The translations under genes and the position numbers were made by a program. This document shows, in pieces, positions 1 through 64,000 of a stretch of 64,000 bases of DNA (the stretch's first letter is position 1; the number at the start of each line of letters is the position of its first letter). Source of the stretch: Streptomyces sulphureus DSM 40104 (lineage in GTDB: Bacteria > Actinomycetota > Actinomycetes > Streptomycetales > Streptomycetaceae); the NCBI RefSeq assembly GCF_000381025.1, contig NZ_KB905816.1:372001-436000 (forward strand), written 5' to 3'. Under the pieces are notes generated by a model, which searched no databases, was not told where the DNA came from, and saw only the letters and a program-made list of their open reading frames with translations.

Positions 1-203
1 GCGAGGCGCTCAGGCTCCAGCGGCAGGTAGCCGTACGGGCCCAGCTCCACCCACCGGTATCCGGCCGTGACGAGTTCGTCGAGGAAGCGCGAGTACGGGA
101 CCTGACGGTCGTCCTCGGGGAAGGAAATGCCCCAGGAGACCGGGGCGGTGCCGAGACAGAGGTTTCCCGCGGTCAGGCGCGGAGAGTGTGGCGTTGTTGC
201 CAT
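1..203 (-). CDS. iolE: IolE-like inosose dehydratase (N-terminal part only)
   Basis: The first 67 codons of a sugar-phosphate isomerase/epimerase-like TIM-barrel protein are visible; the rest lies beyond the window edge. The start reads MATTPHSPRL, and the following LGTAPVSWGI segment is typical of IolE, which dehydrates scyllo-inosose (2-keto-myo-inositol) to the diketone that IolD hydrolyses. The ATG at 203 has a modest AGGAGCAG upstream. The gene sits 81 bp downstream of iolD in the same direction, as the last visible gene of the inositol operon. The call rests on a short N-terminus plus context. Confidence 0.85.
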   Translation of the reverse strand, partial: MATTPHSPRLTAGNLCLGTAPVSWGISFPEDDRQVPYSRFLDELVTAGYRWVELGPYGYLPLEPERL

Positions 204-284
204 GACTGCTCCTTACAAGCAGGGAGTGGGAGACGGCACGGAGCCGAGGTTTCGGGTCCCCCGACAACGTTTCCGGCGCACGGT

Positions 285-2168
285 TCACAGATAGTGGCGC
301 TGGGTGCGCTTGTGTTCTGCGTAGGTCCGGTAGGCGGCACGGGTGGTCTCCACGCGTGCGGTCTGGCTCACCGGGACGTCCCACCAGGCGTGCGCGGGCG
401 GGTTGGTCCCGCAGGGGTCGACCTCGACATGGACGAGGGTGGTGCGGTCGGCATCCCGCGCGGTGGCAACCGCGGTGCGGAACTCCTCGACGGTGGTCGC
501 ATGCAGCACGCCGGCTCCGAGGGACGCGGCGTTGGCCGCCAAGTCGACGGGGAGCAGCTCGCCGTCCAACAGGCCGGACGCCTCGCTGCGATAGCGATAG
601 CTGGTACCGAAGCGCTGAGAGCCCAACTCCTCGGAGAGGGAGCCGATGGAGGCGAAGCCGTGGTTCTGCACCAGGACGACGGTCACCTTCAAACTTTCGG
701 AGAGCATGGTGACGATCTCCTGCGCGAGCATCAGGTAGGAGCCGTCCCCGACGAGCACGACCACTTCCCGTTCCGGGGCGGCCAACTTGGCGCCGACTCC
801 GGCAGCCACTTCGTAGCCCATGCACGAGTAGGCGTATTCGACGTGATAACTCTTCGGGTCCCGTGCACGCCAGAGCTGTTGCAGGTCTCCGGGCATCGAT
901 CCGGCAGCGTTGATCACTACGTCGCGGTCGTCCAGGATTTCGTTGAGCGCTCCCAGGATCTCCGTCTGTCCCGGGAGTCGCCCCTCGTCACGGTGGGGTG
1001 CAAAGCACTCTGCTTCGATCTCCCGTGCGTGTGCGACGGCTTCGCGGACCTCGGCCTCGTAGTCCTGCGACACGTGCCAGTCGGCGAGAGCCTCCGCGAG
1101 TGCCTCGATCCCCAGCAGAGCATCCGCGACCACCGGTTCGGCCGCATGCTTCACGGCGTCCAGCCGAGCCACGTTGAGGTTGACGAAGGCCACGTCCTGG
1201 TTGCCGAAGACCGTACGGCTGGCCGTGGTGAAGTCACTCAGCCGAGTGCCGATGTTGAGCACCACGTCCGCATTCGACGCCAGCGCGTTCGCGGCATACC
1301 CGCCGGTCGCACCCACACCTCCGACGGCCTGGGGGTGGTCCCAGGGCACCGCGCCCTTGCCCGCGTGCGTATCGGCCACCGGCACGCCCGTCGCTTCGGC
1401 GAAGGCCCGCAGTCCTTCCGTCGCGCCCGAGTAGACGACCCCACCGCCCGCGACGACCAGCGGCCGCCGCGCGCCACGGAGCAGGGCCGCCGCACGGTCG
1501 ACGGCCGACGGCTCGGGTACCGGGCGGCCGACGTGCCACACCCGGCGTCGGAAGAACGACTCCGGCCAGTCGAAGGCTTCCGCCTGGACGTCCTGCGGCA
1601 GTGCCAGCGTGACGGCCCCGGTCTCGACGGGATCGGTGAGGACCCGCATCGCCGCGAGAAGGGCGGGGACAAGCTGCTCGGGACGCGCGACACGGTCGAA
1701 GTACTTCGAGACGGGGCGCAGCGCGTCGTTCACCGACACGTCGCCGGCCTGCGGCTGCTCCAACTGTTGGAGTACCGGCTCGGCGACGCGGGTGGCGAAC
1801 ATGTCGCTCGGCAACAGCAGTACCGGAAGCCGGTTCGTGGTGGCGAGCGCCGCTCCGGTGACCATGTTCGTGGACCCGGGGCCGGTCGACGCGGTGCAGG
1901 CGTAGGTCTGGAGCCGGTCCCGCATCTTCGCGTACGCGGCGGACGCGTGCACCATGCCCTGCTCGTTCCGGGCCAGGTAGTAGGGCAGGTCCGCCTCTCC
2001 CGTCTCCACGGCCTGCAACAGGGCCTGACCGACCCCGGCGACGTTCCCGTGGCCGAAGATCCCCCACATTCCGGGGACCAACCGCTGTTCCTCGCCGTCA
2101 CGTTCGCTGTACTGCTGCGCAAGGAAGCGCACGAGCGCCTGCGCAGTGGTCAGACGTACGGTCGTCAT
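285..2168 (-). CDS. iolD: 3D-(3,5/4)-trihydroxycyclohexane-1,2-dione hydrolase IolD
   Basis: A 627-residue thiamine-diphosphate enzyme of the acetolactate synthase fold. It opens the cyclohexanedione ring formed by IolE to give 5-deoxy-glucuronate in cytosolic inositol catabolism. The N-terminal Pyr domain contains GIFGHGNVAGVG, the middle domain carries LVVAGGGVVYSG, and the C-terminal PP domain has the metal/ThDP site VVVLVGDGSYLM followed by the QNHGF segment. I chose the ATG at 2168 because it overlaps the iolB stop as ATGA, is preceded by GGAGAGGAGG, and matches the family N-terminus (MTTVRLTTAQAL). A longer reading to 2234 would run into iolB. Translational coupling to iolB is likely. 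Confidence 0.97.
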   Translation of the reverse strand: MTTVRLTTAQALVRFLAQQYSERDGEEQRLVPGMWGIFGHGNVAGVGQALLQAVETGEADLPYYLARNEQGMVHASAAYAKMRDRLQTYACTASTGPGSTNMVTGAALATTNRLPVLLLPSDMFATRVAEPVLQQLEQPQAGDVSVNDALRPVSKYFDRVARPEQLVPALLAAMRVLTDPVETGAVTLALPQDVQAEAFDWPESFFRRRVWHVGRPVPEPSAVDRAAALLRGARRPLVVAGGGVVYSGATEGLRAFAEATGVPVADTHAGKGAVPWDHPQAVGGVGATGGYAANALASNADVVLNIGTRLSDFTTASRTVFGNQDVAFVNLNVARLDAVKHAAEPVVADALLGIEALAEALADWHVSQDYEAEVREAVAHAREIEAECFAPHRDEGRLPGQTEILGALNEILDDRDVVINAAGSMPGDLQQLWRARDPKSYHVEYAYSCMGYEVAAGVGAKLAAPEREVVVLVGDGSYLMLAQEIVTMLSESLKVTVVLVQNHGFASIGSLSEELGSQRFGTSYRYRSEASGLLDGELLPVDLAANAASLGAGVLHATTVEEFRTAVATARDADRTTLVHVEVDPCGTNPPAHAWWDVPVSQTARVETTRAAYRTYAEHKRTQRHYL

Positions 2169-3058
2169 CGGGCCTCCTCTCCGAACGGGAGCCGGTCGTC
2201 GACCTCTTGCGACTCCCAGGCGGAGCGCACCCACGCGTGCGCCGGGTCGTCACAGATCAGCCAGGCGCGCTCGGACCCCGGTCCCGCCATGACGTTGAGG
2301 TAGTAGAGGTCGTGCCCGGGAGCGGCGATCGACGGTCCGTGCCAGCCGTACGGGATCAGTACGGTGTCGCCCGACCTCACTTCGGCCAGCACGTCGATCG
2401 GGCGGTCCGCCTCGCCGTACACGCGCTGGTAGCCGAAACCCTGCTCGCCGCCGCCGATCTGGAAGTAGTAGATCTCCTCCAGCTCGCTTTCCACAGGCGT
2501 GCCGTCCGCACCGGTACGCGCCGTGTCGTGCTTGTGCGGTGGGTAGGAGGACCAGTTGCCGGCGGGGGTGAGCACCTCGCAGACCAGCAGTTGGTCGGCG
2601 TCGAAGGTGCCCGGCAGGCAGTAGTTGTTGACCTGCCGCGAGCAGGCACCGGCCCCGCGCAGCTCGACCGGTACGTTCTCCCGCGGCCCGTACCGCGCTC
2701 CCCCGTCGGTGCGAGCAGTGCGCGCGGAGGGCAGGGCGAAGCGTCCGCCGGCCGCGCTCCGGACGACGGCAGTCGTCCGGCTGGGCAAGTAGAGAAAGTC
2801 GGTGGCGGAGGCGAACACGCCGGTGCGGCCCTCGAGATGAAAGCTCTGCCCGTCGACGGTGACCGTGCAGCCACCTTCCAACGGCAGCACGAGCAGTTCA
2901 CTGTCCCCGGTGGACACCGGCTGTTCGGCGCCGGCCGCGAGGTGCAGCACCCGCAGTCCCGAGTGCTCCCAACCGGCGACCTGGGGAGTCACGTTCACTT
3001 CGAACGGGCCGTCGGCCGTCGTGCCCTTCGGCAGGTGGTAGGTGGGTGTATCGGTCAC
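2165..3058 (-). CDS. iolB: 5-deoxy-glucuronate isomerase IolB
   Basis: A 297-residue bicupin that isomerises 5-deoxy-glucuronate to 5-dehydro-2-deoxy-gluconate, the substrate of IolC. The protein begins VTDTPTYHLPKG. It carries the typical WSSYPPHKHD metal-ligand motif near residue 175, then the EEIYYFQ segment and a late cupin strand around YGWHGPS. The GTG start at 3058 overlaps the stop of the upstream aldolase gene as GTGA, and the 3' end overlaps iolD as ATGA, so it is an inner gene of the polycistron. Confidence 0.96.
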   Translation of the reverse strand: MTDTPTYHLPKGTTADGPFEVNVTPQVAGWEHSGLRVLHLAAGAEQPVSTGDSELLVLPLEGGCTVTVDGQSFHLEGRTGVFASATDFLYLPSRTTAVVRSAAGGRFALPSARTARTDGGARYGPRENVPVELRGAGACSRQVNNYCLPGTFDADQLLVCEVLTPAGNWSSYPPHKHDTARTGADGTPVESELEEIYYFQIGGGEQGFGYQRVYGEADRPIDVLAEVRSGDTVLIPYGWHGPSIAAPGHDLYYLNVMAGPGSERAWLICDDPAHAWVRSAWESQEVDDRLPFGEEAR

Positions 3059-3927
3059 AGCAAGCTCACCGCCCGATCTACGGCGCCGGCGACATCGCCG
3101 TCGGAGGGAAAAAGCAGGGACCGACCCACGACCAAACCGCGGGCCGTCGGCTGCTTGAGCGCCTGCTTCCAGGAGGCGAACGCGGCCTCGGTGTCCGTCA
3201 CGTCGCCGCCCAACAGCAGCACCGGCAGTGTGGAAGCGGCCAGCACCCGTTCCATATCGGGCACCACGGGGACTTTGAGCCAACTGTAGGCAGTGCTGCG
3301 GCCAAGCCCTGAGGCAACGGTCATGGAGGTGAGGACGGCGTCGGTGGACAGGTCGTTGTGGATGCGTCCTCCCTGCCATCGGGACAGGAACGGCTCAATC
3401 ATCGCGATCAGTCCGCGCTCGTTGAGCCCGTTGACGGCCTGCGCGCAGTTCTCCAGCGCCGACGGCGTCGCCGAATCCTCCAGTGCGATCCGCAGGAGCA
3501 TCTTGCCGCCGTCGAAGTTCCTCCCGGCGATGCCCTCGGGGTCGTACCCCGTGAATCGGTCGTCGACCTCGAAGGCCGACTGCGCGAGACCGGCGCGGTT
3601 CATCGAGCCGAAGACACTCTTGTTGTCCAGGACGCCGAGCAGCAGCAGGTCCTCGAGTATGTCGGCCGTGGCCAACACCCCTGTGACGCCGGGTCGTTCC
3701 AACGCACGGCAGAGCCTGTCCAGCAGTTCGAACCGATTCGCCATGGCCCAGGGGTCGTTGCCGACTCGGTGGGAACCACGCGCTGGATGGTCCGCAGCGA
3801 TGATCAGGGCTTTGCCGTGCTCGCCGAGCGGTGACGACGCCCTGATGCGCCGCGCAGCGGCCTCGGCGATCACGCCGGGAGCGGTGGCGCGAGTGTTCAC
3901 GGCCTCGTGCAGACGTGGGGACAACAC
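3055..3927 (-). CDS. Cgl0159-family (beta/alpha)8 aldolase of inositol clusters
   Basis: About 290 residues, matching the DeoC/LacD-like aldolases found next to iolC in actinobacterial inositol clusters. Visible signatures are ALIIAADHPARG, FEVDDRFTGYDPEGI, KMLLRI and LLLGGDVTDTEAAF. By position it would replace IolJ, splitting 2-deoxy-5-keto-gluconate 6-phosphate into a C3 aldehyde and dihydroxyacetone phosphate; this role is inferred from context. The likely start is GTG 3927 (or TTG 3924) just after the iolC stop, in the purine-rich GGGGAGGTGTGAGGAGGTG. An in-frame extension to 4050 lies inside iolC and is probably not used. Confidence 0.85.
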   Translation of the reverse strand: MLSPRLHEAVNTRATAPGVIAEAAARRIRASSPLGEHGKALIIAADHPARGSHRVGNDPWAMANRFELLDRLCRALERPGVTGVLATADILEDLLLLGVLDNKSVFGSMNRAGLAQSAFEVDDRFTGYDPEGIAGRNFDGGKMLLRIALEDSATPSALENCAQAVNGLNERGLIAMIEPFLSRWQGGRIHNDLSTDAVLTSMTVASGLGRSTAYSWLKVPVVPDMERVLAASTLPVLLLGGDVTDTEAAFASWKQALKQPTARGLVVGRSLLFPSDGDVAGAVDRAVSLL

Positions 3928-3931
3928 CTCC

Positions 3932-4900
3932 TCACACCTCCCCTGATTGCTCGTCCGGGCGCGTGGCACGCAGCTTCGCCGCCACTTCCTCCTCCGTCGG
4001 CATCGCATCGGAACAGGCCAGCCGGCCGGCCACCAACGCACCCGCCGCATTCGCGAAGGCCATCGTTCGACGGGTGTCCCAGCCGGACAGAAGTCCGTGG
4101 CAGAGTGCCCCTCCGAACGCGTCGCCTGCGCCGAGCCCGTTGACCACCTCCACCTGGCACGGAGGGACCTCGACGGCCTCGCCGTCGCGCCCCATCGCCA
4201 GCACTCCCGCAGGGCCCTGCTTGACGACCGCCAGCTCCACGCCTGCGTCCAGCAGCGCCTTGGCTGCGGCGTACGGCTCGCGCTCGCCCGTCGCCACCTC
4301 GCACTCCTCGAGGTTGCCGACGGTGACGGTGGCGTGCCGGAGGGCCTCGCGGTAGCGACTCGGTGCCTGCACCGGGTCAGACCAGAATGCCTCCCGCCAG
4401 TCGAGGTCGAAGACGGTGGGATGGGACTTCTCCCGGTGCTCCAGCGCGGCGAGCGTCGCCGACCTGCTGGGTTCCTCGCTCAGGCCGGTGCCCGTCATCC
4501 AGAAGATGCGGGCGGCGCGCACGGCGTGGAGGTCCTGTTCCTCCGCGACGAGGTCCAGGTCAGGGGCTTTGGGCAACCGGTAGGCGTACAGCGGGAAGTC
4601 GTCCGGGGGAAAGATCTCGCAGAAGGTCACCGGCGTGGGCGCGATCTCGGAGGTACCGACGAAGCGACTGTCCACGCCGTATCCCTCGAGCGCGGAGCGT
4701 ACGAAGTCCCCGAACGGATCACCGCCCGTCTTCGTGATCACCGCAGCGCTGCGACCGTAACGAGCCGCGGCCACCGCGACATTGCTCGGACTACCGCCCA
4801 GATACTTGCCGAACGAGGTGACGTCGGCCAGCCCCACACCGGTCTGCAGCGGATAGACGTCCACCCCCACTCGGCCCATGGTCAGCACGTCGAACCCCAT
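3932..4900 (-). CDS. iolC: 5-dehydro-2-deoxygluconokinase IolC
   Basis: A 322-residue PfkB-family sugar kinase that phosphorylates 5-dehydro-2-deoxy-gluconate. Features are the N-terminal MGRVGVDVYP strand, the substrate-loop GGSPSNVAVAAA near residue 35, and the C-terminal ATP/anion-hole motif NGLGAGDAFGGAL near residue 250, with the catalytic Asp in GAGDAF. It is the first gene of the minus-strand inositol operon, separated by about 210 bp from the divergent LacI regulator. The intergenic region carries the palindromes described separately. Confidence 0.96.
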   Translation of the reverse strand: MGFDVLTMGRVGVDVYPLQTGVGLADVTSFGKYLGGSPSNVAVAAARYGRSAAVITKTGGDPFGDFVRSALEGYGVDSRFVGTSEIAPTPVTFCEIFPPDDFPLYAYRLPKAPDLDLVAEEQDLHAVRAARIFWMTGTGLSEEPSRSATLAALEHREKSHPTVFDLDWREAFWSDPVQAPSRYREALRHATVTVGNLEECEVATGEREPYAAAKALLDAGVELAVVKQGPAGVLAMGRDGEAVEVPPCQVEVVNGLGAGDAFGGALCHGLLSGWDTRRTMAFANAAGALVAGRLACSDAMPTEEEVAAKLRATRPDEQSGEV

Positions 4901-4983
4901 CCGCCCGACTCCCCTTCCTACGGCGGTCGTTGCCCGAGCAGCGCGGAGCCACGGGCCTGTTCACACCACCGGGGACCTAGAAC

Positions 4984-5008
4984 TATCGCGCGCTACTAGC
5001 GCGCGCTA
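4984..5008. promoter_or_regulatory. Tandem palindromes between iolC and the LacI regulator
   Basis: Two near-identical 12-bp blocks lie in tandem: TATCGCGCGCTA (4984-4995) and the perfect palindrome TAGCGCGCGCTA (4997-5008). A third partial copy, AATAGCGCGATTCGCG, lies near 5046. LacI-family operators are palindromes with a central CG, and these sit in the promoter of iolC and of the divergent LacI gene. The natural inference is autoregulation and repression of the inositol operon. No binding evidence is available. Confidence 0.55.
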
Positions 5009-5113
5009 ACTCGAAGTACGATGGCGCCTGCTCAAGCGGGATGTCAATAGCGCGATTCGCGCCGGTACGGTGACACCGGCGGGCACGAGCGAACCTCGGA
5101 GGTGCACACACCC

Positions 5114-6145
5114 GTGAACCCATCGGGCAGGCAGAGGCCGACCATGGCGGACGTGGCGGAGCGGGCCGGGGTCTCCCGTGCCCTGGTGTCGATCGTGTTC
5201 CGGGGACAGCCGGGCGCCGGCGAGGAGACCCGCGAACGCATCCTCCGCGTCGCGGACGAGGTCGGCTACCACCCCGACAACGCCGCCCGGCTGCTCGCCC
5301 GCGGACGTAGCCGCGCCCTGGGCGTGCTGTTCACCGTGCAGCATCCCTTCCACGCCGACCTCGTCTCACGCATCTACCCCGAGGCGGAGGAACTGGGCTA
5401 CGACGCGCTGCTCTCCTCACCCGCGCACGGCCGCACCGAGCAGAAGGCGGTGGAGGCTCTGCTCTCCCACCGTTGCGAAGCAGTGCTCCTCCTCGGCCCG
5501 GAGGCACCGCAGGCATACCTCAACGAACTCGGACGGCGCACCGTCGTGGTCTCCGTCAGCCGTCGCGCCGCCGGGGCGCCGGTGGACAGCGTCTACACAG
5601 CCGAGAGCAGCGGCGTACGGCAGGCGATGAACCACCTCTTCGACCTGGGTCACCGTTCCCTGGTGCACGTCGACGGGGGCAAGGGGCCCGGCTCCACCGA
5701 AAGGCGCCGTGCCTACCGCGCGTCGATGAGACGACGCGGTCTGAGCGAGGAACTGCGCGTGATCCCCGGCGGCGGAACCGAGGAGTCCGGCGTCGAAGCG
5801 GGCGAACTGCTGCTCCGCGAGCGCGACCTCGGAGCGGAACTGCCGACCGCGGTGCTCGCGGCCAACGACCGCTGCGCCATGGGCCTGATGCTTGCTCTGA
5901 CGCGCGGCGGTGTCGACGTCCCCCGCGACCTGTCCGTCGTCGGATACGACGACAGCCACCGCTCGCACATGATGCCCATCGGCCTCACCACGGTCCGTCA
6001 GGATGTCGACGTGATGGCGGAACGGGCCGTCAGATTCGCCGTGGAGCGCCTGGAGAACGCCGAGTTGGAGCCCCGGCACGCGGTACTCGGCGCGAAGCTG
6101 ATGGTGCGGGGAACCACCGGACCGCCTCGCGCGGAGGCCCGCTGA
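5114..6145 (+). CDS. LacI-family regulator, probable inositol-operon repressor
   Basis: A 343-residue regulator. The N-terminal LacI HTH reads MADVAERAGVSRALVSIVFRG, followed by the hinge region DNAARLLARGRSRALGVLF. A periplasmic-binding-protein-like effector domain follows, ending in LSVVGYDDS and LTTVRQDVDVM. I prefer the GTG at 5114 (11 bp after CGGAGG) over the GTG at 5102, which overlaps the ribosome-binding site. Divergent placement next to iolC suggests it senses an inositol intermediate and represses both genes; the ligand is inferred. Confidence 0.85.
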   Translation: MNPSGRQRPTMADVAERAGVSRALVSIVFRGQPGAGEETRERILRVADEVGYHPDNAARLLARGRSRALGVLFTVQHPFHADLVSRIYPEAEELGYDALLSSPAHGRTEQKAVEALLSHRCEAVLLLGPEAPQAYLNELGRRTVVVSVSRRAAGAPVDSVYTAESSGVRQAMNHLFDLGHRSLVHVDGGKGPGSTERRRAYRASMRRRGLSEELRVIPGGGTEESGVEAGELLLRERDLGAELPTAVLAANDRCAMGLMLALTRGGVDVPRDLSVVGYDDSHRSHMMPIGLTTVRQDVDVMAERAVRFAVERLENAELEPRHAVLGAKLMVRGTTGPPRAEAR

Positions 6146-6290
6146 CCACTCCCCGGTCGCGGATGCGACGCATCAGGTCGAAAGCTCCTCCCTCGCACCT
6201 GCAACGACAACGCCGGCGGCTCGGGAGCCTCCGCGCGCAGCCTGCGGGCGGCGAATACCGCGGTACGAAGCCTTATCCGACGCCGTGCCG

Positions 6291-7151
6291 TCAGCGTCGC
6301 AAATGCTCCTCGGCTCCTTCGGACCAGGCGGCGAGAAAGCGGAGGGCCTCGTGCGTGGGGCCGCCCGGGGCAGCCGTCCAGACGACGAGCTGCTGGTCGG
6401 CGTCGCCGGCCTCGGCGAGGGTGTCCCAGTCCAGCACGAGTTCGCCTGCCGTGGGATGGACGAGGGTCTTCGTCCCCGTGGAGAGGCTGGCCACATTGCG
6501 GGCGGCCCACCACTGGGCGAACTGCGCGTCCTGCATCGACAGCTCACCGACGAGTCCGGCCAGGCGTGGATCGTCGGGGTACTTCGCCGCCTCCATCCGC
6601 AGTTGGGCGACGGCGGTCCTTGCGACCGACTCCCAGTCCTTGTAGAGGGTGCGCATATCAGGGTCGGTGAACAATATCCGCACGTAGTTGCGGTGCTTGG
6701 CCGGGACCTGGCCGAAGTCGGTGATCATGGCTGCGGCGAGGCTGTTCCAGGCCAGCACGTCCATGCGCCGGCCCATCACGATCGCCGGCGTCGCGCCCAG
6801 GTCGTCCAGCAGCCGCTGGAGCTGGGGCTTGACCTTCTGCGCGGTCTGCCGCGGTGCACGCGTCGAGGGCTTGCCCGCGAGGCTGAACAGGTAACGGCGC
6901 TGGTCCTCGTCGAGCTGCAGTACGTCGGCGAGAGTGCCGAGCACGGGCGCGGAGACTCGGATGCGCCCCTGCTCGATGCGGGTGTAGTAGTCGGTGCTGA
7001 TCGACGCCAACCGGGCGACCTCTTCCCGACGCAGGCCGGCGACGCGACGGGGGCCGGCGCCTTCGGGCAGACCGGCCTCGCGCAAGGTCAGCTCGGCGCG
7101 GCGGGCCTTGAGGAAGACACCGAGCTCGTTCTGCTTCACGTTGCGGGTCAT
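6291..7151 (-). CDS. XRE regulator with MmyB-like ligand-binding domain
   Basis: A 286-residue protein. The N-terminal XRE HTH contains GLRREEVARLASISTDYYTRIEQGR. The all-alpha MmyB-type C-terminal domain has the hallmark VLAWNSLAAAMITDFG and the late segment LVHPTAGELVLDWDTL. Regulators of this type, common in Streptomyces, usually control one divergent oxidoreductase operon, and that is the arrangement here. The start is uncertain: ATG 7151 abuts GGAGGG, so the GTG six codons downstream (MTRNVK...) or a GTG upstream near 7175 are alternatives. It converges on the LacI gene with a 145-bp gap. Confidence 0.88.
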   Translation of the reverse strand: MTRNVKQNELGVFLKARRAELTLREAGLPEGAGPRRVAGLRREEVARLASISTDYYTRIEQGRIRVSAPVLGTLADVLQLDEDQRRYLFSLAGKPSTRAPRQTAQKVKPQLQRLLDDLGATPAIVMGRRMDVLAWNSLAAAMITDFGQVPAKHRNYVRILFTDPDMRTLYKDWESVARTAVAQLRMEAAKYPDDPRLAGLVGELSMQDAQFAQWWAARNVASLSTGTKTLVHPTAGELVLDWDTLAEAGDADQQLVVWTAAPGGPTHEALRFLAAWSEGAEEHLRR

Positions 7152-7192
7152 CCCTCCATCGTCCCCGTACAGCACCCCGCCTGTGAGGGGGA

Positions 7193-7215
7193 GGAATCCC
7201 TCCCAGGATGATTCC
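7193..7215. promoter_or_regulatory. Inverted repeat in the XRE/reductase divergent promoter
   Basis: GGAATC (7193-7198) and GATTCC (7210-7215) form an inverted repeat with an 11-bp spacer, in a purine/pyrimidine-rich stretch between the divergent genes. It is a candidate operator for the XRE regulator. This rests on symmetry and position only. Confidence 0.35.
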
Positions 7216-7295
7216 TTCCTCTGCACGGACCCCGTTTCTCGCATAACCATGGAGAGGTGCTCGAGACGACGAATGACGAGAGACGGGGAGGAGCC

Positions 7296-8039
7296 GTGAC
7301 GAGGCCGTTCGTGTTCTGCCACATGATGACCGCCCTCGACGGGAAGATCAGCGGCGAGTACATGCGCACTCCGGAGGCGTCCGTCGCCGGCCGAGTGTTC
7401 TACGACCTCGCGTTCGGCGACGACCCGTACTACCGGCACCAAGGCTGGCTGTCCGGCCGGGTGACCACGGACGACAACTTCACGCATCACCGCGAACCCG
7501 TCCTCGACGAGGACGCGGCACCTGTGCCCGAAGGCGACTTCGTCGCCGTGCCGGACTCCGAGAAGTACTACGTGTCCGTCGACCCGTCCGGCAGGCTCGG
7601 CTGGGAAAGCCCCGACTTGACCTACCAGACCACGCACGCTCATGTGCTCGAGGTCCTCACCGGCAAGGCGTCGAACGCCTACAAGGCGTTTCTGCGCCGG
7701 CTGGGCATCTCGTACGTGATCGCCGGGGACGACGAGCTGAACGTTGCGCTCCTCCTGGACAAGCTCCGGATGCTGTTCGGCATCCGGACGCTGATGCTCG
7801 GCGGAGGAGGAGTCCTGAACTGGTCCTTCATCCAGGCCGGCCTGTGCGACGAGCTCAGCGTCGTCATCGCCCCTGTCGCGGACGGTTCCTCGGACAGCCC
7901 GGCGCTGTTCGAGACCGCCGGCCGCACCTCGAACGATCCGCACCACTTCGAGCTGCAAACCGCCGAGCTCAAGAACGGCGGCAGCGTGTGGCTGCGCTAC
8001 ACCCTCAATGACCGCACGACGAAGGGGACATCGACATGA
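7296..8039 (+). CDS. RibD C-terminal / dihydrofolate-reductase-like reductase
   Basis: A 247-residue protein of the RibD_C (DHFR-fold) family, starting VTRPFVFCHMMTALDGKISG. The DGK(I/V)SG segment is the typical first helix/loop of the fold, and LMLGGGGVLNWSFIQAGLCDELSV is the conserved NADPH-site glycine cluster with the helix after it. Such proteins reduce pyrimidine-like or other small substrates with NADPH; the real substrate is unknown. The GTG at 7296 follows GGGGAGGAG closely; the longer frame from 7257 has no ribosome-binding site. First gene of a three-gene operon, overlapping the cupin gene as ATGA. Confidence 0.85.
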   Translation: MTRPFVFCHMMTALDGKISGEYMRTPEASVAGRVFYDLAFGDDPYYRHQGWLSGRVTTDDNFTHHREPVLDEDAAPVPEGDFVAVPDSEKYYVSVDPSGRLGWESPDLTYQTTHAHVLEVLTGKASNAYKAFLRRLGISYVIAGDDELNVALLLDKLRMLFGIRTLMLGGGGVLNWSFIQAGLCDELSVVIAPVADGSSDSPALFETAGRTSNDPHHFELQTAELKNGGSVWLRYTLNDRTTKGTST

Positions 8040-8467
8040 GGGAGATGGACATCGACCCGATCTTCCCGCGCGGGGAGAGGAACGACGCCTACGCGGCGAA
8101 CTTCGTCGGGCAGAGCTACCTGAGCATGCTGACCACCGAGGGCGTGGTCATCGGGAACGTGACCTTTGAGCCCGCGTGCCGCAACAACTGGCACATCCAC
8201 CATGCCAGGAAAGGCGGTGGGCAGATCCTGCTGTGCACCGCGGGCAGCGGTTGGCACCAGGTCGAGGGACAGGAGCCGGAGAGCATGACGCCCGGGACCG
8301 TGGCCCGGGTGCCCGCAGGAGTCAAACACTGGCACGGCGCGAAGGCCGACTCGTGGTTCACCCACCTCGCGATCGAGGTACCCGGCGAAGACGCCCACAA
8401 CGAGTGGTTGGAGCCGGTCTCCGACGAGGAGTACGACACGCTGCACAAGAACGGGAGCAACGCATGA
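8036..8467 (+). CDS. Small cupin-domain protein
   Basis: A 143-residue single-domain cupin. Metal ligands are visible in NNWHIHHARKGGGQ (cupin motif 1, His-His-Glu-like with a Gly/Gln variation) and in the second motif VPAGVKHWHGA. Cupins of this shape often travel with carboxymuconolactone-decarboxylase-like proteins or aldo/keto reductases in stress or detoxification operons. ATGA overlaps with both neighbours indicate strict co-translation. The function is not known; it could be a small dioxygenase, an isomerase or an effector-binding protein. Confidence 0.85.
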   Translation: MREMDIDPIFPRGERNDAYAANFVGQSYLSMLTTEGVVIGNVTFEPACRNNWHIHHARKGGGQILLCTAGSGWHQVEGQEPESMTPGTVARVPAGVKHWHGAKADSWFTHLAIEVPGEDAHNEWLEPVSDEEYDTLHKNGSNA

Positions 8468-9321
8468 CCACCCTGAGCGAGTCCTACGCCCTTTCCAACG
8501 ACGTGCCCATTCCCAAGCTCGGGCTCGGCACGTGGTTCATCGACGACGACCAGGCCGCGCAAGCGGTCCGCGACGCCGTCCGGCTCGGCTACCGCAACAT
8601 CGACACCGCGCAGGCCTACCTCAACGAGCGCGGCGTAGGCGAGGGCGTGCGCACCGCGGACGTCCCTCGCTCGGAGCTGTTCGTGTCCACGAAGCTGGCC
8701 GCGGAGATCAAGGACTACGACCAGGCCGTCGCCGCGATCGACGAATCCTTGGCGACGATGGGACTGGAGCACGTCGACCTGATGCTGATCCACTCCCCGC
8801 AGCCGTGGGACGATTTCCGCGGCGGCGACTACGCCGAGGGCAACCGCGAGGCCTGGCGGGCTCTGGAGGATGCGTACAGGGCGGGCAAGGCCCGCTCCAT
8901 CGGCGTCTCGAACTTCCTGCAGGCCGACCTGGAGAACATCCTGTCGAGCTGCACGGTCGTCCCGCACGTCAACCAACTGCTCGCCCACGTCGGGAACACG
9001 CCCTTCGAGTTGATGGCCTACTGCGAGGCCAAGGGCATTCTCGTCGAGGCGTACTCGCCGATCGCACACGGCGAGATGCTGAAGAACGCCGAGGTCCAGG
9101 CGATGGCCGAGAGGTACGGCGTAAGCATCCCGCAGCTCTGCATCCGCTACACGCTCCAGTTGGGGACCGTGTCGTTGCCGAAGACGGCCAACCCCGAGCA
9201 CATGCGGTCCAACGCCCAGGTCGACTTCGCTGTCTCCGACGAGGACATGGCCGCGCTACGGCGCCTGAAGGCGCAGGACTACGGCGAGTACAGCGAATTC
9301 CCCGTCTACAGCGGCAAGTGA
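8464..9321 (+). CDS. Aldo/keto reductase
   Basis: A 285-residue AKR with the classic signatures: LGLGTWFIDDDQA at the N-terminus, GYRNIDTAQAYLNE (catalytic Asp and Tyr), MGLEHVDLMLIHSP (catalytic His) and ARSIGVSNF. It is an NADPH-dependent carbonyl reductase in a (beta/alpha)8 barrel. The ATG at 8464 overlaps the cupin stop. The last gene of the XRE-linked operon, it is followed by a strong hairpin. Its partners suggest reduction of a reactive carbonyl, but the substrate is unknown. Confidence 0.92.
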   Translation: MTTLSESYALSNDVPIPKLGLGTWFIDDDQAAQAVRDAVRLGYRNIDTAQAYLNERGVGEGVRTADVPRSELFVSTKLAAEIKDYDQAVAAIDESLATMGLEHVDLMLIHSPQPWDDFRGGDYAEGNREAWRALEDAYRAGKARSIGVSNFLQADLENILSSCTVVPHVNQLLAHVGNTPFELMAYCEAKGILVEAYSPIAHGEMLKNAEVQAMAERYGVSIPQLCIRYTLQLGTVSLPKTANPEHMRSNAQVDFAVSDEDMAALRRLKAQDYGEYSEFPVYSGK

Positions 9322-9333
9322 CCCGTCAGCTAC

Positions 9334-9367
9334 GGGGCTGGGGCGCGGCAACCCGCGCCCCAGCCCC
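9334..9367. terminator. Bidirectional hairpin between convergent AKR and GH92 genes
   Basis: A perfect 15-bp stem (GGGGCTGGGGCGCGG at 9334-9348 pairing with 9353-9367) with a 4-nt CAAC loop sits in the 63-bp gap between convergent genes. It has no U-tract, which is usual for actinomycete terminators. Confidence 0.8.
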
Positions 9368-9384
9368 GGGGCCGTCGCCGTCGT

Positions 9385-11838
9385 TCAGCGCGGCAGTGTC
9401 TCGGGGTCGGTCGCCCACGAGGTGTTGGGGCTGTCGGAGAGTCGGTGGTCGATGCGTCCGCCGTGGGTGGCGAGCTTCCCGCCGTCCCAAGAACGGTCGA
9501 GAGTACGGCCGTTGAGGCGCACCGAGTCGACGTAGGTGTGGTCGGCGTCGGCTTCCGGTGCGTTCACGGTGAGGTTCCTGCCTCCGGGGCGCTCGACCAC
9601 GGCGTGCGGGAACATCGGCGCGCCCAGCAGCATCGTCGCGGAGCCCGGCTGCTGCGGGTAGAGGCCGAGAGCTGAGAAGACGTACCAGGCCGACATCGTG
9701 CCCAGGTCGTCGTTGCCCGGCAGTCCGCCGGGCCCCGTGCCGTACTGCGTGTCCATGATCTCGCGCACGGTCTCCTGGGCCTTCCAGGGCTTGCCCAGCG
9801 CGTTGTAGAGCCAAGGCGTGTGGATGCCGGGCTCGTTGGTCGGGTCGTACCGCAACGGATCGCCGCCGCCGACGGACCAGGAGCCGTCGTCGGCGTGGAA
9901 GAAGCCGTCCAACCGCTCGGCGGCGTGCTCCCTGCCGCCCATGGCCTCGGCGAGGCCCTGCACGTCGTGCGGCACCATCCAGGTGTAGGTCGCGCTCGTG
10001 CCCTGCGCGAAGCCCTTCTCCTCGCCGGGCTCGAAGGGGGTGACCCAGGAGCCGTCCGCGTTGCGCGGCTGCGCCCATCCCTCGTCGTCGGTCGCCTCAG
10101 GGTTGAAGACGTTGCGCCAGTAGCCGGCGCGCTCCGACAACTCCGCGGCCCGGCGCGGCTTTCCGAGCTGCTTGGCCCAGTGTGCGAGCGCCGAGTCGGC
10201 GAGGGCGTTCTCCAGCGTCTCGGCCGCGCCGCCCCAGCAGTGGCAGTCGTCCTGGGGCGCGTACTTCTTCGCCAGGTACTCCTTCAGGTTCGGCCGCTGG
10301 CCTTCGCACTGCCCCGGGCAGCCGGCGTCCGAGAGCCCGTCGGGGTGGGGCACGGTGGCCTGCCGGTACAGCGAGTCGAACGCGCCCTCGACGTCGAAGT
10401 TGCGGACGCCCATCGCGTAGAACGTGGCCATCGTGGCGGCCGACGGGTCGCCGGTCATCACATGTGTCGGGCCGCTGATGTGCACCCATCGGTCCCAGAC
10501 GCCGCCGTTCTGCCGGGAGAAGTTGTAGAGCGACTGCGCGAAGTCGCCCGCCACACGCGGCTTGAGGAGCGCGAGGAGTTGGATGTGCGCCCGGTACTGG
10601 TCCCAGCCGGAGAAGTTGCTGTACTGCGCGCGCTGTCCCCGCTCGACGCGGTGCGTGCGGCCGTCCATCCCCGGGTACCTGCCGTCGGCGTCGCTGATGA
10701 GGTTGGGCTGCAGGAGGGAGTGGTAGAGCGCGGTGGCGAAGGCGGTGCGCTGTTCTCCCGTGCCTCCGTCCGTGCGGATGCGCCGCAACTCCCTGTCCCA
10801 GGCGTGCTCTCCGGCCTGTGCCACGTCCTCGACGCCCGAGGTCCGCGGGATCTCGCGGCGCAGGTTCGCCTCCGCTCCGGCCTGGCTCACGTAGGAGATG
10901 CCGATGCGCATGCCGACGGGATCGCCGTCGCTCGTGTCGAAGCCGACGTAGCCGCCCGAGCCGCGTCCGGCCCGCTCCTCTCCGGTGGCGTAGCCCTCTC
11001 CGCCGCCGCCCGAGGTGGAGCCGGGAGAGAGTTCGTCGTCGTGCCAGGTCCCTGTACGCGCGAAGGCGTGGTCGAACGAGGCGCTGAAGTGGAGTCGGTA
11101 GTAGCTCTTGCGGTTGTTCTCACCGCCGTTGGCGCGGCGGCCGCAGAAGGCGCCGGTGTGGACCCAGCCGGTGACCTTCTGGTGCTTCTCGTCGATCTCG
11201 ACGTGCGCGTCCTCGCTCCCGTTGAGGGAGTTGGAGACGCGGAAGAGGAGGTTCGCCGGCTTGTCGGAGGGGAAGTCGAACTCGGCCGCGCCGGCCCGTT
11301 CGCTCACCGCGAGGTCGCTGGTCACGCCGGAGTCGAGCCCGAGCGTGTAGCGGCCGGGGGTGGCGCGCTCGTCGTCGTGCGAGAAGTCCTCGGCGTAGAG
11401 CTCGTCTTCGCTGTCGGCCGAGGGTGAGGAGGTGACGTCCTTGGCGAGCGGCATGATCGGTATGTCGCCCGCGGCGCCGGGGTCACAGCCCGCGCCGTTG
11501 ACGTGGGTCAGGCTGAACCCGCGGGTGCGGGTGACGTCGTAGGAGTAGCCGTTGGCGGCGCCCGTGCTGGTCTGGTCGCCCTTGGTGCTCGTGGGCGACC
11601 AGGCCATCATGCCGTGCGGGAGGACGGCGCCCGGGTAGGTGTTCCCGTCGTTGGCGGAGCCGATGAGCGGATCCACCTCGGACGACGGGCTGTCGGCACC
11701 GACGGCCCGCGCCTCGGACGCCAGCGCGGGCGGTGTGGCGGGCAGCACCGACGTGGCGGCGAGCGCCAGCGTTCCTCCGAGGAGCCCCGCCGTCCTGCGC
11801 CGCGTGCGTCGGGCGCCGCGGGATCTTCCGACCACCAT
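9385..11838 (-). CDS. Secreted GH92 family alpha-mannosidase
   Basis: About 817 residues. An N-terminal export signal with an arginine-rich start (RGARRTRRRTAGLLGG, possibly Tat) ends near ALASEARA. The GH92 domains follow: an N-terminal beta-sandwich beginning VDPLIGSANDGNTYPGAVLPHG, and the (alpha/alpha)6 barrel with FSGWDQYRAHIQLL, NEPGIHTPWLYN and GNDDLGTMSAWYVFSALG, all typical of calcium-dependent exo-alpha-mannosidases. It likely trims mannans or N-glycans outside the cell. ATG 11838 or GTG 11841 could start it; both follow GGAGGGG. The long open frame on the opposite strand is a codon-bias shadow. Confidence 0.93.
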   Translation of the reverse strand: MVVGRSRGARRTRRRTAGLLGGTLALAATSVLPATPPALASEARAVGADSPSSEVDPLIGSANDGNTYPGAVLPHGMMAWSPTSTKGDQTSTGAANGYSYDVTRTRGFSLTHVNGAGCDPGAAGDIPIMPLAKDVTSSPSADSEDELYAEDFSHDDERATPGRYTLGLDSGVTSDLAVSERAGAAEFDFPSDKPANLLFRVSNSLNGSEDAHVEIDEKHQKVTGWVHTGAFCGRRANGGENNRKSYYRLHFSASFDHAFARTGTWHDDELSPGSTSGGGGEGYATGEERAGRGSGGYVGFDTSDGDPVGMRIGISYVSQAGAEANLRREIPRTSGVEDVAQAGEHAWDRELRRIRTDGGTGEQRTAFATALYHSLLQPNLISDADGRYPGMDGRTHRVERGQRAQYSNFSGWDQYRAHIQLLALLKPRVAGDFAQSLYNFSRQNGGVWDRWVHISGPTHVMTGDPSAATMATFYAMGVRNFDVEGAFDSLYRQATVPHPDGLSDAGCPGQCEGQRPNLKEYLAKKYAPQDDCHCWGGAAETLENALADSALAHWAKQLGKPRRAAELSERAGYWRNVFNPEATDDEGWAQPRNADGSWVTPFEPGEEKGFAQGTSATYTWMVPHDVQGLAEAMGGREHAAERLDGFFHADDGSWSVGGGDPLRYDPTNEPGIHTPWLYNALGKPWKAQETVREIMDTQYGTGPGGLPGNDDLGTMSAWYVFSALGLYPQQPGSATMLLGAPMFPHAVVERPGGRNLTVNAPEADADHTYVDSVRLNGRTLDRSWDGGKLATHGGRIDHRLSDSPNTSWATDPETLPR

Positions 11839-11841
11839 CAC

Positions 11842-12311
11842 GTCTTCCCCTCCGGGGTGTTGAGATCAGCTCGGCCGACTCTACGGACGCTTTCGCCGCG
11901 GGGATAGACATCGTTGTCAATTCGCGGCGGACTTCTCGTGAACGGAACGTGGGAGCGAGGGTCCGGCCCAGGTGCGGTGCGTCCTCTGGCCGAGGGCATC
12001 CGCCTGGGCATGCATCGGGTGTTCGGCCAAGTCCGCGTTTTTCGCGGGGCGTTGGACCGGTCGAAGAGAGACGGCAGGCTCTTCCGCTCGGTTCAGGCGT
12101 GCCGTCCCCCTCGGTCGGAATCGTCCCCAGCCGGGACCCGAGACAGCGTCACGTCGCGGCCCCCCACCATCCATGGACCGGACCTGATACGCCACCACAT
12201 CAGCCCCTCGTTCGACGCGACCGCCTCGCCGTTCACCATCGGCTCCTCAACTCGTGCTCTTGCGGGGTTTGTGCACGGCCGAGGACGCCGGTTTCCCGCG
12301 GTCGCCCTGAC
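11842..12311. other. Gene-free region upstream of the GH92 gene
   Basis: This stretch of about 470 bp holds the GH92 promoter and the 3' flank of the phosphatase gene. Open frames here lack ribosome-binding sites and recognisable products. The only signal I see is the GACATCGTTGTC element near 11910. Confidence 0.6.
11907..11918. promoter_or_regulatory. GACATCGTTGTC near-palindrome upstream of GH92
   Basis: A 12-bp near-palindrome with a central CG lies 69 bp upstream of the GH92 start. It differs at one base from the perfect GACAACGTTGTC upstream of the neighbouring phosphatase gene. The architecture fits a LacI-family operator. A shared regulator for both secreted enzymes is inferred. Confidence 0.55.
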
Positions 12312-15300
12312 TCACTCCCCGGTGGAGCCCGGCACGGCGGACTGCTTCGCGTCCGGCGCCTTGACCGGTACGCCCTCGGTGTCCACGGTCGTCCCGTTCA
12401 CCGTGAGCCGCCCGTCCGCGTCCGTGCCGACCTCGGCGCTCATCGCTGCGGCCAGGTTCAGACGCTGCCAACTACCGGCGCCGTCCCGGTCGTCGAGCGC
12501 ATACCCCGACTCGATCTGCGTGGCGGCCAGCACGGCGCGCCGCTCGTCGGCCGAGAGCTTCGGGAAGGCTGTCAGCAGCAGGTCCTCCGCCCCCTGGGGG
12601 ACGGACGGGGGAAGGTCCTCCGAGCCGATCTGCGGGAATCCGTACGTCATGCGCTGCTCGTAGACGTCCAGCGCCTCGGCGGTGGGCAGGTACGGCTTCT
12701 CCCCGGCGAGGCACTTCCCGAGCGTGGTGCCCGCGCCTGCCTCGCGGCACTTGTGCGCGAGCACGCCCCGCAGTTCGCCCTTCGCCTGCATCAGCAGGGT
12801 GCGGAACTGCGGGTCGGACCAGCGGACCTGCGCGGTCTTCGCACCGACGATCCGTCCGCCCATGATGTCGGTCGGGTAGTGGAAGGACAGCAGGATGCGG
12901 TTGTCGCCGTACTCGGAGGCGCGCGCCAGGATCTGCGGGGCCAACTCGGGGAGCAGCGTGGCCATGACGATCCCCTGCGCGTACCCGTGGCTGGTGTGGC
13001 CGCTCGGGAAGGAGCCGTCTCCGGCGAGGCCCTCGTAGCCCTCGGGCGTGTCCCACTGCCTGATGAGACCTTCGTCGTTGGTAAAGCCCATCCGTACGAA
13101 GGGGCGCTTGTACTGGTAGTTGTCCTTGGCGGTCTGGTACCAGTCGTCGTCCGAGGTCGGCGTCTTCTCGACGCGACGGGAGAGCAGCGCCTTCGTCTTG
13201 GGCAGCTCCCCGTTCTTCAGGGCGTCCTTGTACAGGGGGCCGAGTGCGCTGCCCAGCCCGTCCTCCATCGTCTCGTACGGGCTGCCCGCGCCGTCGACGA
13301 GCGCCTTGCGCACCTGGGGATCGCCGCGCTCCTCGTGCGCGTTGTTGATGTCGACGACCTTCCTGTCGTTGCGCGCCTCCAGTTCGTCGTAGGTGGTGCC
13401 CTTCGGCAGCTCCTCGTTCGGGCCCATGAGGCTCGGTGTGCCGCTCGCGTCCTCGAAGGAACGCAGCAGCCACGTGAAGTAATCGCCGCCGTCGGGCGCG
13501 TCGGGCAGCTCGTCCGAGTCGTAGGCGGTGTCCAGTTGGGAGTCGGTGAACGGTTGGGAGGCGTCGGTCTGCGCCAGCCGCGGCAGCTCGAAGTAGGCGT
13601 CCGAACTGGTGCTGTTGGCCTGGTGCACCTCCACGGCCAACGTGTTCTCGCCGGCGCGCAGTTGGGAAGCGGGCACCGTGAACTCCGACCGTGCCGGGTC
13701 CTTCTCGCCGCCGGTGCCGTCGGGGGTCTGGTACTGGAGGTTCTTCGAGATCTCGGAGTCGTTCCAACCGGTGACGCGGCGGCCGTTGAGGTACACCGTC
13801 GCCGTGTCGTCGTAGACGACCGAGCCGGCCAGCCCGGTGAGCGCGTCGATCGTCGACTGCTCCATCGTGAAGGACGTCCGGAAGAAGTACGCCTCCAGAG
13901 CGTCGCCCGTCTCCTTGTGCAGGTTCAACTTGGTTTCGACAGGGAAGTCCTCGCCGAGGTCCGTGCCGTCGTCCTTGACGCCGAAGGGTCCCCCGGCCTC
14001 CTTCCACGGCGCGTTGCCGGTGTCGAAGTCCGGCCGCGTCCACTCGGTGCGGTCCTGTGCACCGTCCGCCGGGTCCACGTCGGGGGCGTCCAGGTAGCTC
14101 CAGGTGGTCGAGGAGTCCACCGCCGCCTTGCCGAGTTCGATGTCGTCCACCCAGCCGGAGACGGGGGCGGCGGCCTTCGCGGCGGGGTTGTCGTAGCGGA
14201 GCAGCACGTCGGTGACGCGCTTGCCCGCGAGGTCTCCCAGATCCACCGACACCCTGTTCCAGGAGCCCGGTGTCAGCGTGGCGCCGTGTGCCTCGGCGTC
14301 CTGCGGCCGTCCGTCGGTGTCGCGCAGGGCTCCGTCGGAGGTCACCGTGCGCGGGTGGCTGCCGTCCGGGTCCGTGTAGACGACGTCGAGCGCGGCGTGC
14401 GCGGAGGCGGCATCCGTCGGGCGGATCGCATAGGTCAACTCCGCGTCGTCGCCGAGGGATACGTCGAGCTCGGAGCGGACCACCACCGTCGAGCCCGCAC
14501 CGCCCTGCTGCAGAGTGCGCCCGGCGTACCTGAGCGCATGGCTGCCGTCCGCCGCGCCGACCGACTCGGCGTTCTCCACGGACGCCCCGAGCGCTGAGGC
14601 CCGGGTGCCGGCGGAGCTGCGCAGGGTCCAGTCGGCGATCTGCAGCTTCTCGTGGTCGTCCGAGGAGCCGTCGCACCGCTCGGCGCAGTTCTCCGTGACC
14701 CGGAGTTGGTAGTAGCGGTATCTGCCGGGGTCGTCGATCGAGTAGAAGTTGGTCTGCAGACGCTTGTCGAAGTCCTGCTCGGCCTTACTGTCCAGCGTCG
14801 TCCACGAGGGGTCGTCGGCGTCCGAGGCGGCGTCGGGGCTGTTGCTGCCGAGCACGGTCCAGGCTCGGGGGTCGCGCGGTGCCGCGTCGTCCCCTGCCGT
14901 GAGGGAGTACCGCGTGACGGCGGCCGGGTCGGCGAGGCGGTAGATCGCGTGCACGGGCCGGGAGGACGTCGGCTTGCCGCTGCCGCGCGCGTACCACTTG
15001 GTGGAGCCGTCGTCGTCCGCGAGGTTCGAGACGTGCTCGCCCGGCCGTTCGTCGTTGGGGTGGTTCGAAGCCACCGACTCGACGGTCGTGTTGACCCGCG
15101 TCGTCTCGCCCCGCAGGTTCTCTGCGGGGCCGCGGCCGGCGAAGCCCGCAGGCCGGGGCGTGCCGGCCTCGTACGAGGTGGACCAGTAGCCGTCGGCGCT
15201 CGGCGCTCCGGCCGTATCCGCGCCCGAGGCGCTCACGGGCTGGACGCCGACCGAGACCACCATGAGCGATGCCGCCAGCATCGCGACCCGGCCACCGGTC

Positions 15301-15317
15301 CTTCTCAACACGCTCAC
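12312..15317 (-). CDS. Secreted multidomain PAP2-type phosphatase
   Basis: About 1001 residues. A signal peptide ends near VQPVSASG. Next come an F5/8-type (discoidin) carbohydrate-binding region (NLADDDGSTKWYARG to YYQLRVTEN), a concanavalin/LamG-like segment (LELDV-type strands near residues 260-380), a second beta-sandwich with YLNGRRVTGWN, and a C-terminal vanadium-haloperoxidase/PAP2 acid phosphatase domain. That domain carries all three motifs: KDNYQYKRP (K-x6-RP), GSFPSGHTSHG, and NRILLSFHYPTD (R-x-H-x3-D type). It likely releases phosphate from extracellular polymers. The GTG at 15317 follows a GAGAGAGA stretch. The longer upstream frame looks non-coding. Confidence 0.88.
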   Translation of the reverse strand: MSVLRRTGGRVAMLAASLMVVSVGVQPVSASGADTAGAPSADGYWSTSYEAGTPRPAGFAGRGPAENLRGETTRVNTTVESVASNHPNDERPGEHVSNLADDDGSTKWYARGSGKPTSSRPVHAIYRLADPAAVTRYSLTAGDDAAPRDPRAWTVLGSNSPDAASDADDPSWTTLDSKAEQDFDKRLQTNFYSIDDPGRYRYYQLRVTENCAERCDGSSDDHEKLQIADWTLRSSAGTRASALGASVENAESVGAADGSHALRYAGRTLQQGGAGSTVVVRSELDVSLGDDAELTYAIRPTDAASAHAALDVVYTDPDGSHPRTVTSDGALRDTDGRPQDAEAHGATLTPGSWNRVSVDLGDLAGKRVTDVLLRYDNPAAKAAAPVSGWVDDIELGKAAVDSSTTWSYLDAPDVDPADGAQDRTEWTRPDFDTGNAPWKEAGGPFGVKDDGTDLGEDFPVETKLNLHKETGDALEAYFFRTSFTMEQSTIDALTGLAGSVVYDDTATVYLNGRRVTGWNDSEISKNLQYQTPDGTGGEKDPARSEFTVPASQLRAGENTLAVEVHQANSTSSDAYFELPRLAQTDASQPFTDSQLDTAYDSDELPDAPDGGDYFTWLLRSFEDASGTPSLMGPNEELPKGTTYDELEARNDRKVVDINNAHEERGDPQVRKALVDGAGSPYETMEDGLGSALGPLYKDALKNGELPKTKALLSRRVEKTPTSDDDWYQTAKDNYQYKRPFVRMGFTNDEGLIRQWDTPEGYEGLAGDGSFPSGHTSHGYAQGIVMATLLPELAPQILARASEYGDNRILLSFHYPTDIMGGRIVGAKTAQVRWSDPQFRTLLMQAKGELRGVLAHKCREAGAGTTLGKCLAGEKPYLPTAEALDVYEQRMTYGFPQIGSEDLPPSVPQGAEDLLLTAFPKLSADERRAVLAATQIESGYALDDRDGAGSWQRLNLAAAMSAEVGTDADGRLTVNGTTVDTEGVPVKAPDAKQSAVPGSTGE

Positions 15318-15693
15318 AGTGTTCTCTCTCTCGGCTCGGCCAGCGACGGGGACAACGTTGTCAGCGCAAGTCAGCGTGGAGGGCTCGTCGGTACATGTCA
15401 ATGCATGCGACACGGGGTGGTGTGGACTGAAGTACCGCCGGGGGCCGGGGTGTTGGGTGCACGTGCCGAGTGACCGGGGCGGTTGGTGCGTCCGTCGAGT
15501 CCGGGGCGCATGTCCGGCCGGCATCCCCGACGACGCCCCTTCCGGAAGAACGCATCGTCGACGAACGACACAGCCGCCTCACACTCTGCTTGCCCTGCTC
15601 CTGCTCGGTCGGGGCTCTGGTGGCCATGCGTGACGAGCGAGCAGAGGCAGCAGCCGAGCGACGGCCCCGGGTCGCCCAGCGCAAAGCATCAGG
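15318..15693. other. Gene-free region upstream of the phosphatase
   Basis: It contains the phosphatase promoter with its GACAACGTTGTC element and then about 330 bp in which I recognise no gene. Short frames on both strands look like random high-GC translation. Confidence 0.5.
15351..15362. promoter_or_regulatory. Perfect GACAACGTTGTC palindrome upstream of the phosphatase
   Basis: A perfect 12-bp palindrome with a central CG lies 34 bp upstream of the GTG start, where a bound repressor would block transcription. It matches the GH92 upstream element at 11 of 12 positions and has LacI-type operator geometry. Confidence 0.6.
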
Positions 15694-15858
15694 TCACCGG
15701 GTTCTCCCCCGCGCCTTCAACGGCGTAGCCGGCAGCTCCGGAGCCTCCAGCCGGTCCCCGTCGTACCCGTGCACATTGCCGAAGCGGTTGCCGGACATCC
15801 AGTCCTGACGGGCCGCCACGATCTCCTCGCCCGACCGCCCGACGAAGTTCCACCACAT
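15694..15858 (-). pseudogene. 3' fragment of a pirin-family gene
   Basis: Fifty-four codons ending in TGA at 15694 encode the C-terminal end of a pirin. MWWNFVGRSGEEIVAARQDW is the conserved pirin C-terminal motif, followed by FGNVHGYDGDRLEAPELP. Upstream of the Met codon the reading frame immediately loses pirin similarity, so the 5' part is missing. The break lies about 95 bp from the start of a tyrosine integrase gene. The fragment is probably the host-gene tail left beside an integrative element or after a rearrangement; no matching 5' half occurs in this window. Confidence 0.8.
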
Positions 15859-15953
15859 ACCACGTGTTTCCCGGTTCGCCCCAGGTCAGTGGCTGGAGGA
15901 ACTCTCGACGGTCAGCAAAAGGTCAGCATCGGCCGCCCGAGGAGGCAGCACGC

Positions 15954-17111
15954 ATGGCAAGCCAGGCACTCGCTCACGGGATGGGGACGTTCTTCAAGGA
16001 CTGCGAGCATCCCCGCTCGCGATGGTCCAAGTGCCCGCACACCTACAAGATCCGCTACCGGGACGTCGCCGGTAGGCAGAAGGAGGAGGCCGGCTACACG
16101 ACCCAGGAGCGGGCGGTCTCCCGTTTGACGGAGCTCTACAACCTGAAGAAGACCGCACCCCGCAGTCTCAGCAAGATCGAACGCGTGCGCACCTACGGTC
16201 CCATGCGGTTCGAGGACTACGCACGCGAATGGCGCGCCGGCCAAAGGGACTTGGGGCCGGCGTCCCTACGGCATCTCGACTCGCTGCTCGCGCACCATCT
16301 TCTCCCTGCCTTCGCCAGCCGCCGCATGGACTCTTTCGACCACAAGGTCATCGACAGGTTCGTGCAAGGCATGGAAGCCCAAGAAATCGGCCAAGCCGCC
16401 CAGTTGAACGCTTTCGAAAAGCTCAAGGCGATACTTCTCGACGCCCATAAGCTCGGCCTCTACGACGAAGACCCATTGGAAGGCGTCAAGCCACCTCAGT
16501 ACGCACCAGACCGCGCTGTCATCCCCTCCCCCAGCCAGCTCCGGTTGATCCGGGACGCGAGCAACGACACGTTCCGCCTCGTCACCGACCTCATGAGCGG
16601 CTGCGGCCTCCGCAACGGAGAAGCCCTCGCCGTCAACCTCAACAATCTCGTGGCCAACGATGTCTACCGCGTCTGCGAACAGGTCAACCAGACCACCCAG
16701 ACCTACGCCCCACTCAAGCACCGCAAACGAGGCGACTACCGGGACGTCCCCCTGCCGGCCAGCGTGCGCGAAACCATCGAGCGGTACGCCGAGAAGCACG
16801 GCGACATCGACGGCTACCTGCTCAGGAACCCCAAGGACGCCGCCAGGCCACTCCCCAACCACTCGCTCGACAACCTGTGGCGCCGAGTCATCCGCCAGCG
16901 CGCCCGGATCGGCATCCCAAACGGAATGGTCCTCTACGGGCTACGCCACTTCTTCGCCTCGAACTGCCTGACCCACGGAATACCCATCACCGATGTCGCG
17001 GAATGGATGGGCCACCGAAGCGTCGATATCACCTTCAGGATCTACCGCCACCTGCTCCCAGGCTCCATCGGCCGAGCCGCTGAGACCCTAAACCTTGCTC
17101 TGGCGAGCTAA
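15954..17111 (+). CDS. int: Tyrosine site-specific integrase
   Basis: A 385-residue phage/ICE-type integrase. The N-terminus has an Arm-type fold with a CxxH-like cluster (KDCEHPRSRWSKCPHTYKIRY), a SAM-like core-binding domain follows (about residues 85-175), and then the catalytic domain. Catalytic residues visible are Arg in GCGLRNGEA, Arg-His in YGLRHFFAS, His in WMGHRSVDIT and the nucleophile Tyr in FRIYRHLLPG. The box-II His of the usual HxLRH is Tyr (YGLRH). ATG 15954 is well placed after CGAGGAGG; the extension to 15864 is unsupported. It reads towards the excisionase-like gene. Confidence 0.92.
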   Translation: MASQALAHGMGTFFKDCEHPRSRWSKCPHTYKIRYRDVAGRQKEEAGYTTQERAVSRLTELYNLKKTAPRSLSKIERVRTYGPMRFEDYAREWRAGQRDLGPASLRHLDSLLAHHLLPAFASRRMDSFDHKVIDRFVQGMEAQEIGQAAQLNAFEKLKAILLDAHKLGLYDEDPLEGVKPPQYAPDRAVIPSPSQLRLIRDASNDTFRLVTDLMSGCGLRNGEALAVNLNNLVANDVYRVCEQVNQTTQTYAPLKHRKRGDYRDVPLPASVRETIERYAEKHGDIDGYLLRNPKDAARPLPNHSLDNLWRRVIRQRARIGIPNGMVLYGLRHFFASNCLTHGIPITDVAEWMGHRSVDITFRIYRHLLPGSIGRAAETLNLALAS

Positions 17112-17131
17112 ACTTCGTAGCGGAAATCACC

Positions 17132-17314
17132 TCATACAGTTCGATGCTTCACCCACCGACGAACCTCATCCACATCAAACTGAATCTTCGCATTCCTACC
17201 GGTACCGAACCGATACTTCCGAAGTCCCACTGTGGATGCTTCTCGGTACAGCCACTGCACCGAGACATTGAGGTACTCAGCGGTCTGCTTGACGTCCATG
17301 AACTGACTGGTCAT
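17132..17314 (-). CDS. Excisionase-like small HTH protein
   Basis: About 60 residues of MerR/Xis-type winged HTH: MTSQFMDVKQTAEYLNVSVQWLYREAS, then a wing with KYRFGTGRNAKIQF and VRRWV. Such proteins direct excision with the neighbouring integrase. It converges on the integrase with a 20-bp gap. ATG 17314 lies 5 bp after GGGAG. GC content is lower than in the flanking chromosome, as expected for acquired DNA. Confidence 0.75.
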   Translation of the reverse strand: MTSQFMDVKQTAEYLNVSVQWLYREASTVGLRKYRFGTGRNAKIQFDVDEVRRWVKHRTV

Positions 17315-17338
17315 CACCACTCCCTAGGTACGAGGCAC

Positions 17339-17527
17339 CTAACCGATGAAAGCGGAGTTCAGGAGCTTGGCGAAACCATCGATAGATGTTATGGGAGTTG
17401 GGGCACATGACTCCGATGCGACGAAGAACGAGTTGCCGGGCTGCTGTTCATGGCCACATGACAGACCCACTGCATCGTTCCCATGGGAGACAGAACCCGG
17501 CGTAGAGGCCGACTCGTCCGCCTTCAC
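17339..17527 (-). CDS. Possible small ORF upstream of the excisionase-like gene
   Basis: A 62-codon frame starting at GTG 17527, about 9 bp after GGGAG, and ending 24 bp before the excisionase-like gene in the same direction. The product is not recognisable. An overlapping plus-strand frame (17346-17531, 61 codons) ends 10 bp before a good terminator that works best on the plus strand. Only one of the two is likely real, and I cannot decide which. Confidence 0.3.
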   Translation of the reverse strand: MKADESASTPGSVSHGNDAVGLSCGHEQQPGNSFFVASESCAPTPITSIDGFAKLLNSAFIG

Positions 17528-17541
17528 CTGAGCTTTCTCCC

Positions 17542-17579
17542 GGGGAAGGGTCTCCGTCCTGCGTCGGAGGCCCTTCCCC
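17542..17579 (+). terminator. Rho-independent terminator in the integrative element
   Basis: A 15-bp stem (17542-17556 pairing with 17565-17579, one G-T pair) with an 8-nt loop is followed by CTCTTTC. It is the most canonical terminator in the window, oriented for plus-strand transcription from the element towards the SDR gene. Confidence 0.8.
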
Positions 17580-17987
17580 CTCTTTCAGGCGCTTGCTGTC
17601 TTACGGGGCTCAAAGTCCCTCGGAAGTCCCCGAGACAGGGCTGAAAGCCCCTGAAAAATCCCTGGCCTTCAAGCAGACGTGCCAGGCACTCAGGCCGGGT
17701 CCAGCGCCCTGCTGCCACCCAAGGCGGCACGGAAGCCGCTAGGCGTATTGACCTGGAGGGCATGCGCAGGCGATGGCGGCCTCGAGTCCTCAGCCGCGGC
17801 CTCCTCGCTCCTACCCCCTCGCACCCATGAGGCGGAAGGGAAGGTCACGGCGTACCGGGTTCTCGTGCTGTCGATCCACACGTGTACCGCGACCGGGTGA
17901 TACGCCCCAGGGCCCAACGTCCCCTTCCCGGGAGGCCGGTGACCATGCGCACCGAAGCCTCGTCCGGCCTCGCGCTTATCCTCACCG
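17580..17987. other. Gene-free right flank of the element
   Basis: About 400 bp with short imperfect repeats (AAAGTCCCT, GAAGTCCCC, GAAAGCCCC between 17605 and 17665) but no convincing gene, pirin 5' end or obvious second attachment site. It may be decayed element sequence. Confidence 0.45.
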
Positions 17988-18734
17988 TCAGTCGTACATC
18001 AGGCCGCCGTCGACGAGAAGGTTGGTGCCGGTGATGAAGCCCGCGTCGTCCGACAGGAGGAAGGCGATGGACGCGGCGATCTCCTCGGGCGTGCCGAGCC
18101 GTCCCATCGGGATGAGGTCGGCCCATGTCTGTCGGATGTCGTCGGGGAATCCGGCGATCCCGGGAGTGGCGACAGTGCCGGGGCATACGGAATTGACGCG
18201 GATGTCGTCCCGCGCGTACTGGAGGGCCGCGTTCTTCGTGAGCCCCACGACGCCGTGCTTGGCGGCGGTGTAGGCGGCCATCTGCGGGGCGTTCTTGACT
18301 CCGGCGTTGGAGGCCATGTTGACAATGCTGCCGTGGCCGATCTCGGTCATGATCTTCAGTTCGGCGCGTAGGCAGAGGAACGTACCGCGCAGGTCGACGG
18401 AGAGGACCTGGTCCCAGGTCTCCACGGGCATCTCGTGAAGCCGCGCCGGGGTGTGGCCGATCCCCGCGTTGTTCACCGCGAGGTCGAGGCCGCCGAGAAT
18501 CCGGCGGGCGTCGTCGAACAGCCGGGTGACGCTCTGCTCGTCCGAGACGTCGCAGGCGAGGAACTCCGCGGTGCCGCCGATGGCACGGATCGCCTCGACG
18601 GTCCGAAGGCCGTCCTCCTCCGCGATGTCGGAGACGACGACGGCCGCACCCTCGGCGGCCAGGCGCTGGGCGGCAGTCCTGCCGATGCCGGAACCGGCCC
18701 CAGTGACCACGGCGCTCTTGTCGGCGAGCCTCAT
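17988..18734 (-). CDS. Short-chain dehydrogenase/reductase (FabG-like)
   Basis: A 248-residue classical SDR. TGAGSGIG is the cofactor motif, NNAGIG follows, and the catalytic set is Ser in VNMASNAG, Tyr and Lys in YTAAKHG. The C-terminal LLVDGGLMYD is typical. ATG 18734 has GAGAGG upstream and matches the family N-terminus; a longer frame to 18818 is unlikely. It is divergent from a TetR regulator over about 150 bp, suggesting control by that regulator. Substrate unknown. Confidence 0.93.
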   Translation of the reverse strand: MRLADKSAVVTGAGSGIGRTAAQRLAAEGAAVVVSDIAEEDGLRTVEAIRAIGGTAEFLACDVSDEQSVTRLFDDARRILGGLDLAVNNAGIGHTPARLHEMPVETWDQVLSVDLRGTFLCLRAELKIMTEIGHGSIVNMASNAGVKNAPQMAAYTAAKHGVVGLTKNAALQYARDDIRVNSVCPGTVATPGIAGFPDDIRQTWADLIPMGRLGTPEEIAASIAFLLSDDAGFITGTNLLVDGGLMYD

Positions 18735-18882
18735 TGCTGCCCTACCTCTCTTGCGCCTGCCCGCAGGGCGATCAGCAGGAGGCGGGCGAGGGCACACATA
18801 AACGAAAAGTCTGATCAAAAACTGACGCTAGCGCTGCCCGACTACTTATGCAACCACTCTGGTGACCTATATTCTGCCGCAG

Positions 18883-19518
18883 ATGACAGGACCGCAGGGA
18901 CACGAGACGGACAGTTCGCCCTCCGCTCGCCGAGAGCACCGACCCAGAGGGCGCCCGCGGGATGCCGGGGTCGATCGGCGGGTGGTCGAGGCGGCAGTGC
19001 AGGAGCTCGCCGAGGTCGGCGTCGGCGGGTTCAGCCTCAACTCGGTCGCCGCCAGGGCCGGGACCGCCAAGCGCAGCATCTACGCCAGATGGCCCGGACG
19101 CGACGAGCTGATCTCTGCCGGCCTCGCCGAACTCGCCATCACCCTGCAGCCGCCCGACACCGGGGAGTTGGCCGAAGACCTCCGGCAACTCTTCAACCAG
19201 GCCGTCGCGTTGCTGGAGGAACCGCGTTGGTCGGTGCTGATGCGGTGTGCGGTCGAGCTACGCGGCCGACCCGCACTCCACCGTCAGGTCCGCGAAGCAA
19301 CGGTCGAGCGCAGCCTGAAGGCCGTCGTCAGCTGCCTGGAGGAGGCGCATGAGCGGGGCGAACTGCGCGAGGGGGTCAACACGGCGCTCGTCGCCGAGTC
19401 GTTCGTCAACACGATCGTCGGATTCGGCACCGGAACGGCCCGGTCGATGGAGGATGTCAGGGCGGTGCGAGAGGACCTCGTCGGCTTGCTCCTGGGCGGC
19501 CTGGCGGCTCACCGCTGA
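18883..19518 (+). CDS. TetR-family regulator
   Basis: About 211 residues. The TetR HTH spans residues 25-70 (VGGFSLNSVAARAGTAKRSIYARWPGRDELI), followed by a helical effector domain ending in VREDLVGLLLGGLAAHR. Neither the ATG at 18883 nor the in-frame GTG at 18862 has a clear ribosome-binding site, so a leaderless or alternative start is possible. It probably represses the divergent SDR gene and perhaps itself. It converges on the MFS gene. Confidence 0.88.
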   Translation: MTGPQGHETDSSPSARREHRPRGRPRDAGVDRRVVEAAVQELAEVGVGGFSLNSVAARAGTAKRSIYARWPGRDELISAGLAELAITLQPPDTGELAEDLRQLFNQAVALLEEPRWSVLMRCAVELRGRPALHRQVREATVERSLKAVVSCLEEAHERGELREGVNTALVAESFVNTIVGFGTGTARSMEDVRAVREDLVGLLLGGLAAHR

Positions 19519-19596
19519 GGTCATACGCGCCCGCCGGCGCGCAACACGGCTGCTCGGGACGTCGACAACGCGGTGGCGCGAGGCGATGGGTGCACC

Positions 19597-20910
19597 TCAC
19601 CCGTCGGAGCACCGGCCGGGGATCGGACGGTCCACCGAGGCCGGACGCACCATCCAGGCCACGGCCAGGACCAGCACCGCCGAGGCCGCGAAGGCGGCTG
19701 CGGGCGAGGCGGCATCGGCGAGAAGCCCGTCGAGCCCGGCAGCGAGCGGCCGGGAACCGACGAAACCGGTGAGCCACAGTGCCATGATCCGTCCCCGCAG
19801 CTGGTCGGGGGCGCGCTCCTGGACGAGGGTGCTCAGCCCGGTCGTGGCGAAGGCGAGGCCCACACCTGCGACGCCCAGAGCCGCCAGCGTCATGGGCCCC
19901 GAGTGGCCGACGGCGCTGCCGGCGAGCCCCACGGCGAGCAGGACCAGCCCGGCGGAGCCCAGCCGTAGGACGGGCAGCACGCGGCGCACCACAGCGAGCA
20001 GCGGCAGGCCAAGCGCGGCACCGATCCCGAACGCGGACGCGAGCCAGCCGGCAAGGGCGGCGCTGCCGCCGAACTCCTCGGCCATTGAGGGGACAAGAGT
20101 GGTGGCGGGTTCCGAGCCGACCCCCACGGCGACGATGCCGAGGAGCAGTAGCGCGAGCGGCCGGTCGGCGCGCAGGTGACGGAAAGCGGCACGGAGCGAC
20201 GTATCGGCACCGTCCCCGTCCATCGTGCGGCTCGGTAGGCGTACCGCCAACAGGCCCAGGGCGAAGAGAAGATGGGCACAGGCGGCGGCGCCGAACGCGG
20301 CGACTGGGCTGACGTGCGCCACCAGGAGTGCCCCCAACGCCGGGCCGACGGCGCGGGAGAGAGTCATCGGGGCGGTGTTGAGCGCCATCGCCCTGGCGAG
20401 TTCGCCAGGACGGATGATCCAGGGGATCGCGGACTGCATCGCCGGGCCCCCGACGGCGAAGCCGCAGCCGACGATCAGCGAACTGGCGAGGATCGGCAGG
20501 ACACCGACGACGCCGTCCCCCACCCCGAAGGCGAGGATCCACAGCGCGAGACCGCCTGAGCCCAGGCCGCTCAGGGCACGTCCGGCGACGAGTTGGCCCA
20601 TGGCGTGGCCGCGATCGGTCAGCTTCCCGCTCAGCGGGGTGAGGAGGAGCTGCGGCGCGAACTGACCGGCGCTCACCGCGCCGACGGCGAGCGCGGAGCC
20701 GGACGCCTGGAAGGCGACGATCGCCGCGACCATGCTGTGCGCCCAGACGCCGGTCGAGGTGAGGAGCTTGCCCCAGAAGAAGGTGCCGAAGTCGCGGTCG
20801 AAGACCAACCGCAGGGCGCCGCGAGGAGGTGGGGCGCCGGGCCGAGCTCCCTGCGCGTCCGGCGCGCGGTGCTGGGTGCCGTGTCCGGGGTTGCTGCCGT
20901 CTCTGTTCAC
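19597..20910 (-). CDS. MFS transporter (MFS_3/EntS-like)
   Basis: A 437-residue transporter with about 12 membrane segments. A proline-rich N-terminal tail precedes FGTFFWGKLLTSTGVWAHSMVAAIV, and the A-loop motif GKLTDRGHAMGQL lies between TM2 and TM3. The second half begins after RTMDGDGADTSLRAAFRHLR. The family exports siderophores, macrolides or other drugs. The GTG at 20910 follows GGGGGA. It stands alone between TetR and GntR genes and has no clear substrate partner. Confidence 0.88.
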   Translation of the reverse strand: MNRDGSNPGHGTQHRAPDAQGARPGAPPPRGALRLVFDRDFGTFFWGKLLTSTGVWAHSMVAAIVAFQASGSALAVGAVSAGQFAPQLLLTPLSGKLTDRGHAMGQLVAGRALSGLGSGGLALWILAFGVGDGVVGVLPILASSLIVGCGFAVGGPAMQSAIPWIIRPGELARAMALNTAPMTLSRAVGPALGALLVAHVSPVAAFGAAACAHLLFALGLLAVRLPSRTMDGDGADTSLRAAFRHLRADRPLALLLLGIVAVGVGSEPATTLVPSMAEEFGGSAALAGWLASAFGIGAALGLPLLAVVRRVLPVLRLGSAGLVLLAVGLAGSAVGHSGPMTLAALGVAGVGLAFATTGLSTLVQERAPDQLRGRIMALWLTGFVGSRPLAAGLDGLLADAASPAAAFAASAVLVLAVAWMVRPASVDRPIPGRCSDG

Positions 20911-21071
20911 GTCATTCCCCCACCCGTCGGAGCACGCTCGGCGCCCGGCGCCGCAGAGCGGACCGCGATCGGTGCATGCGCCTTCTGCCCTGCCAGGACG
21001 CGTTCACGGGGCGTCAACCCCCTTATCGCAGGCGGTAGTTGAAGCGGTGCGCGCCACCCTCGGCTCGGCGG

Positions 21072-21770
21072 TCACCCCGTGGCCTGGTCAGTCCCCACCT
21101 CGCCAGCCGCGAGCCGCTCGTCGATGTGCTGTGCCAACTGCTCGCCCGCCCTGTGGATGTGCTCGACCATCCGGATGCGTGCGGCCTTCGAGTCACCCTC
21201 CAGGACGGCGGTCAGCAGACCCGCGTGGTCCTCCACGGTGGTGCGCGACCACCCCTCGATGCTCGCGTAGAAGCGGCGGGGCACGTACCGGGAGAGAAGG
21301 CCGACGACCCAGGCGAGGCGTGGCGCGTCGGCGATCAGGTTGAGCTCGCGGTGGAACTTGTGGTTCCACTCCTCCTGCGCCGCGCTCTCCCCCTCCGCGG
21401 CAGCGGCGATCAACGCCTCGTGGATCTCCTGGAGTCGGCTCACCTGCTCCGGGTCCACCCGCTCGGCCGCGCGCGCCGCGAGCTCGCCGGCGACGAAGGA
21501 CTGGGCGAGGAATATGTCGCGGATGTCGTCGCCGGTCATGCTGGCGACGGTGAACCCCCGGCGCGGCTCCAGACTGAGGAAACCCTCGGCACGCAGCGCC
21601 TGCAACGCCTCTCTGGCCGGCGTGGAGGAGATACCCATCTCGGCGGAGACGACCTCGGCCCGAACACGCGTGCCCGGCGCGAGAGTTCCCGAAGTGATGA
21701 GGTCGCGCAGGTAGGAGGCGGCCTCCTCGCTCAGCTGCGGCCTCGCGCGCCGCGCCGGAAAGGCACCCAT
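21072..21770 (-). CDS. GntR/FadR-type regulator with FCD domain
   Basis: A 232-residue regulator. The winged HTH reads LRDLITSGTLAPGTRVRAEVVSAEMGISSTPAREALQALRAEGFL, and the helical FCD ligand domain has metal-site histidines around HKFHRELNLIA and RMVEHIHRAGEQL. FCD regulators often sense carboxylates or acyl-CoAs. I chose ATG 21770 (GGGGGG upstream); an ATG six bases earlier is equally possible. It lies downstream of the BVMO/ABC operon on the same strand and is a plausible regulator of it. Confidence 0.88.
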   Translation of the reverse strand: MGAFPARRARPQLSEEAASYLRDLITSGTLAPGTRVRAEVVSAEMGISSTPAREALQALRAEGFLSLEPRRGFTVASMTGDDIRDIFLAQSFVAGELAARAAERVDPEQVSRLQEIHEALIAAAAEGESAAQEEWNHKFHRELNLIADAPRLAWVVGLLSRYVPRRFYASIEGWSRTTVEDHAGLLTAVLEGDSKAARIRMVEHIHRAGEQLAQHIDERLAAGEVGTDQATG

Positions 21771-22231
21771 CCCCATCCCCCCTGCCTCGTGCGCGAGGGC
21801 GTCGCCGTGGAGAGCAGCGACACCGGACCCGCTCTCGTGTCGGCAGAATATTATCTGCACTACGTCGTCGGGACGCGTCGCCCTGCCACTCCCACGCCAC
21901 GAGGGACAGTCGGCGACCATCTCCCAACCGCCCTTGGCGGGGGCCGACTTCGCCTCGTCGGCGGTGTCCGGCCCGCCCGGCCAGGTGTACCGCCGGGGCG
22001 GCAGGACCTGTCGCGCCGGTGTCCCGTGCCCGGTGTCGCGGCTGGTCCGCCTGCTCCGACGACCGCCGGGCCACCGCTCCGGAGTAGTCGACGGCGACTG
22101 GAAGTTCGGAGGCACTCCGGGCGCTGCCCCCTGCCGCGGTGAAGAGCCTGTCGGCCAATTCGGCGCCGCCCAGGGGCCGCACGTGCGTACCCGTGCCATC
22201 GCCGGGAGCGGGTGTACCGGACCTCGTGCGC
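21771..22231. other. Gene-free region between GntR and the BVMO gene
   Basis: About 460 bp with no convincing gene. The GntR promoter side contains a rare AT-rich element (21843-21858). The remainder is high-GC sequence whose open frames have no recognisable product. Confidence 0.5.
21843..21858. promoter_or_regulatory. AT-rich dyad upstream of the GntR gene
   Basis: GCAGAATATTATCTGC has 5-bp inverted arms (GCAGA/TCTGC) around an AT-rich core, 73 bp before the GntR start. On the minus strand it contains GATAATAT, which recurs upstream of the ABC transporter operon at 27207-27214. It could be a shared GntR operator or a promoter -10 region. Confidence 0.4.
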
Positions 22232-24157
22232 TCATCGGGCGCCCCACGTCCGGTAGTGCTCCAGCTGCGGGCCCCGTGTCATGCGCCAGAACTCAAGGGT
22301 GGTCAACGGCCAGTTCTGGGTCACGCGTCCGGAGGCGGACTTGTACCAGTTGGTGACGCCCTCCACGCCGAAGGCCATCCGTGCGCTCGCCGCGTCGAGG
22401 CGGGTGTAGTACGCGTGCAGCGCCTGCCACGTCGGTTCCATCGCGGCGTGCCCGTGCTCCATCAGGTGGGCGAGGCAGGCGACGACGTACTCGGCCTCGG
22501 CCTCGGAGGAGAAGACGATGCTGCCGTTGACCACCAGGTTGGTGTTGGGCCCGTACAACAGGAAGAGGTTGGGGAAGTTGGGGACGGTGACCCCGGCGTA
22601 GGCCCGTGCGTCGTCGGCCCACTGCTCGTGGAGGTCCACACCACCTCGACCACGCACTTGCAGCGTGCTGAGGAAATCGGAGGCGGTGAAGCCCGTGCCG
22701 TAGACGAGCACGTCCGCCGGGTGCTCGACACCGTCCGCGGTACACAGGCCGCCCTCGGCAACCTCGGTGATCGGCTCGGTGACCACGGCGACGTTGTCGC
22801 GCTTGAGCGCGGCGGCCCACGCGCCGTCGTCGCGCAGCATGCGTTTGGCATAGGGCGGATAGTCGGGCGTCATCTTCGCCAGCAGGTCGGGCCGGTCCGC
22901 GTAGACCTGCTCAAGGTGGCCAATGAGGGCGGCGCGCAGCTCCTCGTTGGCCTGCGAGACGGAGCCGGGCACGTCCCACTCCGGGTCGACGAGCGCGAAC
23001 CTGCGCCGGCCCTCGACGTTGGTCCAGAACTGCTGGAAGCGGTACCACTGGCGATACAGCGGTATCTCGGCGAAGAGCCAGCGCAGGCCGGGGCGCAGCT
23101 TCCGGGTGTAGACTGGGGTGGGCACCACCCAGGGCGGTGTCCGCTGGAAGACGGTCAGCTTCCCCACTTCGCGGGCGATCCGGGAGATGACCTGGAAGGC
23201 ACTGGCGCCGGTTCCGACCACAGCCACCCGCTTGCCCGCCAGCGGAACGTCGTGCTTCCAGCGTGCCGTGTGCCAGGAGGGGCCGGCGAAGCGCTCGCGG
23301 CCCGGCAGGTCGGGGTAGCGGGGATTGTTCAGCTGGCCGACCGCGCTGACGACGGCGTCGGCGCGGACGCTCTCGCGGCGGCCCCGCCGGTCTTCGACCT
23401 CCAGCGTCCAGCGATGCTCCGTCTCGTCCCAGACGGCCGAGCGCACCTGTGTGCCGAAACGGATGGCGTCGCGGATGCCGAGGTCGTGCGAGGCGCTGTG
23501 CAGGTAGTCGAGGACGGTCGGGCCTGGCGAGTAGTGGTCCTCCCAACCCTCTCGCTGTGCGAAGGAGTAGCTGTAGCAGAAGTTGCTGGTGTCCAGCCGA
23601 ACGCCCGGGTAGTTGTTCTCCCGCCAGACGCCTCCGACATCTTCGTGGCGTTCGAAGACCACAAAGGGGATGCCGGCTTGCCGCAGATGGTGGGCAGCCG
23701 CGATGCCGGACATCCCCGCGCCGATGACGGCCACGAGGTAGCCCTCCGGTACCTCGGCGGGGCCTGCTGCGGCGGTGCGCTGGAGCCCCTCCGGCTCGAT
23801 TCCCAACTGATGGTAGAGCAGTGGGAGTTGCTCCCGGTCCACCGGACCGGCGAGGAACCGCATGATTTCCAGGAGCTCTTCCGGGCGCGGACGTCTCGGG
23901 GCCGGCCGCCCGCGTTCGACCCAGCGCTCGACGGCCGCCTCGGCGAGCTGACGGGCCCTCGCCTGTGCCGCCTCGTCGAGCCCGCCCTGCGGGGCCTGCC
24001 CGAGCACCTGCGAGAGGCGCGCCGGACGCAGCCGCGCCTCCAGCAGCGTGAGGTCGCCGGTGAGGTGCGCGAGCGCGGGCAGCAGCGCGGGCAGCTCGGC
24101 CTCGGCCAACGCCCGGCGGAGGCCGGGGCCTTGCAGCGCGTACGGTGTGTCGTTCAC
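22232..24157 (-). CDS. Baeyer-Villiger monooxygenase, HAPMO-like
   Basis: A 641-residue flavin monooxygenase. About 140 N-terminal residues form a helical extension, as in 4-hydroxyacetophenone monooxygenase (about 640 residues). The FAD motif GAGMSG is at 146-151. The type I BVMO fingerprint FAGPSWHTARW is at 290-300, followed by Lys instead of the usual Pro/Asp. The NADPH motif GTGASA is near 315, and FQRTPPWVVP follows. It would insert oxygen next to a ketone to form an ester or lactone. The GTG at 24157 overlaps the stop of the transporter binding-protein gene, so it is translationally coupled to an importer. Confidence 0.93.
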   Translation of the reverse strand: MNDTPYALQGPGLRRALAEAELPALLPALAHLTGDLTLLEARLRPARLSQVLGQAPQGGLDEAAQARARQLAEAAVERWVERGRPAPRRPRPEELLEIMRFLAGPVDREQLPLLYHQLGIEPEGLQRTAAAGPAEVPEGYLVAVIGAGMSGIAAAHHLRQAGIPFVVFERHEDVGGVWRENNYPGVRLDTSNFCYSYSFAQREGWEDHYSPGPTVLDYLHSASHDLGIRDAIRFGTQVRSAVWDETEHRWTLEVEDRRGRRESVRADAVVSAVGQLNNPRYPDLPGRERFAGPSWHTARWKHDVPLAGKRVAVVGTGASAFQVISRIAREVGKLTVFQRTPPWVVPTPVYTRKLRPGLRWLFAEIPLYRQWYRFQQFWTNVEGRRRFALVDPEWDVPGSVSQANEELRAALIGHLEQVYADRPDLLAKMTPDYPPYAKRMLRDDGAWAAALKRDNVAVVTEPITEVAEGGLCTADGVEHPADVLVYGTGFTASDFLSTLQVRGRGGVDLHEQWADDARAYAGVTVPNFPNLFLLYGPNTNLVVNGSIVFSSEAEAEYVVACLAHLMEHGHAAMEPTWQALHAYYTRLDAASARMAFGVEGVTNWYKSASGRVTQNWPLTTLEFWRMTRGPQLEHYRTWGAR

Positions 24158-25287
24158 GGACGCGGGAGGCCCACGGCCTCGGCGACGAAGGAGCGGTCCA
24201 CGATGCGGCGCTCCGGTATCGGCTCCGTGTATTGCAGCACGTGTGCCTCCTCGTACATCGCCTGGTGCCGTCGGGTGACACCGGGCGGGAAGTCCCAGTT
24301 GAAGTGGTATGAGGGCGTGTCGCGGAGTTGGTCGACGGTGACGCCCATGGCCTTCGCCTCCGCTTTCAGCGCGTCGGGGTCGGCCTTGTAGTCGCCGGCG
24401 AGGTGGGTGTTGATCGTCCGGACGTAGGCGCGGGTGAGGGCGAGGGCGGCTGGCCGGTCCTCGGAGAGCGAGGGGCCGAAGTAGACCCCACCGTTGGAGC
24501 CGCCGGGCTCGGTGTCGCTGGCGAGGAAGGTGTAGTCGTCGCTGCCCTTCATCGGCACCCAGAACGGGTCGAGCATCATCGCCGCGTCGATCGAGCCGTT
24601 GGAGAGCGCAGTCGCCGCGTCGGCGACGTCGATCGACTCGAAGGAGACGTCGTTGACGCTGAGTCCGGCGGCGTGCAGCTTGTCCGCGAAGGCCAGGTTC
24701 GCCGCCGAGCCGACCCCCACGGCGCTGCCGATCCGCTTGCCCTTGAGGTCCTCGACCTTCACTCCGTCGCCGGCTGCCCAGATACCGGCGCCCGACTCCC
24801 GGCTGCTCCAGCCCTGTCCGAGCGCCAGCCGGATGTCGAAGCCCTGGCTCAGGGCATTGTAGAAGGCCGCGCTGGAGGAGGCGGCGACCGCGTCGACCCG
24901 TCCGTCGGCGAGGAGTTGGATGGAGTCGGCCGGCGGCAGAATCGAGATCTCTACATCGAGGTTCTCCCGCTCGAACTCCCCCAGCGACTCCGCCATCACC
25001 AAGGGCGCGACGAACTCGGCCGACTTCGAGGACATCGCGAGCGTGATCGTCCGCCGCTTCTCCAGGCGTACGGGGGCGGGACTGCCTGCCTCGCAGCGGG
25101 TCGGCCCCCTCTTCGGGTCGTCGACCAGCGCGAAGTCGGCGCGCTCGCCGCAGCCGGCGACCGGTTGCAGGGGGGATGGGGCGGCGGCGAACCGGGGCGG
25201 GCGCTCGTCCTTCGACCCGGCCTGGGCCCCGCACCCGGCCAGCACCAACATCCCCGCGGCGAGCGCCGGCAGGAGCTTCTTCGTCAT
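24154..25287 (-). CDS. ABC transporter substrate-binding lipoprotein (NMT1/SsuA type)
   Basis: A 377-residue solute-binding protein. The lipobox LVLAGCGAQ gives a lipidated Cys near residue 19, then a linker, then the NMT1/THI5-like fold starting at RRTITLAMSSKSAEFVAPLVMAESLG. DLKGKRIGSAVGVGSAANLAF and AAMMLDPFWVPM are typical of sulfonate/nitrate/taurine or pyrimidine-precursor binding proteins. The region between lipobox and domain holds two extra cysteines (GCGERADF, TRCEAG). It is the third gene of the importer operon. The ligand is unknown and may be the substrate of the coupled BVMO. Confidence 0.9.
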   Translation of the reverse strand: MTKKLLPALAAGMLVLAGCGAQAGSKDERPPRFAAAPSPLQPVAGCGERADFALVDDPKRGPTRCEAGSPAPVRLEKRRTITLAMSSKSAEFVAPLVMAESLGEFERENLDVEISILPPADSIQLLADGRVDAVAASSSAAFYNALSQGFDIRLALGQGWSSRESGAGIWAAGDGVKVEDLKGKRIGSAVGVGSAANLAFADKLHAAGLSVNDVSFESIDVADAATALSNGSIDAAMMLDPFWVPMKGSDDYTFLASDTEPGGSNGGVYFGPSLSEDRPAALALTRAYVRTINTHLAGDYKADPDALKAEAKAMGVTVDQLRDTPSYHFNWDFPPGVTRRHQAMYEEAHVLQYTEPIPERRIVDRSFVAEAVGLPRP

Positions 25288-25354
25288 TCCGGACCTCGAT
25301 CCCGCGAGGGGTCCGCGGCGCTCGGCCGGCTCCTCCAGAGACGTGGGGCGGCCA

Positions 25355-26230
25355 TCAGTCGATGCGCCTGGAGTGCTTCACCCAGGGGGTGACGAGCCGG
25401 CCGATGCGTTGGACGATCATGCTCAGGACGACGCCCATCAGGGAGACCGTGACGATCCCAACGTACATCTGGTCGTTCATGAAGAGACGGCGCGAGTCGA
25501 AGATGACGTAGCCGACGCCCGTCGTGCCGACGAGGAACTCCGAGGCGACGATCACGATGATGGAGACGCTGATGGCGACCCTCAGCGCGACGAAGACCGA
25601 GGGGAGCGCCGCGGGGACGAGGACCTGGGTGAACATGCGGACCGGGCCGAGGTCGAGCGACCTCGCCGCCTCGTGGTACCCCTCGGGGATGGAGGCGAAC
25701 GCCTCCATCGTGTAGATCCAGATGTAAAAGAAGACCGTGACGGAGATGATGACGAGGAGCGGCACCTCGCCGAGGCCGAAGATCGTGATGAAGACGGGGA
25801 GCAGCGCGAGTTTGGGCACCACGTAGACGGCGCTGAGCATCGGTTCGAGCGCGGCGCGCGCAGTGCGGTTGAGGCCCATGAGGGCACCCGCGGTGAACCC
25901 GGCGACGATTCCGATCCCGGCGCCTATCAGGACCCTGCGCAAGGTCAGCAGGATGTCGCTCCAGAAGTACCCCTCGGCGAGCAGCGAGGCGCCGGTGCGC
26001 AGGATCGTGGTCGGAGCGGGGAACATCCGCGCGTCGATCCAGCCGAGGCGCGCACCCAGCTCCCACAGCGCGAAGAGCGCCAGAGGGATGAGGACCGCGA
26101 GGCCCCCTTCGAGGAAGCGGCGGCGGCGTTGGAAGGCCGCGGCCCGGTCGAGGGTGCGCAGTGGTCTGCGGACGAAGACCGCGTCCTGCCGCGGGGTTCC
26201 GCGTCCGTCCGTCGCAGTCGGGCCCTTCAC
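25355..26230 (-). CDS. ABC transporter permease (SsuC/TauC type)
   Basis: A 291-residue integral membrane protein with about six membrane segments, starting after a charged tail of about 40 residues (GLAVLIPLALFALWELGARLG). The EAA loop that contacts the ATPase reads YHEAARSLDLGPVRMFTQVLVP. The family moves sulfonates, nitrate, taurine or related small anions. GTG 26230 overlaps the ATPase stop (GTGA). A 67-bp gap precedes the binding-protein gene. Confidence 0.92.
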   Translation of the reverse strand: MKGPTATDGRGTPRQDAVFVRRPLRTLDRAAAFQRRRRFLEGGLAVLIPLALFALWELGARLGWIDARMFPAPTTILRTGASLLAEGYFWSDILLTLRRVLIGAGIGIVAGFTAGALMGLNRTARAALEPMLSAVYVVPKLALLPVFITIFGLGEVPLLVIISVTVFFYIWIYTMEAFASIPEGYHEAARSLDLGPVRMFTQVLVPAALPSVFVALRVAISVSIIVIVASEFLVGTTGVGYVIFDSRRLFMNDQMYVGIVTVSLMGVVLSMIVQRIGRLVTPWVKHSRRID

Positions 26231-27081
26231 AGTGTCGCCTGCGCGGTGCCGCCACGCTGTCCGGCCATCTGGGCCTGCACCTCGTCCCTGAGGTGAGTCC
26301 ACAGGTCGACCCGCAGCCGGCCGAACTCGGGCCCCTCCCGCACGCGGGTGTCGCGGGGGCGGCCGAACGGCACTCGGGTCTCGCTGAGCAGGGTTCCGGG
26401 ACGGGCCGTCATCACCACGACGCGGTCGGCGAGGACCAGTGCCTCTTCCAGACTGTGGGTGACGAAGACGACGGTGCGCCGCTCGGTCTGCGAGATGGTG
26501 AGCAGCTCCTCCTGGAGCATCTCCCGCATCTGTGCGTCGATGGCGGCGAACGGCTCGTCCATGAGCAGAATCTGGGGCTCGGTGGCGAGGGCGCGGGCGA
26601 TGGCGACTCGCTGCCGCATACCGCCGGAGAGGGTCTCTGGGTAGGCGTCGGCGAAGTCGGCGAGGCCGAGCCGGGCGAGCCACCGCATCGCGCGCTCGTT
26701 GGCATCCCGCCGCTCGACCCCCGCCGCGGCGAGGGCGAACTTCACGTTCCCGAGCACGGTCTTCCAGGGGAAGATGCCGAACCCCTGGAACACGGTGGCG
26801 ATCGGCGCGGGCGGATCGCCCTCGATGCGCACCGTCATCTCGCCAAAGGTCGGTGGAAGCAGCCCGGCGACGAGGCGTACGAAGGTGGACTTCCCGCAGC
26901 CGGAGGGCCCCACCAGGGAGACGAACTCCCCCTCGCCGATGTCGAGATCGAGCGGGCCGAGCGCGTGGACGGCGCCCGGCCCCGTGCCGAAGGAGCGCCC
27001 TATGCCCCGCGCGGAGATCTTCGCCGTTGGGCCGGAACTCGGATCTGCGGTCGTCTGGACGTCGTCAAGATGCACTCTCAC
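26227..27081 (-). CDS. ABC transporter ATP-binding protein (SsuB/TauB type)
   Basis: A 284-residue ATPase: Walker A GPSGCGKST, Q-loop VFQGFGIFPWKTV, signature LSGGMRQRVAIARALA, Walker B ILLMDEPFAAID, and switch His in VFVTHSLEEAL. The GTG at 27081 lies just after GAGGAGGATCT; the ATG frame from 27201 has no comparable ribosome-binding site. It is the first gene of the operon ATPase-permease-binding protein-BVMO. Confidence 0.95.
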   Translation of the reverse strand: MRVHLDDVQTTADPSSGPTAKISARGIGRSFGTGPGAVHALGPLDLDIGEGEFVSLVGPSGCGKSTFVRLVAGLLPPTFGEMTVRIEGDPPAPIATVFQGFGIFPWKTVLGNVKFALAAAGVERRDANERAMRWLARLGLADFADAYPETLSGGMRQRVAIARALATEPQILLMDEPFAAIDAQMREMLQEELLTISQTERRTVVFVTHSLEEALVLADRVVVMTARPGTLLSETRVPFGRPRDTRVREGPEFGRLRVDLWTHLRDEVQAQMAGQRGGTAQATL

Positions 27082-27206
27082 AGATCCTCCTCGATCCGCC
27101 CGAACCGCCGGTGAACAGCGGGGGTTCGGGACGTCGGAGCCGATGCTGCCCGGGCGAGGCTGACGGTAGGCCGACCCTGTGAGCTGGTCAATGCTTTCCA
27201 CATTCT

Positions 27207-27214
27207 ATATTATC
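27207..27214. promoter_or_regulatory. ATATTATC element in the importer promoter
   Basis: An AT-rich block about 126 bp upstream of the ATPase start. On the minus strand it reads GTGGATAATATAGAAT and shares GATAATAT with the dyad upstream of the GntR gene. In such GC-rich DNA this 8-mer is rare. It may be an operator or a -10 region. Confidence 0.35.
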
Positions 27215-27754
27215 CACTGATTCAACTCCCCGGCTTGCGACCTCAGTTGACGCCGCGGCAATCACGCTGCGCACGTGGAATGCGACCGCCGGAGGCTTGG
27301 ACGCTCGGCGCCGCGTGCGGAGAGAGCGCAACGGTGGTCGCCGACGGTTCCGTGGCGGCGCAGGTACCCGTGGTCGAAGACGGCCGGCCGGGGCCGGGCT
27401 GATGCATCCGAAGGAGGCGACGTCCTCCCGACAGCAGGTACCGGCCATGCCGCGCCCTCGCCGCCTTGGCTAGACGGGCCGTCAGATTAGAGCTGGCCCC
27501 ACGCCGGGACAACCGTCGCACGCAAACAAAAACAGCAGGGAAACGTCACTTTTTGTCCGCATCCACACAAGAATTGTGACCCACGGCGGCAGCTCCAGCG
27601 GCAGACTTTTGATGCATACTTCGTCAGAACAATCTGGACAGCGGCGGGTTCGGACTCCACACTCGTCTGACATCGCGTACCACACCAGCCAGCACGACGA
27701 CCGCTCTCCCGCCCGCCCCGATCGGTGCGGGAGAGCGCACGAGAGGTGGCAGCA
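27215..27754. other. Divergent promoter region, importer operon / MhpA-like gene
   Basis: About 540 bp without a convincing gene. From 27480 to 27640 the DNA is notably AT-richer (AAACAAAAACAGC, CTTTTTGTCC, TTTTGATGCATAC) and likely holds the promoter of the plus-strand hydroxylase. A small frame at 27188-27448 has no ribosome-binding site. Confidence 0.5.
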
Positions 27755-29371
27755 GTGACCGGTGACGACGCCGACGTCCTCGTGGTGGGTGCCGGCCCTG
27801 CCGGCCTGACCCTGGCCAACCTGCTCACCGAAGCCGGCGTCTCGGTGATCGTGCTGGAACGCAACGAGCACATCATCGACCACGCCAGGGCCGTCGGCAT
27901 CGACGACGAAGCGATCCGCACCCTTCAGACCTTCCGCCTCGCCGAGACGGTGCTCGCCAACTCCCTACAGAACGCGCCCATCCGCTACCACGATTCACGC
28001 GGCAGGGTCCTCACCCACGTCGCGCCCACGGCACGCCCCTACGGCTGGCCGCGCCGCAACCTCTTCCACCAGCCGTTCCTGGAGGAGCGCCTCCGCGAGG
28101 CCCTGGTGAACGCCGCGGGCCCGCAGGCCCTGCGCACCGGACACGAGGTGGTCGGCCTGGAGCAGGACGCCGACGGAGTGCGCCTGACGGTCAGGACGGT
28201 AGGCGAACGCCGCTCCCTTCGCGCCCGGTTCGCGGTGGGCGCCGACGGCGGACGCAGCTTCGTGCGCGACGCCGTCGGCGTACGGCTGCACGGCACCACC
28301 GCACCGAGCAAGTGGCTGGTCGTGGACGTCTCCAAGGACAGCTGGGACGCCCCGTACTCCGCCGTCTACACCTCGGCCGACCGGCCGGCCATGACCATTC
28401 CGCTCCCCTTCGGGCTGCGGCGGTTCGAATTCCGGATCAAACCGGCCGAGGACCCGGAGGCCTTCGCAGCCGAGGGGAACGTCGCCGCGATGCTGCGCCG
28501 GTTCTACCCCACGGGCGAGCTGCCCACGGTGGTCCGCAGTCGGGTCTACTGGCACCACTCGCGGACGGCCTCCGCCTTCAGGTCGGGGTCCGTCTTCCTC
28601 GCGGGCGACGCGGCGCATCTGCAGCCGCCGTTCTTCGGCCAGGGCATGAACTCCGGACTGCGGGACGTGACCAACCTGTACTGGAAGCTGGCCGCCGCCG
28701 TCGAAGGCCGGGGCGGCGACGCTCTATTGGACTCCTACGACCGGGAACGCCGCCCCACCGCCGACGCGATGGTCGCCTTCGCGACCCAGATGGGCAGGTA
28801 CTACAAGGCGCGCAACCGCTTCACCGAGAGCGTACGCAACGCCCTCTTCCGCGGGTTGCAGCGCGTCCCCGGAGGCCGCGACTACATCCTCCAGATGAAG
28901 TACAAGCCGGCCCCCCGCTATACCGAGGGCTTGGTGGTGGACGGGCGGAACGCGGCACGGACCTCGCTGCTCGGGCGCGCCTTCCCTCAGCCGCAGGTCT
29001 CCACCGCCGACGGCCGACGCCGCCTCGACGACGTCCTCGGCGTCCGCACCGCCGTCCTCGCCCTCGCTCCCGACGCCACCGCGGCTCTGACCGACCGGAC
29101 CCTCGAGGGCATCCGTGCACAGGGCGGTGTGGTGTTCCAGTCTGCACCGCCGGGGATCTTCGAGCGGGCGTCGGTGGCCGTGCGCCAGGCCCAGCTCGAC
29201 CGCGGGGTCCTCGAACTCACCGACACCGACGGGACGTTGCGCGACCTGCTGCTCGCCCACCCGGACGACCAGCTCTACGTCATCCGCCCGGACCGCTACG
29301 TCGGCGCCACCGCACGCGCCGCCGACGCCGACCGCATCCTCGGGGAGTACCTCGCTCTGCTCGACGGATAG
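27755..29371 (+). CDS. MhpA-like FAD-dependent aromatic hydroxylase
   Basis: A 538-residue class A flavoprotein monooxygenase: GxGxxG (VVGAGPAGLTLANLL) near residue 12, the DG motif ARFAVGADGGRSFVR, and the GD motif VFLAGDAAHLQPPFFGQGMNSG. The length and C-terminal thioredoxin-like region match the 3-(3-hydroxyphenyl)propionate hydroxylase (MhpA) family, which hydroxylates phenolic acids before ring cleavage. The true substrate may differ; no meta-cleavage dioxygenase is visible in this window. GTG 27755 follows GAGAGGTGGCAGCA. Confidence 0.88.
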   Translation: MTGDDADVLVVGAGPAGLTLANLLTEAGVSVIVLERNEHIIDHARAVGIDDEAIRTLQTFRLAETVLANSLQNAPIRYHDSRGRVLTHVAPTARPYGWPRRNLFHQPFLEERLREALVNAAGPQALRTGHEVVGLEQDADGVRLTVRTVGERRSLRARFAVGADGGRSFVRDAVGVRLHGTTAPSKWLVVDVSKDSWDAPYSAVYTSADRPAMTIPLPFGLRRFEFRIKPAEDPEAFAAEGNVAAMLRRFYPTGELPTVVRSRVYWHHSRTASAFRSGSVFLAGDAAHLQPPFFGQGMNSGLRDVTNLYWKLAAAVEGRGGDALLDSYDRERRPTADAMVAFATQMGRYYKARNRFTESVRNALFRGLQRVPGGRDYILQMKYKPAPRYTEGLVVDGRNAARTSLLGRAFPQPQVSTADGRRRLDDVLGVRTAVLALAPDATAALTDRTLEGIRAQGGVVFQSAPPGIFERASVAVRQAQLDRGVLELTDTDGTLRDLLLAHPDDQLYVIRPDRYVGATARAADADRILGEYLALLDG

Positions 29372-29427
29372 CCGACCAGCCGGCGGACCGCCCGTACGGC
29401 CGGTCCGGTGGCGAGCGAAGGAGCACC

Positions 29428-29850
29428 ATGCGGGACTGGACGACGAGCGGCGTGCGGTGGGCGTCGGTCGCGGGTACATCGGCCCGGAGACAGCGGCGAC
29501 GCTCGTCGGCACCGGCCTCCGGGGCTCCGCCGTCGAGGCACGGGAGCGGCGATGGCGCGGGGCGACTCGCCCGCGGACTCCGCGTACTATGCCCGCCCGC
29601 GCCGCTCAGCCCGCGTACGGCCGCACTTCGGTGCGGGCGTGGACTCGGCGCTTACCGCGTCGGGACGCCCGGAGGGTGTACGGCAACCCCCCGGCGCCGA
29701 ACTCCGTGCGGGTCTCCCGCCGGTGGGGGTCGGTATCGGCCCTCGCCCCGCCGGCGAGGGCCGGCGCCCGCGCAACCGACGGCGCGAAGGTCCCGGCCGG
29801 GACTGCGCGGTTCGCGGGCGGGGCCCGGAGCGCGCCCTTCCGGGAGGGCA
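29428..29850 (+). pseudogene. Decayed ferredoxin reductase-like flavoprotein gene
   Basis: Similarity to rhodocoxin/ferredoxin reductases continues across two reading frames. The first gives LDDERRAV..GRGYIGPETAATLVGTGLRGSAVEARER, matching the NAD-binding region. After a shift near 29550 the second gives SAYYARPRRSARVRPHFGAG, then GRPEGVRQPPGAELRAGLPPVGVGIGPR. The order and spacing match the family, but both ends are missing and key glycines are lost, so it is a relic. It lies between the hydroxylase and the ligase genes. Confidence 0.6.
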
Positions 29851-29865
29851 GCCGCCAGGAGGAGT

Positions 29866-30050
29866 TGAGGCATGCGGTGCTGCCGCGGCTGCGGTGGGGA
29901 CGCGAGCACGTCGTCGACCGCTGCCCGATCGCGCCCTACGGAACCGTCCGCTCCTGGGAGCGGGTCCGGCACCCGACCGGCCCCGAACTCGCCGGCCACG
30001 TCCTCTTCGTGATCGTCGCGGTCCCGCCGAACCGGGGCCCCCGACCCTCG
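29866..30050 (+). pseudogene. Possible remnant of a Zn-ribbon/OB-fold (DUF35) protein
   Basis: A short stretch in the frame of the downstream ligase, but upstream of its start, reads EHVVDRCPIAPYGTVRSW, then ERVRHPTGPELAGHVLFVIVAV. This resembles the OB-fold half of DUF35 acyl-CoA-associated proteins (GTVxSWTxVHxP pattern). Another frame gives CCRGCGG, a possible Zn-ribbon remnant. It is too short and disrupted to be a working gene. Confidence 0.35.
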
Positions 30051-30101
30051 CCCCGCCCCTCCATCTCCGTTCCTCAACAGCCCCTCGGGAGGCGACCTGT
30101 G

Positions 30102-31754
30102 ATGACCAACCGCGACGCTCCGTCAGGCGAGGGCCGCCCGCGCACGTCTACCGGCTCCACCACGACCACGGACGACGCACGGCTCGCCCCCTTCAGAGAC
30201 GGCACCTATCTGGACGGCACCGGGATATGGGACCTGGTCCTCCGGCGGGCCGAAGCGACCCCCGGCACCCAGCTGGTCGTCGACGAGACACGGCGGCGGA
30301 TGACCTTCGGCGAGTACCGGGACGCGGCGGAACGTGTCGCGGCGGGTCTCGCCGAGCGCGGGGTGCGCGCCGGAGACGTGGTCTCCTGGCAGCTGCCCAG
30401 CCGGATCGACACGATGGTGCTCCTCGCCGCACTCTCCCGACTCGGCGCCGTACAGAACCCGTTGATCATGATGTTGCGCGAGCCGGACGTGGAGTTCATC
30501 TGCCGCCAGGCGGGTAGCCGGTTCCTCATCGTCCCCGAGGAGTTCCGCGGGTACGGGCACGGCGCGATGGCCGACGCCCTCGCCCTGCGCCAGGAAGGGC
30601 TCCGGGTCGTGCGTACCGACGGCGGCCTGCCGGAAGCCGACCCCGTCGGGTTGCCGGAGGCCGAACACCCGGGCGTCGGCTGGCTGTTCTACACCTCGGG
30701 GACCACCTCAGCCCCCAAAGGCGCACGCCACGTCGATGCGGGACTGCTGGCCGCGGCGCGCACGTTCTGCACGGCGGTGGAGCCCGAGGGGGACGACGTG
30801 GTCGCCTCGCTCGCCCCGATGGCCCACGTCGGCGGCGTACTCCACGTCGTGGCCGCGTTGATGACCGGCGCACGGCTGGTCATCAGCGCGACCTACTCGC
30901 CGGCCGAGACCGCGCAACTGCTCAGCGAGGAGCGGGTGACGCTCGGCGGCTCGGGCGTGCCCTTCATCCGGGGGTTGCTGCAGGAGCAGCGCGCAGCGGC
31001 CCCGACCCGCCTCTTCCCCGAGGCGCGTGCGTGGCTGGTGGGCGGCGCGTCCAGGACGGAGGCGCTCCACCGGGAGGTGCGGGACGAGCTCGGTGGCGTC
31101 GGTGTCGTCTCCGGGTACGGGCTGACCGAGTGCCCATTCGTCAGCTGGGGGCGGCTCGACGACGGCGACCATGAGCACGCGACCGCCGACGGTCGTCCGG
31201 GGCCTGGCACGCACGTCCGGATCGTCGCCGGGGACGGTCGTGAGAAACCGGCGGGCGAGCCGGGCGAACTGCGGGTGAAAGCAGATCAGTTGATGCTCGG
31301 TTATGTGGACGGTGCTCTCGACGCCGAGGCGTTCGACGAGCGGGGGTACTTCCGGACGGGGGATCTCGCGGTCCTCGATGAGCGGCGGTTCCTGACGATC
31401 ACGGGCCGGATCAAGGACGTGATCATCAGGAACATGGAGAACATCCCCGCCCGCGAGGTGGAGATGCACCTCGCGACGCACCCGGACCTCGCAGACGTGG
31501 CGGTGATCGGGCTGCCGGACGAGCGCACCGGCGAGCGCGTCTGCGCCGTGGCGGTGGTGGCCGACGGACGGAGCGGGCCCACGTTGCAGGAAGTGTGCGG
31601 GCAGCTCTCGCAGCGTGGCCTCAACACGAGGAAACTCCCTGAGCAGTTGGAGTTCGTCGAGGAACTTCCGCGGAACGCGATGGGCAAGGTGGTCAAGACC
31701 GCGCTGCGCACACGGTTCGCGTCGGGGACACGGGCAGGGGGCGAACACGCCTGA
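30102..31754 (+). CDS. AMP-forming acyl-CoA ligase
   Basis: A 550-residue adenylate-forming enzyme. The P-loop is LFYTSGTTSAPKG, the A5 motif GYGLTECPF, A7 YFRTGDLA, A8 GRIKDVIIRNMENI and A10 PRNAMGKVVK with the catalytic Lys. It activates a carboxylic acid to its CoA ester; the class resembles FadD and cyclohexane/benzoate-like ligases, with substrate unclear. ATG 30102 follows CGGGAGGCGACC. The N-terminal frame extension upstream belongs to gene relics. Confidence 0.92.
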   Translation: MTNRDAPSGEGRPRTSTGSTTTTDDARLAPFRDGTYLDGTGIWDLVLRRAEATPGTQLVVDETRRRMTFGEYRDAAERVAAGLAERGVRAGDVVSWQLPSRIDTMVLLAALSRLGAVQNPLIMMLREPDVEFICRQAGSRFLIVPEEFRGYGHGAMADALALRQEGLRVVRTDGGLPEADPVGLPEAEHPGVGWLFYTSGTTSAPKGARHVDAGLLAAARTFCTAVEPEGDDVVASLAPMAHVGGVLHVVAALMTGARLVISATYSPAETAQLLSEERVTLGGSGVPFIRGLLQEQRAAAPTRLFPEARAWLVGGASRTEALHREVRDELGGVGVVSGYGLTECPFVSWGRLDDGDHEHATADGRPGPGTHVRIVAGDGREKPAGEPGELRVKADQLMLGYVDGALDAEAFDERGYFRTGDLAVLDERRFLTITGRIKDVIIRNMENIPAREVEMHLATHPDLADVAVIGLPDERTGERVCAVAVVADGRSGPTLQEVCGQLSQRGLNTRKLPEQLEFVEELPRNAMGKVVKTALRTRFASGTRAGGEHA

Positions 31755-31773
31755 TCTCCGCAGGCCCGGGAGA

Positions 31774-31807
31774 GGGGTACGGCCGCGCCCCTTCCCTCCC
31801 GTACCCC
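31774..31807 (+). terminator. Hairpin after the acyl-CoA ligase gene
   Basis: GGGGTACGG (31774-31782) pairs perfectly with CCGTACCCC (31799-31807) around a pyrimidine-rich 16-nt loop, 20 bp after the stop codon. It is a plausible terminator. Confidence 0.5.
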
Positions 31808-32321
31808 CGCAGGACCGGTGGCCGCACGAACCGCCATGTCGCATAAAATCTAACGCGTGCGTCGAGTACCTACCCTTGCCCGCCGCGACACCTCACACCA
31901 GCTCGCGCGAACCCTCGACGCGTAGCCCCGCACCCCCACCCTCGCTCTTCTCGCCTGCGTAACCAATCATTTGTGGGACGCAGCTCGCCGTACGGGCGAC
32001 TCCCCCGCCTTTTCACACTCACCCAGCACGGAGGGTTGTCTTCCCCGCGCGAGCTCGGTTACGTTTCTGGCGCTTCACGTATCTAACTCCATGTATCCCT
32101 TTCTTCGACGCTCCGGGCAACGCCCGGCGCGCCGGTGCGCGAGAGGGCCCGAACGCCGCCCCGGCGGCCACGGCAGACGGTGCGGCGCGAAGACGCAGAC
32201 GCCATCCGTCCCACCCCATGTGCGGGACCGGTGCCGTCCCACGCGAAAGCACCGCACCCCTTCCCCCGATGACCGCCGGCTCCCCAGGACGGCCCTCCCC
32301 ACTCACAGAAACGGAACCAGA
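31808..32321. other. Long upstream region of the MFS gene
   Basis: About 510 bp with no supported gene. AT-rich patches (GCATAAAATCTAACGCG near 31845, ACCAATCATTTGTGGG near 31962, ACGTATCTAACTCC near 32078) could be promoter or operator sites of the MFS gene. Confidence 0.45.
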
Positions 32322-33713
32322 ATGATGTCGCTCCCCGAATCCACGCGGTCCGATCCGACACCACCCTCCTCCACCTCACCGGAGATGATCGGTGCCAGGA
32401 TCGACCGACTCCCCCACGGCCGCTTCCAACGCCGTGTCCTCATCTGCACGGTCCTGGCGTTCATCTTCGAGATCGGGGACCAGAACGCCGCTGGTCTGAC
32501 GGCGAGCGCGATCCGCGACCGTTTCGACACCGACCTGACGGGCATCGCCTTCGCGGTCTCCGCCATGTACCTCGGCCTGCTGGTCGGAGCGGTACTCGCC
32601 GGTCAGGGCGACCGGTTCGGGCGCCGCTTCATGATCATCACCGGCATGGTGTCGATGTCCCTCTTCTCCGGGGTCAGCGCGATGTCCACCGGCATCGTGA
32701 TGCTGGTCCTCGTGCGCTTCCTGACGGGTATCGGGCTCGGCCTGATCTACATCAGCATCGTGGTCTACCTCTCCGAGGTCTTCCCCGTCCGGCGCCGCGC
32801 CTTCGCCGTAGGACTCGGCATCGGCATCGCCGCGCTGGGCTCCATCGGCCTCACCCAACTCGCCCGCGTCGTGGTTCCGTGGGGCGAGCACGGCTGGCGG
32901 ATCGTGTTCCTCGTCGGACTGCTGGGCCTGTTGGCCGTGCCGGTGTGCAGCAAACTCCCGGAATCACCCCGCTGGTTGGCCGCGCGAGGGCGCGGCGAGG
33001 AGGCCGACGCGACGCTGCGGGAGCTCGAGCGTGAGGCGGAGGAGCGCCACGGGCCCCTCCCGGAGCCGCAACTCCCGGAGAAATCACCGGGGTTGGAGGA
33101 CTCCCCGAAGGACGCCGCCACTCGTTCGCTCTTCCAGGGGAAGATGCTGGTAAGTCTCATCATGCTGATGGTCGTGTGGATCTGCTACTCGCTCGCGATG
33201 CAGGTGATGAACACGTGGACGCCGACGGTGCTCAGCCTGCGCGGCTTCAGCGACGCGGAGGCGCTCTCCACCACCTCGCAGCTCTTGGTCGGTTCGCTCA
33301 TCGGCTCCGCCGTGGCGATCACCGTCGGTGACCGGCTGCCCCGTCGCGGCGGCATCATCCTCTTCACCGGTCTCGCCGCCCTCGCCATGCTCACCTTCGG
33401 CCTCTCCGGCAGTCATCTGATCATCGTCCTCGCCGGCGCGACCGTGCACTTCACCATCGGCGCGGGGACGCCGCTGCTCAACGCGTACGCCGCCGAGCGG
33501 TTCCCGCCGCACCTGCGGTCGCGCGGCAGCGGATTCAGCTACTCGGTGGGCCGGTTCACCAACGTCATCGCCCCGTTCACGATCGCCGGAGTACTGGAGG
33601 CGCTGGGGTACAAGTCCGTCGCCTGGGGCGGCTTCGCAGCCTGGGGGCTGATCGCTCTGACGGTGCTGGTCCTCGGCGCCCGACGAGGAAGGCCCAGCGC
33701 CCCCATCGAATAG
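32322..33713 (+). CDS. MFS transporter, sugar/aromatic-acid importer type
   Basis: A 463-residue permease with 12 predicted membrane segments. The GxLxDRxGRR-type motif appears as GQGDRFGRRFMII after TM2, RFLTGIGLGLIYISIVVYLSEVFP lies around TM4, PESPRWL comes after TM6, and a charged central loop (residues about 215-260) precedes TM7. This layout fits the AAHS aromatic-acid or general metabolite:H+ symporters. Two adjacent ATGs (32322, 32325) follow GGAA. It probably imports the substrate of the surrounding catabolic genes. Confidence 0.88.
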   Translation: MMSLPESTRSDPTPPSSTSPEMIGARIDRLPHGRFQRRVLICTVLAFIFEIGDQNAAGLTASAIRDRFDTDLTGIAFAVSAMYLGLLVGAVLAGQGDRFGRRFMIITGMVSMSLFSGVSAMSTGIVMLVLVRFLTGIGLGLIYISIVVYLSEVFPVRRRAFAVGLGIGIAALGSIGLTQLARVVVPWGEHGWRIVFLVGLLGLLAVPVCSKLPESPRWLAARGRGEEADATLRELEREAEERHGPLPEPQLPEKSPGLEDSPKDAATRSLFQGKMLVSLIMLMVVWICYSLAMQVMNTWTPTVLSLRGFSDAEALSTTSQLLVGSLIGSAVAITVGDRLPRRGGIILFTGLAALAMLTFGLSGSHLIIVLAGATVHFTIGAGTPLLNAYAAERFPPHLRSRGSGFSYSVGRFTNVIAPFTIAGVLEALGYKSVAWGGFAAWGLIALTVLVLGARRGRPSAPIE

Positions 33714-33851
33714 GGCACTTACGGGGGCGCCGCCACGGCTCGGCTTCGGAACGAGCCGACGGGCACGACAGCAGAAGCGCGGAGAGACCGCAGGGGTTGA
33801 CGGCGCCCGACACCGTCGGCGCGCCGTCCCCAGGAGAGCGAGGGAGTCGAA

Positions 33852-34616
33852 ATGGGCCGAGAGCAGCTACGCCACCGCCGGATCATCATCACGGGCGGCG
33901 CGAGCGGCATGGGCGAGGGCCTCGTGCGGGCCTTCCCGCAACTGGGGGCCGAGGTCGTCTCGCTCGACCTGTCGAAGGACCCCGGGGAGACGATCGCCGC
34001 GGAGTCGGGGGCGGGGTTCGTGCAGTGCGACGTCTCACACAGGGAGTCGGTCGACGCCGCTGTGGACGAGGCGGTCGGACGCCTGGGCGGCCTCGACGTG
34101 CTCGTCCACGCGGCCGGCATCGCCCCGGGCGGGGCCGCCGAGGCCATCGACCTGGGCACCTGGGAGAAAGTCATGGCCGTCAACGCCACCGGCACCTTCC
34201 TCACCAACCAGGCGGTCTTCCGCCACCTGCGCGAAGATGGCGGTCAGATCCTCGACTTCGCCTCCGCGGCCGGGGTGCAGGGGTACCCGGGCAAGGCGGC
34301 CTATGCGGCCGGCAAGGGTGCCGTCACCGCCTGGGTCCGCTCGATCGCCGTCGAGTGGGCCCCCTACGGCATCACCGTCAACGCCGTCGCACCGGCGGTC
34401 TGGACGCCGATGTACGACCGGACCCGCGCCTCGATGACGTCCGAGCAACTCGCGGAACACGACGCGAAGATGGCTGAGTCGGTGCCGCTCGGCGGCCGAC
34501 TCGGCGATATCGCACGGGACTTCGTTCCGGTGATGGCCTTCCTCTGTAGCGCCGCCGCGCACTTCCTGACCGGCCAGGTCTTCCCCGTGGACGGCGGCAC
34601 CCTGATGATGCGCTGA
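33852..34616 (+). CDS. Short-chain dehydrogenase/reductase
   Basis: A 254-residue SDR. The cofactor motif is TGGASGMG, the catalytic Ser lies in LDFASAAGVQG, and Tyr-Lys in AYAAGKGAV (Y-x3-K kept with a Gly). C-terminal FPVDGGTLMMR. In place of the usual NNAG it has VHAAG. The ATG at 33852 follows GGGAGTCG. It is downstream of the MFS gene in the same direction and may oxidise an alcohol intermediate. Confidence 0.9.
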   Translation: MGREQLRHRRIIITGGASGMGEGLVRAFPQLGAEVVSLDLSKDPGETIAAESGAGFVQCDVSHRESVDAAVDEAVGRLGGLDVLVHAAGIAPGGAAEAIDLGTWEKVMAVNATGTFLTNQAVFRHLREDGGQILDFASAAGVQGYPGKAAYAAGKGAVTAWVRSIAVEWAPYGITVNAVAPAVWTPMYDRTRASMTSEQLAEHDAKMAESVPLGGRLGDIARDFVPVMAFLCSAAAHFLTGQVFPVDGGTLMMR

Positions 34617-34648
34617 GTGGGCGGGGGCGGAGCACCGCCCCTGCCCAC
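34617..34648. terminator. Hairpin between convergent SDR and CitE-like genes
   Basis: A 14-bp stem (34617-34630 with 34635-34648, one G-T pair) and AGCA loop start right after the SDR stop and end 6 bp before the opposite gene's stop. Shared bidirectional terminator. Confidence 0.75.
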
Positions 34649-34653
34649 CGGAG

Positions 34654-35472
34654 TCACCGCCCTCGGTGCACCTGGGCCAGCAGGCGCCTCGCCCGCTCCA
34701 TCAGCGGCCTGTCGACCATCGCGCCATCCACCGCCGAGGCGCCCTCGCCCGCCTCCACGACCGTATGCGCCCACCGCACCTCCTCGTCGCTGGGGGCGAA
34801 CCCCGCCAGGACGGCGGGTACTTGGGCAGGGTGGATGCACAGCTTTCCACCGAATCCGAGCCGCCGCGCGTGGGCGGCGTCCTCCGCCGCCGGAGCGCTG
34901 TCCCGCAGCGCGGTGGTGATACCGTCCAGCGGCGGTGCGATCCCGGCCGCGGCCGACGCGAGCACCAGCCGGGAGCGTGCATGGCCGAGCGCGAGCCGGT
35001 CGTCGTGGGCCACGCCCAACTGCGCGGCCAGGTCGGCGTTTCCGAAGGCGAGCCGTGCCGCCCCGGGCGCCGCGGCCAGCCGGTCCGCGGCCTCCACCCC
35101 ACGCGCCGTCTCGACCAACGGGATGACGGGGCGGCCCGCTCCACGTCGGGCGAGGTCGGCCACGACGGACGCCTCCTCCGCCTTCGGCAGCATGAGAGCG
35201 CAGCCGCACCCTGCCACCGCCTCCACATCCGCCTCGTACCAGGGAGTCCCGGGGGAGTTGACGCGGACCATCGCGCGGCCACCGGCCGTCAGCCACTCCA
35301 CCACGGCCTGCCGCGCCACGGCCTTGCGGTCCGCCGGCACCGCGTCCTCCAGATCGAGGATGGCGCCGTGCGGCGAAGCTTCGACGGCCTTGTCGAACCG
35401 ATCGGGGCGATCAGCGGGCACGAAGAGCAGCGCCTGCGCCAGCTCCCAGCCGGTGGCCTCTCGCCCGCTCAC
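34654..35472 (-). CDS. CitE-like beta-hydroxyacyl-CoA lyase (citramalyl-CoA lyase type)
   Basis: A 272-residue TIM-barrel of the HpcH/HpaI/CitE family. Visible are LLFVPADRPDRFDKA (CoA pocket), ILDLEDAVPADRK, VRVNSPGTPW (substrate Arg), IPLVETARGVEAA (metal Glu), LAFGNADLAAQLG (metal Asp region) and KLCIHPAQV. This is the layout of citramalyl/malyl-CoA lyases. The GTG at 35472 overlaps the hydratase stop (GTGA). With the hydratase and CoA-transferase next door, cleavage of (S)-citramalyl-CoA to pyruvate and acetyl-CoA is a reasonable inference. Confidence 0.88.
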   Translation of the reverse strand: MSGREATGWELAQALLFVPADRPDRFDKAVEASPHGAILDLEDAVPADRKAVARQAVVEWLTAGGRAMVRVNSPGTPWYEADVEAVAGCGCALMLPKAEEASVVADLARRGAGRPVIPLVETARGVEAADRLAAAPGAARLAFGNADLAAQLGVAHDDRLALGHARSRLVLASAAAGIAPPLDGITTALRDSAPAAEDAAHARRLGFGGKLCIHPAQVPAVLAGFAPSDEEVRWAHTVVEAGEGASAVDGAMVDRPLMERARRLLAQVHRGR

Positions 35473-36374
35473 GCCCAACCCGCCGCTGCCGTGGCATGTC
35501 GGCTTTCGCGCGCCGTCTCGACGCGCAGGCGCACTCGACCTCCGTCGCCGCGCTCGCCGTCCCGCACCGCGCGCAGCTCCTCGCCCGTGAAGATCGGGCT
35601 GCGCAGGCGGTAGTCGAACGAGGTGGGCCGCGCCTGTGCGTTGCGCCGTAGCGACTCGGCCATCAGCAGGGCCAGCAGGGGTCCGTGCACCACCAGTCCC
35701 GGGTAGCCCTCGCGCTGTTCGGCGTAGGGCGCGTCGTAGTGGATTCGATGGCTGTTGGCGGTCAGCGCGCTGATGCGGAAAAGCATCCGGGAGTCCGGAC
35801 GCATCGGGACGGACCAGTCGGCGGCTTCCCGCGGCAGCGCGGCGTCGGGATCGGGCGGTACGGGCCGGCTCGGGGCCCGGTCCTCGCAGCGGTAGACGAT
35901 GTCCTGTTCCTCCACGAGGCAGGAGCGGTCGCCCTGACCGAACTCGTGGCGCGTGGTGACGAAGACCATCTCGCCGCTCCTGCCGTGCTTGGTCTCGACC
36001 CGGTGGAGCGAGGACCTGCGCCAAGCGGGGGTACCGAGCCGCAACGGCTCCTGCACCCGCAGTCGGCCGCCGGCGAACATGCGGCGCCGGTCGGGAAGCG
36101 GGGGGAGGAAGTGCCCGTGGAGGGGGTGTCCGTCCTCTCCCAGCTCACGCTGCGGCGGCCACTCCAGGAAGTGGAGCCAGTGCCACAGCAGCGGGAGCGT
36201 GTCCCCGGGGCCGGCGGCGGGTTGGGGGAGGTCGAGTACGGCCGAGAGCGCCGCGGTGGGCGCGGCGTCGAGGTCGTCGTGGTCGACAACGGGTTCGGGG
36301 TGCCAGGAAACCAGGTAGCGTGCCAGGCCCTCCTCGGCGGCTCGGCCTGCTTCCTGTGCGGGCGATGTCGACAT
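35469..36374 (-). CDS. MaoC/HTD2-like double-hotdog hydratase (itaconyl/mesaconyl-CoA hydratase type)
   Basis: A 301-residue protein with an N-terminal FAS1-like dehydratase half (LWHWLHFLEWPP, GHFLPPLPDRRRMFAGGRL) and a C-terminal hotdog with FRISALTANSHRIHYD, then YAEQREGYPGLVVHGPLLALL. The NSHRIHYD and GLVVHGPL pattern is typical of mesaconyl-C4-CoA and itaconyl-CoA hydratases. ATG 36374 starts a two-gene unit with the CitE-like lyase. It is divergent from the CoA-transferase gene over a region with GGCCGTACAAAT repeats. Confidence 0.85.
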   Translation of the reverse strand: MSTSPAQEAGRAAEEGLARYLVSWHPEPVVDHDDLDAAPTAALSAVLDLPQPAAGPGDTLPLLWHWLHFLEWPPQRELGEDGHPLHGHFLPPLPDRRRMFAGGRLRVQEPLRLGTPAWRRSSLHRVETKHGRSGEMVFVTTRHEFGQGDRSCLVEEQDIVYRCEDRAPSRPVPPDPDAALPREAADWSVPMRPDSRMLFRISALTANSHRIHYDAPYAEQREGYPGLVVHGPLLALLMAESLRRNAQARPTSFDYRLRSPIFTGEELRAVRDGERGDGGRVRLRVETARESRHATAAAGWA

Positions 36375-36390
36375 GCACCACTCCCAATAG

Positions 36391-36513
36391 GGCCGTACAA
36401 ATATGGCCCGGAGTATTCGCCGATTGGCTTCCGTACGTCAAGTCCCTCCTTGGACATGGGAGTTCAGCAGATCCCGGTGCCGTTGACGCACGCGTGAATT
36501 GGCCGTACAAATG
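36391..36513. promoter_or_regulatory. GGCCGTACAAAT direct repeats in the divergent promoter
   Basis: GGCCGTACAAATAT begins at 36391 and GGCCGTACAAATGA at 36501, 110 bp apart in the same orientation. The first is 17 bp upstream of the hydratase start. The region also has CCGTACG near 36430. Two identical 12-mers flanking a divergent promoter look like operators; the GntR/UTRA gene at 39188 is the nearest regulator. Confidence 0.5.
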
Positions 36514-36699
36514 ATCCATCCGCCCACCAGGCGTGACCGTCAGCCGGCTCGGGCGCAGCTGCCCCACCGGAATGCCGACGTACCGACCCGGCCCCGCGGG
36601 AGCGCTCGACACCGGGCACGGGGAACGGCACCTGCCCGGCGGCCCGGCCCCACGGATCGCCCCGCCCGCCGGGCCCGCGCCATGTGAAGGGAGCAGGGA

Positions 36700-37884
36700 A
36701 TGACGGAACGCCCCCTCGACGGGATCACCGTCGTCAGCCTCGAACAGGCGGTGGCCGCCCCGTTCGTGACCAGGCAACTCGCTGACCTGGGCGCCCGCGT
36801 GATCAAGATCGAGCGTCCGGACGGCGGCGACTTCGCCCGCCGCTACGACACCACCGTGCACGGCGAGTCGAGCTACTTCGTCTGGCTCAACCGCTCGAAG
36901 GAATCGCTGACGCTCGACCTGAAGAGCACCCCCGGCCGACGCATCCTGGACCAACTCCTCGGTAGTTCGGACGTGTTCGTACAGAACCTCGCACCGGGGG
37001 CCGCGGCGCGGATGGGCCTCGACCCGGGATCGCTCCAGGAGCTCAACCCGAGGATCATCCCTTGCACGATCAGCGGTTACGGCACCTCGGGGCCGTGGGC
37101 CGAACGCAAGGCGTACGACCTGCTCGTGCAGTGCCAGAGCGGACTCGTCTCGCTGACAGGCACCCCGGAAGCGACCGCGCGGGTGGGCATCTCGGTTGCC
37201 GACATCGCCGCCGGCATGTACGGCTACTCCGGCGTGCTCACCGCCCTCTACACGAGGGCGACCACAGGTGTCGCCCGAGCGGTCGAGGTCTCGCTCTTCG
37301 AGGCGCTGGCGGAGTGGATGGGACAGCCGGCCAACTACACGGCGCACAGCGGCACGCAGCCCGCCAGGCTCGGCACCCAGCACGCCACCATCGCCCCCTA
37401 CGGCGCCTACCCGGCGGCCGACGGCAAGGACGTGCTCTTCTCGATCCAGAACGACCGCGAGTGGGCCGTACTGTGCGAGCGGTTCCTGGAGCGCCCCGAA
37501 CTCATCGACGACCCGCGGTTCGCCACCGGCGCGGCCCGGGTCGCCAACAGGGCCGCCCTCGACACCCATGTCACGGCGCGGTTCGCCGCCGCCGACAGCA
37601 CCACGATCTGTGCGCTTCTCGACAACCTGGGCATCGCCAACGCCGGCGTCAACTCGGTCGCCGAGTTCCTCGCGCATCCGGCCCTCGCCGCCCGTGACCG
37701 GTGGCGCGAGGTCTCGGTTCCCGACGGGACGACGCGGGCGCTGGTCCCGCCCGCCGACCTGGCGGGGACCGAGGCCCGGATGGGCCCGGTACCGGCGCTG
37801 GGTGAGCACACCGCACCGATTCTCGAGGAACTCGGCTACGGCGCAGGGGAGATCGCGGCGCTCCGCACCGAAGAGGTCGTCTGA
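36700..37884 (+). CDS. Family III CoA-transferase (itaconate/mesaconate CoA-transferase-like)
   Basis: A 394-residue CaiB/BaiF protein. The N-terminal Rossmann part starts LDGITVVSLEQAVAAPFVTRQLADLGA, and the catalytic Asp is D140 in KAYDLLVQCQSGLVSLTG, a sequence form shared with mesaconate and itaconate CoA-transferases. A Gly-Gln-rich loop and the PYGAYPAADG segment follow. It would move CoA from succinyl-CoA or a similar donor to a dicarboxylate. ATG 36700 follows GAAGGGAGCAGGG. The acyl-CoA dehydrogenase gene follows 69 bp downstream. Confidence 0.9.
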   Translation: MTERPLDGITVVSLEQAVAAPFVTRQLADLGARVIKIERPDGGDFARRYDTTVHGESSYFVWLNRSKESLTLDLKSTPGRRILDQLLGSSDVFVQNLAPGAAARMGLDPGSLQELNPRIIPCTISGYGTSGPWAERKAYDLLVQCQSGLVSLTGTPEATARVGISVADIAAGMYGYSGVLTALYTRATTGVARAVEVSLFEALAEWMGQPANYTAHSGTQPARLGTQHATIAPYGAYPAADGKDVLFSIQNDREWAVLCERFLERPELIDDPRFATGAARVANRAALDTHVTARFAAADSTTICALLDNLGIANAGVNSVAEFLAHPALAARDRWREVSVPDGTTRALVPPADLAGTEARMGPVPALGEHTAPILEELGYGAGEIAALRTEEVV

Positions 37885-37953
37885 CGGAGCCGGCGACAAG
37901 GGCAGCAGAGGCGCCGCGCCCACGCCGGGAGCGCGGCCGACGGAAGGGAAGCG

Positions 37954-39120
37954 ATGAGTATCCACGACACCCTCTCCGAGGACGAGAAGTTGGCGGTCGA
38001 GACCGTCCGCGACTTCGTCGATCGGGAGGTCAGGCCGGTCGCCCGCGACCTGGAGCACGCCGACGCCTATCCCGGGGCGCTCATCGAGCAGATGAAGCAG
38101 CTCGGCGTCTTCGGCCTCGCCGTCCCCGAAGAGCACGGCGGTACGCCGGTCTCCAGCGCCTGCTACGTCCTCATCACCGAGGAGCTGGCGCGCGGTTGGA
38201 TGAGCCTGGCGGGTGCGATGGGCGGCCACACCGTCGTCGCCAAACTGCTGTTGCACTTCGGTACGGAGGAGCAGAAGCGTCGCTACCTCCCACGGATGGC
38301 GACCGGTGAGGTCCGCGCGACGATGGCGCTCACCGAGCCGGGCGGCGGCTCCGACCTACAGGCGATGCGGACCAGGGCGCGCCGCGAGGCGGACGGCTAC
38401 ACCGTCGACGGCGCGAAGACCTGGATCACCAACTCCCGGCGCTCGCAGCTGATCGCCCTGCTGTGCAAGACCGACCCGGACGCCGAGCCCATTCATCGGG
38501 GCATGTCGGTCCTGCTCGTCGAGCACGGCCCCGGCCTCACCGTCTCCCGTGACCTGCCGAAGCTCGGCTACAAGGGGGTGGAGAGCTGCGGACTCTCCTT
38601 CGAGGGCTACCGTGCCCCCGCCTCCTCGCTCCTCGGGGATGTGGAGGGCCGCGGCTTCGCGCAGATGATGAAGGGGCTGGAAACGGGCCGACTCCAGGTG
38701 GCGGGACGGGCGTTGGGCGTCGGCAAGGCGGCGCTCGACGACGCGCTCGCCTACGCGCAGGAGCGGGAGTCCTTCGGCAAGCCGATCTGGCGCCACCAGG
38801 CGATCGGCACCTACCTCGCCGAGATGGCGACGAAGCTCTCGGCGGCCAGGCATCTGACCCTGCACGCCGCGCGGGAGGCCGACGCCGGAAGGCGGGTGGA
38901 CATGGAAGCGGGCATGGCCAAGCTCTTCGCGTCCGAGACGGCCATGGAGATCGCCCTCAACGCAGTCCGCATCCACGGCGGTTACGGCTACTCCACCGAG
39001 TTCGACGTCGAACGCTACTTCAGGGACGCCCCCTTGATGATCGTCGGCGAGGGGACCAATGAGATCCAGCGCGACGTCATCGTGCGCCAACTGGTCTCCC
39101 GAGGCGGCCTCGATGGCTGA
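37954..39120 (+). CDS. Acyl-CoA dehydrogenase
   Basis: A 388-residue ACAD with the FAD/substrate motifs ATMALTEPGGGSDLQAM and GAKTWITNSRR, the C-terminal HGGYGYSTEFDVERYFRD, and the catalytic Glu in VGEGTNEIQRDVI. It oxidises an acyl-CoA at C2-C3 and passes electrons to ETF. Next to a C5-dicarboxyl-CoA gene set, methylsuccinyl- or 2-methylacyl-CoA is a plausible substrate; this is inference. ATG 37954 follows GGAAGGGAAGCG. Confidence 0.93.
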   Translation: MSIHDTLSEDEKLAVETVRDFVDREVRPVARDLEHADAYPGALIEQMKQLGVFGLAVPEEHGGTPVSSACYVLITEELARGWMSLAGAMGGHTVVAKLLLHFGTEEQKRRYLPRMATGEVRATMALTEPGGGSDLQAMRTRARREADGYTVDGAKTWITNSRRSQLIALLCKTDPDAEPIHRGMSVLLVEHGPGLTVSRDLPKLGYKGVESCGLSFEGYRAPASSLLGDVEGRGFAQMMKGLETGRLQVAGRALGVGKAALDDALAYAQERESFGKPIWRHQAIGTYLAEMATKLSAARHLTLHAAREADAGRRVDMEAGMAKLFASETAMEIALNAVRIHGGYGYSTEFDVERYFRDAPLMIVGEGTNEIQRDVIVRQLVSRGGLDG

Positions 39121-39121
39121 C

Positions 39122-39148
39122 GGCACGCCGAGAACCCCGCGGCGTGCC
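39122..39148 (+). terminator. Hairpin after the acyl-CoA dehydrogenase gene
   Basis: GGCACGCCG (39122-39130) pairs perfectly with CGGCGTGCC (39140-39148) around a 9-nt loop, immediately after the stop. It separates the enzyme genes from the GntR gene. Confidence 0.6.
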
Positions 39149-39187
39149 CTGGTACATTCCCTCCGACGGGCCTGACGAGGTGGTGAC

Positions 39188-39943
39188 TTGAGCGCGATAC
39201 GCGGCACGACGGGCCGGGACAGCGCCTACCTGCGACTCGCCCGCGAGCTGCGGGAGGCCATCCTCCGACACGAGTTCCCCGACGGCGTCCGGCTCCCCAC
39301 CGAGGCCGAGTTGGCCGACCGCTACGCGGTGAGCCGGCAGACCGTGCGACGCGCCTTCCACGACCTTGTCTCCGAGGGCCTGGTCTACCGCGTCCCGGGC
39401 CGCGGCACCTTCGTCACCCGCCACGAGGACCCCTACCTGCGGCAGTTCGGCTCCATCGACGACCTGATGGGGCTCTCGCTCGACACCACCATGGAGCTCG
39501 TCGCGCCGTTGCGCAGACAGGTCGCGCTGGCCGCGGCGGGGCGGCTGCGGCTCTCCTCGGACCAGGTCTGGAAGCTTGCCTTCCGCAGGCTCCACGACGA
39601 GTTCCCGTTCTGCCTCACGACGGTCTACCTGCCGCCCGACACCGGCGGGTTGATCGCGTCGGCGCCCGAGGTGAGCAGGCAGGGGGCACGCAGCAGGGCG
39701 ACCGTCATCGGCCTGCTCGACGACGTGCTCGACGACCCGATCGCCGAGGCCGAGCAGTCCATCACCGTCGACACGGCCACCCACGAGGTCGCCACCCACC
39801 TCGACTGCGATCCCGAGCAGCACCTGCTGCGCATCGACCGGCTCTACCTCTCCGCCTCGGGGACGCCGGTGGAGCTCGCGATCAGTCACTTCCTCCCCGA
39901 GCACTACTCGTACCGGGTCAACCTGCGCCGGCACGTGTACTGA
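39188..39943 (+). CDS. GntR/HutC-type regulator with UTRA domain
   Basis: A 251-residue regulator. The wHTH comprises LARELREAILRHEFPDGVRLPTEAELADRYAVSRQTVRRAFHDLVSEGL and VYRVPGRGTFV. The UTRA effector domain has LRIDRLYLSASGTPVELAISHFLPEHYSYRV. It starts at TTG 39188 after GAGGTGG. UTRA regulators bind small metabolites. It probably controls the adjacent divergent CoA-transferase/hydratase unit and may bind the GGCCGTACAAAT repeats. It converges on the quinone-reductase gene. Confidence 0.9.
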   Translation: MSAIRGTTGRDSAYLRLARELREAILRHEFPDGVRLPTEAELADRYAVSRQTVRRAFHDLVSEGLVYRVPGRGTFVTRHEDPYLRQFGSIDDLMGLSLDTTMELVAPLRRQVALAAAGRLRLSSDQVWKLAFRRLHDEFPFCLTTVYLPPDTGGLIASAPEVSRQGARSRATVIGLLDDVLDDPIAEAEQSITVDTATHEVATHLDCDPEQHLLRIDRLYLSASGTPVELAISHFLPEHYSYRVNLRRHVY

Positions 39944-39969
39944 GCGTGCGGAAGGTGACGGCCGGGACG

Positions 39970-40953
39970 TCACTCGTCGTCTGCCACGTCGACCACCACC
40001 TTGCCGAGCGCTCTGCGGTCGGCGACCTCGCGCAGCGCCTCGGCGGTGCGCGCGAGCGGGTAGCGGGCGCCGATGTGCGGTGAGAGCACGCCCTCGGCGA
40101 GGAGTGCGTCGAGCTCCTCGGTGTCGCGCCTCGCCGCTTCGGGGTCGGTCTCGGCGAAGGTCCGCACCTCCAGGCCGCGAATCGTAACCCCCTTCAGCAG
40201 CACGAGGTTGAGCGGTATCGCGGGGATCGTCCCCGCGGCGTAGCCCAGCGTGACGAAGGTGCCGCCGTGCCGCAGGGCGCGCAGCGCCTCTTCGGCGTGG
40301 GGGCCTCCGACCGGGTCGAGGACGATGTCGGCTCCGCCTCCTGTCAGGGCGCGGATACGCGACTTGAGGTCCTCCCGCGTGTAGTCCACGGCGCATTCGG
40401 CTCCGCGCGCACGGGCCAGCTCCAGCTTCGCGGTTCCGGAGACCGCCGCCAACGCCCTGCCTCCCAAACGCCGTACGAGCTCGACGGCGGCGGAGCCCAC
40501 TCCACCCGCCGCTCCCAGCACCACCACCCACTGCCCGGGACGCACCTCGGCCACCGAACGCAGCGCGTGGTAGGCCGTGCGGTACGCCACTCCCCCGGCA
40601 GCCGCTTCCGCGTAGCCGGTACCCGCCGGAATCCAACGGACCGAGGCGGCCGGCACCACCACCTCCTCGGCGAAGGCGCCCGTCGCGACCGTCGCGGCCA
40701 CCCGCTCGCCCGGCGCCCAGCGGGTGACGCCGGCTCCCACCGCCGCGATACGGCCGGCCAGTTCGCTGCCCGGCACGAACGGCGGCTCCAACGTGACCTG
40801 GTAGCCGCCCGCGACGAGCAGCACGTCGGGGAAGTTGACGGCCGCCGAACGCACCGAGACCGACACCTCTCCGGGGCCGGGGCGCGGCGTCGGTACCTCC
40901 TCGATGACGAGATCCTCCGGCGCTCCGTGGGCCCGGCAGACGACGGCACGCAT
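39970..40953 (-). CDS. Zinc-free quinone oxidoreductase / enoyl reductase (MDR)
   Basis: A 327-residue medium-chain reductase of the QOR type. PPFVPGSELAGRIAAVG is the N-terminal catalytic domain, VLGAAGGVGSAAVELVRRLG is the NADPH motif, and VDYTREDLKSRIRALTGGGADIVLDPVGG follows. It lacks the structural-zinc cysteines. It reduces quinones or the C=C of enones or enoyl-CoAs. ATG 40953 follows GGAAGGAG. Downstream of the amidohydrolase on the same strand with 46 bp between them. Confidence 0.92.
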   Translation of the reverse strand: MRAVVCRAHGAPEDLVIEEVPTPRPGPGEVSVSVRSAAVNFPDVLLVAGGYQVTLEPPFVPGSELAGRIAAVGAGVTRWAPGERVAATVATGAFAEEVVVPAASVRWIPAGTGYAEAAAGGVAYRTAYHALRSVAEVRPGQWVVVLGAAGGVGSAAVELVRRLGGRALAAVSGTAKLELARARGAECAVDYTREDLKSRIRALTGGGADIVLDPVGGPHAEEALRALRHGGTFVTLGYAAGTIPAIPLNLVLLKGVTIRGLEVRTFAETDPEAARRDTEELDALLAEGVLSPHIGARYPLARTAEALREVADRRALGKVVVDVADDE

Positions 40954-40999
40954 GGGCGTTCTCCTTCCGTTGGGCGCCCCGGCGGCGCGGGATTCGGGT

Positions 41000-42409
41000 T
41001 CAGGCGGCCCCCGTGTCGTGCACCACCCGCCCCGCGGAGACCGTCAGCCGCACGAGGGAGGCGGCGGGAGCGCCAAGCGCCTCGTGCAGCCCGGTGCGGA
41101 GCAGACACAGGTCGCCCGGAGCGCCCCTGACGACGACGCCGCGCGCCAGCATTCCGGTCAACACCTGTGCCGCGGTGACCCGTTCACCCGGCCCGAGCAC
41201 CTCGCCCGAGGGCGTGCGGCGATCGCGCGCCGCCCGGATCACGGCCCACGGATCGGGCGTGCCGTACGGAGCGTCGCTCGACGCGACGACCGCTACCCCC
41301 GCCTCCGTAAGGGAGGCGTACGGGTAGAGGTGCGGAAGGTCATCGGGTTCGACATCGGAGAGATAACGGTCTCCGCGCTCCGCGACGAAGGCCGGCTGGG
41401 TGACCACGAGGAGCCCGAGCTCCCGCAGCTCCCCGCGGAGTTCGGGCGGCACGACGGCGGCGTGCTCGATCCGGTCGCCCGGCACGAGGCCCGCATCCCG
41501 GAGGACGGCGAGGGTGAGCACCAGGGACTCGCGGGTGACGCAGTGCACCGCGACCGGACGACGGGCCGCCCCCCGAGCGGCGTGCACGCGGGCGCGGAAC
41601 TCCTCGTAGCTCCAGGGGTCGTGGTCCGGCGGCAGCAGCTTGAAGGGGCCGCGACCGAGACGGGGCGAAGGGAGCGGCTCCGTCACGCCGACGCCGAGCA
41701 GGGTGAGCCGCTGCGGCAACCGGCCGTCGTCCGCGGCGCGCGCGAGGGCGTGGACCGTCTCCGAGTCCAGCTCCGGGGTCGCATCGGTCACCGCGGTCAC
41801 CCCGTACGCCGCGAGCCGGCTGCCCACCGCGGCGAGGTCGGGCTCGTCCGCGGGCCCCAACCGGCGGCGCAGCCAAGCGTCCTGGCGCCAGAGCCGACCG
41901 GTGAAGCGGCCGTCGGCGTCGCGTTCCGCGCCTTCGGGGAGCCCCTCGCACGTGTCGAGGCCGAGCCGGGCGATCGCCGTACCGCTCAGGCACCACATCG
42001 CACCCGTGCGGTGCTGGACGCGCACCGGAACGCCGGGCGCCAGCGCGTCGAGCCGGTCGCGGTCGAGGTCGCCGGCGACCGACTCGTGGTAGCCGACGCC
42101 GCGGAGCCAGCCGCCCTCGGGCAGATTCCGGGCACGGCGACGCAGCACGGCCGCGAGCACCTCCGTCGTCGTCACGGACGGTGGCCCGCACTCCACCGAG
42201 TCGGCGGCTGCGGCGAGGCCCATCAGGTGCAGATGCCGGTCGACGAGCCCGGGCAGCAGGGCGCCCCCGTCCGCGTGGACGACCCGGTCTCCCCGCCGCG
42301 GGCGGACCGCCCCCACGGCGGATATGGTGCCCCGCCCGCGCGGCTCGGGATCGACGCGGACGTCGGTGCGCCGCCCGTCGAGCTCTACACCGCGCAGGAT
42401 CAGCGCCAT
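41000..42409 (-). CDS. YtcJ-like metal-dependent amidohydrolase
   Basis: A 469-residue amidohydrolase_3 enzyme. Metal-ligand motifs are GGALLPGLVDRHLHLMG (HxH), PVAVHCVTRE (His), DRIEHAAVV (His) and VASSDAPYGTPDP (Asp). It hydrolyses an N-acyl or cyclic amide/ester substrate in the cytoplasm. It starts at ATG 42409, 31 bp after the crotonase stop, in the same transcription unit as the DoxX and crotonase genes. An amidohydrolase among CoA enzymes could open a lactam or lactone ring; the substrate is unknown. Confidence 0.88.
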   Translation of the reverse strand: MALILRGVELDGRRTDVRVDPEPRGRGTISAVGAVRPRRGDRVVHADGGALLPGLVDRHLHLMGLAAAADSVECGPPSVTTTEVLAAVLRRRARNLPEGGWLRGVGYHESVAGDLDRDRLDALAPGVPVRVQHRTGAMWCLSGTAIARLGLDTCEGLPEGAERDADGRFTGRLWRQDAWLRRRLGPADEPDLAAVGSRLAAYGVTAVTDATPELDSETVHALARAADDGRLPQRLTLLGVGVTEPLPSPRLGRGPFKLLPPDHDPWSYEEFRARVHAARGAARRPVAVHCVTRESLVLTLAVLRDAGLVPGDRIEHAAVVPPELRGELRELGLLVVTQPAFVAERGDRYLSDVEPDDLPHLYPYASLTEAGVAVVASSDAPYGTPDPWAVIRAARDRRTPSGEVLGPGERVTAAQVLTGMLARGVVVRGAPGDLCLLRTGLHEALGAPAASLVRLTVSAGRVVHDTGAA

Positions 42410-42440
42410 CGCCGACTCCCCCGGGTACCGGGCGGGGCGG

Positions 42441-43571
42441 TCATGCGCGCACCGTCGGGACCATCCGGTCGACGAGACCCCACTCCGCCGCGGTGGCGGC
42501 GGAGACGCGGTCGCCGGTGAGCGCCATCCACGCCGTACGCCATCGCCCGATCCGGCGCGGCAGGCTGACGGTTCCGCCGGCTCCGGGGATCAGCCCGAGG
42601 CCGAGTTCCGGCAGCCGGAACCAGGATCCCGGCTCGGCGGCGACCTCGCCGGCGAAGGCAGGCACCTCGATCCCGGCGCCGACGCAGGCGCCGTGGAGCC
42701 TGGCCCTGACCCTGCCCGCGTTGCGGTGCACCAGCCGGCCGGCGCTGCGTGCCAGTCGGATCGCGTGCGCGCTCGCGGGGTCGGCGAAGCCGCCGAACTC
42801 GTCGAGGTCGCCGCCGCTACAGAAGTCGGGCCCCGCGCCGCGCAGTTCGACGGTGCGCAGGCGCGGGTCGGCGGCGGCCGTCTCCAACGCCTCGATCAGG
42901 GCGTCTCGTAGGGATGCTCCGAGGGCGTTGCGTCGCTCGGGCCGGTTGAGCGTGATGGACAGTGCGTCGCCCTCGTCGGACAGGAGGACGGGGTCCGATG
43001 GGGGCGGCGGAACCGTACTGGGCGCGCGGGCTGCCCGCCAGGCCGCGAACTCGGGGCCCGATTGCAGCATCGAGTAGGCCAGGGACTCCACCGCCAACCC
43101 GTCGTCCACCGGCAGCAGCGGTGTCGCCCGCAGCACGCCGGCGAGCGCCAGCGCGGAGCGCGGAGCGGTCTGCACGGCGCGGGCGAGGCGCGCTGCCTCC
43201 GCCGCGGGGTCGTCGACCGTCACATGGGCGCGCCCGTGTTGGGGGACGGCGCTGAGGGTGAGCGTGAGTGCTTCGAGAAGCGGCAACAGCGCGGCTGGCA
43301 GCGGCTCGTGAGCCATGCCGACGAGTATCCGTGCGGACGCGCGCAGCCGCCGGGCGACACGTTCGAGGTCGAGCCCGGTCTCGACAGCCGCCGGCAGATC
43401 GACGAAGGTGAGCACCGTCGCGGCATGCGGGGTCGGCTCCGCTCCGGGCGCCGCGGTCTCCTCCAGGCCGTCAGGCAGAGCGACGACCTCCGAAGGCGTC
43501 AGCCGTCGGATACTCGGTCCCGCCGCCGACCGTACGGGTCCCGCGGATACCCGCCGCCCCGCGTGCGTCAC
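42441..43571 (-). CDS. Crotonase-family protein with a degenerate second crotonase half
   Basis: A 376-residue protein. The C-terminal 210 residues form an enoyl-CoA hydratase/isomerase domain: ITLNRPERRNALGASLRDAL, oxyanion-hole segment GPDFCSGGDLDEFGG, and LPELGLGLIPGAGGTVSLPRRIG. The N-terminal 160 residues look like a second, decayed crotonase: NPR-type helix ALALAGVLRATPLLPVDDGLAVESLAYSMLQSGPEF is the usual crotonase tail, but the NRP and oxyanion motifs are absent. GTG 43571 overlaps the DoxX stop (GTGA). Confidence 0.85.
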   Translation of the reverse strand: MTHAGRRVSAGPVRSAAGPSIRRLTPSEVVALPDGLEETAAPGAEPTPHAATVLTFVDLPAAVETGLDLERVARRLRASARILVGMAHEPLPAALLPLLEALTLTLSAVPQHGRAHVTVDDPAAEAARLARAVQTAPRSALALAGVLRATPLLPVDDGLAVESLAYSMLQSGPEFAAWRAARAPSTVPPPPSDPVLLSDEGDALSITLNRPERRNALGASLRDALIEALETAAADPRLRTVELRGAGPDFCSGGDLDEFGGFADPASAHAIRLARSAGRLVHRNAGRVRARLHGACVGAGIEVPAFAGEVAAEPGSWFRLPELGLGLIPGAGGTVSLPRRIGRWRTAWMALTGDRVSAATAAEWGLVDRMVPTVRA

Positions 43572-44134
43572 TCGACGTCCGCCTCCCCCGCGGGTCGGTC
43601 GCCGTCCGGCTCGGCGACGCCCGGGTGATAGCAGAGCTTGAGGAGCAGTGCGGCGCTCGCGGTGCCGAGTCCCGCCGCAGCCAGCGCACTTGTCGCGCCC
43701 GACCAGCGGCGCGGCAGGACGCCGTCGAGCGAGTAGCGTCCGTGCCCGAGCGCCGCCAGGGCGACGGCCGCCCCGCTCACCACGCCGGTGTACTCCCAAC
43801 CGCCCTTGAAGACGAAGAACCCCTTGCCCCTGTGGTCGGTCCGGGCCGCGACAGACATCAGGCCGATGGCGGCAGCCGCGGGGAGGGGGTTGGCGACCCC
43901 CACCGTGAGCGCCGCTCCGGCGGCGACCTCGGTGGTGGCGGCGAGCCCGGCCTGCACGGCCGGTGGCTTGAGGCCGAGCGAGTCGAACCATCCGCGGGTG
44001 CCGCGGAGTCCACCGGATCCGGTGAACTTGTTCCAGCCGTGAGCGAAGAGCATCGGCCCGAGGGTGGCACGCAGGGCGAGTGCCGCCGCGTCCTTTCCAC
44101 CGGTCTGCCGGTGCCGGGTCCCGGAATGCGTCAT
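43568..44134 (-). CDS. DoxX-family membrane protein
   Basis: A 188-residue protein with four predicted membrane segments: RATLGPMLFAHGWNKF, VAAGAALTVGVANPLPAAAAIGLM, YTGVVSGAAVALAALGHGRY and a last segment before LCYHPG. DoxX proteins are linked to membrane redox enzymes or thiosulfate:quinone oxidoreductases. ATG 44134 lies after CCAGGAGGCTCGC. It is the first gene of the unit DoxX-crotonase-amidohydrolase-quinone reductase, transcribed away from a CoA-transferase gene. Confidence 0.85.
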   Translation of the reverse strand: MTHSGTRHRQTGGKDAAALALRATLGPMLFAHGWNKFTGSGGLRGTRGWFDSLGLKPPAVQAGLAATTEVAAGAALTVGVANPLPAAAAIGLMSVAARTDHRGKGFFVFKGGWEYTGVVSGAAVALAALGHGRYSLDGVLPRRWSGATSALAAAGLGTASAALLLKLCYHPGVAEPDGDRPAGEADVE

Positions 44135-44191
44135 GCGAGCCTCCTGGGAACGTGGATCCCGTAGCTTCGGTCGAGTGGTTTCTCGATCATC

Positions 44192-44202
44192 TGCATAATG
44201 CA
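44192..44202. promoter_or_regulatory. TGCATAATGCA palindrome in the DoxX/CoA-transferase promoter
   Basis: An 11-bp perfect odd palindrome lies 58 bp upstream of the DoxX start and 151 bp upstream of the divergent CoA-transferase start. AT-rich DNA is rare here, so a regulator site or overlapping -10 region is plausible. Confidence 0.45.
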
Positions 44203-44352
44203 TTGTCGACGGCTCGCTGGGAACGGCTGACCCACTGAGACTTACCGCACCCGCGGCTCAGGGCTCCCCGACTCCTCCTCCGCCATGCCGGTTTGAGCAG
44301 GGCAGAGACGAACAGGAGCACCACGGCGAGGAGTTCGGGAAACGGGGGTGTG

Positions 44353-45867
44353 ATGAACGAAAGCAACGCCCGGCAACAGGTCGCGTCCGGCCCGCTGGAC
44401 GGTCTCACCGTCGCCGGACGCGGAACCGACCCCGGCATGCGCCATGCCCTCGCCCTCCTGCGGGCCCTCGGCGCCTCCGTCCCACCTCGCGCCGGCGACG
44501 CACGACTGCTCCTGGACGCCACCGGCTCACCGGACCGCGCCGACGCGCTGCCGGTTCTTCCGCGCCATCCGGCGGCCGACTGGGCGGCGAGCGGCGCCAT
44601 GGAGTTGACCGGCCGGCCCGACGGGCCTCCGCTGCCTGCCCCGGGCGCACCGGCCTCCGCGGCCCGCGGCGCTCTCCTCGCCTTCGACGCACTGCGCCGC
44701 CTCGGACGGCGAGCGCCGCACCGGCCGCCGCCGGTCCTCGCCCCCCTACCCGACCTGCGCGTCCTCTCCGAACGCGCTGCGCTCCAGGGCACGGTGCGTC
44801 GGGGGCCCCGCTCCGTCGGCGGCGCCTTCCGGCTGCTGCCCACCGCCGACGGCGCCTTCGGGATCAGTCTCTCCCGCCCGTCCGACCTCGAACTGGTCCC
44901 CGCGCTCACCGGGGAGGAGACCGCCGACCCCTGGGAGGCGGTGGAGAGTTGGGCGGCGCGTACCCCGAGCGCGGAGGCCGACGAGCGCGCCGCGCTGCTC
45001 GGCCTGCCCGCCGCCTCCGTGGGAGCAGCGGAGCGGTACGCACGGCGACGCGGTACCGAACGCCCGTGCGGGCCCCTGGTGTTGGAGGCCATAGCGGCGC
45101 CGGCGGCGCCGCGGGCGGCGCCGCTCGTCGTCAACCTCTCCTCGCTCTGGGCGGGCCCGCTCTGTGCCCACCTCCTACAGCGCACGGGGATGCGGGTGGT
45201 GACAGTGGAGAGCACCCGGCGACCCGACGGCGCGCGCCGCGGCACGGCCGCCTTCCACGATCTCCTGCATGCTGAAGACCACTCGGTGGCGCTGGACTTC
45301 GCCACGGCGGAGGGGGCCGAGACACTGCGCGCGCTGCTCGCCCGAGCGGATGTCGTCATCGAGGGCTCACGCCCCAGGGCGCTCGCGGCGCTCGGCATCG
45401 ATCCCCGTCAACTCGGCGCCCGGCGGCCCGGGCTGAGCTGGGTGAGCATCACCGCGTACGGACGTACCGGCCCGTGGGCGAACAGGCCCGGATTCGGCGA
45501 CGATGTCGCGGCGGCGGCCGGCCTGGTGGCCAGGGATGCCGCGGGCCCGTTGCCGTGCGGGGACGCCCTCGCCGATCCGCTCACCGGCGTACATGCGGCG
45601 CTCGGCGCGCTCGCCGCGGTGTGCGGCGGCGGGGGCTGGCTGGTCGACATCGCGATGAGCGAGGTGTGCCTCGCGGCACTGCGCCTCGGGGCCGACGGAC
45701 TGCCCCACCCGAGAGACCCGGCTCCGGCCGCCCCCGCTGTGCGCACGGCCTCCGGGGCCGCGCCGGCGCTGGGCGCCCACACTCGGGAAGTGCTCGCCGC
45801 GCTCCTGCCCCCGGCGGGGGACGGGGCACGGAACCCCGCGGTGCTGACCGACGGGTCCGGGGCTTGA
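44353..45867 (+). CDS. CaiB/BaiF CoA-transferase with a degenerate N-terminal repeat
   Basis: A 504-residue family III CoA-transferase. The C-terminal 250 residues form the recognisable half: LVVNLSSLWAGPLCAHLLQRTGM, DVVIEGSRPRALAALGID, GLSWVSITAYGRTGPWANRPGFGDDVAAAAGL with the candidate catalytic Asp, and late PALGAHTREVLAAL. The N-terminal half starts like a CoA-transferase (LDGLTVAGRGTDPGMRHALALLRALGA) but is much eroded. ATG 44353 follows GGGGGTG. Single-enzyme doublets of this kind occur in actinobacterial acyl-CoA catabolism; donor and acceptor are unknown. Confidence 0.82.
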   Translation: MNESNARQQVASGPLDGLTVAGRGTDPGMRHALALLRALGASVPPRAGDARLLLDATGSPDRADALPVLPRHPAADWAASGAMELTGRPDGPPLPAPGAPASAARGALLAFDALRRLGRRAPHRPPPVLAPLPDLRVLSERAALQGTVRRGPRSVGGAFRLLPTADGAFGISLSRPSDLELVPALTGEETADPWEAVESWAARTPSAEADERAALLGLPAASVGAAERYARRRGTERPCGPLVLEAIAAPAAPRAAPLVVNLSSLWAGPLCAHLLQRTGMRVVTVESTRRPDGARRGTAAFHDLLHAEDHSVALDFATAEGAETLRALLARADVVIEGSRPRALAALGIDPRQLGARRPGLSWVSITAYGRTGPWANRPGFGDDVAAAAGLVARDAAGPLPCGDALADPLTGVHAALGALAAVCGGGGWLVDIAMSEVCLAALRLGADGLPHPRDPAPAAPAVRTASGAAPALGAHTREVLAALLPPAGDGARNPAVLTDGSGA

Positions 45868-46087
45868 TCCTGCTCCCGTAGTCGTATACAGATAGGTCAG
45901 AAATCCGAGCCCCGCCACGACTCTCCTCTCCCGAGCGGAGCTGTAAAACCATGCACACAGGAGAGGTTGGGGCATGTGCACGGTGCGACGCATCCGTCAC
46001 CTCTCGGTGTGTGACGTCTTCGGGACAGCGCCCCGGAGATGCACGGCGCCGCACATCCCACCGCACCGTCGACCTCCGGGAGTGACC

Positions 46088-46864
46088 ATGGCCACGAGCC
46101 GCTGGGCCGAACTGCTCACAGGCGACCGTCCGCAGATCGGCATGTGGCTCGCCGCCGGCAGCCCGTACTGCGCCGAGATCTGCGCGGGCTCCGGTCTCGA
46201 CTGGTTCCTACTCGACCAGGAACACGCCCCCAACGACCTGCACTCCACCCTCGCCCAGCTCCAGGCGCTCGCCCCCTACCCGCCCGAGGTCGTCGTCCGC
46301 CCCGTCGACGGGGAGCCGGCGAAGATCAAGCAGCTGCTGGACATCGGCGTGCGGAACCTGATGGTGCCGATGGTGGAGAACGCCCGGCAAGCGGAGGTCT
46401 CGGTGGCCGCGACCCGCTACCCGCCACACGGCATACGCGGCGTCGGCAGCGCACTGGCCCGGGCCTCCCGCTGGAACCGTCGGGCGGGCTATCTCGCCGA
46501 AGCCGACGCGGAGTTGACGCTGACCGTGCAGATCGAGTCGCCGGAGGCGGTCGGGCGGCTCAAGGAGATCGCGTCGGTCGAGGGGGTCGACGCGGTCTTC
46601 CTCGGTCCTGCGGACCTCGCAGCCGCCATGGGCCACCTCGGCGAGCCGGAACACCCCGAGGTGGTCGCCACCATCGAGAGGGCACTCGGCACGATCGTCT
46701 CCTGCGGAAAGCCCGCGGGCGTCAACGCCTTCAACGAAACGTACGCGCGCAGGTACCTGGCGGCAGGCGCACGGTTCGTCCTCGTCGGCGCCGACGTCAC
46801 ACTGCTCGCCCGGGGCAGCGAGGCGCTCGCCGAGCGGTACGGGTGCCGTCCCTGCTCCGTCTGA
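46088..46864 (+). CDS. HpcH/HpaI-type class II aldolase
   Basis: A 258-residue TIM-barrel aldolase. Key segments are [15 protein letters not shown] (catalytic His region), [29 protein letters not shown] (substrate Arg), [11 protein letters not shown] (metal Glu), and [13 protein letters not shown] (metal Asp). The family cleaves 4-hydroxy-2-oxo-heptanedioate or similar hydroxy-oxo acids to pyruvate plus an aldehyde. It starts at ATG 46088 after GGGAGTGACC. It converges on the racemase gene with a 15-bp gap. Confidence 0.9.
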
Positions 46865-46879
46865 GAGCCGGGACGGCGC

Positions 46880-48022
46880 TCACCGGAAGGCCTCCGCTCG
46901 CAGCTCGCCGATCTCCCGCTCGTCGAACCCGGCTTCCCGCAGCACCTCCTCGGTGTGCTCGCCGGCCCTCGGCGGCCCAGCGGGCAACCGGCCCGGCGTC
47001 CTCGACAGCCGGGGGGCGGGCAGGGGTTCGGTCACCCCGTCGCGCACCACGAACGTGCCACGGGCCGTATGGTGTTCGTGCCCGGCCACCTCGTCGAGCG
47101 TGAGGACCGGTGCGAAGCAGGCGTCGAAGTCGGCGAAGCGCGCACACCACTCCTCGCGGGTGCGCGTACGGAAGAGGTCGGCCAGCTTGCGTGTGAGCTC
47201 CGGCCACAGCCTCGGGTTGCGCTGATCGTCCCACTCGGGTCCGTCGAGCTGGAGGATGCGCCGCACCTCGGCATAGAACTGGGGCTCCAGCGCACCGACG
47301 GTCACATGGCCGCCGTCCGCGGTCTCATAGACACCGTAGAAGTGGGCGCCGCCGTCGAGGATGTTGGTGCCGCGCTCGGTGTTCCAACTGCCGGTGGCGT
47401 GCTTCCAGTGCAGGGTCGTGGTCATGTGTGCGGCGCCGTCGACGATCGCGCCGTCGACCACCTGGCCCGTCCCGGAGGAGCGGGCCTCCAGCACCGCGGC
47501 GACGAGGCCGAAGGCGAGGTAGAGGCCGCCGCCCGCGTAGTCCCCCAACAGGTTCACAGGCGGTACGGGCGGCCCTCCGCGAGAACCGATCGGGTCCAGG
47601 GCTCCGGAGAGGGCAAGGTAGTTGATGTCGTGCCCGGCACGCTGTGCGTACGGGCCGGACTGCCCCCATCCTGTCGCCCTGCCGTAGACGAGGGCGGCGT
47701 TCCGCTCCCAACAGCTCTCGGGCGAGAGCCCGAGGCGCTCCATGACGCCCGGTCGGTATCCCTCGACGAGCACGTCGGCGGAGGCGATCAGCCGTAGCAC
47801 GGCCGGGAGCGCCGCCGGGTGTTTGAGGTCCACCGCGACCGAACGACGGCCGCGCAGGACCGGGTTGGGCGCCGAAGCCGCCGCGGCGCCCGCGTCCGTG
47901 CGGCCCGGCCGGTCGAGGCGGATCACCTCCGCCCCCATGTCGGCCAGCAGCATCGCGGCGAACGGGCCGGGGCCCATCCCGGCGAACTCCAGGACCCGAA
48001 CTCCCTGCAATGGCCCTGCCAT
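46880..48022 (-). CDS. Alpha-methylacyl-CoA racemase-type CoA enzyme
   Basis: A 380-residue family III protein with the racemase signature rather than the transferase Asp: GHDINYLALSGAL gives H131, NLLGDYAGGG gives D161, and FYGVYETADGGHV gives the Glu seen in AMACR/MCR. It would interconvert (2R) and (2S) methyl-branched acyl-CoAs before beta-oxidation. Together with the divergent acyl-CoA dehydrogenase, this points to a methyl-branched or sterol/isoprenoid-like chain as substrate. ATG 48022 follows GAGAGGGG. Confidence 0.9.
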   Translation of the reverse strand: MAGPLQGVRVLEFAGMGPGPFAAMLLADMGAEVIRLDRPGRTDAGAAAASAPNPVLRGRRSVAVDLKHPAALPAVLRLIASADVLVEGYRPGVMERLGLSPESCWERNAALVYGRATGWGQSGPYAQRAGHDINYLALSGALDPIGSRGGPPVPPVNLLGDYAGGGLYLAFGLVAAVLEARSSGTGQVVDGAIVDGAAHMTTTLHWKHATGSWNTERGTNILDGGAHFYGVYETADGGHVTVGALEPQFYAEVRRILQLDGPEWDDQRNPRLWPELTRKLADLFRTRTREEWCARFADFDACFAPVLTLDEVAGHEHHTARGTFVVRDGVTEPLPAPRLSRTPGRLPAGPPRAGEHTEEVLREAGFDEREIGELRAEAFR

Positions 48023-48452
48023 CGAAACCCCTCTCTCATGAACGCCTGCCCGCACCCATGGGGCCTGGCGGGCGTCCTCGTGGACGACTGTAGGAACATT
48101 GCGTCAGAAAGCTAGCCGAGCCATGTCACGCGAACAAGGTCGACCGTACGTCGCCCCCGCCTCGGCGGAACCGCGTCGTCCTGGCTCACACCTACCCGCC
48201 TCCCCGACAGCCGATGCCCATACCGCTCTCGACAGATCACGCTCGCCCCGCCCACACGACCACCGCCCCGCCAAAGGTCGCATCCCGTCGGCAGGACAGG
48301 GGAGCGCACGACACCTGTTGCTATGACGTTCCCGTCAGATACGCTGCCGGTGAGGCGTAGCGGAACGGTCGTGTCCCCCGCGAGGTGCAACGCGCGGAAC
48401 AGCCGTGGCCGCACCGCACCGACCCATCAGCCGACACGGACCGGGGCACTCG
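48023..48452. other. Divergent promoter region, racemase / fused acyl-CoA dehydrogenase
   Basis: About 430 bp with no supported gene. It holds TGACGTTCCCGTCA (48324-48337) and a related CATTGCGTCAGAAAG near 48098, both possible operators. Confidence 0.5.
48324..48337. promoter_or_regulatory. TGACG-N4-CGTCA inverted repeat
   Basis: A perfect 5-bp inverted repeat with a 4-bp spacer lies 116 bp upstream of the fused acyl-CoA dehydrogenase. The TetR gene downstream of that enzyme is a candidate binder. Evidence is symmetry and position only. Confidence 0.4.
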
Positions 48453-50588
48453 ATGGCAACACTCGCAGTCAACGCAGACCACAGGAGCCTGGCGGAGGTG
48501 GCACGCGCGTTCCTCACCTCCCAGGGCGGCACCGGACTGGCGCGCGCGGCGGCGGAGGCCGAGACCGAGACCCTGCCGTCGTTCTGGGGGCAGTTGGAGA
48601 AGCTCGGCTGGCTCGGCCTGCACCTGCCGGAGGCTTTCGGCGGCCAGGGCTTCGGGATCGCCGAAACCGCCGTTGTGGCCGAGGAGTTGGGGCGCGTCGT
48701 GGCACCGGGACCTTTCCTGCCCACGGTGATCGCCTCGGCGGCGATCGACGAGGCAGGGACCGAGGAACAGCGGCGCAGGTGGCTCCCCGGACTCGCGAGC
48801 GGCGCCACCACGGCGGCCGTCGGACTCGACGGCACGCTCGTGCGCCGTGCGGCCCGGGCCACCGGCGAGGTCGAGGCGGCGCTCGGTGCGTGCGTCGCCG
48901 ATCTGCTGGTCGTCTCCGCCGGAGAGGACCTGCTCGTCCTGGAGCGCACCGCACCGCAGCTCACCGTGGAGAGCGTCGGCGACCTCGACCCGAGCCGCCG
49001 CGTCGGCGTTGTGCGCTGCTCCGAGGTCCCCGTTCCCGACTCGGCTGTCCTGCCGGGCGCGCGGAGGACCGCCGTCCGGCTGGCCCGTGCCTTCGCCGGC
49101 GCGGAAGCCGCCGGCCTCGCCGATGCCTGCACCGTGGCCGCGCGCGACTACGCCCTCACGCGCGAGCAGTTCGACCGGCCGATCGGCGCCTTCCAGGCGG
49201 TCAAGCACCAATGCGCCGACATGCTGGTCGCGGCCGAGCTCGCCGCCGCGGCGGCCTGGGGCGCGGTGCAGCGCGCCGACTCGCCGGCCGGCGCCGCTTC
49301 CTGGGCCGCGCTCGCCGCCACCCAGGCGCTACCGGCCGCCACCCGCTGCGCGGCCCGGAACATCCAGATCCACGGCGGCGTCGGCTACACCTGGGAGCAC
49401 GACGCACACCTGTACCTCAAGCGTGCCCTCGCCCTTGAGACCCTCTACGGCGCAGGCGCGGCGGACGACGTGGTGGCCGCAGGGCACACCGCCGCGCCCC
49501 GGCTCGAACTCCCGGACTCCGCCGCCGGGTTCCGCACTCGCGCCGCCGCCTTCCGCAAGGAGCTCGAAGCGCTGCCCGCCGGGGAGCGCCGAGGTGCACT
49601 CGCCCGCTCCGGCTACCTCGTCCCGCACTACCCGCCGCCCTTCGGGCTCGACGCGGGGCCCGTCGAACAGCTCGTCATCGAGGAGGAGTTGCACGGAATC
49701 GGCCGACCCGATCTCGGCATCGGCGCGTGGATACTGCCCACCCTCGTCCAGCACGGGACGGCCGGACAGCTCGACCGCTGGGTGTGGCCCGCGCTCCTGG
49801 GCGAACTGCGGTTCTGCCAGCTCTTCAGCGAGCCGGGGGCAGGATCGGACGCAGCCGCCATCCGGACCAGCGCGCGGAGGACAGAGGGCGGTTGGCTGGT
49901 CAGCGGTCAGAAGACCTGGACCAGCGATGCCCTCCAGTGCAACCGCGGCCTGATGACGGTCCGCACCGACCCGGCAGCGCCCAAGCACGCCGGGGTGACG
50001 ATGATGGTCCTCGACCTGCGGGCGGAGGGCGTCGAGGTGCGTCCGATCCGCGACCTGACCGGCGCCTCACGGTTCAACGAGGTCTTCGTCGACGAGGTGT
50101 TCGTTCCCGACGAGGACGTGGTGGGCGAGGTGGGCGAGGGCTGGAAGGTCGCCCGGGCCACCATCGGCAACGAACGGGTGACCATCGGCACGAGCCACGG
50201 GGGCAGCGGGATCGACGCCTCGGTCCTGCTCGACCTGGCGGCCCGCCACCCGCAACGGGGTGCGCCCCTGCGGCAGCGTCTCGGCGAACTCCTCGCCGAA
50301 GAGGCGGCGATGGCGCGGCTCAACCTCAAGCACGTGCAGGGAACCATCGAGGGGACGGACACCGGTACCGACGGCAACGTGGGAAAGCTGCTCTCCGCCG
50401 AGCACGCCCAGCGCGCCACCGAACTCGCCCTCGCGCTCGTGGGCCCGGCCGGAGTGGGCGGCGCCGAACCCGAGGTGGTCGGGGAGCTGCTCTACAGCAG
50501 GGGCCTCACGCTCGGCGGCGGTACCTCCGAGATCAGCCGCAACCAGATCGCCGAGCGCGTGCTCGGCCTCCCGCGGGACCGCCGCTGA
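48453..50588 (+). CDS. Fused (two-domain) acyl-CoA dehydrogenase, FadE34-like
   Basis: A 711-residue fusion of two ACAD domains. The N-terminal half (to about residue 340) has LEKLGWLGLHLPEAFGGQG, RNIQIHGGVGYTWEHDAHLYLKRA and no SEPGAGSD motif. The C-terminal half has CQLFSEPGAGSDAAAIRTSA, SGQKTWTSDA and LGGGTSEISRNQIAERVLG. Length and domain order match mycobacterial FadE34, which acts on sterol side-chain acyl-CoAs. The C-terminal half looks to be the FAD/substrate half and the N-terminal half the structural partner. Starts at ATG 48453, divergent from the racemase. Confidence 0.9.
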   Translation: MATLAVNADHRSLAEVARAFLTSQGGTGLARAAAEAETETLPSFWGQLEKLGWLGLHLPEAFGGQGFGIAETAVVAEELGRVVAPGPFLPTVIASAAIDEAGTEEQRRRWLPGLASGATTAAVGLDGTLVRRAARATGEVEAALGACVADLLVVSAGEDLLVLERTAPQLTVESVGDLDPSRRVGVVRCSEVPVPDSAVLPGARRTAVRLARAFAGAEAAGLADACTVAARDYALTREQFDRPIGAFQAVKHQCADMLVAAELAAAAAWGAVQRADSPAGAASWAALAATQALPAATRCAARNIQIHGGVGYTWEHDAHLYLKRALALETLYGAGAADDVVAAGHTAAPRLELPDSAAGFRTRAAAFRKELEALPAGERRGALARSGYLVPHYPPPFGLDAGPVEQLVIEEELHGIGRPDLGIGAWILPTLVQHGTAGQLDRWVWPALLGELRFCQLFSEPGAGSDAAAIRTSARRTEGGWLVSGQKTWTSDALQCNRGLMTVRTDPAAPKHAGVTMMVLDLRAEGVEVRPIRDLTGASRFNEVFVDEVFVPDEDVVGEVGEGWKVARATIGNERVTIGTSHGGSGIDASVLLDLAARHPQRGAPLRQRLGELLAEEAAMARLNLKHVQGTIEGTDTGTDGNVGKLLSAEHAQRATELALALVGPAGVGGAEPEVVGELLYSRGLTLGGGTSEISRNQIAERVLGLPRDRR

Positions 50589-50684
50589 CCGAATCGGCCG
50601 CCCACCCGCCGAAAGGCGACCGCATGCAGGCCCCCGCAGCGGCGACCGTCCACGGGAGATGCGCCGTCTACGGGCCGCGGCCGG

Positions 50685-50723
50685 GCCGGTTCAGCGCGCG
50701 GCGCCGCCGCGCGCTGAACCGGC
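50685..50723. terminator. Strong hairpin between convergent acyl-CoA dehydrogenase and TetR genes
   Basis: A perfect 16-bp stem (GCCGGTTCAGCGCGCG at 50685-50700 with 50708-50723) and a 7-nt loop. It includes the last codons and stop of the TetR gene and serves both strands. Confidence 0.75.
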
Positions 50724-52043
50724 GACCTGCCGCCGGTCGTTGACGAGTCCGCGCTCGACAACCTTGGCCAGCAGCTCGACCACATCGTCACGCCCGCCGG
50801 AGGTGGCCTGGTCGGCCAGGCCGTCGGGACCGCGCTCCAGCAGCGCCTCCAGTACGAGGGAGGCGGTGGTGACGTTGAAGGGGTAGCTGCGCTCGGCGCC
50901 GTCGAGGAAGGCGCGGTAGACGGCCTCGGCGTGGTGTCCGACCGCCACGGCGGCCTCTCGGAGCCGGCCGTCGTACGGCAGGCCCTCCAGCCAGAAGCGG
51001 ATGAGGCCGACGTAGCGCGACTGCATCGACTCGTATTCGCGCAGCCATGCGCGGAGCCCGTCCTCATCATCCGGCTCCACCTCGGCCAGCCGGTCGAGCA
51101 GTTCGGGCAGAACCCGTGCACCCTCCTCGGCAATGGCGGTGAGCAGATCGGTCTTGTCGGTGAAGTACTTGTAGAAGGTTCCGCGGGCCACCCCGGCCTC
51201 GCCGACCACGTCGTCGATGGTGGCCATGTGGTAGCTGTACGCGTGAAAGACGCGGCAGGCCGAGTCGAGAAGGCGACCCACGGTGGCACGTGCCCGTGCG
51301 CTCAACCCGGCGAAGCGGTCGGGGAACTCCGGCGGCGGCCCGGCCGGCCAGTGCACGACGCTCACCTCCGGGCCGACGTCCAGATCCATGTCGGCGAAGA
51401 CCTCGTCAGGGGTCTCGGGGAAGAGCATCAACTGGGCGACGACGGCGAGACCGTCGAGGGCCTGCTCGTCCGAGAGCTCCGACGCGGCTCCCAGGTAGCG
51501 GTAGAAGTTGAACCGGTGAACGAGCACCGTCAGCAGGGTGCCGACCTGTGCGGTGTTGATGTCGCTCACGCCGGAGGACGCCAACCGCTTCTCGATCCGC
51601 TCGACGTATCCCTCGACGAAGACGTCGACGCGGGGCCTGACCTCCGCGCTCACCGTCGCGACCCGCGACCACTGGGCGAACATGGTGGCGTACTTGTCGA
51701 AGACCCAGGCCCACTCCCCCAACCACCAGTGGAGGTTGTCGAAGCCCTGCTCGGTGGGGCCGAGCGGGCCCAGGCGCCGCACTACCCGGTGCAGGGCGGC
51801 GCCGCACTCCTCCATGAGCTCCCGGAAGATCTCGTCCTTGCTCTCGAAGTACTGGTAGAGCGTCGCACGGGATACCCCGGAGCGTTCAGCGATGCCGTCG
51901 ACGAGAGTTCCGTGAAAACCCTTCTCCTCGAAGAGCGTCAAGGTCTCGTCGATGATGCGCTGCCGGGTCCGGGCGCCTTTTGCGCCAATCTGCGGGCTGT
52001 TGGGACCGTAGCTCGCCCTGCGCTGCGTTTCTTCTGATGACAC
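50691..52043 (-). CDS. TetR-family regulator with two TetR domains
   Basis: A 450-residue regulator carrying two HTHs: DGIAERSGVSRATLYQYFESKDEIF (about residues 45-70) and IDDVVGEAGVARGTFYKYFTDKTDLL (about residues 270-295), each with its own helical effector region. Such double TetRs are known near acyl-CoA ligase and FadE genes in actinobacteria. A single chain could bind two half-sites without dimerising. GTG 52043 starts the conserved region after a weak ribosome-binding site; the 52391 frame extension is unlikely. Confidence 0.85.
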   Translation of the reverse strand: MSSEETQRRASYGPNSPQIGAKGARTRQRIIDETLTLFEEKGFHGTLVDGIAERSGVSRATLYQYFESKDEIFRELMEECGAALHRVVRRLGPLGPTEQGFDNLHWWLGEWAWVFDKYATMFAQWSRVATVSAEVRPRVDVFVEGYVERIEKRLASSGVSDINTAQVGTLLTVLVHRFNFYRYLGAASELSDEQALDGLAVVAQLMLFPETPDEVFADMDLDVGPEVSVVHWPAGPPPEFPDRFAGLSARARATVGRLLDSACRVFHAYSYHMATIDDVVGEAGVARGTFYKYFTDKTDLLTAIAEEGARVLPELLDRLAEVEPDDEDGLRAWLREYESMQSRYVGLIRFWLEGLPYDGRLREAAVAVGHHAEAVYRAFLDGAERSYPFNVTTASLVLEALLERGPDGLADQATSGGRDDVVELLAKVVERGLVNDRRQVAGSARGGAAR

Positions 52044-52255
52044 GCGCGTCAGTGTACGACGTGTGACAGCCCCTTTGTTCACGTTGGCCGGTGCTCGGGA
52101 CCGCGCGGCCGGAGCGTGATCACGCCTGAAGTCCTTGGAATTGCAGCGCTCCCGGCCCCCCGTCGAAGATTCCAGAAGTGGACACGACAGATATGAAGAA
52201 GTGACCCTGACCTCAGATTTTCGCCCAACGGCACAGGGGCGGCAGACACCTCCGC

Positions 52256-53801
52256 CTACGGTCCGCTGTCGCTTTGGGCACGCACCCTCAACGCGCGGTG
52301 ATCCACCTTCATCATGGGCGTCAACGGCAGTGCGTCGAGCAACTCCAGGAGATCGGGAGACTTGTAGTCGGCCAGCCGCCGCTGTGTCCACTCGCGCAGC
52401 TCGGTGAGGTCAGGCGGGGTTTCCCCCGCCTGCGGCACTACGAACGCCACCCCGATCTCCCCGATCACCGGGGCCGGCGTGCCCACCACGGCAACCTGCG
52501 CGACCCTCGGGTGCGCGCTCAACACGTTCTCCACCTCAAGCGGATGGACGTTGTAGCCGCCGCGGATGTAGAGGTCGGTCGAGCGGCCGGTCAGGACGAG
52601 ATTCCCCCCCCCCGCCGGTGAGCCGCCCGACATCGCCCGTGCGCAGCCGGCCCGCCTCGTCGAACGCGGCCTCAGTACGCTCAGAGTCCCGCCAGTAGCC
52701 GCGCATCACGCAACCACCGCGCACACGTATGTGTCCTGTCTCCCCCACGGGCAGCGCCCTCCCCTCGTCGTCCAGGACCGTCACCTGCAGACCGACCTGC
52801 GGCCGTCCGACGGTGTGGAACTGCACGTCCGGCGGATCCGCCGGCTCCGTGCCGCAGATGCTGGGCGACTCTGTCATGGCGTACCGCACCACCAGCGGTG
52901 TCCCCAGCAACTCCCCTACGCGCTCGCGGAGTTCGGGTGACGCGGGCGCCGTTGCCGAGATGCCGAGCCGCAGCGCGGGGAAGCTTCCCGGCCCGACGCC
53001 TGGTTGTTCGAGCAGCTTCGCCCACTGGGTGGGCACCCCACCGGCGACAGTGATGCGCTCCTGCTCCAGGAGTGCGGCCATCTCTGCGGCTTTCCAGGGC
53101 ACCGGGCTGACGACGAGCGTGATCCCCCAGGCGAGCTGCTCCCAGACCTTTCCCATGTACCCGGCGTGGGCGAACGGTGTGGCGACAAGGCGGCGGTCGA
53201 AGGGCGCGGTCATCACGCCCGCCGTACGTACAGCGGCCGCCAACCCCCTGTGGTCGTACCACGCACCCTTGGGCTCACCCGTCGTCCCGCTGGTCCAGAT
53301 GATTACGGCGGGGTCGTCGGGGGCCGCCTCGGTGCGCATCGCCCGCCCGCCACCTCTGCGGGCCGCGGCGAGCTCTCCGCGCTTCAACACGGCGAATTCC
53401 GGGGGCACTTCGGGAAGCTGCGCCGCCTCGTCCCTGATCACCAGGGCAGGGCGGCAACGGCGCAGGATCGCGGAGGTCTCGCGGGCGCCGAGTCGGGTGT
53501 TGAGTCCGGTGACGACGGCCCCGATCCGGACCACTGCCGCGTAACAGACCGCGTAGTCAGTGGACGGCGGCAGCATCAACGCCACCACATCGCCGCTGCC
53601 CACGCCGCGCGCGGTCAATTCTCCGGCGACCGCGTCGGCTTGACGGTGCCACGCGGCGAAGGTGAGCCGGTCGGCACCGTCCACGTACGCCTCGTGCGAG
53701 CCGTACTGCTCCGCTGCCGCTGCCAAGGCCTCCCCCAGCACCGCGGGAGTCGCCCGCAACGGCGGCTCGGGGCGGCCTGCGTCGGTTCGTTGGGACGTCA
53801 C
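52256..53801 (-). pseudogene. AMP-forming acyl-CoA ligase, frameshifted at a G10 run
   Basis: The 5' part (53801 to about 52614) has VIIWTSGTTGEPKGAWYDH and GYWRDSERTEAAFDEAGRLRTGDVGRL. The 3' part (52603 to 52256) has NLVLTGRSTDLYIRGGYNVHPLEVENVLS in another frame. The break is at a run of ten G on the coding strand (52604-52613). Nine G would give LTGGGGNLVLTGRS and one continuous protein of about 515 residues. So this is a sequencing error, a recent inactivation, or a slippage-prone locus. GTG 53801 follows CCGGAGGCACACC. No C-terminal A10 Lys motif beyond PLTPMMKVDH is apparent, which fits the family. Confidence 0.85.
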
Positions 53802-53895
53802 GGTGTGCCTCCGGTGGGAACAGCTCGGCAAGGGGCTACCCCGGTGCAGGGCCAAGCACGGGGGTGGCCTGTCGGAACGGCCAGGCCCGCTGCGC

Positions 53896-54813
53896 TCAAC
53901 GGGGCAGCAGACGCTCCGCGATGGTGGTCAGGTCCGCTGTGAAGGCGTCGAAGCTACGGCTGGCAGGTTCGATGGTGATCCAAGTGACGCCGGCCTTCTC
54001 GTAGTCGGCGAGCCGCGGCTTCAACGCGTCGCAGAACTCCCCCACGTCTCCGCTGCGCAGGAGGTCCTTCTCGAACGGCACGAAGGAGACGTCGGCCGGT
54101 GGCCTGCCGTCCGCTGCCCGGTGCTCGTTCTGCTCCGCGATCATGCTGCGCAGGGAGTCGAGATCGGAGAGGGGCGGTGTGCGCGTGATCTCCGCCATCT
54201 CGGCCGACTGCGCCATCGGCATCCACCCGTCGGCGAGTTGACGTACCCGGCGCCGGGCCGCGGCGCTGTTTCCCCCGACCCAGATCGGCGGGCCGCCGGC
54301 CTGAGCCGGGCCTGGCAGTGCCAGGTGGCCCTCGATACCGAACTCCGGCCCTGCGTGCTCCTGGCCGGCCCAGGTGGCGCGCATCGCCGTGATCGCCTCG
54401 TCGAGGAGCTTGCCCCGGCGGGCGAAGTCCGCACCGAGCGCCTCGAATTCCGACTTGAGGTAGCCGGCGGCCATGCCGAGGGTGAGCCGGCCGCCGGAGA
54501 GCAGGTCGAGGCTGGCGGCGGACTTCGCTGCCAGGTAGGGGCTGCGGTATCCGGCGACCATCACGTAGGTGATCACCCGCAGGCGCGTGGTGGCGGCGGC
54601 CATCATGCTCAGTGACACGAACGGGTCGAAGGCGTGGTGCCCGCCGCCCGCGAGCCACTCCCTGTCCGGGTACGGGTGCTCGCTCATCGCGATCCCGTCG
54701 AACCCGGCGTCCTCCACCGCACGGGCCACCTCGCCGAGACTGTGGCCCGCGATCCAGCGCTCGTAGTGCTTGACCGCCCGCATCGGGAACATGACGTTGA
54801 ACTTCAGTGGCAT
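53896..54813 (-). CDS. LLM-class flavin-dependent oxidoreductase
   Basis: A 305-residue luciferase-like TIM-barrel protein. Features are MPLKFNVMFPMRAVKHYERW, SEHPYPDREWLAGGGHHAFDPFVSLSMMAAATTRLRVITYV, AAKSAASLDLLSGGRLTLGMAAGYLKSEFEALG, and PPIWVGGNSAAARRRVRQLADGWM. The family uses F420 or FMNH2. It is 16 bp from the acyl-CoA dehydrogenase gene upstream. Role: hydride transfer or monooxygenation of a pathway intermediate, unspecified. Confidence 0.9.
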   Translation of the reverse strand: MPLKFNVMFPMRAVKHYERWIAGHSLGEVARAVEDAGFDGIAMSEHPYPDREWLAGGGHHAFDPFVSLSMMAAATTRLRVITYVMVAGYRSPYLAAKSAASLDLLSGGRLTLGMAAGYLKSEFEALGADFARRGKLLDEAITAMRATWAGQEHAGPEFGIEGHLALPGPAQAGGPPIWVGGNSAAARRRVRQLADGWMPMAQSAEMAEITRTPPLSDLDSLRSMIAEQNEHRAADGRPPADVSFVPFEKDLLRSGDVGEFCDALKPRLADYEKAGVTWITIEPASRSFDAFTADLTTIAERLLPR

Positions 54814-54829
54814 CCGGGACGCCCCTCCC

Positions 54830-56023
54830 TCACGTGAACATGGCCCGCGCGACGACGACCCGCTGCACCTCGGTCGCCCCCTCGCCGAGCCGCTTGACTC
54901 GCAGATCCCTGAACCAGCGCTCCAGGGGGAGTTCGGTGGCCATCCCCAGCGCACCGTGCACCTGGATGCACCGGTCCAGCACCCGGCAGGCGACCTCGGT
55001 GCCGTACATCTTGCTGATCGAGGCGTCCACCTTGACGTCCTTGCCGAGGTCCGCGTTCCAGGCCGCCTGGTACATCAGCAGCCGGGCGGCCCGCAGTTCG
55101 ACCTCGCTGTCCACGAGCATCCACTGGATGCCCTGCTTGTCGGCGAGGGCTCCCCCGAAGACCTGCCGGTCCCTGGCCCACTCCACGGTCATCGCCAGCG
55201 CGGTCTGCGCGATGCCGATGGGCGCGGCGGAGTAGAGGATCCTCCCCCTCACCAGGAACTCCCCCGCGAGCGCGAAGCCCTTGCCCTCCTCGCCCACCAG
55301 GTTCGCTGCGGGGATTCGGGCGTCCTCGAAGTGCACCTCGAACGGCGAGAAGGAGGCCATGACGTCGATCGGCCGGAACGACACCCCCGGGGTGCCCTTC
55401 TCCACCACGAAGCAGGAGATGCCGTTCCGGCCCTCGCCGGTCCGCGCGTAGACCACTCCCCAGTCGGCGCCCTCGGCATGGCTGGTCCACAGCTTGGTGC
55501 CGTTGAGGAGATAGTCGTCGCCGTCGCGCACGGCCCGCAGTTGGATGGCTCGGGCCGGGTCGGAGCCGCCCGATGCCTCACTGATCGCGGTGTACGTCCT
55601 GCTCGCGGTCCCCTCGATCACCGGCCTCGCGTATTTCTCGAACTGCTCCTCGCTTGCCCGGAACAGTACGTTCGGCGGGTTGCCTCCGAAGGCCCCGAGA
55701 GCCGGAAAGAACGCCCCCATACGGCACTTGGCGGCCTCCTCGGCCACCACGGCCTGGCCGAGCACGCTCAGCCCCGCTCCCCCGTACTCGGCCGGGGTCT
55801 GCAAGGACCACAGGCCCAGCTTCCTCGCCTTCTCCTGCAACGGCAGCAGTAGCTCATCGGGGAGCCCCGTCGCGTCGTGCGGCAGGGTCGCTTCCAAGGG
55901 CGCCACCTCGGAGGCCATGAAACGCCGGACCGTCTCGCGCAGCATGCGCAGCTCGGCCGGCAGCTCCCAGGCCCCCGTCTCCTCGGGTGGCGCCGGCTGC
56001 GGGCGCGGATCGTCGCGCGTCAT
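54830..56023 (-). CDS. Acyl-CoA dehydrogenase family protein
   Basis: A 397-residue ACAD. The N-terminal tail is proline-rich; RTYTAISEASGGSDPARAIQ replaces the usual TEPGAGSD, GTKLWTSHAEGADWGV follows, and the C-terminal GALGMATELPLERWFRD leads to LGEGATEVQ with the catalytic Glu. ATG 56023 overlaps the stop of the flavin reductase gene (ATGA). That coupling is unusual for an ETF-linked dehydrogenase and suggests either oxygenase-like ACAD chemistry or simple co-expression. Confidence 0.9.
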   Translation of the reverse strand: MTRDDPRPQPAPPEETGAWELPAELRMLRETVRRFMASEVAPLEATLPHDATGLPDELLLPLQEKARKLGLWSLQTPAEYGGAGLSVLGQAVVAEEAAKCRMGAFFPALGAFGGNPPNVLFRASEEQFEKYARPVIEGTASRTYTAISEASGGSDPARAIQLRAVRDGDDYLLNGTKLWTSHAEGADWGVVYARTGEGRNGISCFVVEKGTPGVSFRPIDVMASFSPFEVHFEDARIPAANLVGEEGKGFALAGEFLVRGRILYSAAPIGIAQTALAMTVEWARDRQVFGGALADKQGIQWMLVDSEVELRAARLLMYQAAWNADLGKDVKVDASISKMYGTEVACRVLDRCIQVHGALGMATELPLERWFRDLRVKRLGEGATEVQRVVVARAMFT

Positions 56024-56610
56024 CGCCGTGCCTGTGCACCGAACCGGAGGGCTCGGGCGCTCTCCAACTGCGGCACGTGGTTCGCCTCGTACTGGGCTAT
56101 CCACTCCTCGGGCAGCTTGCCCCAGGCCGGGCCGATGCGCAGTCGCTCGCCACCGTGCAGCACCTCGGCCGCCACCACGTCGCCGACGAAGATCGAGCTC
56201 TCCTGGACGTCGAGGGTGCCGGTGACCCGGGCTTCCACGTAGCTGTGGGCGTCGAGCAGGACGGGGGCTCCGGTGACACCAGGCTCGGTACGCAGCCGGG
56301 AGAGCTTGTCCCCGTCCCTGCCGGAGCTGCCGCCGAGGGTCTTGAGGATTTCGAGCGAGCTATCGACCTGGGCGTCCTCCGCGCTGAGCAGGTGCATCAC
56401 GAAGATGCCGGAGTCCAGGACCATGTCGTGGGTCCTGTTGTACTTGGTGAGGCTGATGGTGGCCCGGGGCGCCTCGGGGATGATGCTGGCCGCTCCAGCG
56501 GAGAGCGACACCAGGCCGTTGGCGAAGCCGCCGTCGACGGTGGTGATCGCCACGGGGAAGGGCCGGAGCCCGGAGAGGACGCGATCGGCCGCTTCGAGGT
56601 CAAGTGTCAT
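56020..56610 (-). CDS. Flavin reductase domain protein
   Basis: A 196-residue FMN/FAD reductase of the split-barrel family: PFPVAITTVDGGFANGLVSLSAGAASIIPEAPRATISLTKYNRTHDMVLDSGIFVMHLLS, with HSYVEARVTGTLDVQESSIFVGDVVAAEVL. It supplies reduced flavin to a partner monooxygenase. Directly overlaps the acyl-CoA dehydrogenase gene; the LLM protein downstream is another candidate client. Confidence 0.88.
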   Translation of the reverse strand: MTLDLEAADRVLSGLRPFPVAITTVDGGFANGLVSLSAGAASIIPEAPRATISLTKYNRTHDMVLDSGIFVMHLLSAEDAQVDSSLEILKTLGGSSGRDGDKLSRLRTEPGVTGAPVLLDAHSYVEARVTGTLDVQESSIFVGDVVAAEVLHGGERLRIGPAWGKLPEEWIAQYEANHVPQLESARALRFGAQARR

Positions 56611-56620
56611 GGCTACCTTC

Positions 56621-57697
56621 TCAGTTGACGTGCCAGGTGTTCCGGCCGTACAGCGTCTGCTGCAAGTCCGCGTCGCCGGCGCCGCGCGCCTGCGCGGTCT
56701 GCTCGCGCGCCGACTCGTCGTACGTGGGCCTGGCGACCGCGCGCACGATGCCGGTGACGGTGTGGGTCAGCTCCTGATCGCTCAGGCGAGCGAGCGCGAA
56801 CGCGTACTCCGGATCGTCGGTGTAGGCGTCGTGCCGCACCACGTCCGCCGCCGCGACCTCGGCGGTGGCCGCGACCCGTAGGCCGAAGCCGCGCCGCACG
56901 ACGCACCACTCGCCGTCGTCACCGAAGACGATCGGCTCCCCGTGCCGCAGCGGGATCAGGTGGTCGCCCGCCTCCTCCTTGCGCAGCACGTCGAAGGAGC
57001 CGTCGTTGAAGACCGGGCAGTCCTGCAGAATCTCGACGAAGGCGGAGCCGCGGTGTTCGGCAGCGGCGGAGAGGACCTCGGTGAGGCCCTGCCGATCGGA
57101 GTCGAGCGCCCTGGCGGCGAAGCTCGCCTCGGCGCCGAGGGCCAGGGAAAGTGTGTTGAAGGGGGCGTCGACAGAGCCCATGGGAGTCGACTTCGTGATC
57201 TTGCCCTGCTCCGAGGTGGGCGAGTACTGGCCCTTGGTGAGCCCGTAGATGCGGTTGTTGAAGAGCAGGATGCGCATGTCGACGTTGCGACGCAGCGCGT
57301 GGATCAGGTGGTTGCCGCCGATGGAGAGGGCGTCTCCGTCACCGGTCACCACCCAGACCGACAGGTCGGGACGTGCCACGCTGAGCCCGGTGGCGAGGGT
57401 CGGCGCCCTGCCGTGGATGGAGTGGAAGCCGAAGGTCTCCAGGTAGTAAGGGAACCGCGAGGAGCACCCGATCCCGGAGAGGAAGGCGATGTTCTCCCGC
57501 TTGATGCCCAGCTTCGGCAGCAGGGCGCGGACGGTGGCGAGTACGGCGTAGTCACCGCAGCCCGGGCACCAGCGCACCTCCTGGTCGCTGGTGAAGTCCT
57601 TCGCCTTCAGCGGCACTTCGCTGCGGGGTATGAGGTCGAGGGCGCCGGCCGCGGGTGGGGTTCCGGCGACGGGCGCCTCGGGGACGGTGGACACCAT
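56621..57697 (-). CDS. 2-Oxoacid:ferredoxin oxidoreductase beta subunit (KorB-like)
   Basis: A 358-residue ThDP subunit. VRWCPGCGDYAVL and GIGCSSRFPYY carry the [4Fe-4S] cysteines, HGRAPTLATGLS follows, and VVTGDGDALSIGGNHLIHALRRN plus NNRIYGLTKGQ form the ThDP/Mg site. Same layout as mycobacterial KorB. It decarboxylates a 2-oxoacid to an acyl-CoA with ferredoxin as acceptor. It lies 59 bp from the alpha subunit gene, and 10 bp before the flavin reductase gene. Confidence 0.95.
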   Translation of the reverse strand: MVSTVPEAPVAGTPPAAGALDLIPRSEVPLKAKDFTSDQEVRWCPGCGDYAVLATVRALLPKLGIKRENIAFLSGIGCSSRFPYYLETFGFHSIHGRAPTLATGLSVARPDLSVWVVTGDGDALSIGGNHLIHALRRNVDMRILLFNNRIYGLTKGQYSPTSEQGKITKSTPMGSVDAPFNTLSLALGAEASFAARALDSDRQGLTEVLSAAAEHRGSAFVEILQDCPVFNDGSFDVLRKEEAGDHLIPLRHGEPIVFGDDGEWCVVRRGFGLRVAATAEVAAADVVRHDAYTDDPEYAFALARLSDQELTHTVTGIVRAVARPTYDESAREQTAQARGAGDADLQQTLYGRNTWHVN

Positions 57698-57756
57698 GGT
57701 TCTCTCTTTCTGTCTGCGCCTGTGGTCCGCCCGGTCGATCCCTCGGAATCGGCCGG

Positions 57757-59709
<1,953 letters not shown>

Positions 59710-59711
59710 GG

Positions 59712-60629
59712 TCAGCTCACTTCCTTGGAGTCCGTACGCGGGAGCGCCTCGTCGAGGAAGTCGAGCAGCCGCGCGGTGAAGACGTCGTTGTCGTCGCCGG
59801 CCACCATGTGGCCGACGTCCTGCACGTCGGCGACGGACAGGTGCGGGATCAACTCCCGCATCTCGGCGACCCCCTCGGCCGAGACGACGTCCGACTGAAG
59901 GCCCCGGACGAGCATCACCGGGCAGGTGAGGCTGCGGGCGGCGCGCCGACTGCGACGGTAGATCTCCGCACCGAGCGCGGCCTGTTCGTCGTCGGTCCTG
60001 CCGGGGGCGAGCATCGCGGGGTCCCAGTGCCAGTGCCAACGGCCCTCGCGCAGCCTGAGGTTCTTCTTCAGGCCCTCCAGCGAACCGGAGCGCCGTCGGT
60101 GCGGGTTGTAGGCGGCGATCGCGTCGGACGCCTCCTGGAGGGAGGCGAAGCCCTCGGGTGCACTCCCCATGAAGCGCTGGACGCGGCGGCTGCCTCCGGT
60201 CTCCACCCGTACCGCGATGTCCACCATGACGAGGGCCTCGGCGAGCCGGTGCTCGACGCCCATCCCCAGCAGCGCCACCTTGCCGCCGAGCGAGGCCCCG
60301 ACGAGGGCGAGGGGGATTCCACCCCAGGTCTCCCTGAGCCGTGCGACGACCGAGAGCAGGTCCTCCAGGTGGGCGCCGGTGGTGTAGTCGCCGTCGGGTG
60401 CCCACTCGCTGTCGCCGTGGCCGCGCAGGTCCATCGAGACCGCGACCCAGCCGGACGAGGCGAGCCGCCTGCCGGTGCCGTGCCACGAGTGCCGGGTCTG
60501 CCCGCCGCCGTGCAGCAGCAGGACGACTCCCAGCGGGGCCCGCGCGGGCGGCGTCCAGACATCGGCCGCCAACTGCACTCCGTCTCCGGGCAATTCGACG
60601 TTTCGGTGGTCAGGCCGCACCGACGTCAC
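59712..60629 (-). CDS. Alpha/beta hydrolase
   Basis: A 305-residue hydrolase. VVLLLHGGGQTRHSW is the oxyanion loop, Ser113 in LVGASLGGKV is the nucleophile, and late DVGHMV gives the His. Central cap residues include RWHWHWDPAML. The annotated first codon GTG 60629 sits on the GGAGGAG itself; GTG 60620 nine bases later has better spacing. It may hydrolyse an ester, a lactone (a BVMO product) or a C-C bond. It lies between thiolase and KorA genes on the same strand. Confidence 0.9.
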   Translation of the reverse strand: MTSVRPDHRNVELPGDGVQLAADVWTPPARAPLGVVLLLHGGGQTRHSWHGTGRRLASSGWVAVSMDLRGHGDSEWAPDGDYTTGAHLEDLLSVVARLRETWGGIPLALVGASLGGKVALLGMGVEHRLAEALVMVDIAVRVETGGSRRVQRFMGSAPEGFASLQEASDAIAAYNPHRRRSGSLEGLKKNLRLREGRWHWHWDPAMLAPGRTDDEQAALGAEIYRRSRRAARSLTCPVMLVRGLQSDVVSAEGVAEMRELIPHLSVADVQDVGHMVAGDDNDVFTARLLDFLDEALPRTDSKEVS

Positions 60630-60701
60630 CTCCTCCGGGGGCCTCCCCGTCCGAGCCTGCGGCCAGGGGCGGTCGGGCTCCGATGCCGTGCCTCACGGGT
60701 G

Positions 60702-61916
60702 TCATACGGCGGGCCGCCCGTCGCTGGGGACCTCGACCACCACGGCTCCCGCCTGGCCGCCGCCGGCGCACATCGCGGCGACACCGCGCCCGCCGCCGCG
60801 CCGGCGCAGCTCGTGCACGAGGGTGACGATCATCCGCGCACCGGAGGCCGCCACCGGGTGGCCGAGACTGCAGCCGCTGCCCGACGTGTTGACGCGCGCC
60901 TCGTCGATCCCGAGTTTCTTACAGGCGGCCACGGGCACCGAGGCGAACGCCTCGTTGATCTCCCAGAGCGCGACATCGCCGATCTCCAAGCCCGCGCGGT
61001 GCAGCACTTTGGGGATCACGTCGAGCACCGCGAGCCCGGTACGCGCGGGCTCGATGGCGGTCGAGGCCCACGCCGGCACCCGCGCCAGCGGGGTCAGCCC
61101 CTGTTCCCGGGCGAAGGAGCCGCCGACCACCATCACGGCCGCCGCCGCATCGTTGATGCCCGCCGCGTTCCCCGCCGTGATCGAGAAGCCCTCGATCTCC
61201 GGGTGCAGCACCCGCAGTTCGGCGAGCTGCTCGGCGGTGGAGCCCCTGCGCGGGTGCTCGTCGGTGGTGAAGGCCGCACGGGAGCCGTCCGCCCCGAGAG
61301 CCTGCACGGGCACGATCTCCTCCTCGAAGCGCCCCGCATCGATCGCGGCGACGGCGCGCTGGTGCGAGCGGGCAGCCCAGGCGTCCATCTCCGCACGGCT
61401 AATACCCACCTCCTGCGCGGTGTTCCAGCCGACGGTCAGCGACATGTCGCGGTTGGACGCCGCCGGGCTGTCCGGGTGCGTCGGCGGCATCCACCCCTCT
61501 TCGAACTCCTCGACGGTGCCGGGCACCCGGAACCGTTGCAGCGGCGACGTCGAGCTCGACTGGGTGCCGCCCGCGACGATCGCGCGCTCGGCGCCGGAGG
61601 CGATCGCGGCGGCGGCGTTGCCGACGGCGGTGAGGCTGCCGGCACAGTGCCGGTTCACTGCCTGCCCCGGTACCTGCGGCATGCCGGCGGTCACTGCGGC
61701 GTGCCGTGCGATGTCCCCGCCGCCGTAGTTGGACTCGGCGAGGATGACGTCGTCGACGAGGGCCGGGGCGAGGCCCGAGCGGCGCCGCACCTCCTCGACG
61801 ACGACCTCGGCGAGCTCCATCGCGGTGGTATCCCGCAGGCTCCCCTTGAAGGCCCGCCCGATGGCGGTCCTGGCACCGGCGGCGATGACCGGCGTCTCTG
61901 TTCCTGGTAGCAACAT
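60702..61916 (-). CDS. Acetyl-CoA C-acetyltransferase (thiolase)
   Basis: A 404-residue thiolase. Nucleophilic Cys is C91 in VNRHCAGSLTAVG, WEINEAFASVPVA follows, His lies in VNTSGSGCSLGHPVAASGARM, and the second Cys in MCAGGGQAGAVVVE. It cleaves a 3-oxoacyl-CoA to acetyl-CoA and a shortened acyl-CoA. ATG 61916 follows TTCAGGAGCGCAG. It is 23 bp after the aldehyde dehydrogenase gene, so it belongs to the same operon. Confidence 0.95.
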   Translation of the reverse strand: MLLPGTETPVIAAGARTAIGRAFKGSLRDTTAMELAEVVVEEVRRRSGLAPALVDDVILAESNYGGGDIARHAAVTAGMPQVPGQAVNRHCAGSLTAVGNAAAAIASGAERAIVAGGTQSSSTSPLQRFRVPGTVEEFEEGWMPPTHPDSPAASNRDMSLTVGWNTAQEVGISRAEMDAWAARSHQRAVAAIDAGRFEEEIVPVQALGADGSRAAFTTDEHPRRGSTAEQLAELRVLHPEIEGFSITAGNAAGINDAAAAVMVVGGSFAREQGLTPLARVPAWASTAIEPARTGLAVLDVIPKVLHRAGLEIGDVALWEINEAFASVPVAACKKLGIDEARVNTSGSGCSLGHPVAASGARMIVTLVHELRRRGGGRGVAAMCAGGGQAGAVVVEVPSDGRPAV

Positions 61917-61939
61917 CTGCGCTCCTGAACTGGTCGGCG

Positions 61940-63430
61940 TCAGCCGAGCGTGAAGGGGTCCCTGGTCTGTCCGCTCAGCTCCACCCAGACCGCCTTGGTC
62001 TCGGTGAAGTCCCGAACGGCCGCGCGGCCGTTCTCGCGCCCGATGCCGCTCGCACCCATCCCGCCGAACGGCACCTGGGGAGCCACGGCCCGGTAGGCGT
62101 TGACCCAGACGGTGCCGGCGCGCAGTCGGCCCGCGACGCGGTGCGCCCGGTGCACGTCCTTGGTCCACACCGACCCGGCGAGCCCGAACTCGGTGCTGTT
62201 GGCGTCGCGTACCGCCTCCTCCTCGTCGGCGAAGGTCGACACGACGAGGACGGGCCCGAAGATCTCCTCGCTGACGGCGCGCATCTGCCGGGTGACGTCA
62301 GTGAGGACCGTGGGCCGTACGAAGTAGCCGCCCAACTCCGGTTCTGGCACGCCGCCGCAGGCCACCGTGGCGCCTTCCGCGCGAGCTGACTCCAGGTGCG
62401 AGAGCACCTTGCGGTACTGGGGCTCGTTGGAGACGGGCCCCATCTCGGTCGCGGGATCGTGCGGATCGCCGAGCCTGATCGACTCGGCCCGCGCGACAAC
62501 CTTGGCCACCAACTCCTCGGCGACGGCCTCGTGGACGAGGAGCCGGGAGCCGGCGAGACAGGTCTGCCCGGTGGCGGCGAAGATGCCCGCGATCACGCCA
62601 TTGGCGGCGGCGTCCAAGTCGGCGTCGGGGAAGACTACTTGGGCGCTCTTGCCGCCCAGCTCCAACGAGAACCTGGTCAGGTTCCGCACCGCGGAGACTC
62701 CGACCTCGACGCCGGTGGCGGTGGAGCCGGTGAAGGCGATCCGGTCGACGTCCGGGTGCGAGGAGAGGGCGGCCCCGGTCTCCGGGCCCCAGCCGGTGAC
62801 GACATTGACGACGCCGGGCGGGAAGCCGGCCTTCGTGAAGAGCCGGGCGAACGCGGCGGTGGAGGCCGGGGTGTGATCGCTCGGCTTCACCACGAAAGTG
62901 CAGCCGGCGGCGAGCCCGGCGGCCAACTTCCAGGTCAGCAGGAGCAGCGGCGAGTTCCACGGGGTGATCGCACCCACCACGCCCACCGGCTCGTGCCGGG
63001 TGTAGACGAAGTACTCCTGCTTGCCCGTGGGGATCGCCTCGCCCTGCACCTTGTCGGCGAGCCCTGCGAAGTACCGGTAGTACTCGGGTAGTCCGGCCAT
63101 CTGTCCGGACATCTCCCGCAGCAGCTTGCCGCCGTCGCGGACCTCCAGCTCTGCGAGGTCGTCGGCTTCTTCGGCGATGACGTCGGCGAGCTGCCACAGG
63201 AGCCTGCCGCGCTCGCCGCCGCTCATCCGGCCCCACTCGCCGTCGAGCGCCTGCCTGGCGGCCCGCACCGCGGCGTCCACGTCCGCTCCGCCGCAGTCCG
63301 GGACCTCGGCCCACGGCTGCCCGGTGTAGGGGTCGAGGCTGCGGTAGGTACGCCCCGACACGGCGTCGGTCTCGACTCCGCCGATCAGCATGCGGAAGCT
63401 GCTGAGCTCCGCTGACTCCACAGCGTTCAT
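61940..63430 (-). CDS. NAD(P)-dependent aldehyde dehydrogenase
   Basis: A 496-residue ALDH. GAITPWNSPLLLLTWK is the cofactor region, the general base is E257 in LELGGKSAQVVF, the catalytic Cys is C291 in GQTCLAGSRL, and EEIFGPVLVV and FGGMGASGIGRENG follow. It oxidises an aldehyde to its acid. ATG 63430 follows CCGAGGGAGAGCC. It may process aldehydes made by the HpcH aldolase or by oxidation of alcohol intermediates. Confidence 0.95.
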   Translation of the reverse strand: MNAVESAELSSFRMLIGGVETDAVSGRTYRSLDPYTGQPWAEVPDCGGADVDAAVRAARQALDGEWGRMSGGERGRLLWQLADVIAEEADDLAELEVRDGGKLLREMSGQMAGLPEYYRYFAGLADKVQGEAIPTGKQEYFVYTRHEPVGVVGAITPWNSPLLLLTWKLAAGLAAGCTFVVKPSDHTPASTAAFARLFTKAGFPPGVVNVVTGWGPETGAALSSHPDVDRIAFTGSTATGVEVGVSAVRNLTRFSLELGGKSAQVVFPDADLDAAANGVIAGIFAATGQTCLAGSRLLVHEAVAEELVAKVVARAESIRLGDPHDPATEMGPVSNEPQYRKVLSHLESARAEGATVACGGVPEPELGGYFVRPTVLTDVTRQMRAVSEEIFGPVLVVSTFADEEEAVRDANSTEFGLAGSVWTKDVHRAHRVAGRLRAGTVWVNAYRAVAPQVPFGGMGASGIGRENGRAAVRDFTETKAVWVELSGQTRDPFTLG

Positions 63431-63495
63431 GGCTCTCCCTCGGTCCTCGGTTGCGGGGTTCGGCGTCGCGGTGGTCGGACCGCGCGGCCCAGTGG

Positions 63496-64000
63496 TCAAC
63501 GAAAGCGCGGGGGGCGCTTGTTCGCCCTGGCGTCGGTGAGACCCGCGCCCGCGTTTCCGATCTGTGTGTAGGAGAGGCCGTTGCGCTGCGCCATCGTCGG
63601 AGACATCTCCCGCGACTCCCAGATCGCACGCACCGTGCCCTGTACGGCTTCCGGCCTGCGTGCGGCGATCTCGGCCGCCAGCGCCCCGGCGGTTGACCAC
63701 AGTTCGCCGGGTTCGGTGACCTCCGTGACCAGGCCGATCCGCAGTGCGGTCGCCGCGGTGATCCGCTCCTCGCTGCCGACGAGGGCCCAGCGCATGACGT
63801 CACCGAGAGGCACCCCGCGGGCGAGCATGCCCATCGGCTCGAGCGAGGAGACGATGCCGCCGTTGAGGTGCGGGTCGAAGAAGCTCGCTTCGGGCGAACT
63901 GATCACGATGTCGGACTCGTTGACGAAGTACATCGCACCGCCCGCGACCATTCCGTGCACGGCGCAGACCACGGGCTTCCAGACCCGGTGGTGCTTGGGT
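63496..64000 (-). CDS. Enoyl-CoA hydratase/isomerase (N-terminus outside window)
   Basis: The C-terminal 168 residues of a crotonase. PVVCAVHGMVAGGAMYFVNESDIVISSPEASFFDPHLNGGIVSSLEPMGMLARGVPLGDVMRWALVG is visible, so the GxV(A)GGA second half of the oxyanion hole is present and the first half lies beyond 64000. It ends ARANKRPPRFR. It is 65 bp upstream of the aldehyde dehydrogenase gene and begins or extends the operon that includes ALDH, thiolase, hydrolase and Kor. Confidence 0.92.
   Translation of the reverse strand, partial: PKHHRVWKPVVCAVHGMVAGGAMYFVNESDIVISSPEASFFDPHLNGGIVSSLEPMGMLARGVPLGDVMRWALVGSEERITAATALRIGLVTEVTEPGELWSTAGALAAEIAARRPEAVQGTVRAIWESREMSPTMAQRNGLSYTQIGNAGAGLTDARANKRPPRFR

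Follow-up and report, generated by a model that had tools for sequence, protein, structure and literature searches.

Gene content and organization of the locus

The window, as the whole 64,000-nucleotide stretch of Streptomyces sulphureus DSM 40104 analysed here is called, carries on its minus strand a single run of four genes, in the order ATPase, permease, binding lipoprotein and Baeyer–Villiger monooxygenase (BVMO), with a candidate cis element ahead of it:

27202..27214, minus strand: AT-rich element GATAATATAGAAT, candidate cis element about 120 bp 5' of the ATPase start
26227..27081, minus strand: ABC transporter ATPase, first in the run (PF00005, 107.7 bits)
25355..26230, minus strand: ABC permease (PF00528, 89 bits)
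24154..25287, minus strand: substrate-binding lipoprotein of the NMT1/THI5 (NitT/TauT) type (PF09084, 54.0 bits; cut-off 20.5)
22232..24157, minus strand: type I BVMO of 641 aa (PF00743, FMO-like, 67.9 bits; cut-off 22)

The coordinates confirmed the originally predicted gene order and GTGA overlap, whereby the GTG start of the BVMO gene at 24157 overlaps the stop of the binding-protein gene (24157-24154). Another GTGA overlap (26230-26227) joins the ATPase and permease genes. By eye, AGGAGG lies immediately 5' of the ATPase gene, which has an alternative GTG start at 27075, the binding protein has the lipobox LAGC, and no Shine-Dalgarno-like sequence was seen directly 5' of the BVMO start, which fits re-initiation. 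The BVMO gene is predicted to be translationally coupled to the binding-protein gene, and the importer genes and the BVMO are likely to be co-transcribed.

The gene content of the neighbourhood is that of aromatic and CoA catabolism. The features relevant for the interpretation are the following:

21072..21776, minus strand: GntR/FCD regulator (PF00392, PF07729)
21843..21858, minus strand: near-palindrome with the window's sole other GATAATAT, a candidate cis element ahead of the GntR gene
27725..29371, plus strand: MhpA-like flavoprotein hydroxylase, transcribed away from the importer operon (NF004831, 627.9 bits; cut-off 546)
30102..31754, plus strand: acyl-CoA ligase (PF00501, PF13193)
32322..33713, plus strand: MFS transporter with the aromatic acid/H+ symport family as nearest match (TIGR00895, 189.1 bits, below the cut-off of 418.55)
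59712..60629, minus strand: alpha/beta hydrolase, candidate esterase located over 30 kb away from the operon (PF00561, 68.5 bits)

The hydroxylase passes the equivalog cut-off for the 3-(3-hydroxyphenyl)propionate hydroxylase MhpA, whose substrate is its predicted one. The operon may be controlled by the GntR protein. The pair of GATAATAT copies has an expected number of 0.01, and two copies were found in 0/100 shuffles, a statistic that is optimistic because the motif was chosen after the sequence was viewed; GATAATAT could instead be a -10 element. An operator search saw no inverted repeat common to the window and Rhodococcus.

The monooxygenase

A scan of genome contigs with the single protein returned no relative, and an alignment scan was therefore used, from which the best 80 of 560 confirmed relatives were kept. 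By its motifs the enzyme is a type I BVMO with a predicted insertion of oxygen into ketones, and on sequence comparison it belongs to a widespread clade. Its fingerprint reads F290-x-G292-xxx-H296-xxx-W300-K301, with F, G, H and W conserved in 96/96 aligned ingroup rows. The terminal lysine singled out in the original prediction is real, in place of the classical final Pro or Asp, yet unremarkable: position 301 is D in 39, R in 25, N in 16, P in 11, E in 2, Q in 2 and K in 1 of the 96 rows, with P/D absent in 46, the window's BVMO among them. Since the position varies across the clade, it does not define the clade, and Lys301 is uninformative. The BVMO also has two Rossmann motifs and the second type I motif, [AG]GxWxxxx[FY]P[GM]xxxD (as worded in a passage of PMC6058054), with G176, W178, Y183, P184, G185 and D189 present in 96/96 ingroup rows.

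The proposed HAPMO-like N-terminal extension was likewise found: about 140 residues precede the FAD motif, helical at about residues 10-118 in an AlphaFold2 model (mean pLDDT 89.6), and residues 20-110 are covered in 94/96 ingroup rows vs 0/6 outgroup BVMOs. A fold search of the model, informative for residues 139-640 only, showed that this core resembles CHMO/PAMO structures. HAPMO is 640 aa long, similar to the window's BVMO. "HAPMO-like" here refers to extension and length as described for HAPMO; HAPMO of Pseudomonas fluorescens ACB is, in the relevant passage of PMC10028610, also a type I enzyme with an N-terminal extension.

The importer and its stand-alone relatives

All three importer proteins score over the cut-offs for the NitT/TauT (NMT1/THI5) type (PF09084, PF00528, PF00005), and all stay under those for the sulfonate/taurine importers SsuABC/TauABC. 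The best NCBIfam model for the ATPase is SaoA, at 203.4 bits under its cut-off of 360, so no equivalog was given to it; it reached 187.9 of 357 bits with TauB and 145.6 of 395 with SsuB. The permease is under cut-off with the SaoP, SsuC and NtrB models (SsuC 122.8 of 347 bits) and with TauC (90.3 of 342), and the binding protein scored 59.3 bits with SsuA_fam (cut-off 163.5). The binding protein has weak PDB matches to 3qsl, 3e4r and 4esw, and its single-sequence structure model (pLDDT 35.5) is too low in confidence for a pocket reading. The premise that such sulfonate-type importers normally serve desulfonation proved too narrow: aromatic-acid ABC importers are known, and a table in PMC10973024 names PatDABC, OphFGH and HbaEFGHI, here taken irrespective of binding-protein type.

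Trios with the identical order of ATPase, permease and binding protein stand alone in Streptomyces, Embleya and others, those of Streptomyces with recurring flanking genes (by eye). The window's ATPase, permease and binding protein are 56-64, 47-50 and 36-41% identical to them (14, 15 and 16 rows, respectively), whereas the binding proteins of the stand-alone family share 42-94% with one another. The window's trio is, as judged by these identities, a divergent member of this family. Its binding protein deviates at 32/109 positions conserved in the family, which is consistent with a changed ligand. In the host genome this protein gave just one match, its own; homologues occur in 63/342 other congeneric genomes, where few neighbourhoods were inspected.

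Unlike the window's trio, the stand-alone trios have no BVMO match in the sequence examined at any of the 16 inspected loci, and in the other genomes listed with matches to both, the trio and the BVMO were unlinked in 5/5. No second locus pairing this trio with this BVMO was found among the loci inspected, which speaks against a functional pair, and the idea that this importer family is dedicated to BVMOs is not supported. Trio relatives without the BVMO and a BVMO clade found mostly elsewhere, the two outcomes named beforehand as fatal, both occurred in the literal sense; what they refute is merely an ancestral, clade-wide pairing.

Importers beside related monooxygenases

The proposed survey of the BVMO clade found that importers recur, although among the loci inspected the pairing with this trio was seen in the window alone. 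At 10/95 BVMO loci an importer lies on the same strand no farther than 5 kb away (NitT/TauT-type at 2, LIV-type at 7, PAAT-type at 1), the importer-finding queries being drawn partly from these very loci. Six of the seven LIV-type cases represent one Burkholderiales lineage. Importer and BVMO share one directon at 6 of the 10 loci. In the directon comparison, 6/86 BVMOs share theirs with an importer where size-matched draws predict 0.94 (0/20,000 draws as high), with a thin control of 7/996 genes. By the first labelling, the same-strand importers fell into 9/30 rows of the BVMO subclade vs 0/65 outside it (p 1.2e-5); counting L100 makes it 1/65 outside (p 9.5e-5), and hand-collapsing lineages gives p 0.014. 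A plain distance comparison is weak: in a hand count, a same-strand ABC ATPase lay within 5 kb in 11 of about 158 flanks, the exporter-like L070 among them, and in 5 of about 127 at 5-10 kb. BVMO and importer are separated at L079 and L108 by a MarR-like gene on the other strand. In L059 and L196, one or more alpha/beta hydrolases stand together with the BVMO and importer genes.

Several loci were left out of the importer count. The ABC genes of L070 are exporter-like by eye; in S. canus L062 an ATPase and an NMT1 protein are encoded on the same strand, but 7-8 kb downstream; Polaromonas L057 has a PAAT-type importer on mixed strands; and at L063, L078, L081, L089, L092, L093, L130, L132 and L133 the ABC ATPases are farther off or on the opposite strand.

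A parallel in architecture is a plasmid of R. antarcticus (L050), where an NMT1 binding protein, two permeases and an ATPase directly precede a BVMO that belongs to the subclade of the window's enzyme and is 51.6% identical to it. This locus differs from the window in having two permeases, another gene order and genes of the gentisate type close by; the two ATPases share only 40% identity, and the binding proteins gave no match to each other. PMC12250605 mentions a Streptomyces BVMO with a peptide ABC transporter encoded downstream of it. No description of a BVMO-importer operon was recognised among the papers listed in the literature searches.

A second set of shared partners concerns the aromatic genes. 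MhpA-like genes (>150 bits) lie within 10 kb in 8/30 rows of the BVMO subclade vs 0/65 outside. Hydroxylases of this kind lie near the BVMO at two Rhodococcus loci, L049 and L055, and at L068 from a Streptosporangiaceae MAG; those of L049 and L068 are 57% and 64% identical to the window's. At L049 and L055 the BVMO also adjoins a 59-60% identical GntR regulator and an alpha/beta hydrolase. L049, on a linear plasmid of Rhodococcus rhodochrous GD02, encodes WP_085470789.1, 57.7% identical to the window's BVMO; like the window it has an adjoining GntR (59.6%, tblastn) and a nearby MhpA-like hydroxylase (56.7%), but the hydrolase comes next, and neither annotation nor search showed an importer within 10 kb. 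The GD02 gene for acetophenone, acpA, was rejected as the homologue, since its product is PAMO-like (PMC9618137) and its locus tag is a different one. LigB ring-opening dioxygenases accompany the BVMOs of L058 and L165. On the opposing side, the BVMO's sister group in the tree (Comamonadaceae, L057) has no GntR and no MhpA-like match.

Proposed function and alternatives

A catabolic operon for uptake and oxygenation, importing a ketone or close precursor that the BVMO then oxygenates, is the reading we favour, with confidence evenly balanced. The lipoprotein would capture the compound outside the cell, and the permease and ATPase would carry it in. With NADPH, O2 and FAD, the BVMO would place an oxygen next to the carbonyl, and the resulting ester would be split by a hydrolase encoded elsewhere; that the operon itself has none counts against the proposal. 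A released phenol would pass to the divergently transcribed MhpA-like hydroxylase and on to the surrounding CoA/aldolase-type genes. All chemistry of this pathway is predicted, and an aryl ketone seems the most likely ligand. The operon was probably acquired horizontally by the Streptomyces genome. Capture followed by oxygenation, as first proposed, thus keeps the support of one operon-like run, the aromatic/CoA neighbourhood and the importers near related BVMOs, and loses that of a dedicated importer family. Also against it, the nearby MFS transporter could be the pathway's real importer.

It is rather unlikely, though conceivable, that an aromatic or alicyclic acid is what the importer brings in; activated by the nearby CoA ligase and shortened, it would yield the ketone for the BVMO inside the cell. 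Charged ligands are common for NMT1-type binding proteins, small neutral ketones can diffuse, and acyl-CoA ligases, acyl-CoA dehydrogenases, CoA transferases, an enoyl-CoA hydratase and HpcH/HpaI-type genes are nearby. However, the ligase belongs to a divergent unit that has an MFS transporter of its own, the importer adjoins the BVMO, and L059 and L196 unite importer genes, BVMO and hydrolases.

A chance operon fusion, in which the trio still imports its ancestral nutrient and has no more than a promoter in common with the BVMO, is somewhat less probable. The BVMO-free trio loci (0/16) and the missing second genome with the pairing would agree with it; the position of the window's binding protein outside the family range (36-41% vs 42-94%), its sole match in the host genome and the recurrence of importers beside the BVMO subclade would not. 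Sulfur scavenging, with an organosulfur compound imported and oxidised at sulfur by the flavoenzyme, is very improbable: NitT/TauT importers include sulfonate transporters, BVMOs can oxidise sulfides, and a luciferase-like monooxygenase (53896-54813) and a flavin-reductase-domain protein (56020-56610) lie about 30 kb away, but the SsuA_fam score is far under its cut-off, the operon has no desulfonating enzyme, and the close neighbours serve aromatic and CoA catabolism.

Beyond the favoured reading of ketone uptake and oxygenation in this operon, a broader one is tentatively possible: that this subclade of N-terminally extended BVMOs repeatedly recruited high-affinity importers of unrelated binding-protein classes and ketone scavenging is general, the window representing one recruitment whose binding protein was remodelled from the otherwise stand-alone importer. 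The classes concerned are NMT1 and LIV within the subclade and PAAT in a related branch.

Among the loci inspected, the exact trio-BVMO pairing so far occurs in the window alone, and other importer types adjoin related BVMOs. To our knowledge, the natural substrates of HAPMO-like BVMOs are seldom known. Should the BVMO substrate prove to be the binding protein's ligand, this would offer a direct handle on them and show that bacteria import ketones actively. The importer-BVMO loci of the window, L050, L059, L100, L196 and the Burkholderiales set form a ready panel for ligand screening. Ketones are thought to enter cells by diffusion; were the recruitment reading true, their binding-protein-dependent scavenging would be general.

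Organization of the operon

The importer genes and the type I Baeyer-Villiger monooxygenase (BVMO) gene, each with Pfam support, form a single run:

27081-26227, minus strand: ABC ATPase
26230-25355, minus strand: ABC permease, GTGA overlap with the ATPase gene
25287-24154, minus strand: binding lipoprotein, 67 bp after the permease gene
24157-22232, minus strand: BVMO, start overlapping the binding-lipoprotein stop by GTGA

Coordinates, order and the binding-protein/BVMO overlap were as in the original prediction, which had proposed uptake of a small ketone-bearing compound followed by oxygen insertion; this class of function is plausibly right. No sulfonate, taurine or nitrate equivalog was found for the ATPase, permease and lipoprotein (the trio), all such NCBIfam models falling below cut-off (for the ATPase, among the best 25 of 187 families). 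The 64 kb of the window contain only two copies of the element GATAATAT, chosen after the sequence was seen (21843-21858 and 27202-27214; expected 0.01). One lies upstream of a GntR gene and the other upstream of the importer-BVMO run, and the element is a candidate operator or -10 element.

Features and distribution of the BVMO

The closest PDB sequences to the window BVMO were cyclohexanone, phenylacetone and steroid monooxygenases. In its predicted structure (mean pLDDT 89.6) the N-terminal region is helical and the core aligns with CHMO/PAMO chains, the best match reaching Z 38.9 with rmsd 2.5 over 473 residues. Both type I motif cores were invariant in a 35-sequence alignment and in the 96-row ingroup alignment. 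The lysine (K301) ending the FxGxxxHxxxW fingerprint, previously considered noteworthy, is uninformative because this position varies across the 96 ingroup rows (D 39, R 25, N 16, P 11, E 2, Q 2, K 1). The N-terminal extension was common to 94 of these rows vs none of six outgroup BVMOs. JsFMO, bearing a SnoaL-like domain, is a type II FMO (PMC10028610).

BVMO matches occurred in 10 of 343 sampled Streptomyces genomes at E 1e-110 and in 7 of 394 genomes of the class sample at E 1e-150, the window's included in both; the BVMO of one congener (G259) is identical to one from an S. canus record. The plasmid search gave 1130 matches among 72,556 records (best 57.6%, Rhodococcus rhodochrous GD02), and of 560 loci confirmed in genome contigs the best 80 were retained. 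In a quick maximum-likelihood tree (102 rows, SH-aLRT only, long-branch warnings), three Comamonadaceae sequences grouped with the window BVMO (SH-aLRT 99), with Rhodococcus and Streptosporangiaceae sequences near this group and the window BVMO inside a 30-row subclade (SH-aLRT 100). Contigs L109 and L126, labelled as Klebsiella pneumoniae and Bifidobacterium breve MAGs, carry BVMOs grouping with Pseudomonadales and Acidimicrobiia sequences; these organism labels may be wrong.

Importers beside related BVMOs

The survey covered 95 BVMO loci (4 plasmid, 80 contig, 10 congener and the window; L062 and L163 are one genome). Any ABC match within flanks of ~10 kb, many contigs being shorter, was found at 22 loci, and a same-strand importer within 5 kb at 10. 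The latter was NMT1-type (NitT/TauT) in the window and the R. antarcticus plasmid (L050), PAAT-type at L100, and LIV-type at L059 and six Burkholderiales loci (L076, L079, L080, L091, L099, L108), with Pfam run on L059 and L079. According to gene calls, importer and BVMO shared one directon, a run of same-strand genes, at six of the ten (window, L050, L059, L080, L099, L100). At L079 and L108 an opposite-strand MarR-like gene lies between them, at L091 the run is broken solely by one small opposite-strand ORF call, and at L076 the BVMO is missing from the gene calls. Six further loci were examined in the class sample; at one (L196, genome G697, 3.4 Mb) the genes for the BVMO, an ABC ATPase and two alpha/beta hydrolases overlap or adjoin one another, a BPD_transp_1 permease is encoded divergently, and no binding protein was recognised.

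With the first labels, same-strand importers within 5 kb occurred at 9/30 subclade loci vs 0/65 outside (p 1.2e-5); counting L100 gave 1/65 outside (p 9.5e-5), and collapsing lineages gave p 0.014. A directon was shared with an importer by 6 of 86 BVMOs (0.94 expected), against a thin control (7/996 control genes) and with importer queries drawn partly from the tested loci. A hand-counted distance comparison (near 11/~158 flanks, far 5/~127) gave no clear enrichment. Importers thus recur beside related BVMOs, and their enrichment there is likely but not firm, given the thin control, the locus-derived queries and the unclear distance comparison.

Pathway context

An MhpA-like hydroxylase within 10 kb of the BVMO was found in 8/30 subclade rows vs 0/65 others. 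GntR, BVMO, MhpA-like and alpha/beta hydrolase genes stand together in Rhodococcus (GD02, L049; L055), and two loci (L165, L193) have two MhpA-like genes near the BVMO, L165 in addition encoding a LigB dioxygenase and a member of the FAA-hydrolase family. The sister locus in the tree, from Polaromonas (L057), had no GntR or MhpA-like matches, which counts against a shared pathway context. In the window, GntR and MhpA-like genes flank the operon, CoA ligase, acyl-CoA dehydrogenase, CoA transferase and HpcH/HpaI genes lie farther out, and an alpha/beta hydrolase gene lies over 30 kb from it. A route from acetophenone to phenol via a different BVMO and an esterase is proposed for GD02 (PMC9618137), and LIV-type importers are noted near aromatic genes of C. 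necator JMP134 (PMC2842291).

In Streptomyces sp. SID8352 (L058, 7428-8376), genes resembling those for bacterial microcompartment shells (by eye) and a LigB dioxygenase are close to the related BVMO. An Asp/Glu racemase-family gene directly adjoins the BVMO in S. canus (L062, 9153-9971) and in Polaromonas (L057, 11942-12724; also arylmalonate decarboxylase-like). A tyrosine-recombinase-like integrase ORF (window 15954-17111), recognised by eye and matching no NCBIfam model at E 1e-20, adjoins a GC dip (0.625), with sugar/inositol genes (by eye) on one side and the aromatic catabolic region on the other; ORF and dip possibly mark an island boundary.

The importer trio away from the BVMO

Binding-protein homologues were found in 64 of 343 Streptomyces genomes (E 1e-40) and 11 of 394 class genomes (E 1e-30), the window's included, with identity of at most 43% among the matches listed, the window's own excepted. 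Sixteen trio loci were inspected, nine from congeners, two from Embleya plasmids and five from other members of the class. Flanking sequence extended at least ~7 kb each way in 13 and was short on one side or both in L139, L140 and L178. The trio was complete in 15, L140 being cut by the contig end, and no BVMO match at E 1e-5 was found in any of the 16. The same flanking genes recur (by eye) around the Streptomyces trios, which suggests that the stand-alone trio has a fixed place in this genus. Stand-alone NMT1-type importers of Streptomyces and Embleya include L053, L054 and L135-L142; several Streptomyces loci have a Fur-family-regulator-like gene nearby (by eye). Besides the window's, five genomes (G088, G261, G313, G462, G581) had matches to both BVMO and binding protein, the two genes being separated by ~150 kb to 3 Mb or placed on separate contigs.

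The window proteins shared 56-64% (ATPase), 47-50% (permease) and 36-41% (binding protein) identity with the stand-alone group, vs 67-93% (14 rows), 56-97% (15 rows) and 42-94% (16 rows) within it. The binding proteins of that group have 109 positions with at least 90% conservation; the window protein keeps 77 of them and differs at 32. Judged by sequence, the window trio falls outside the stand-alone group. The proposal of a dedicated importer fails for the importer family in general and survives as a lineage-specific recruitment. Overall, the window operon is an uncommon arrangement of ordinary parts.
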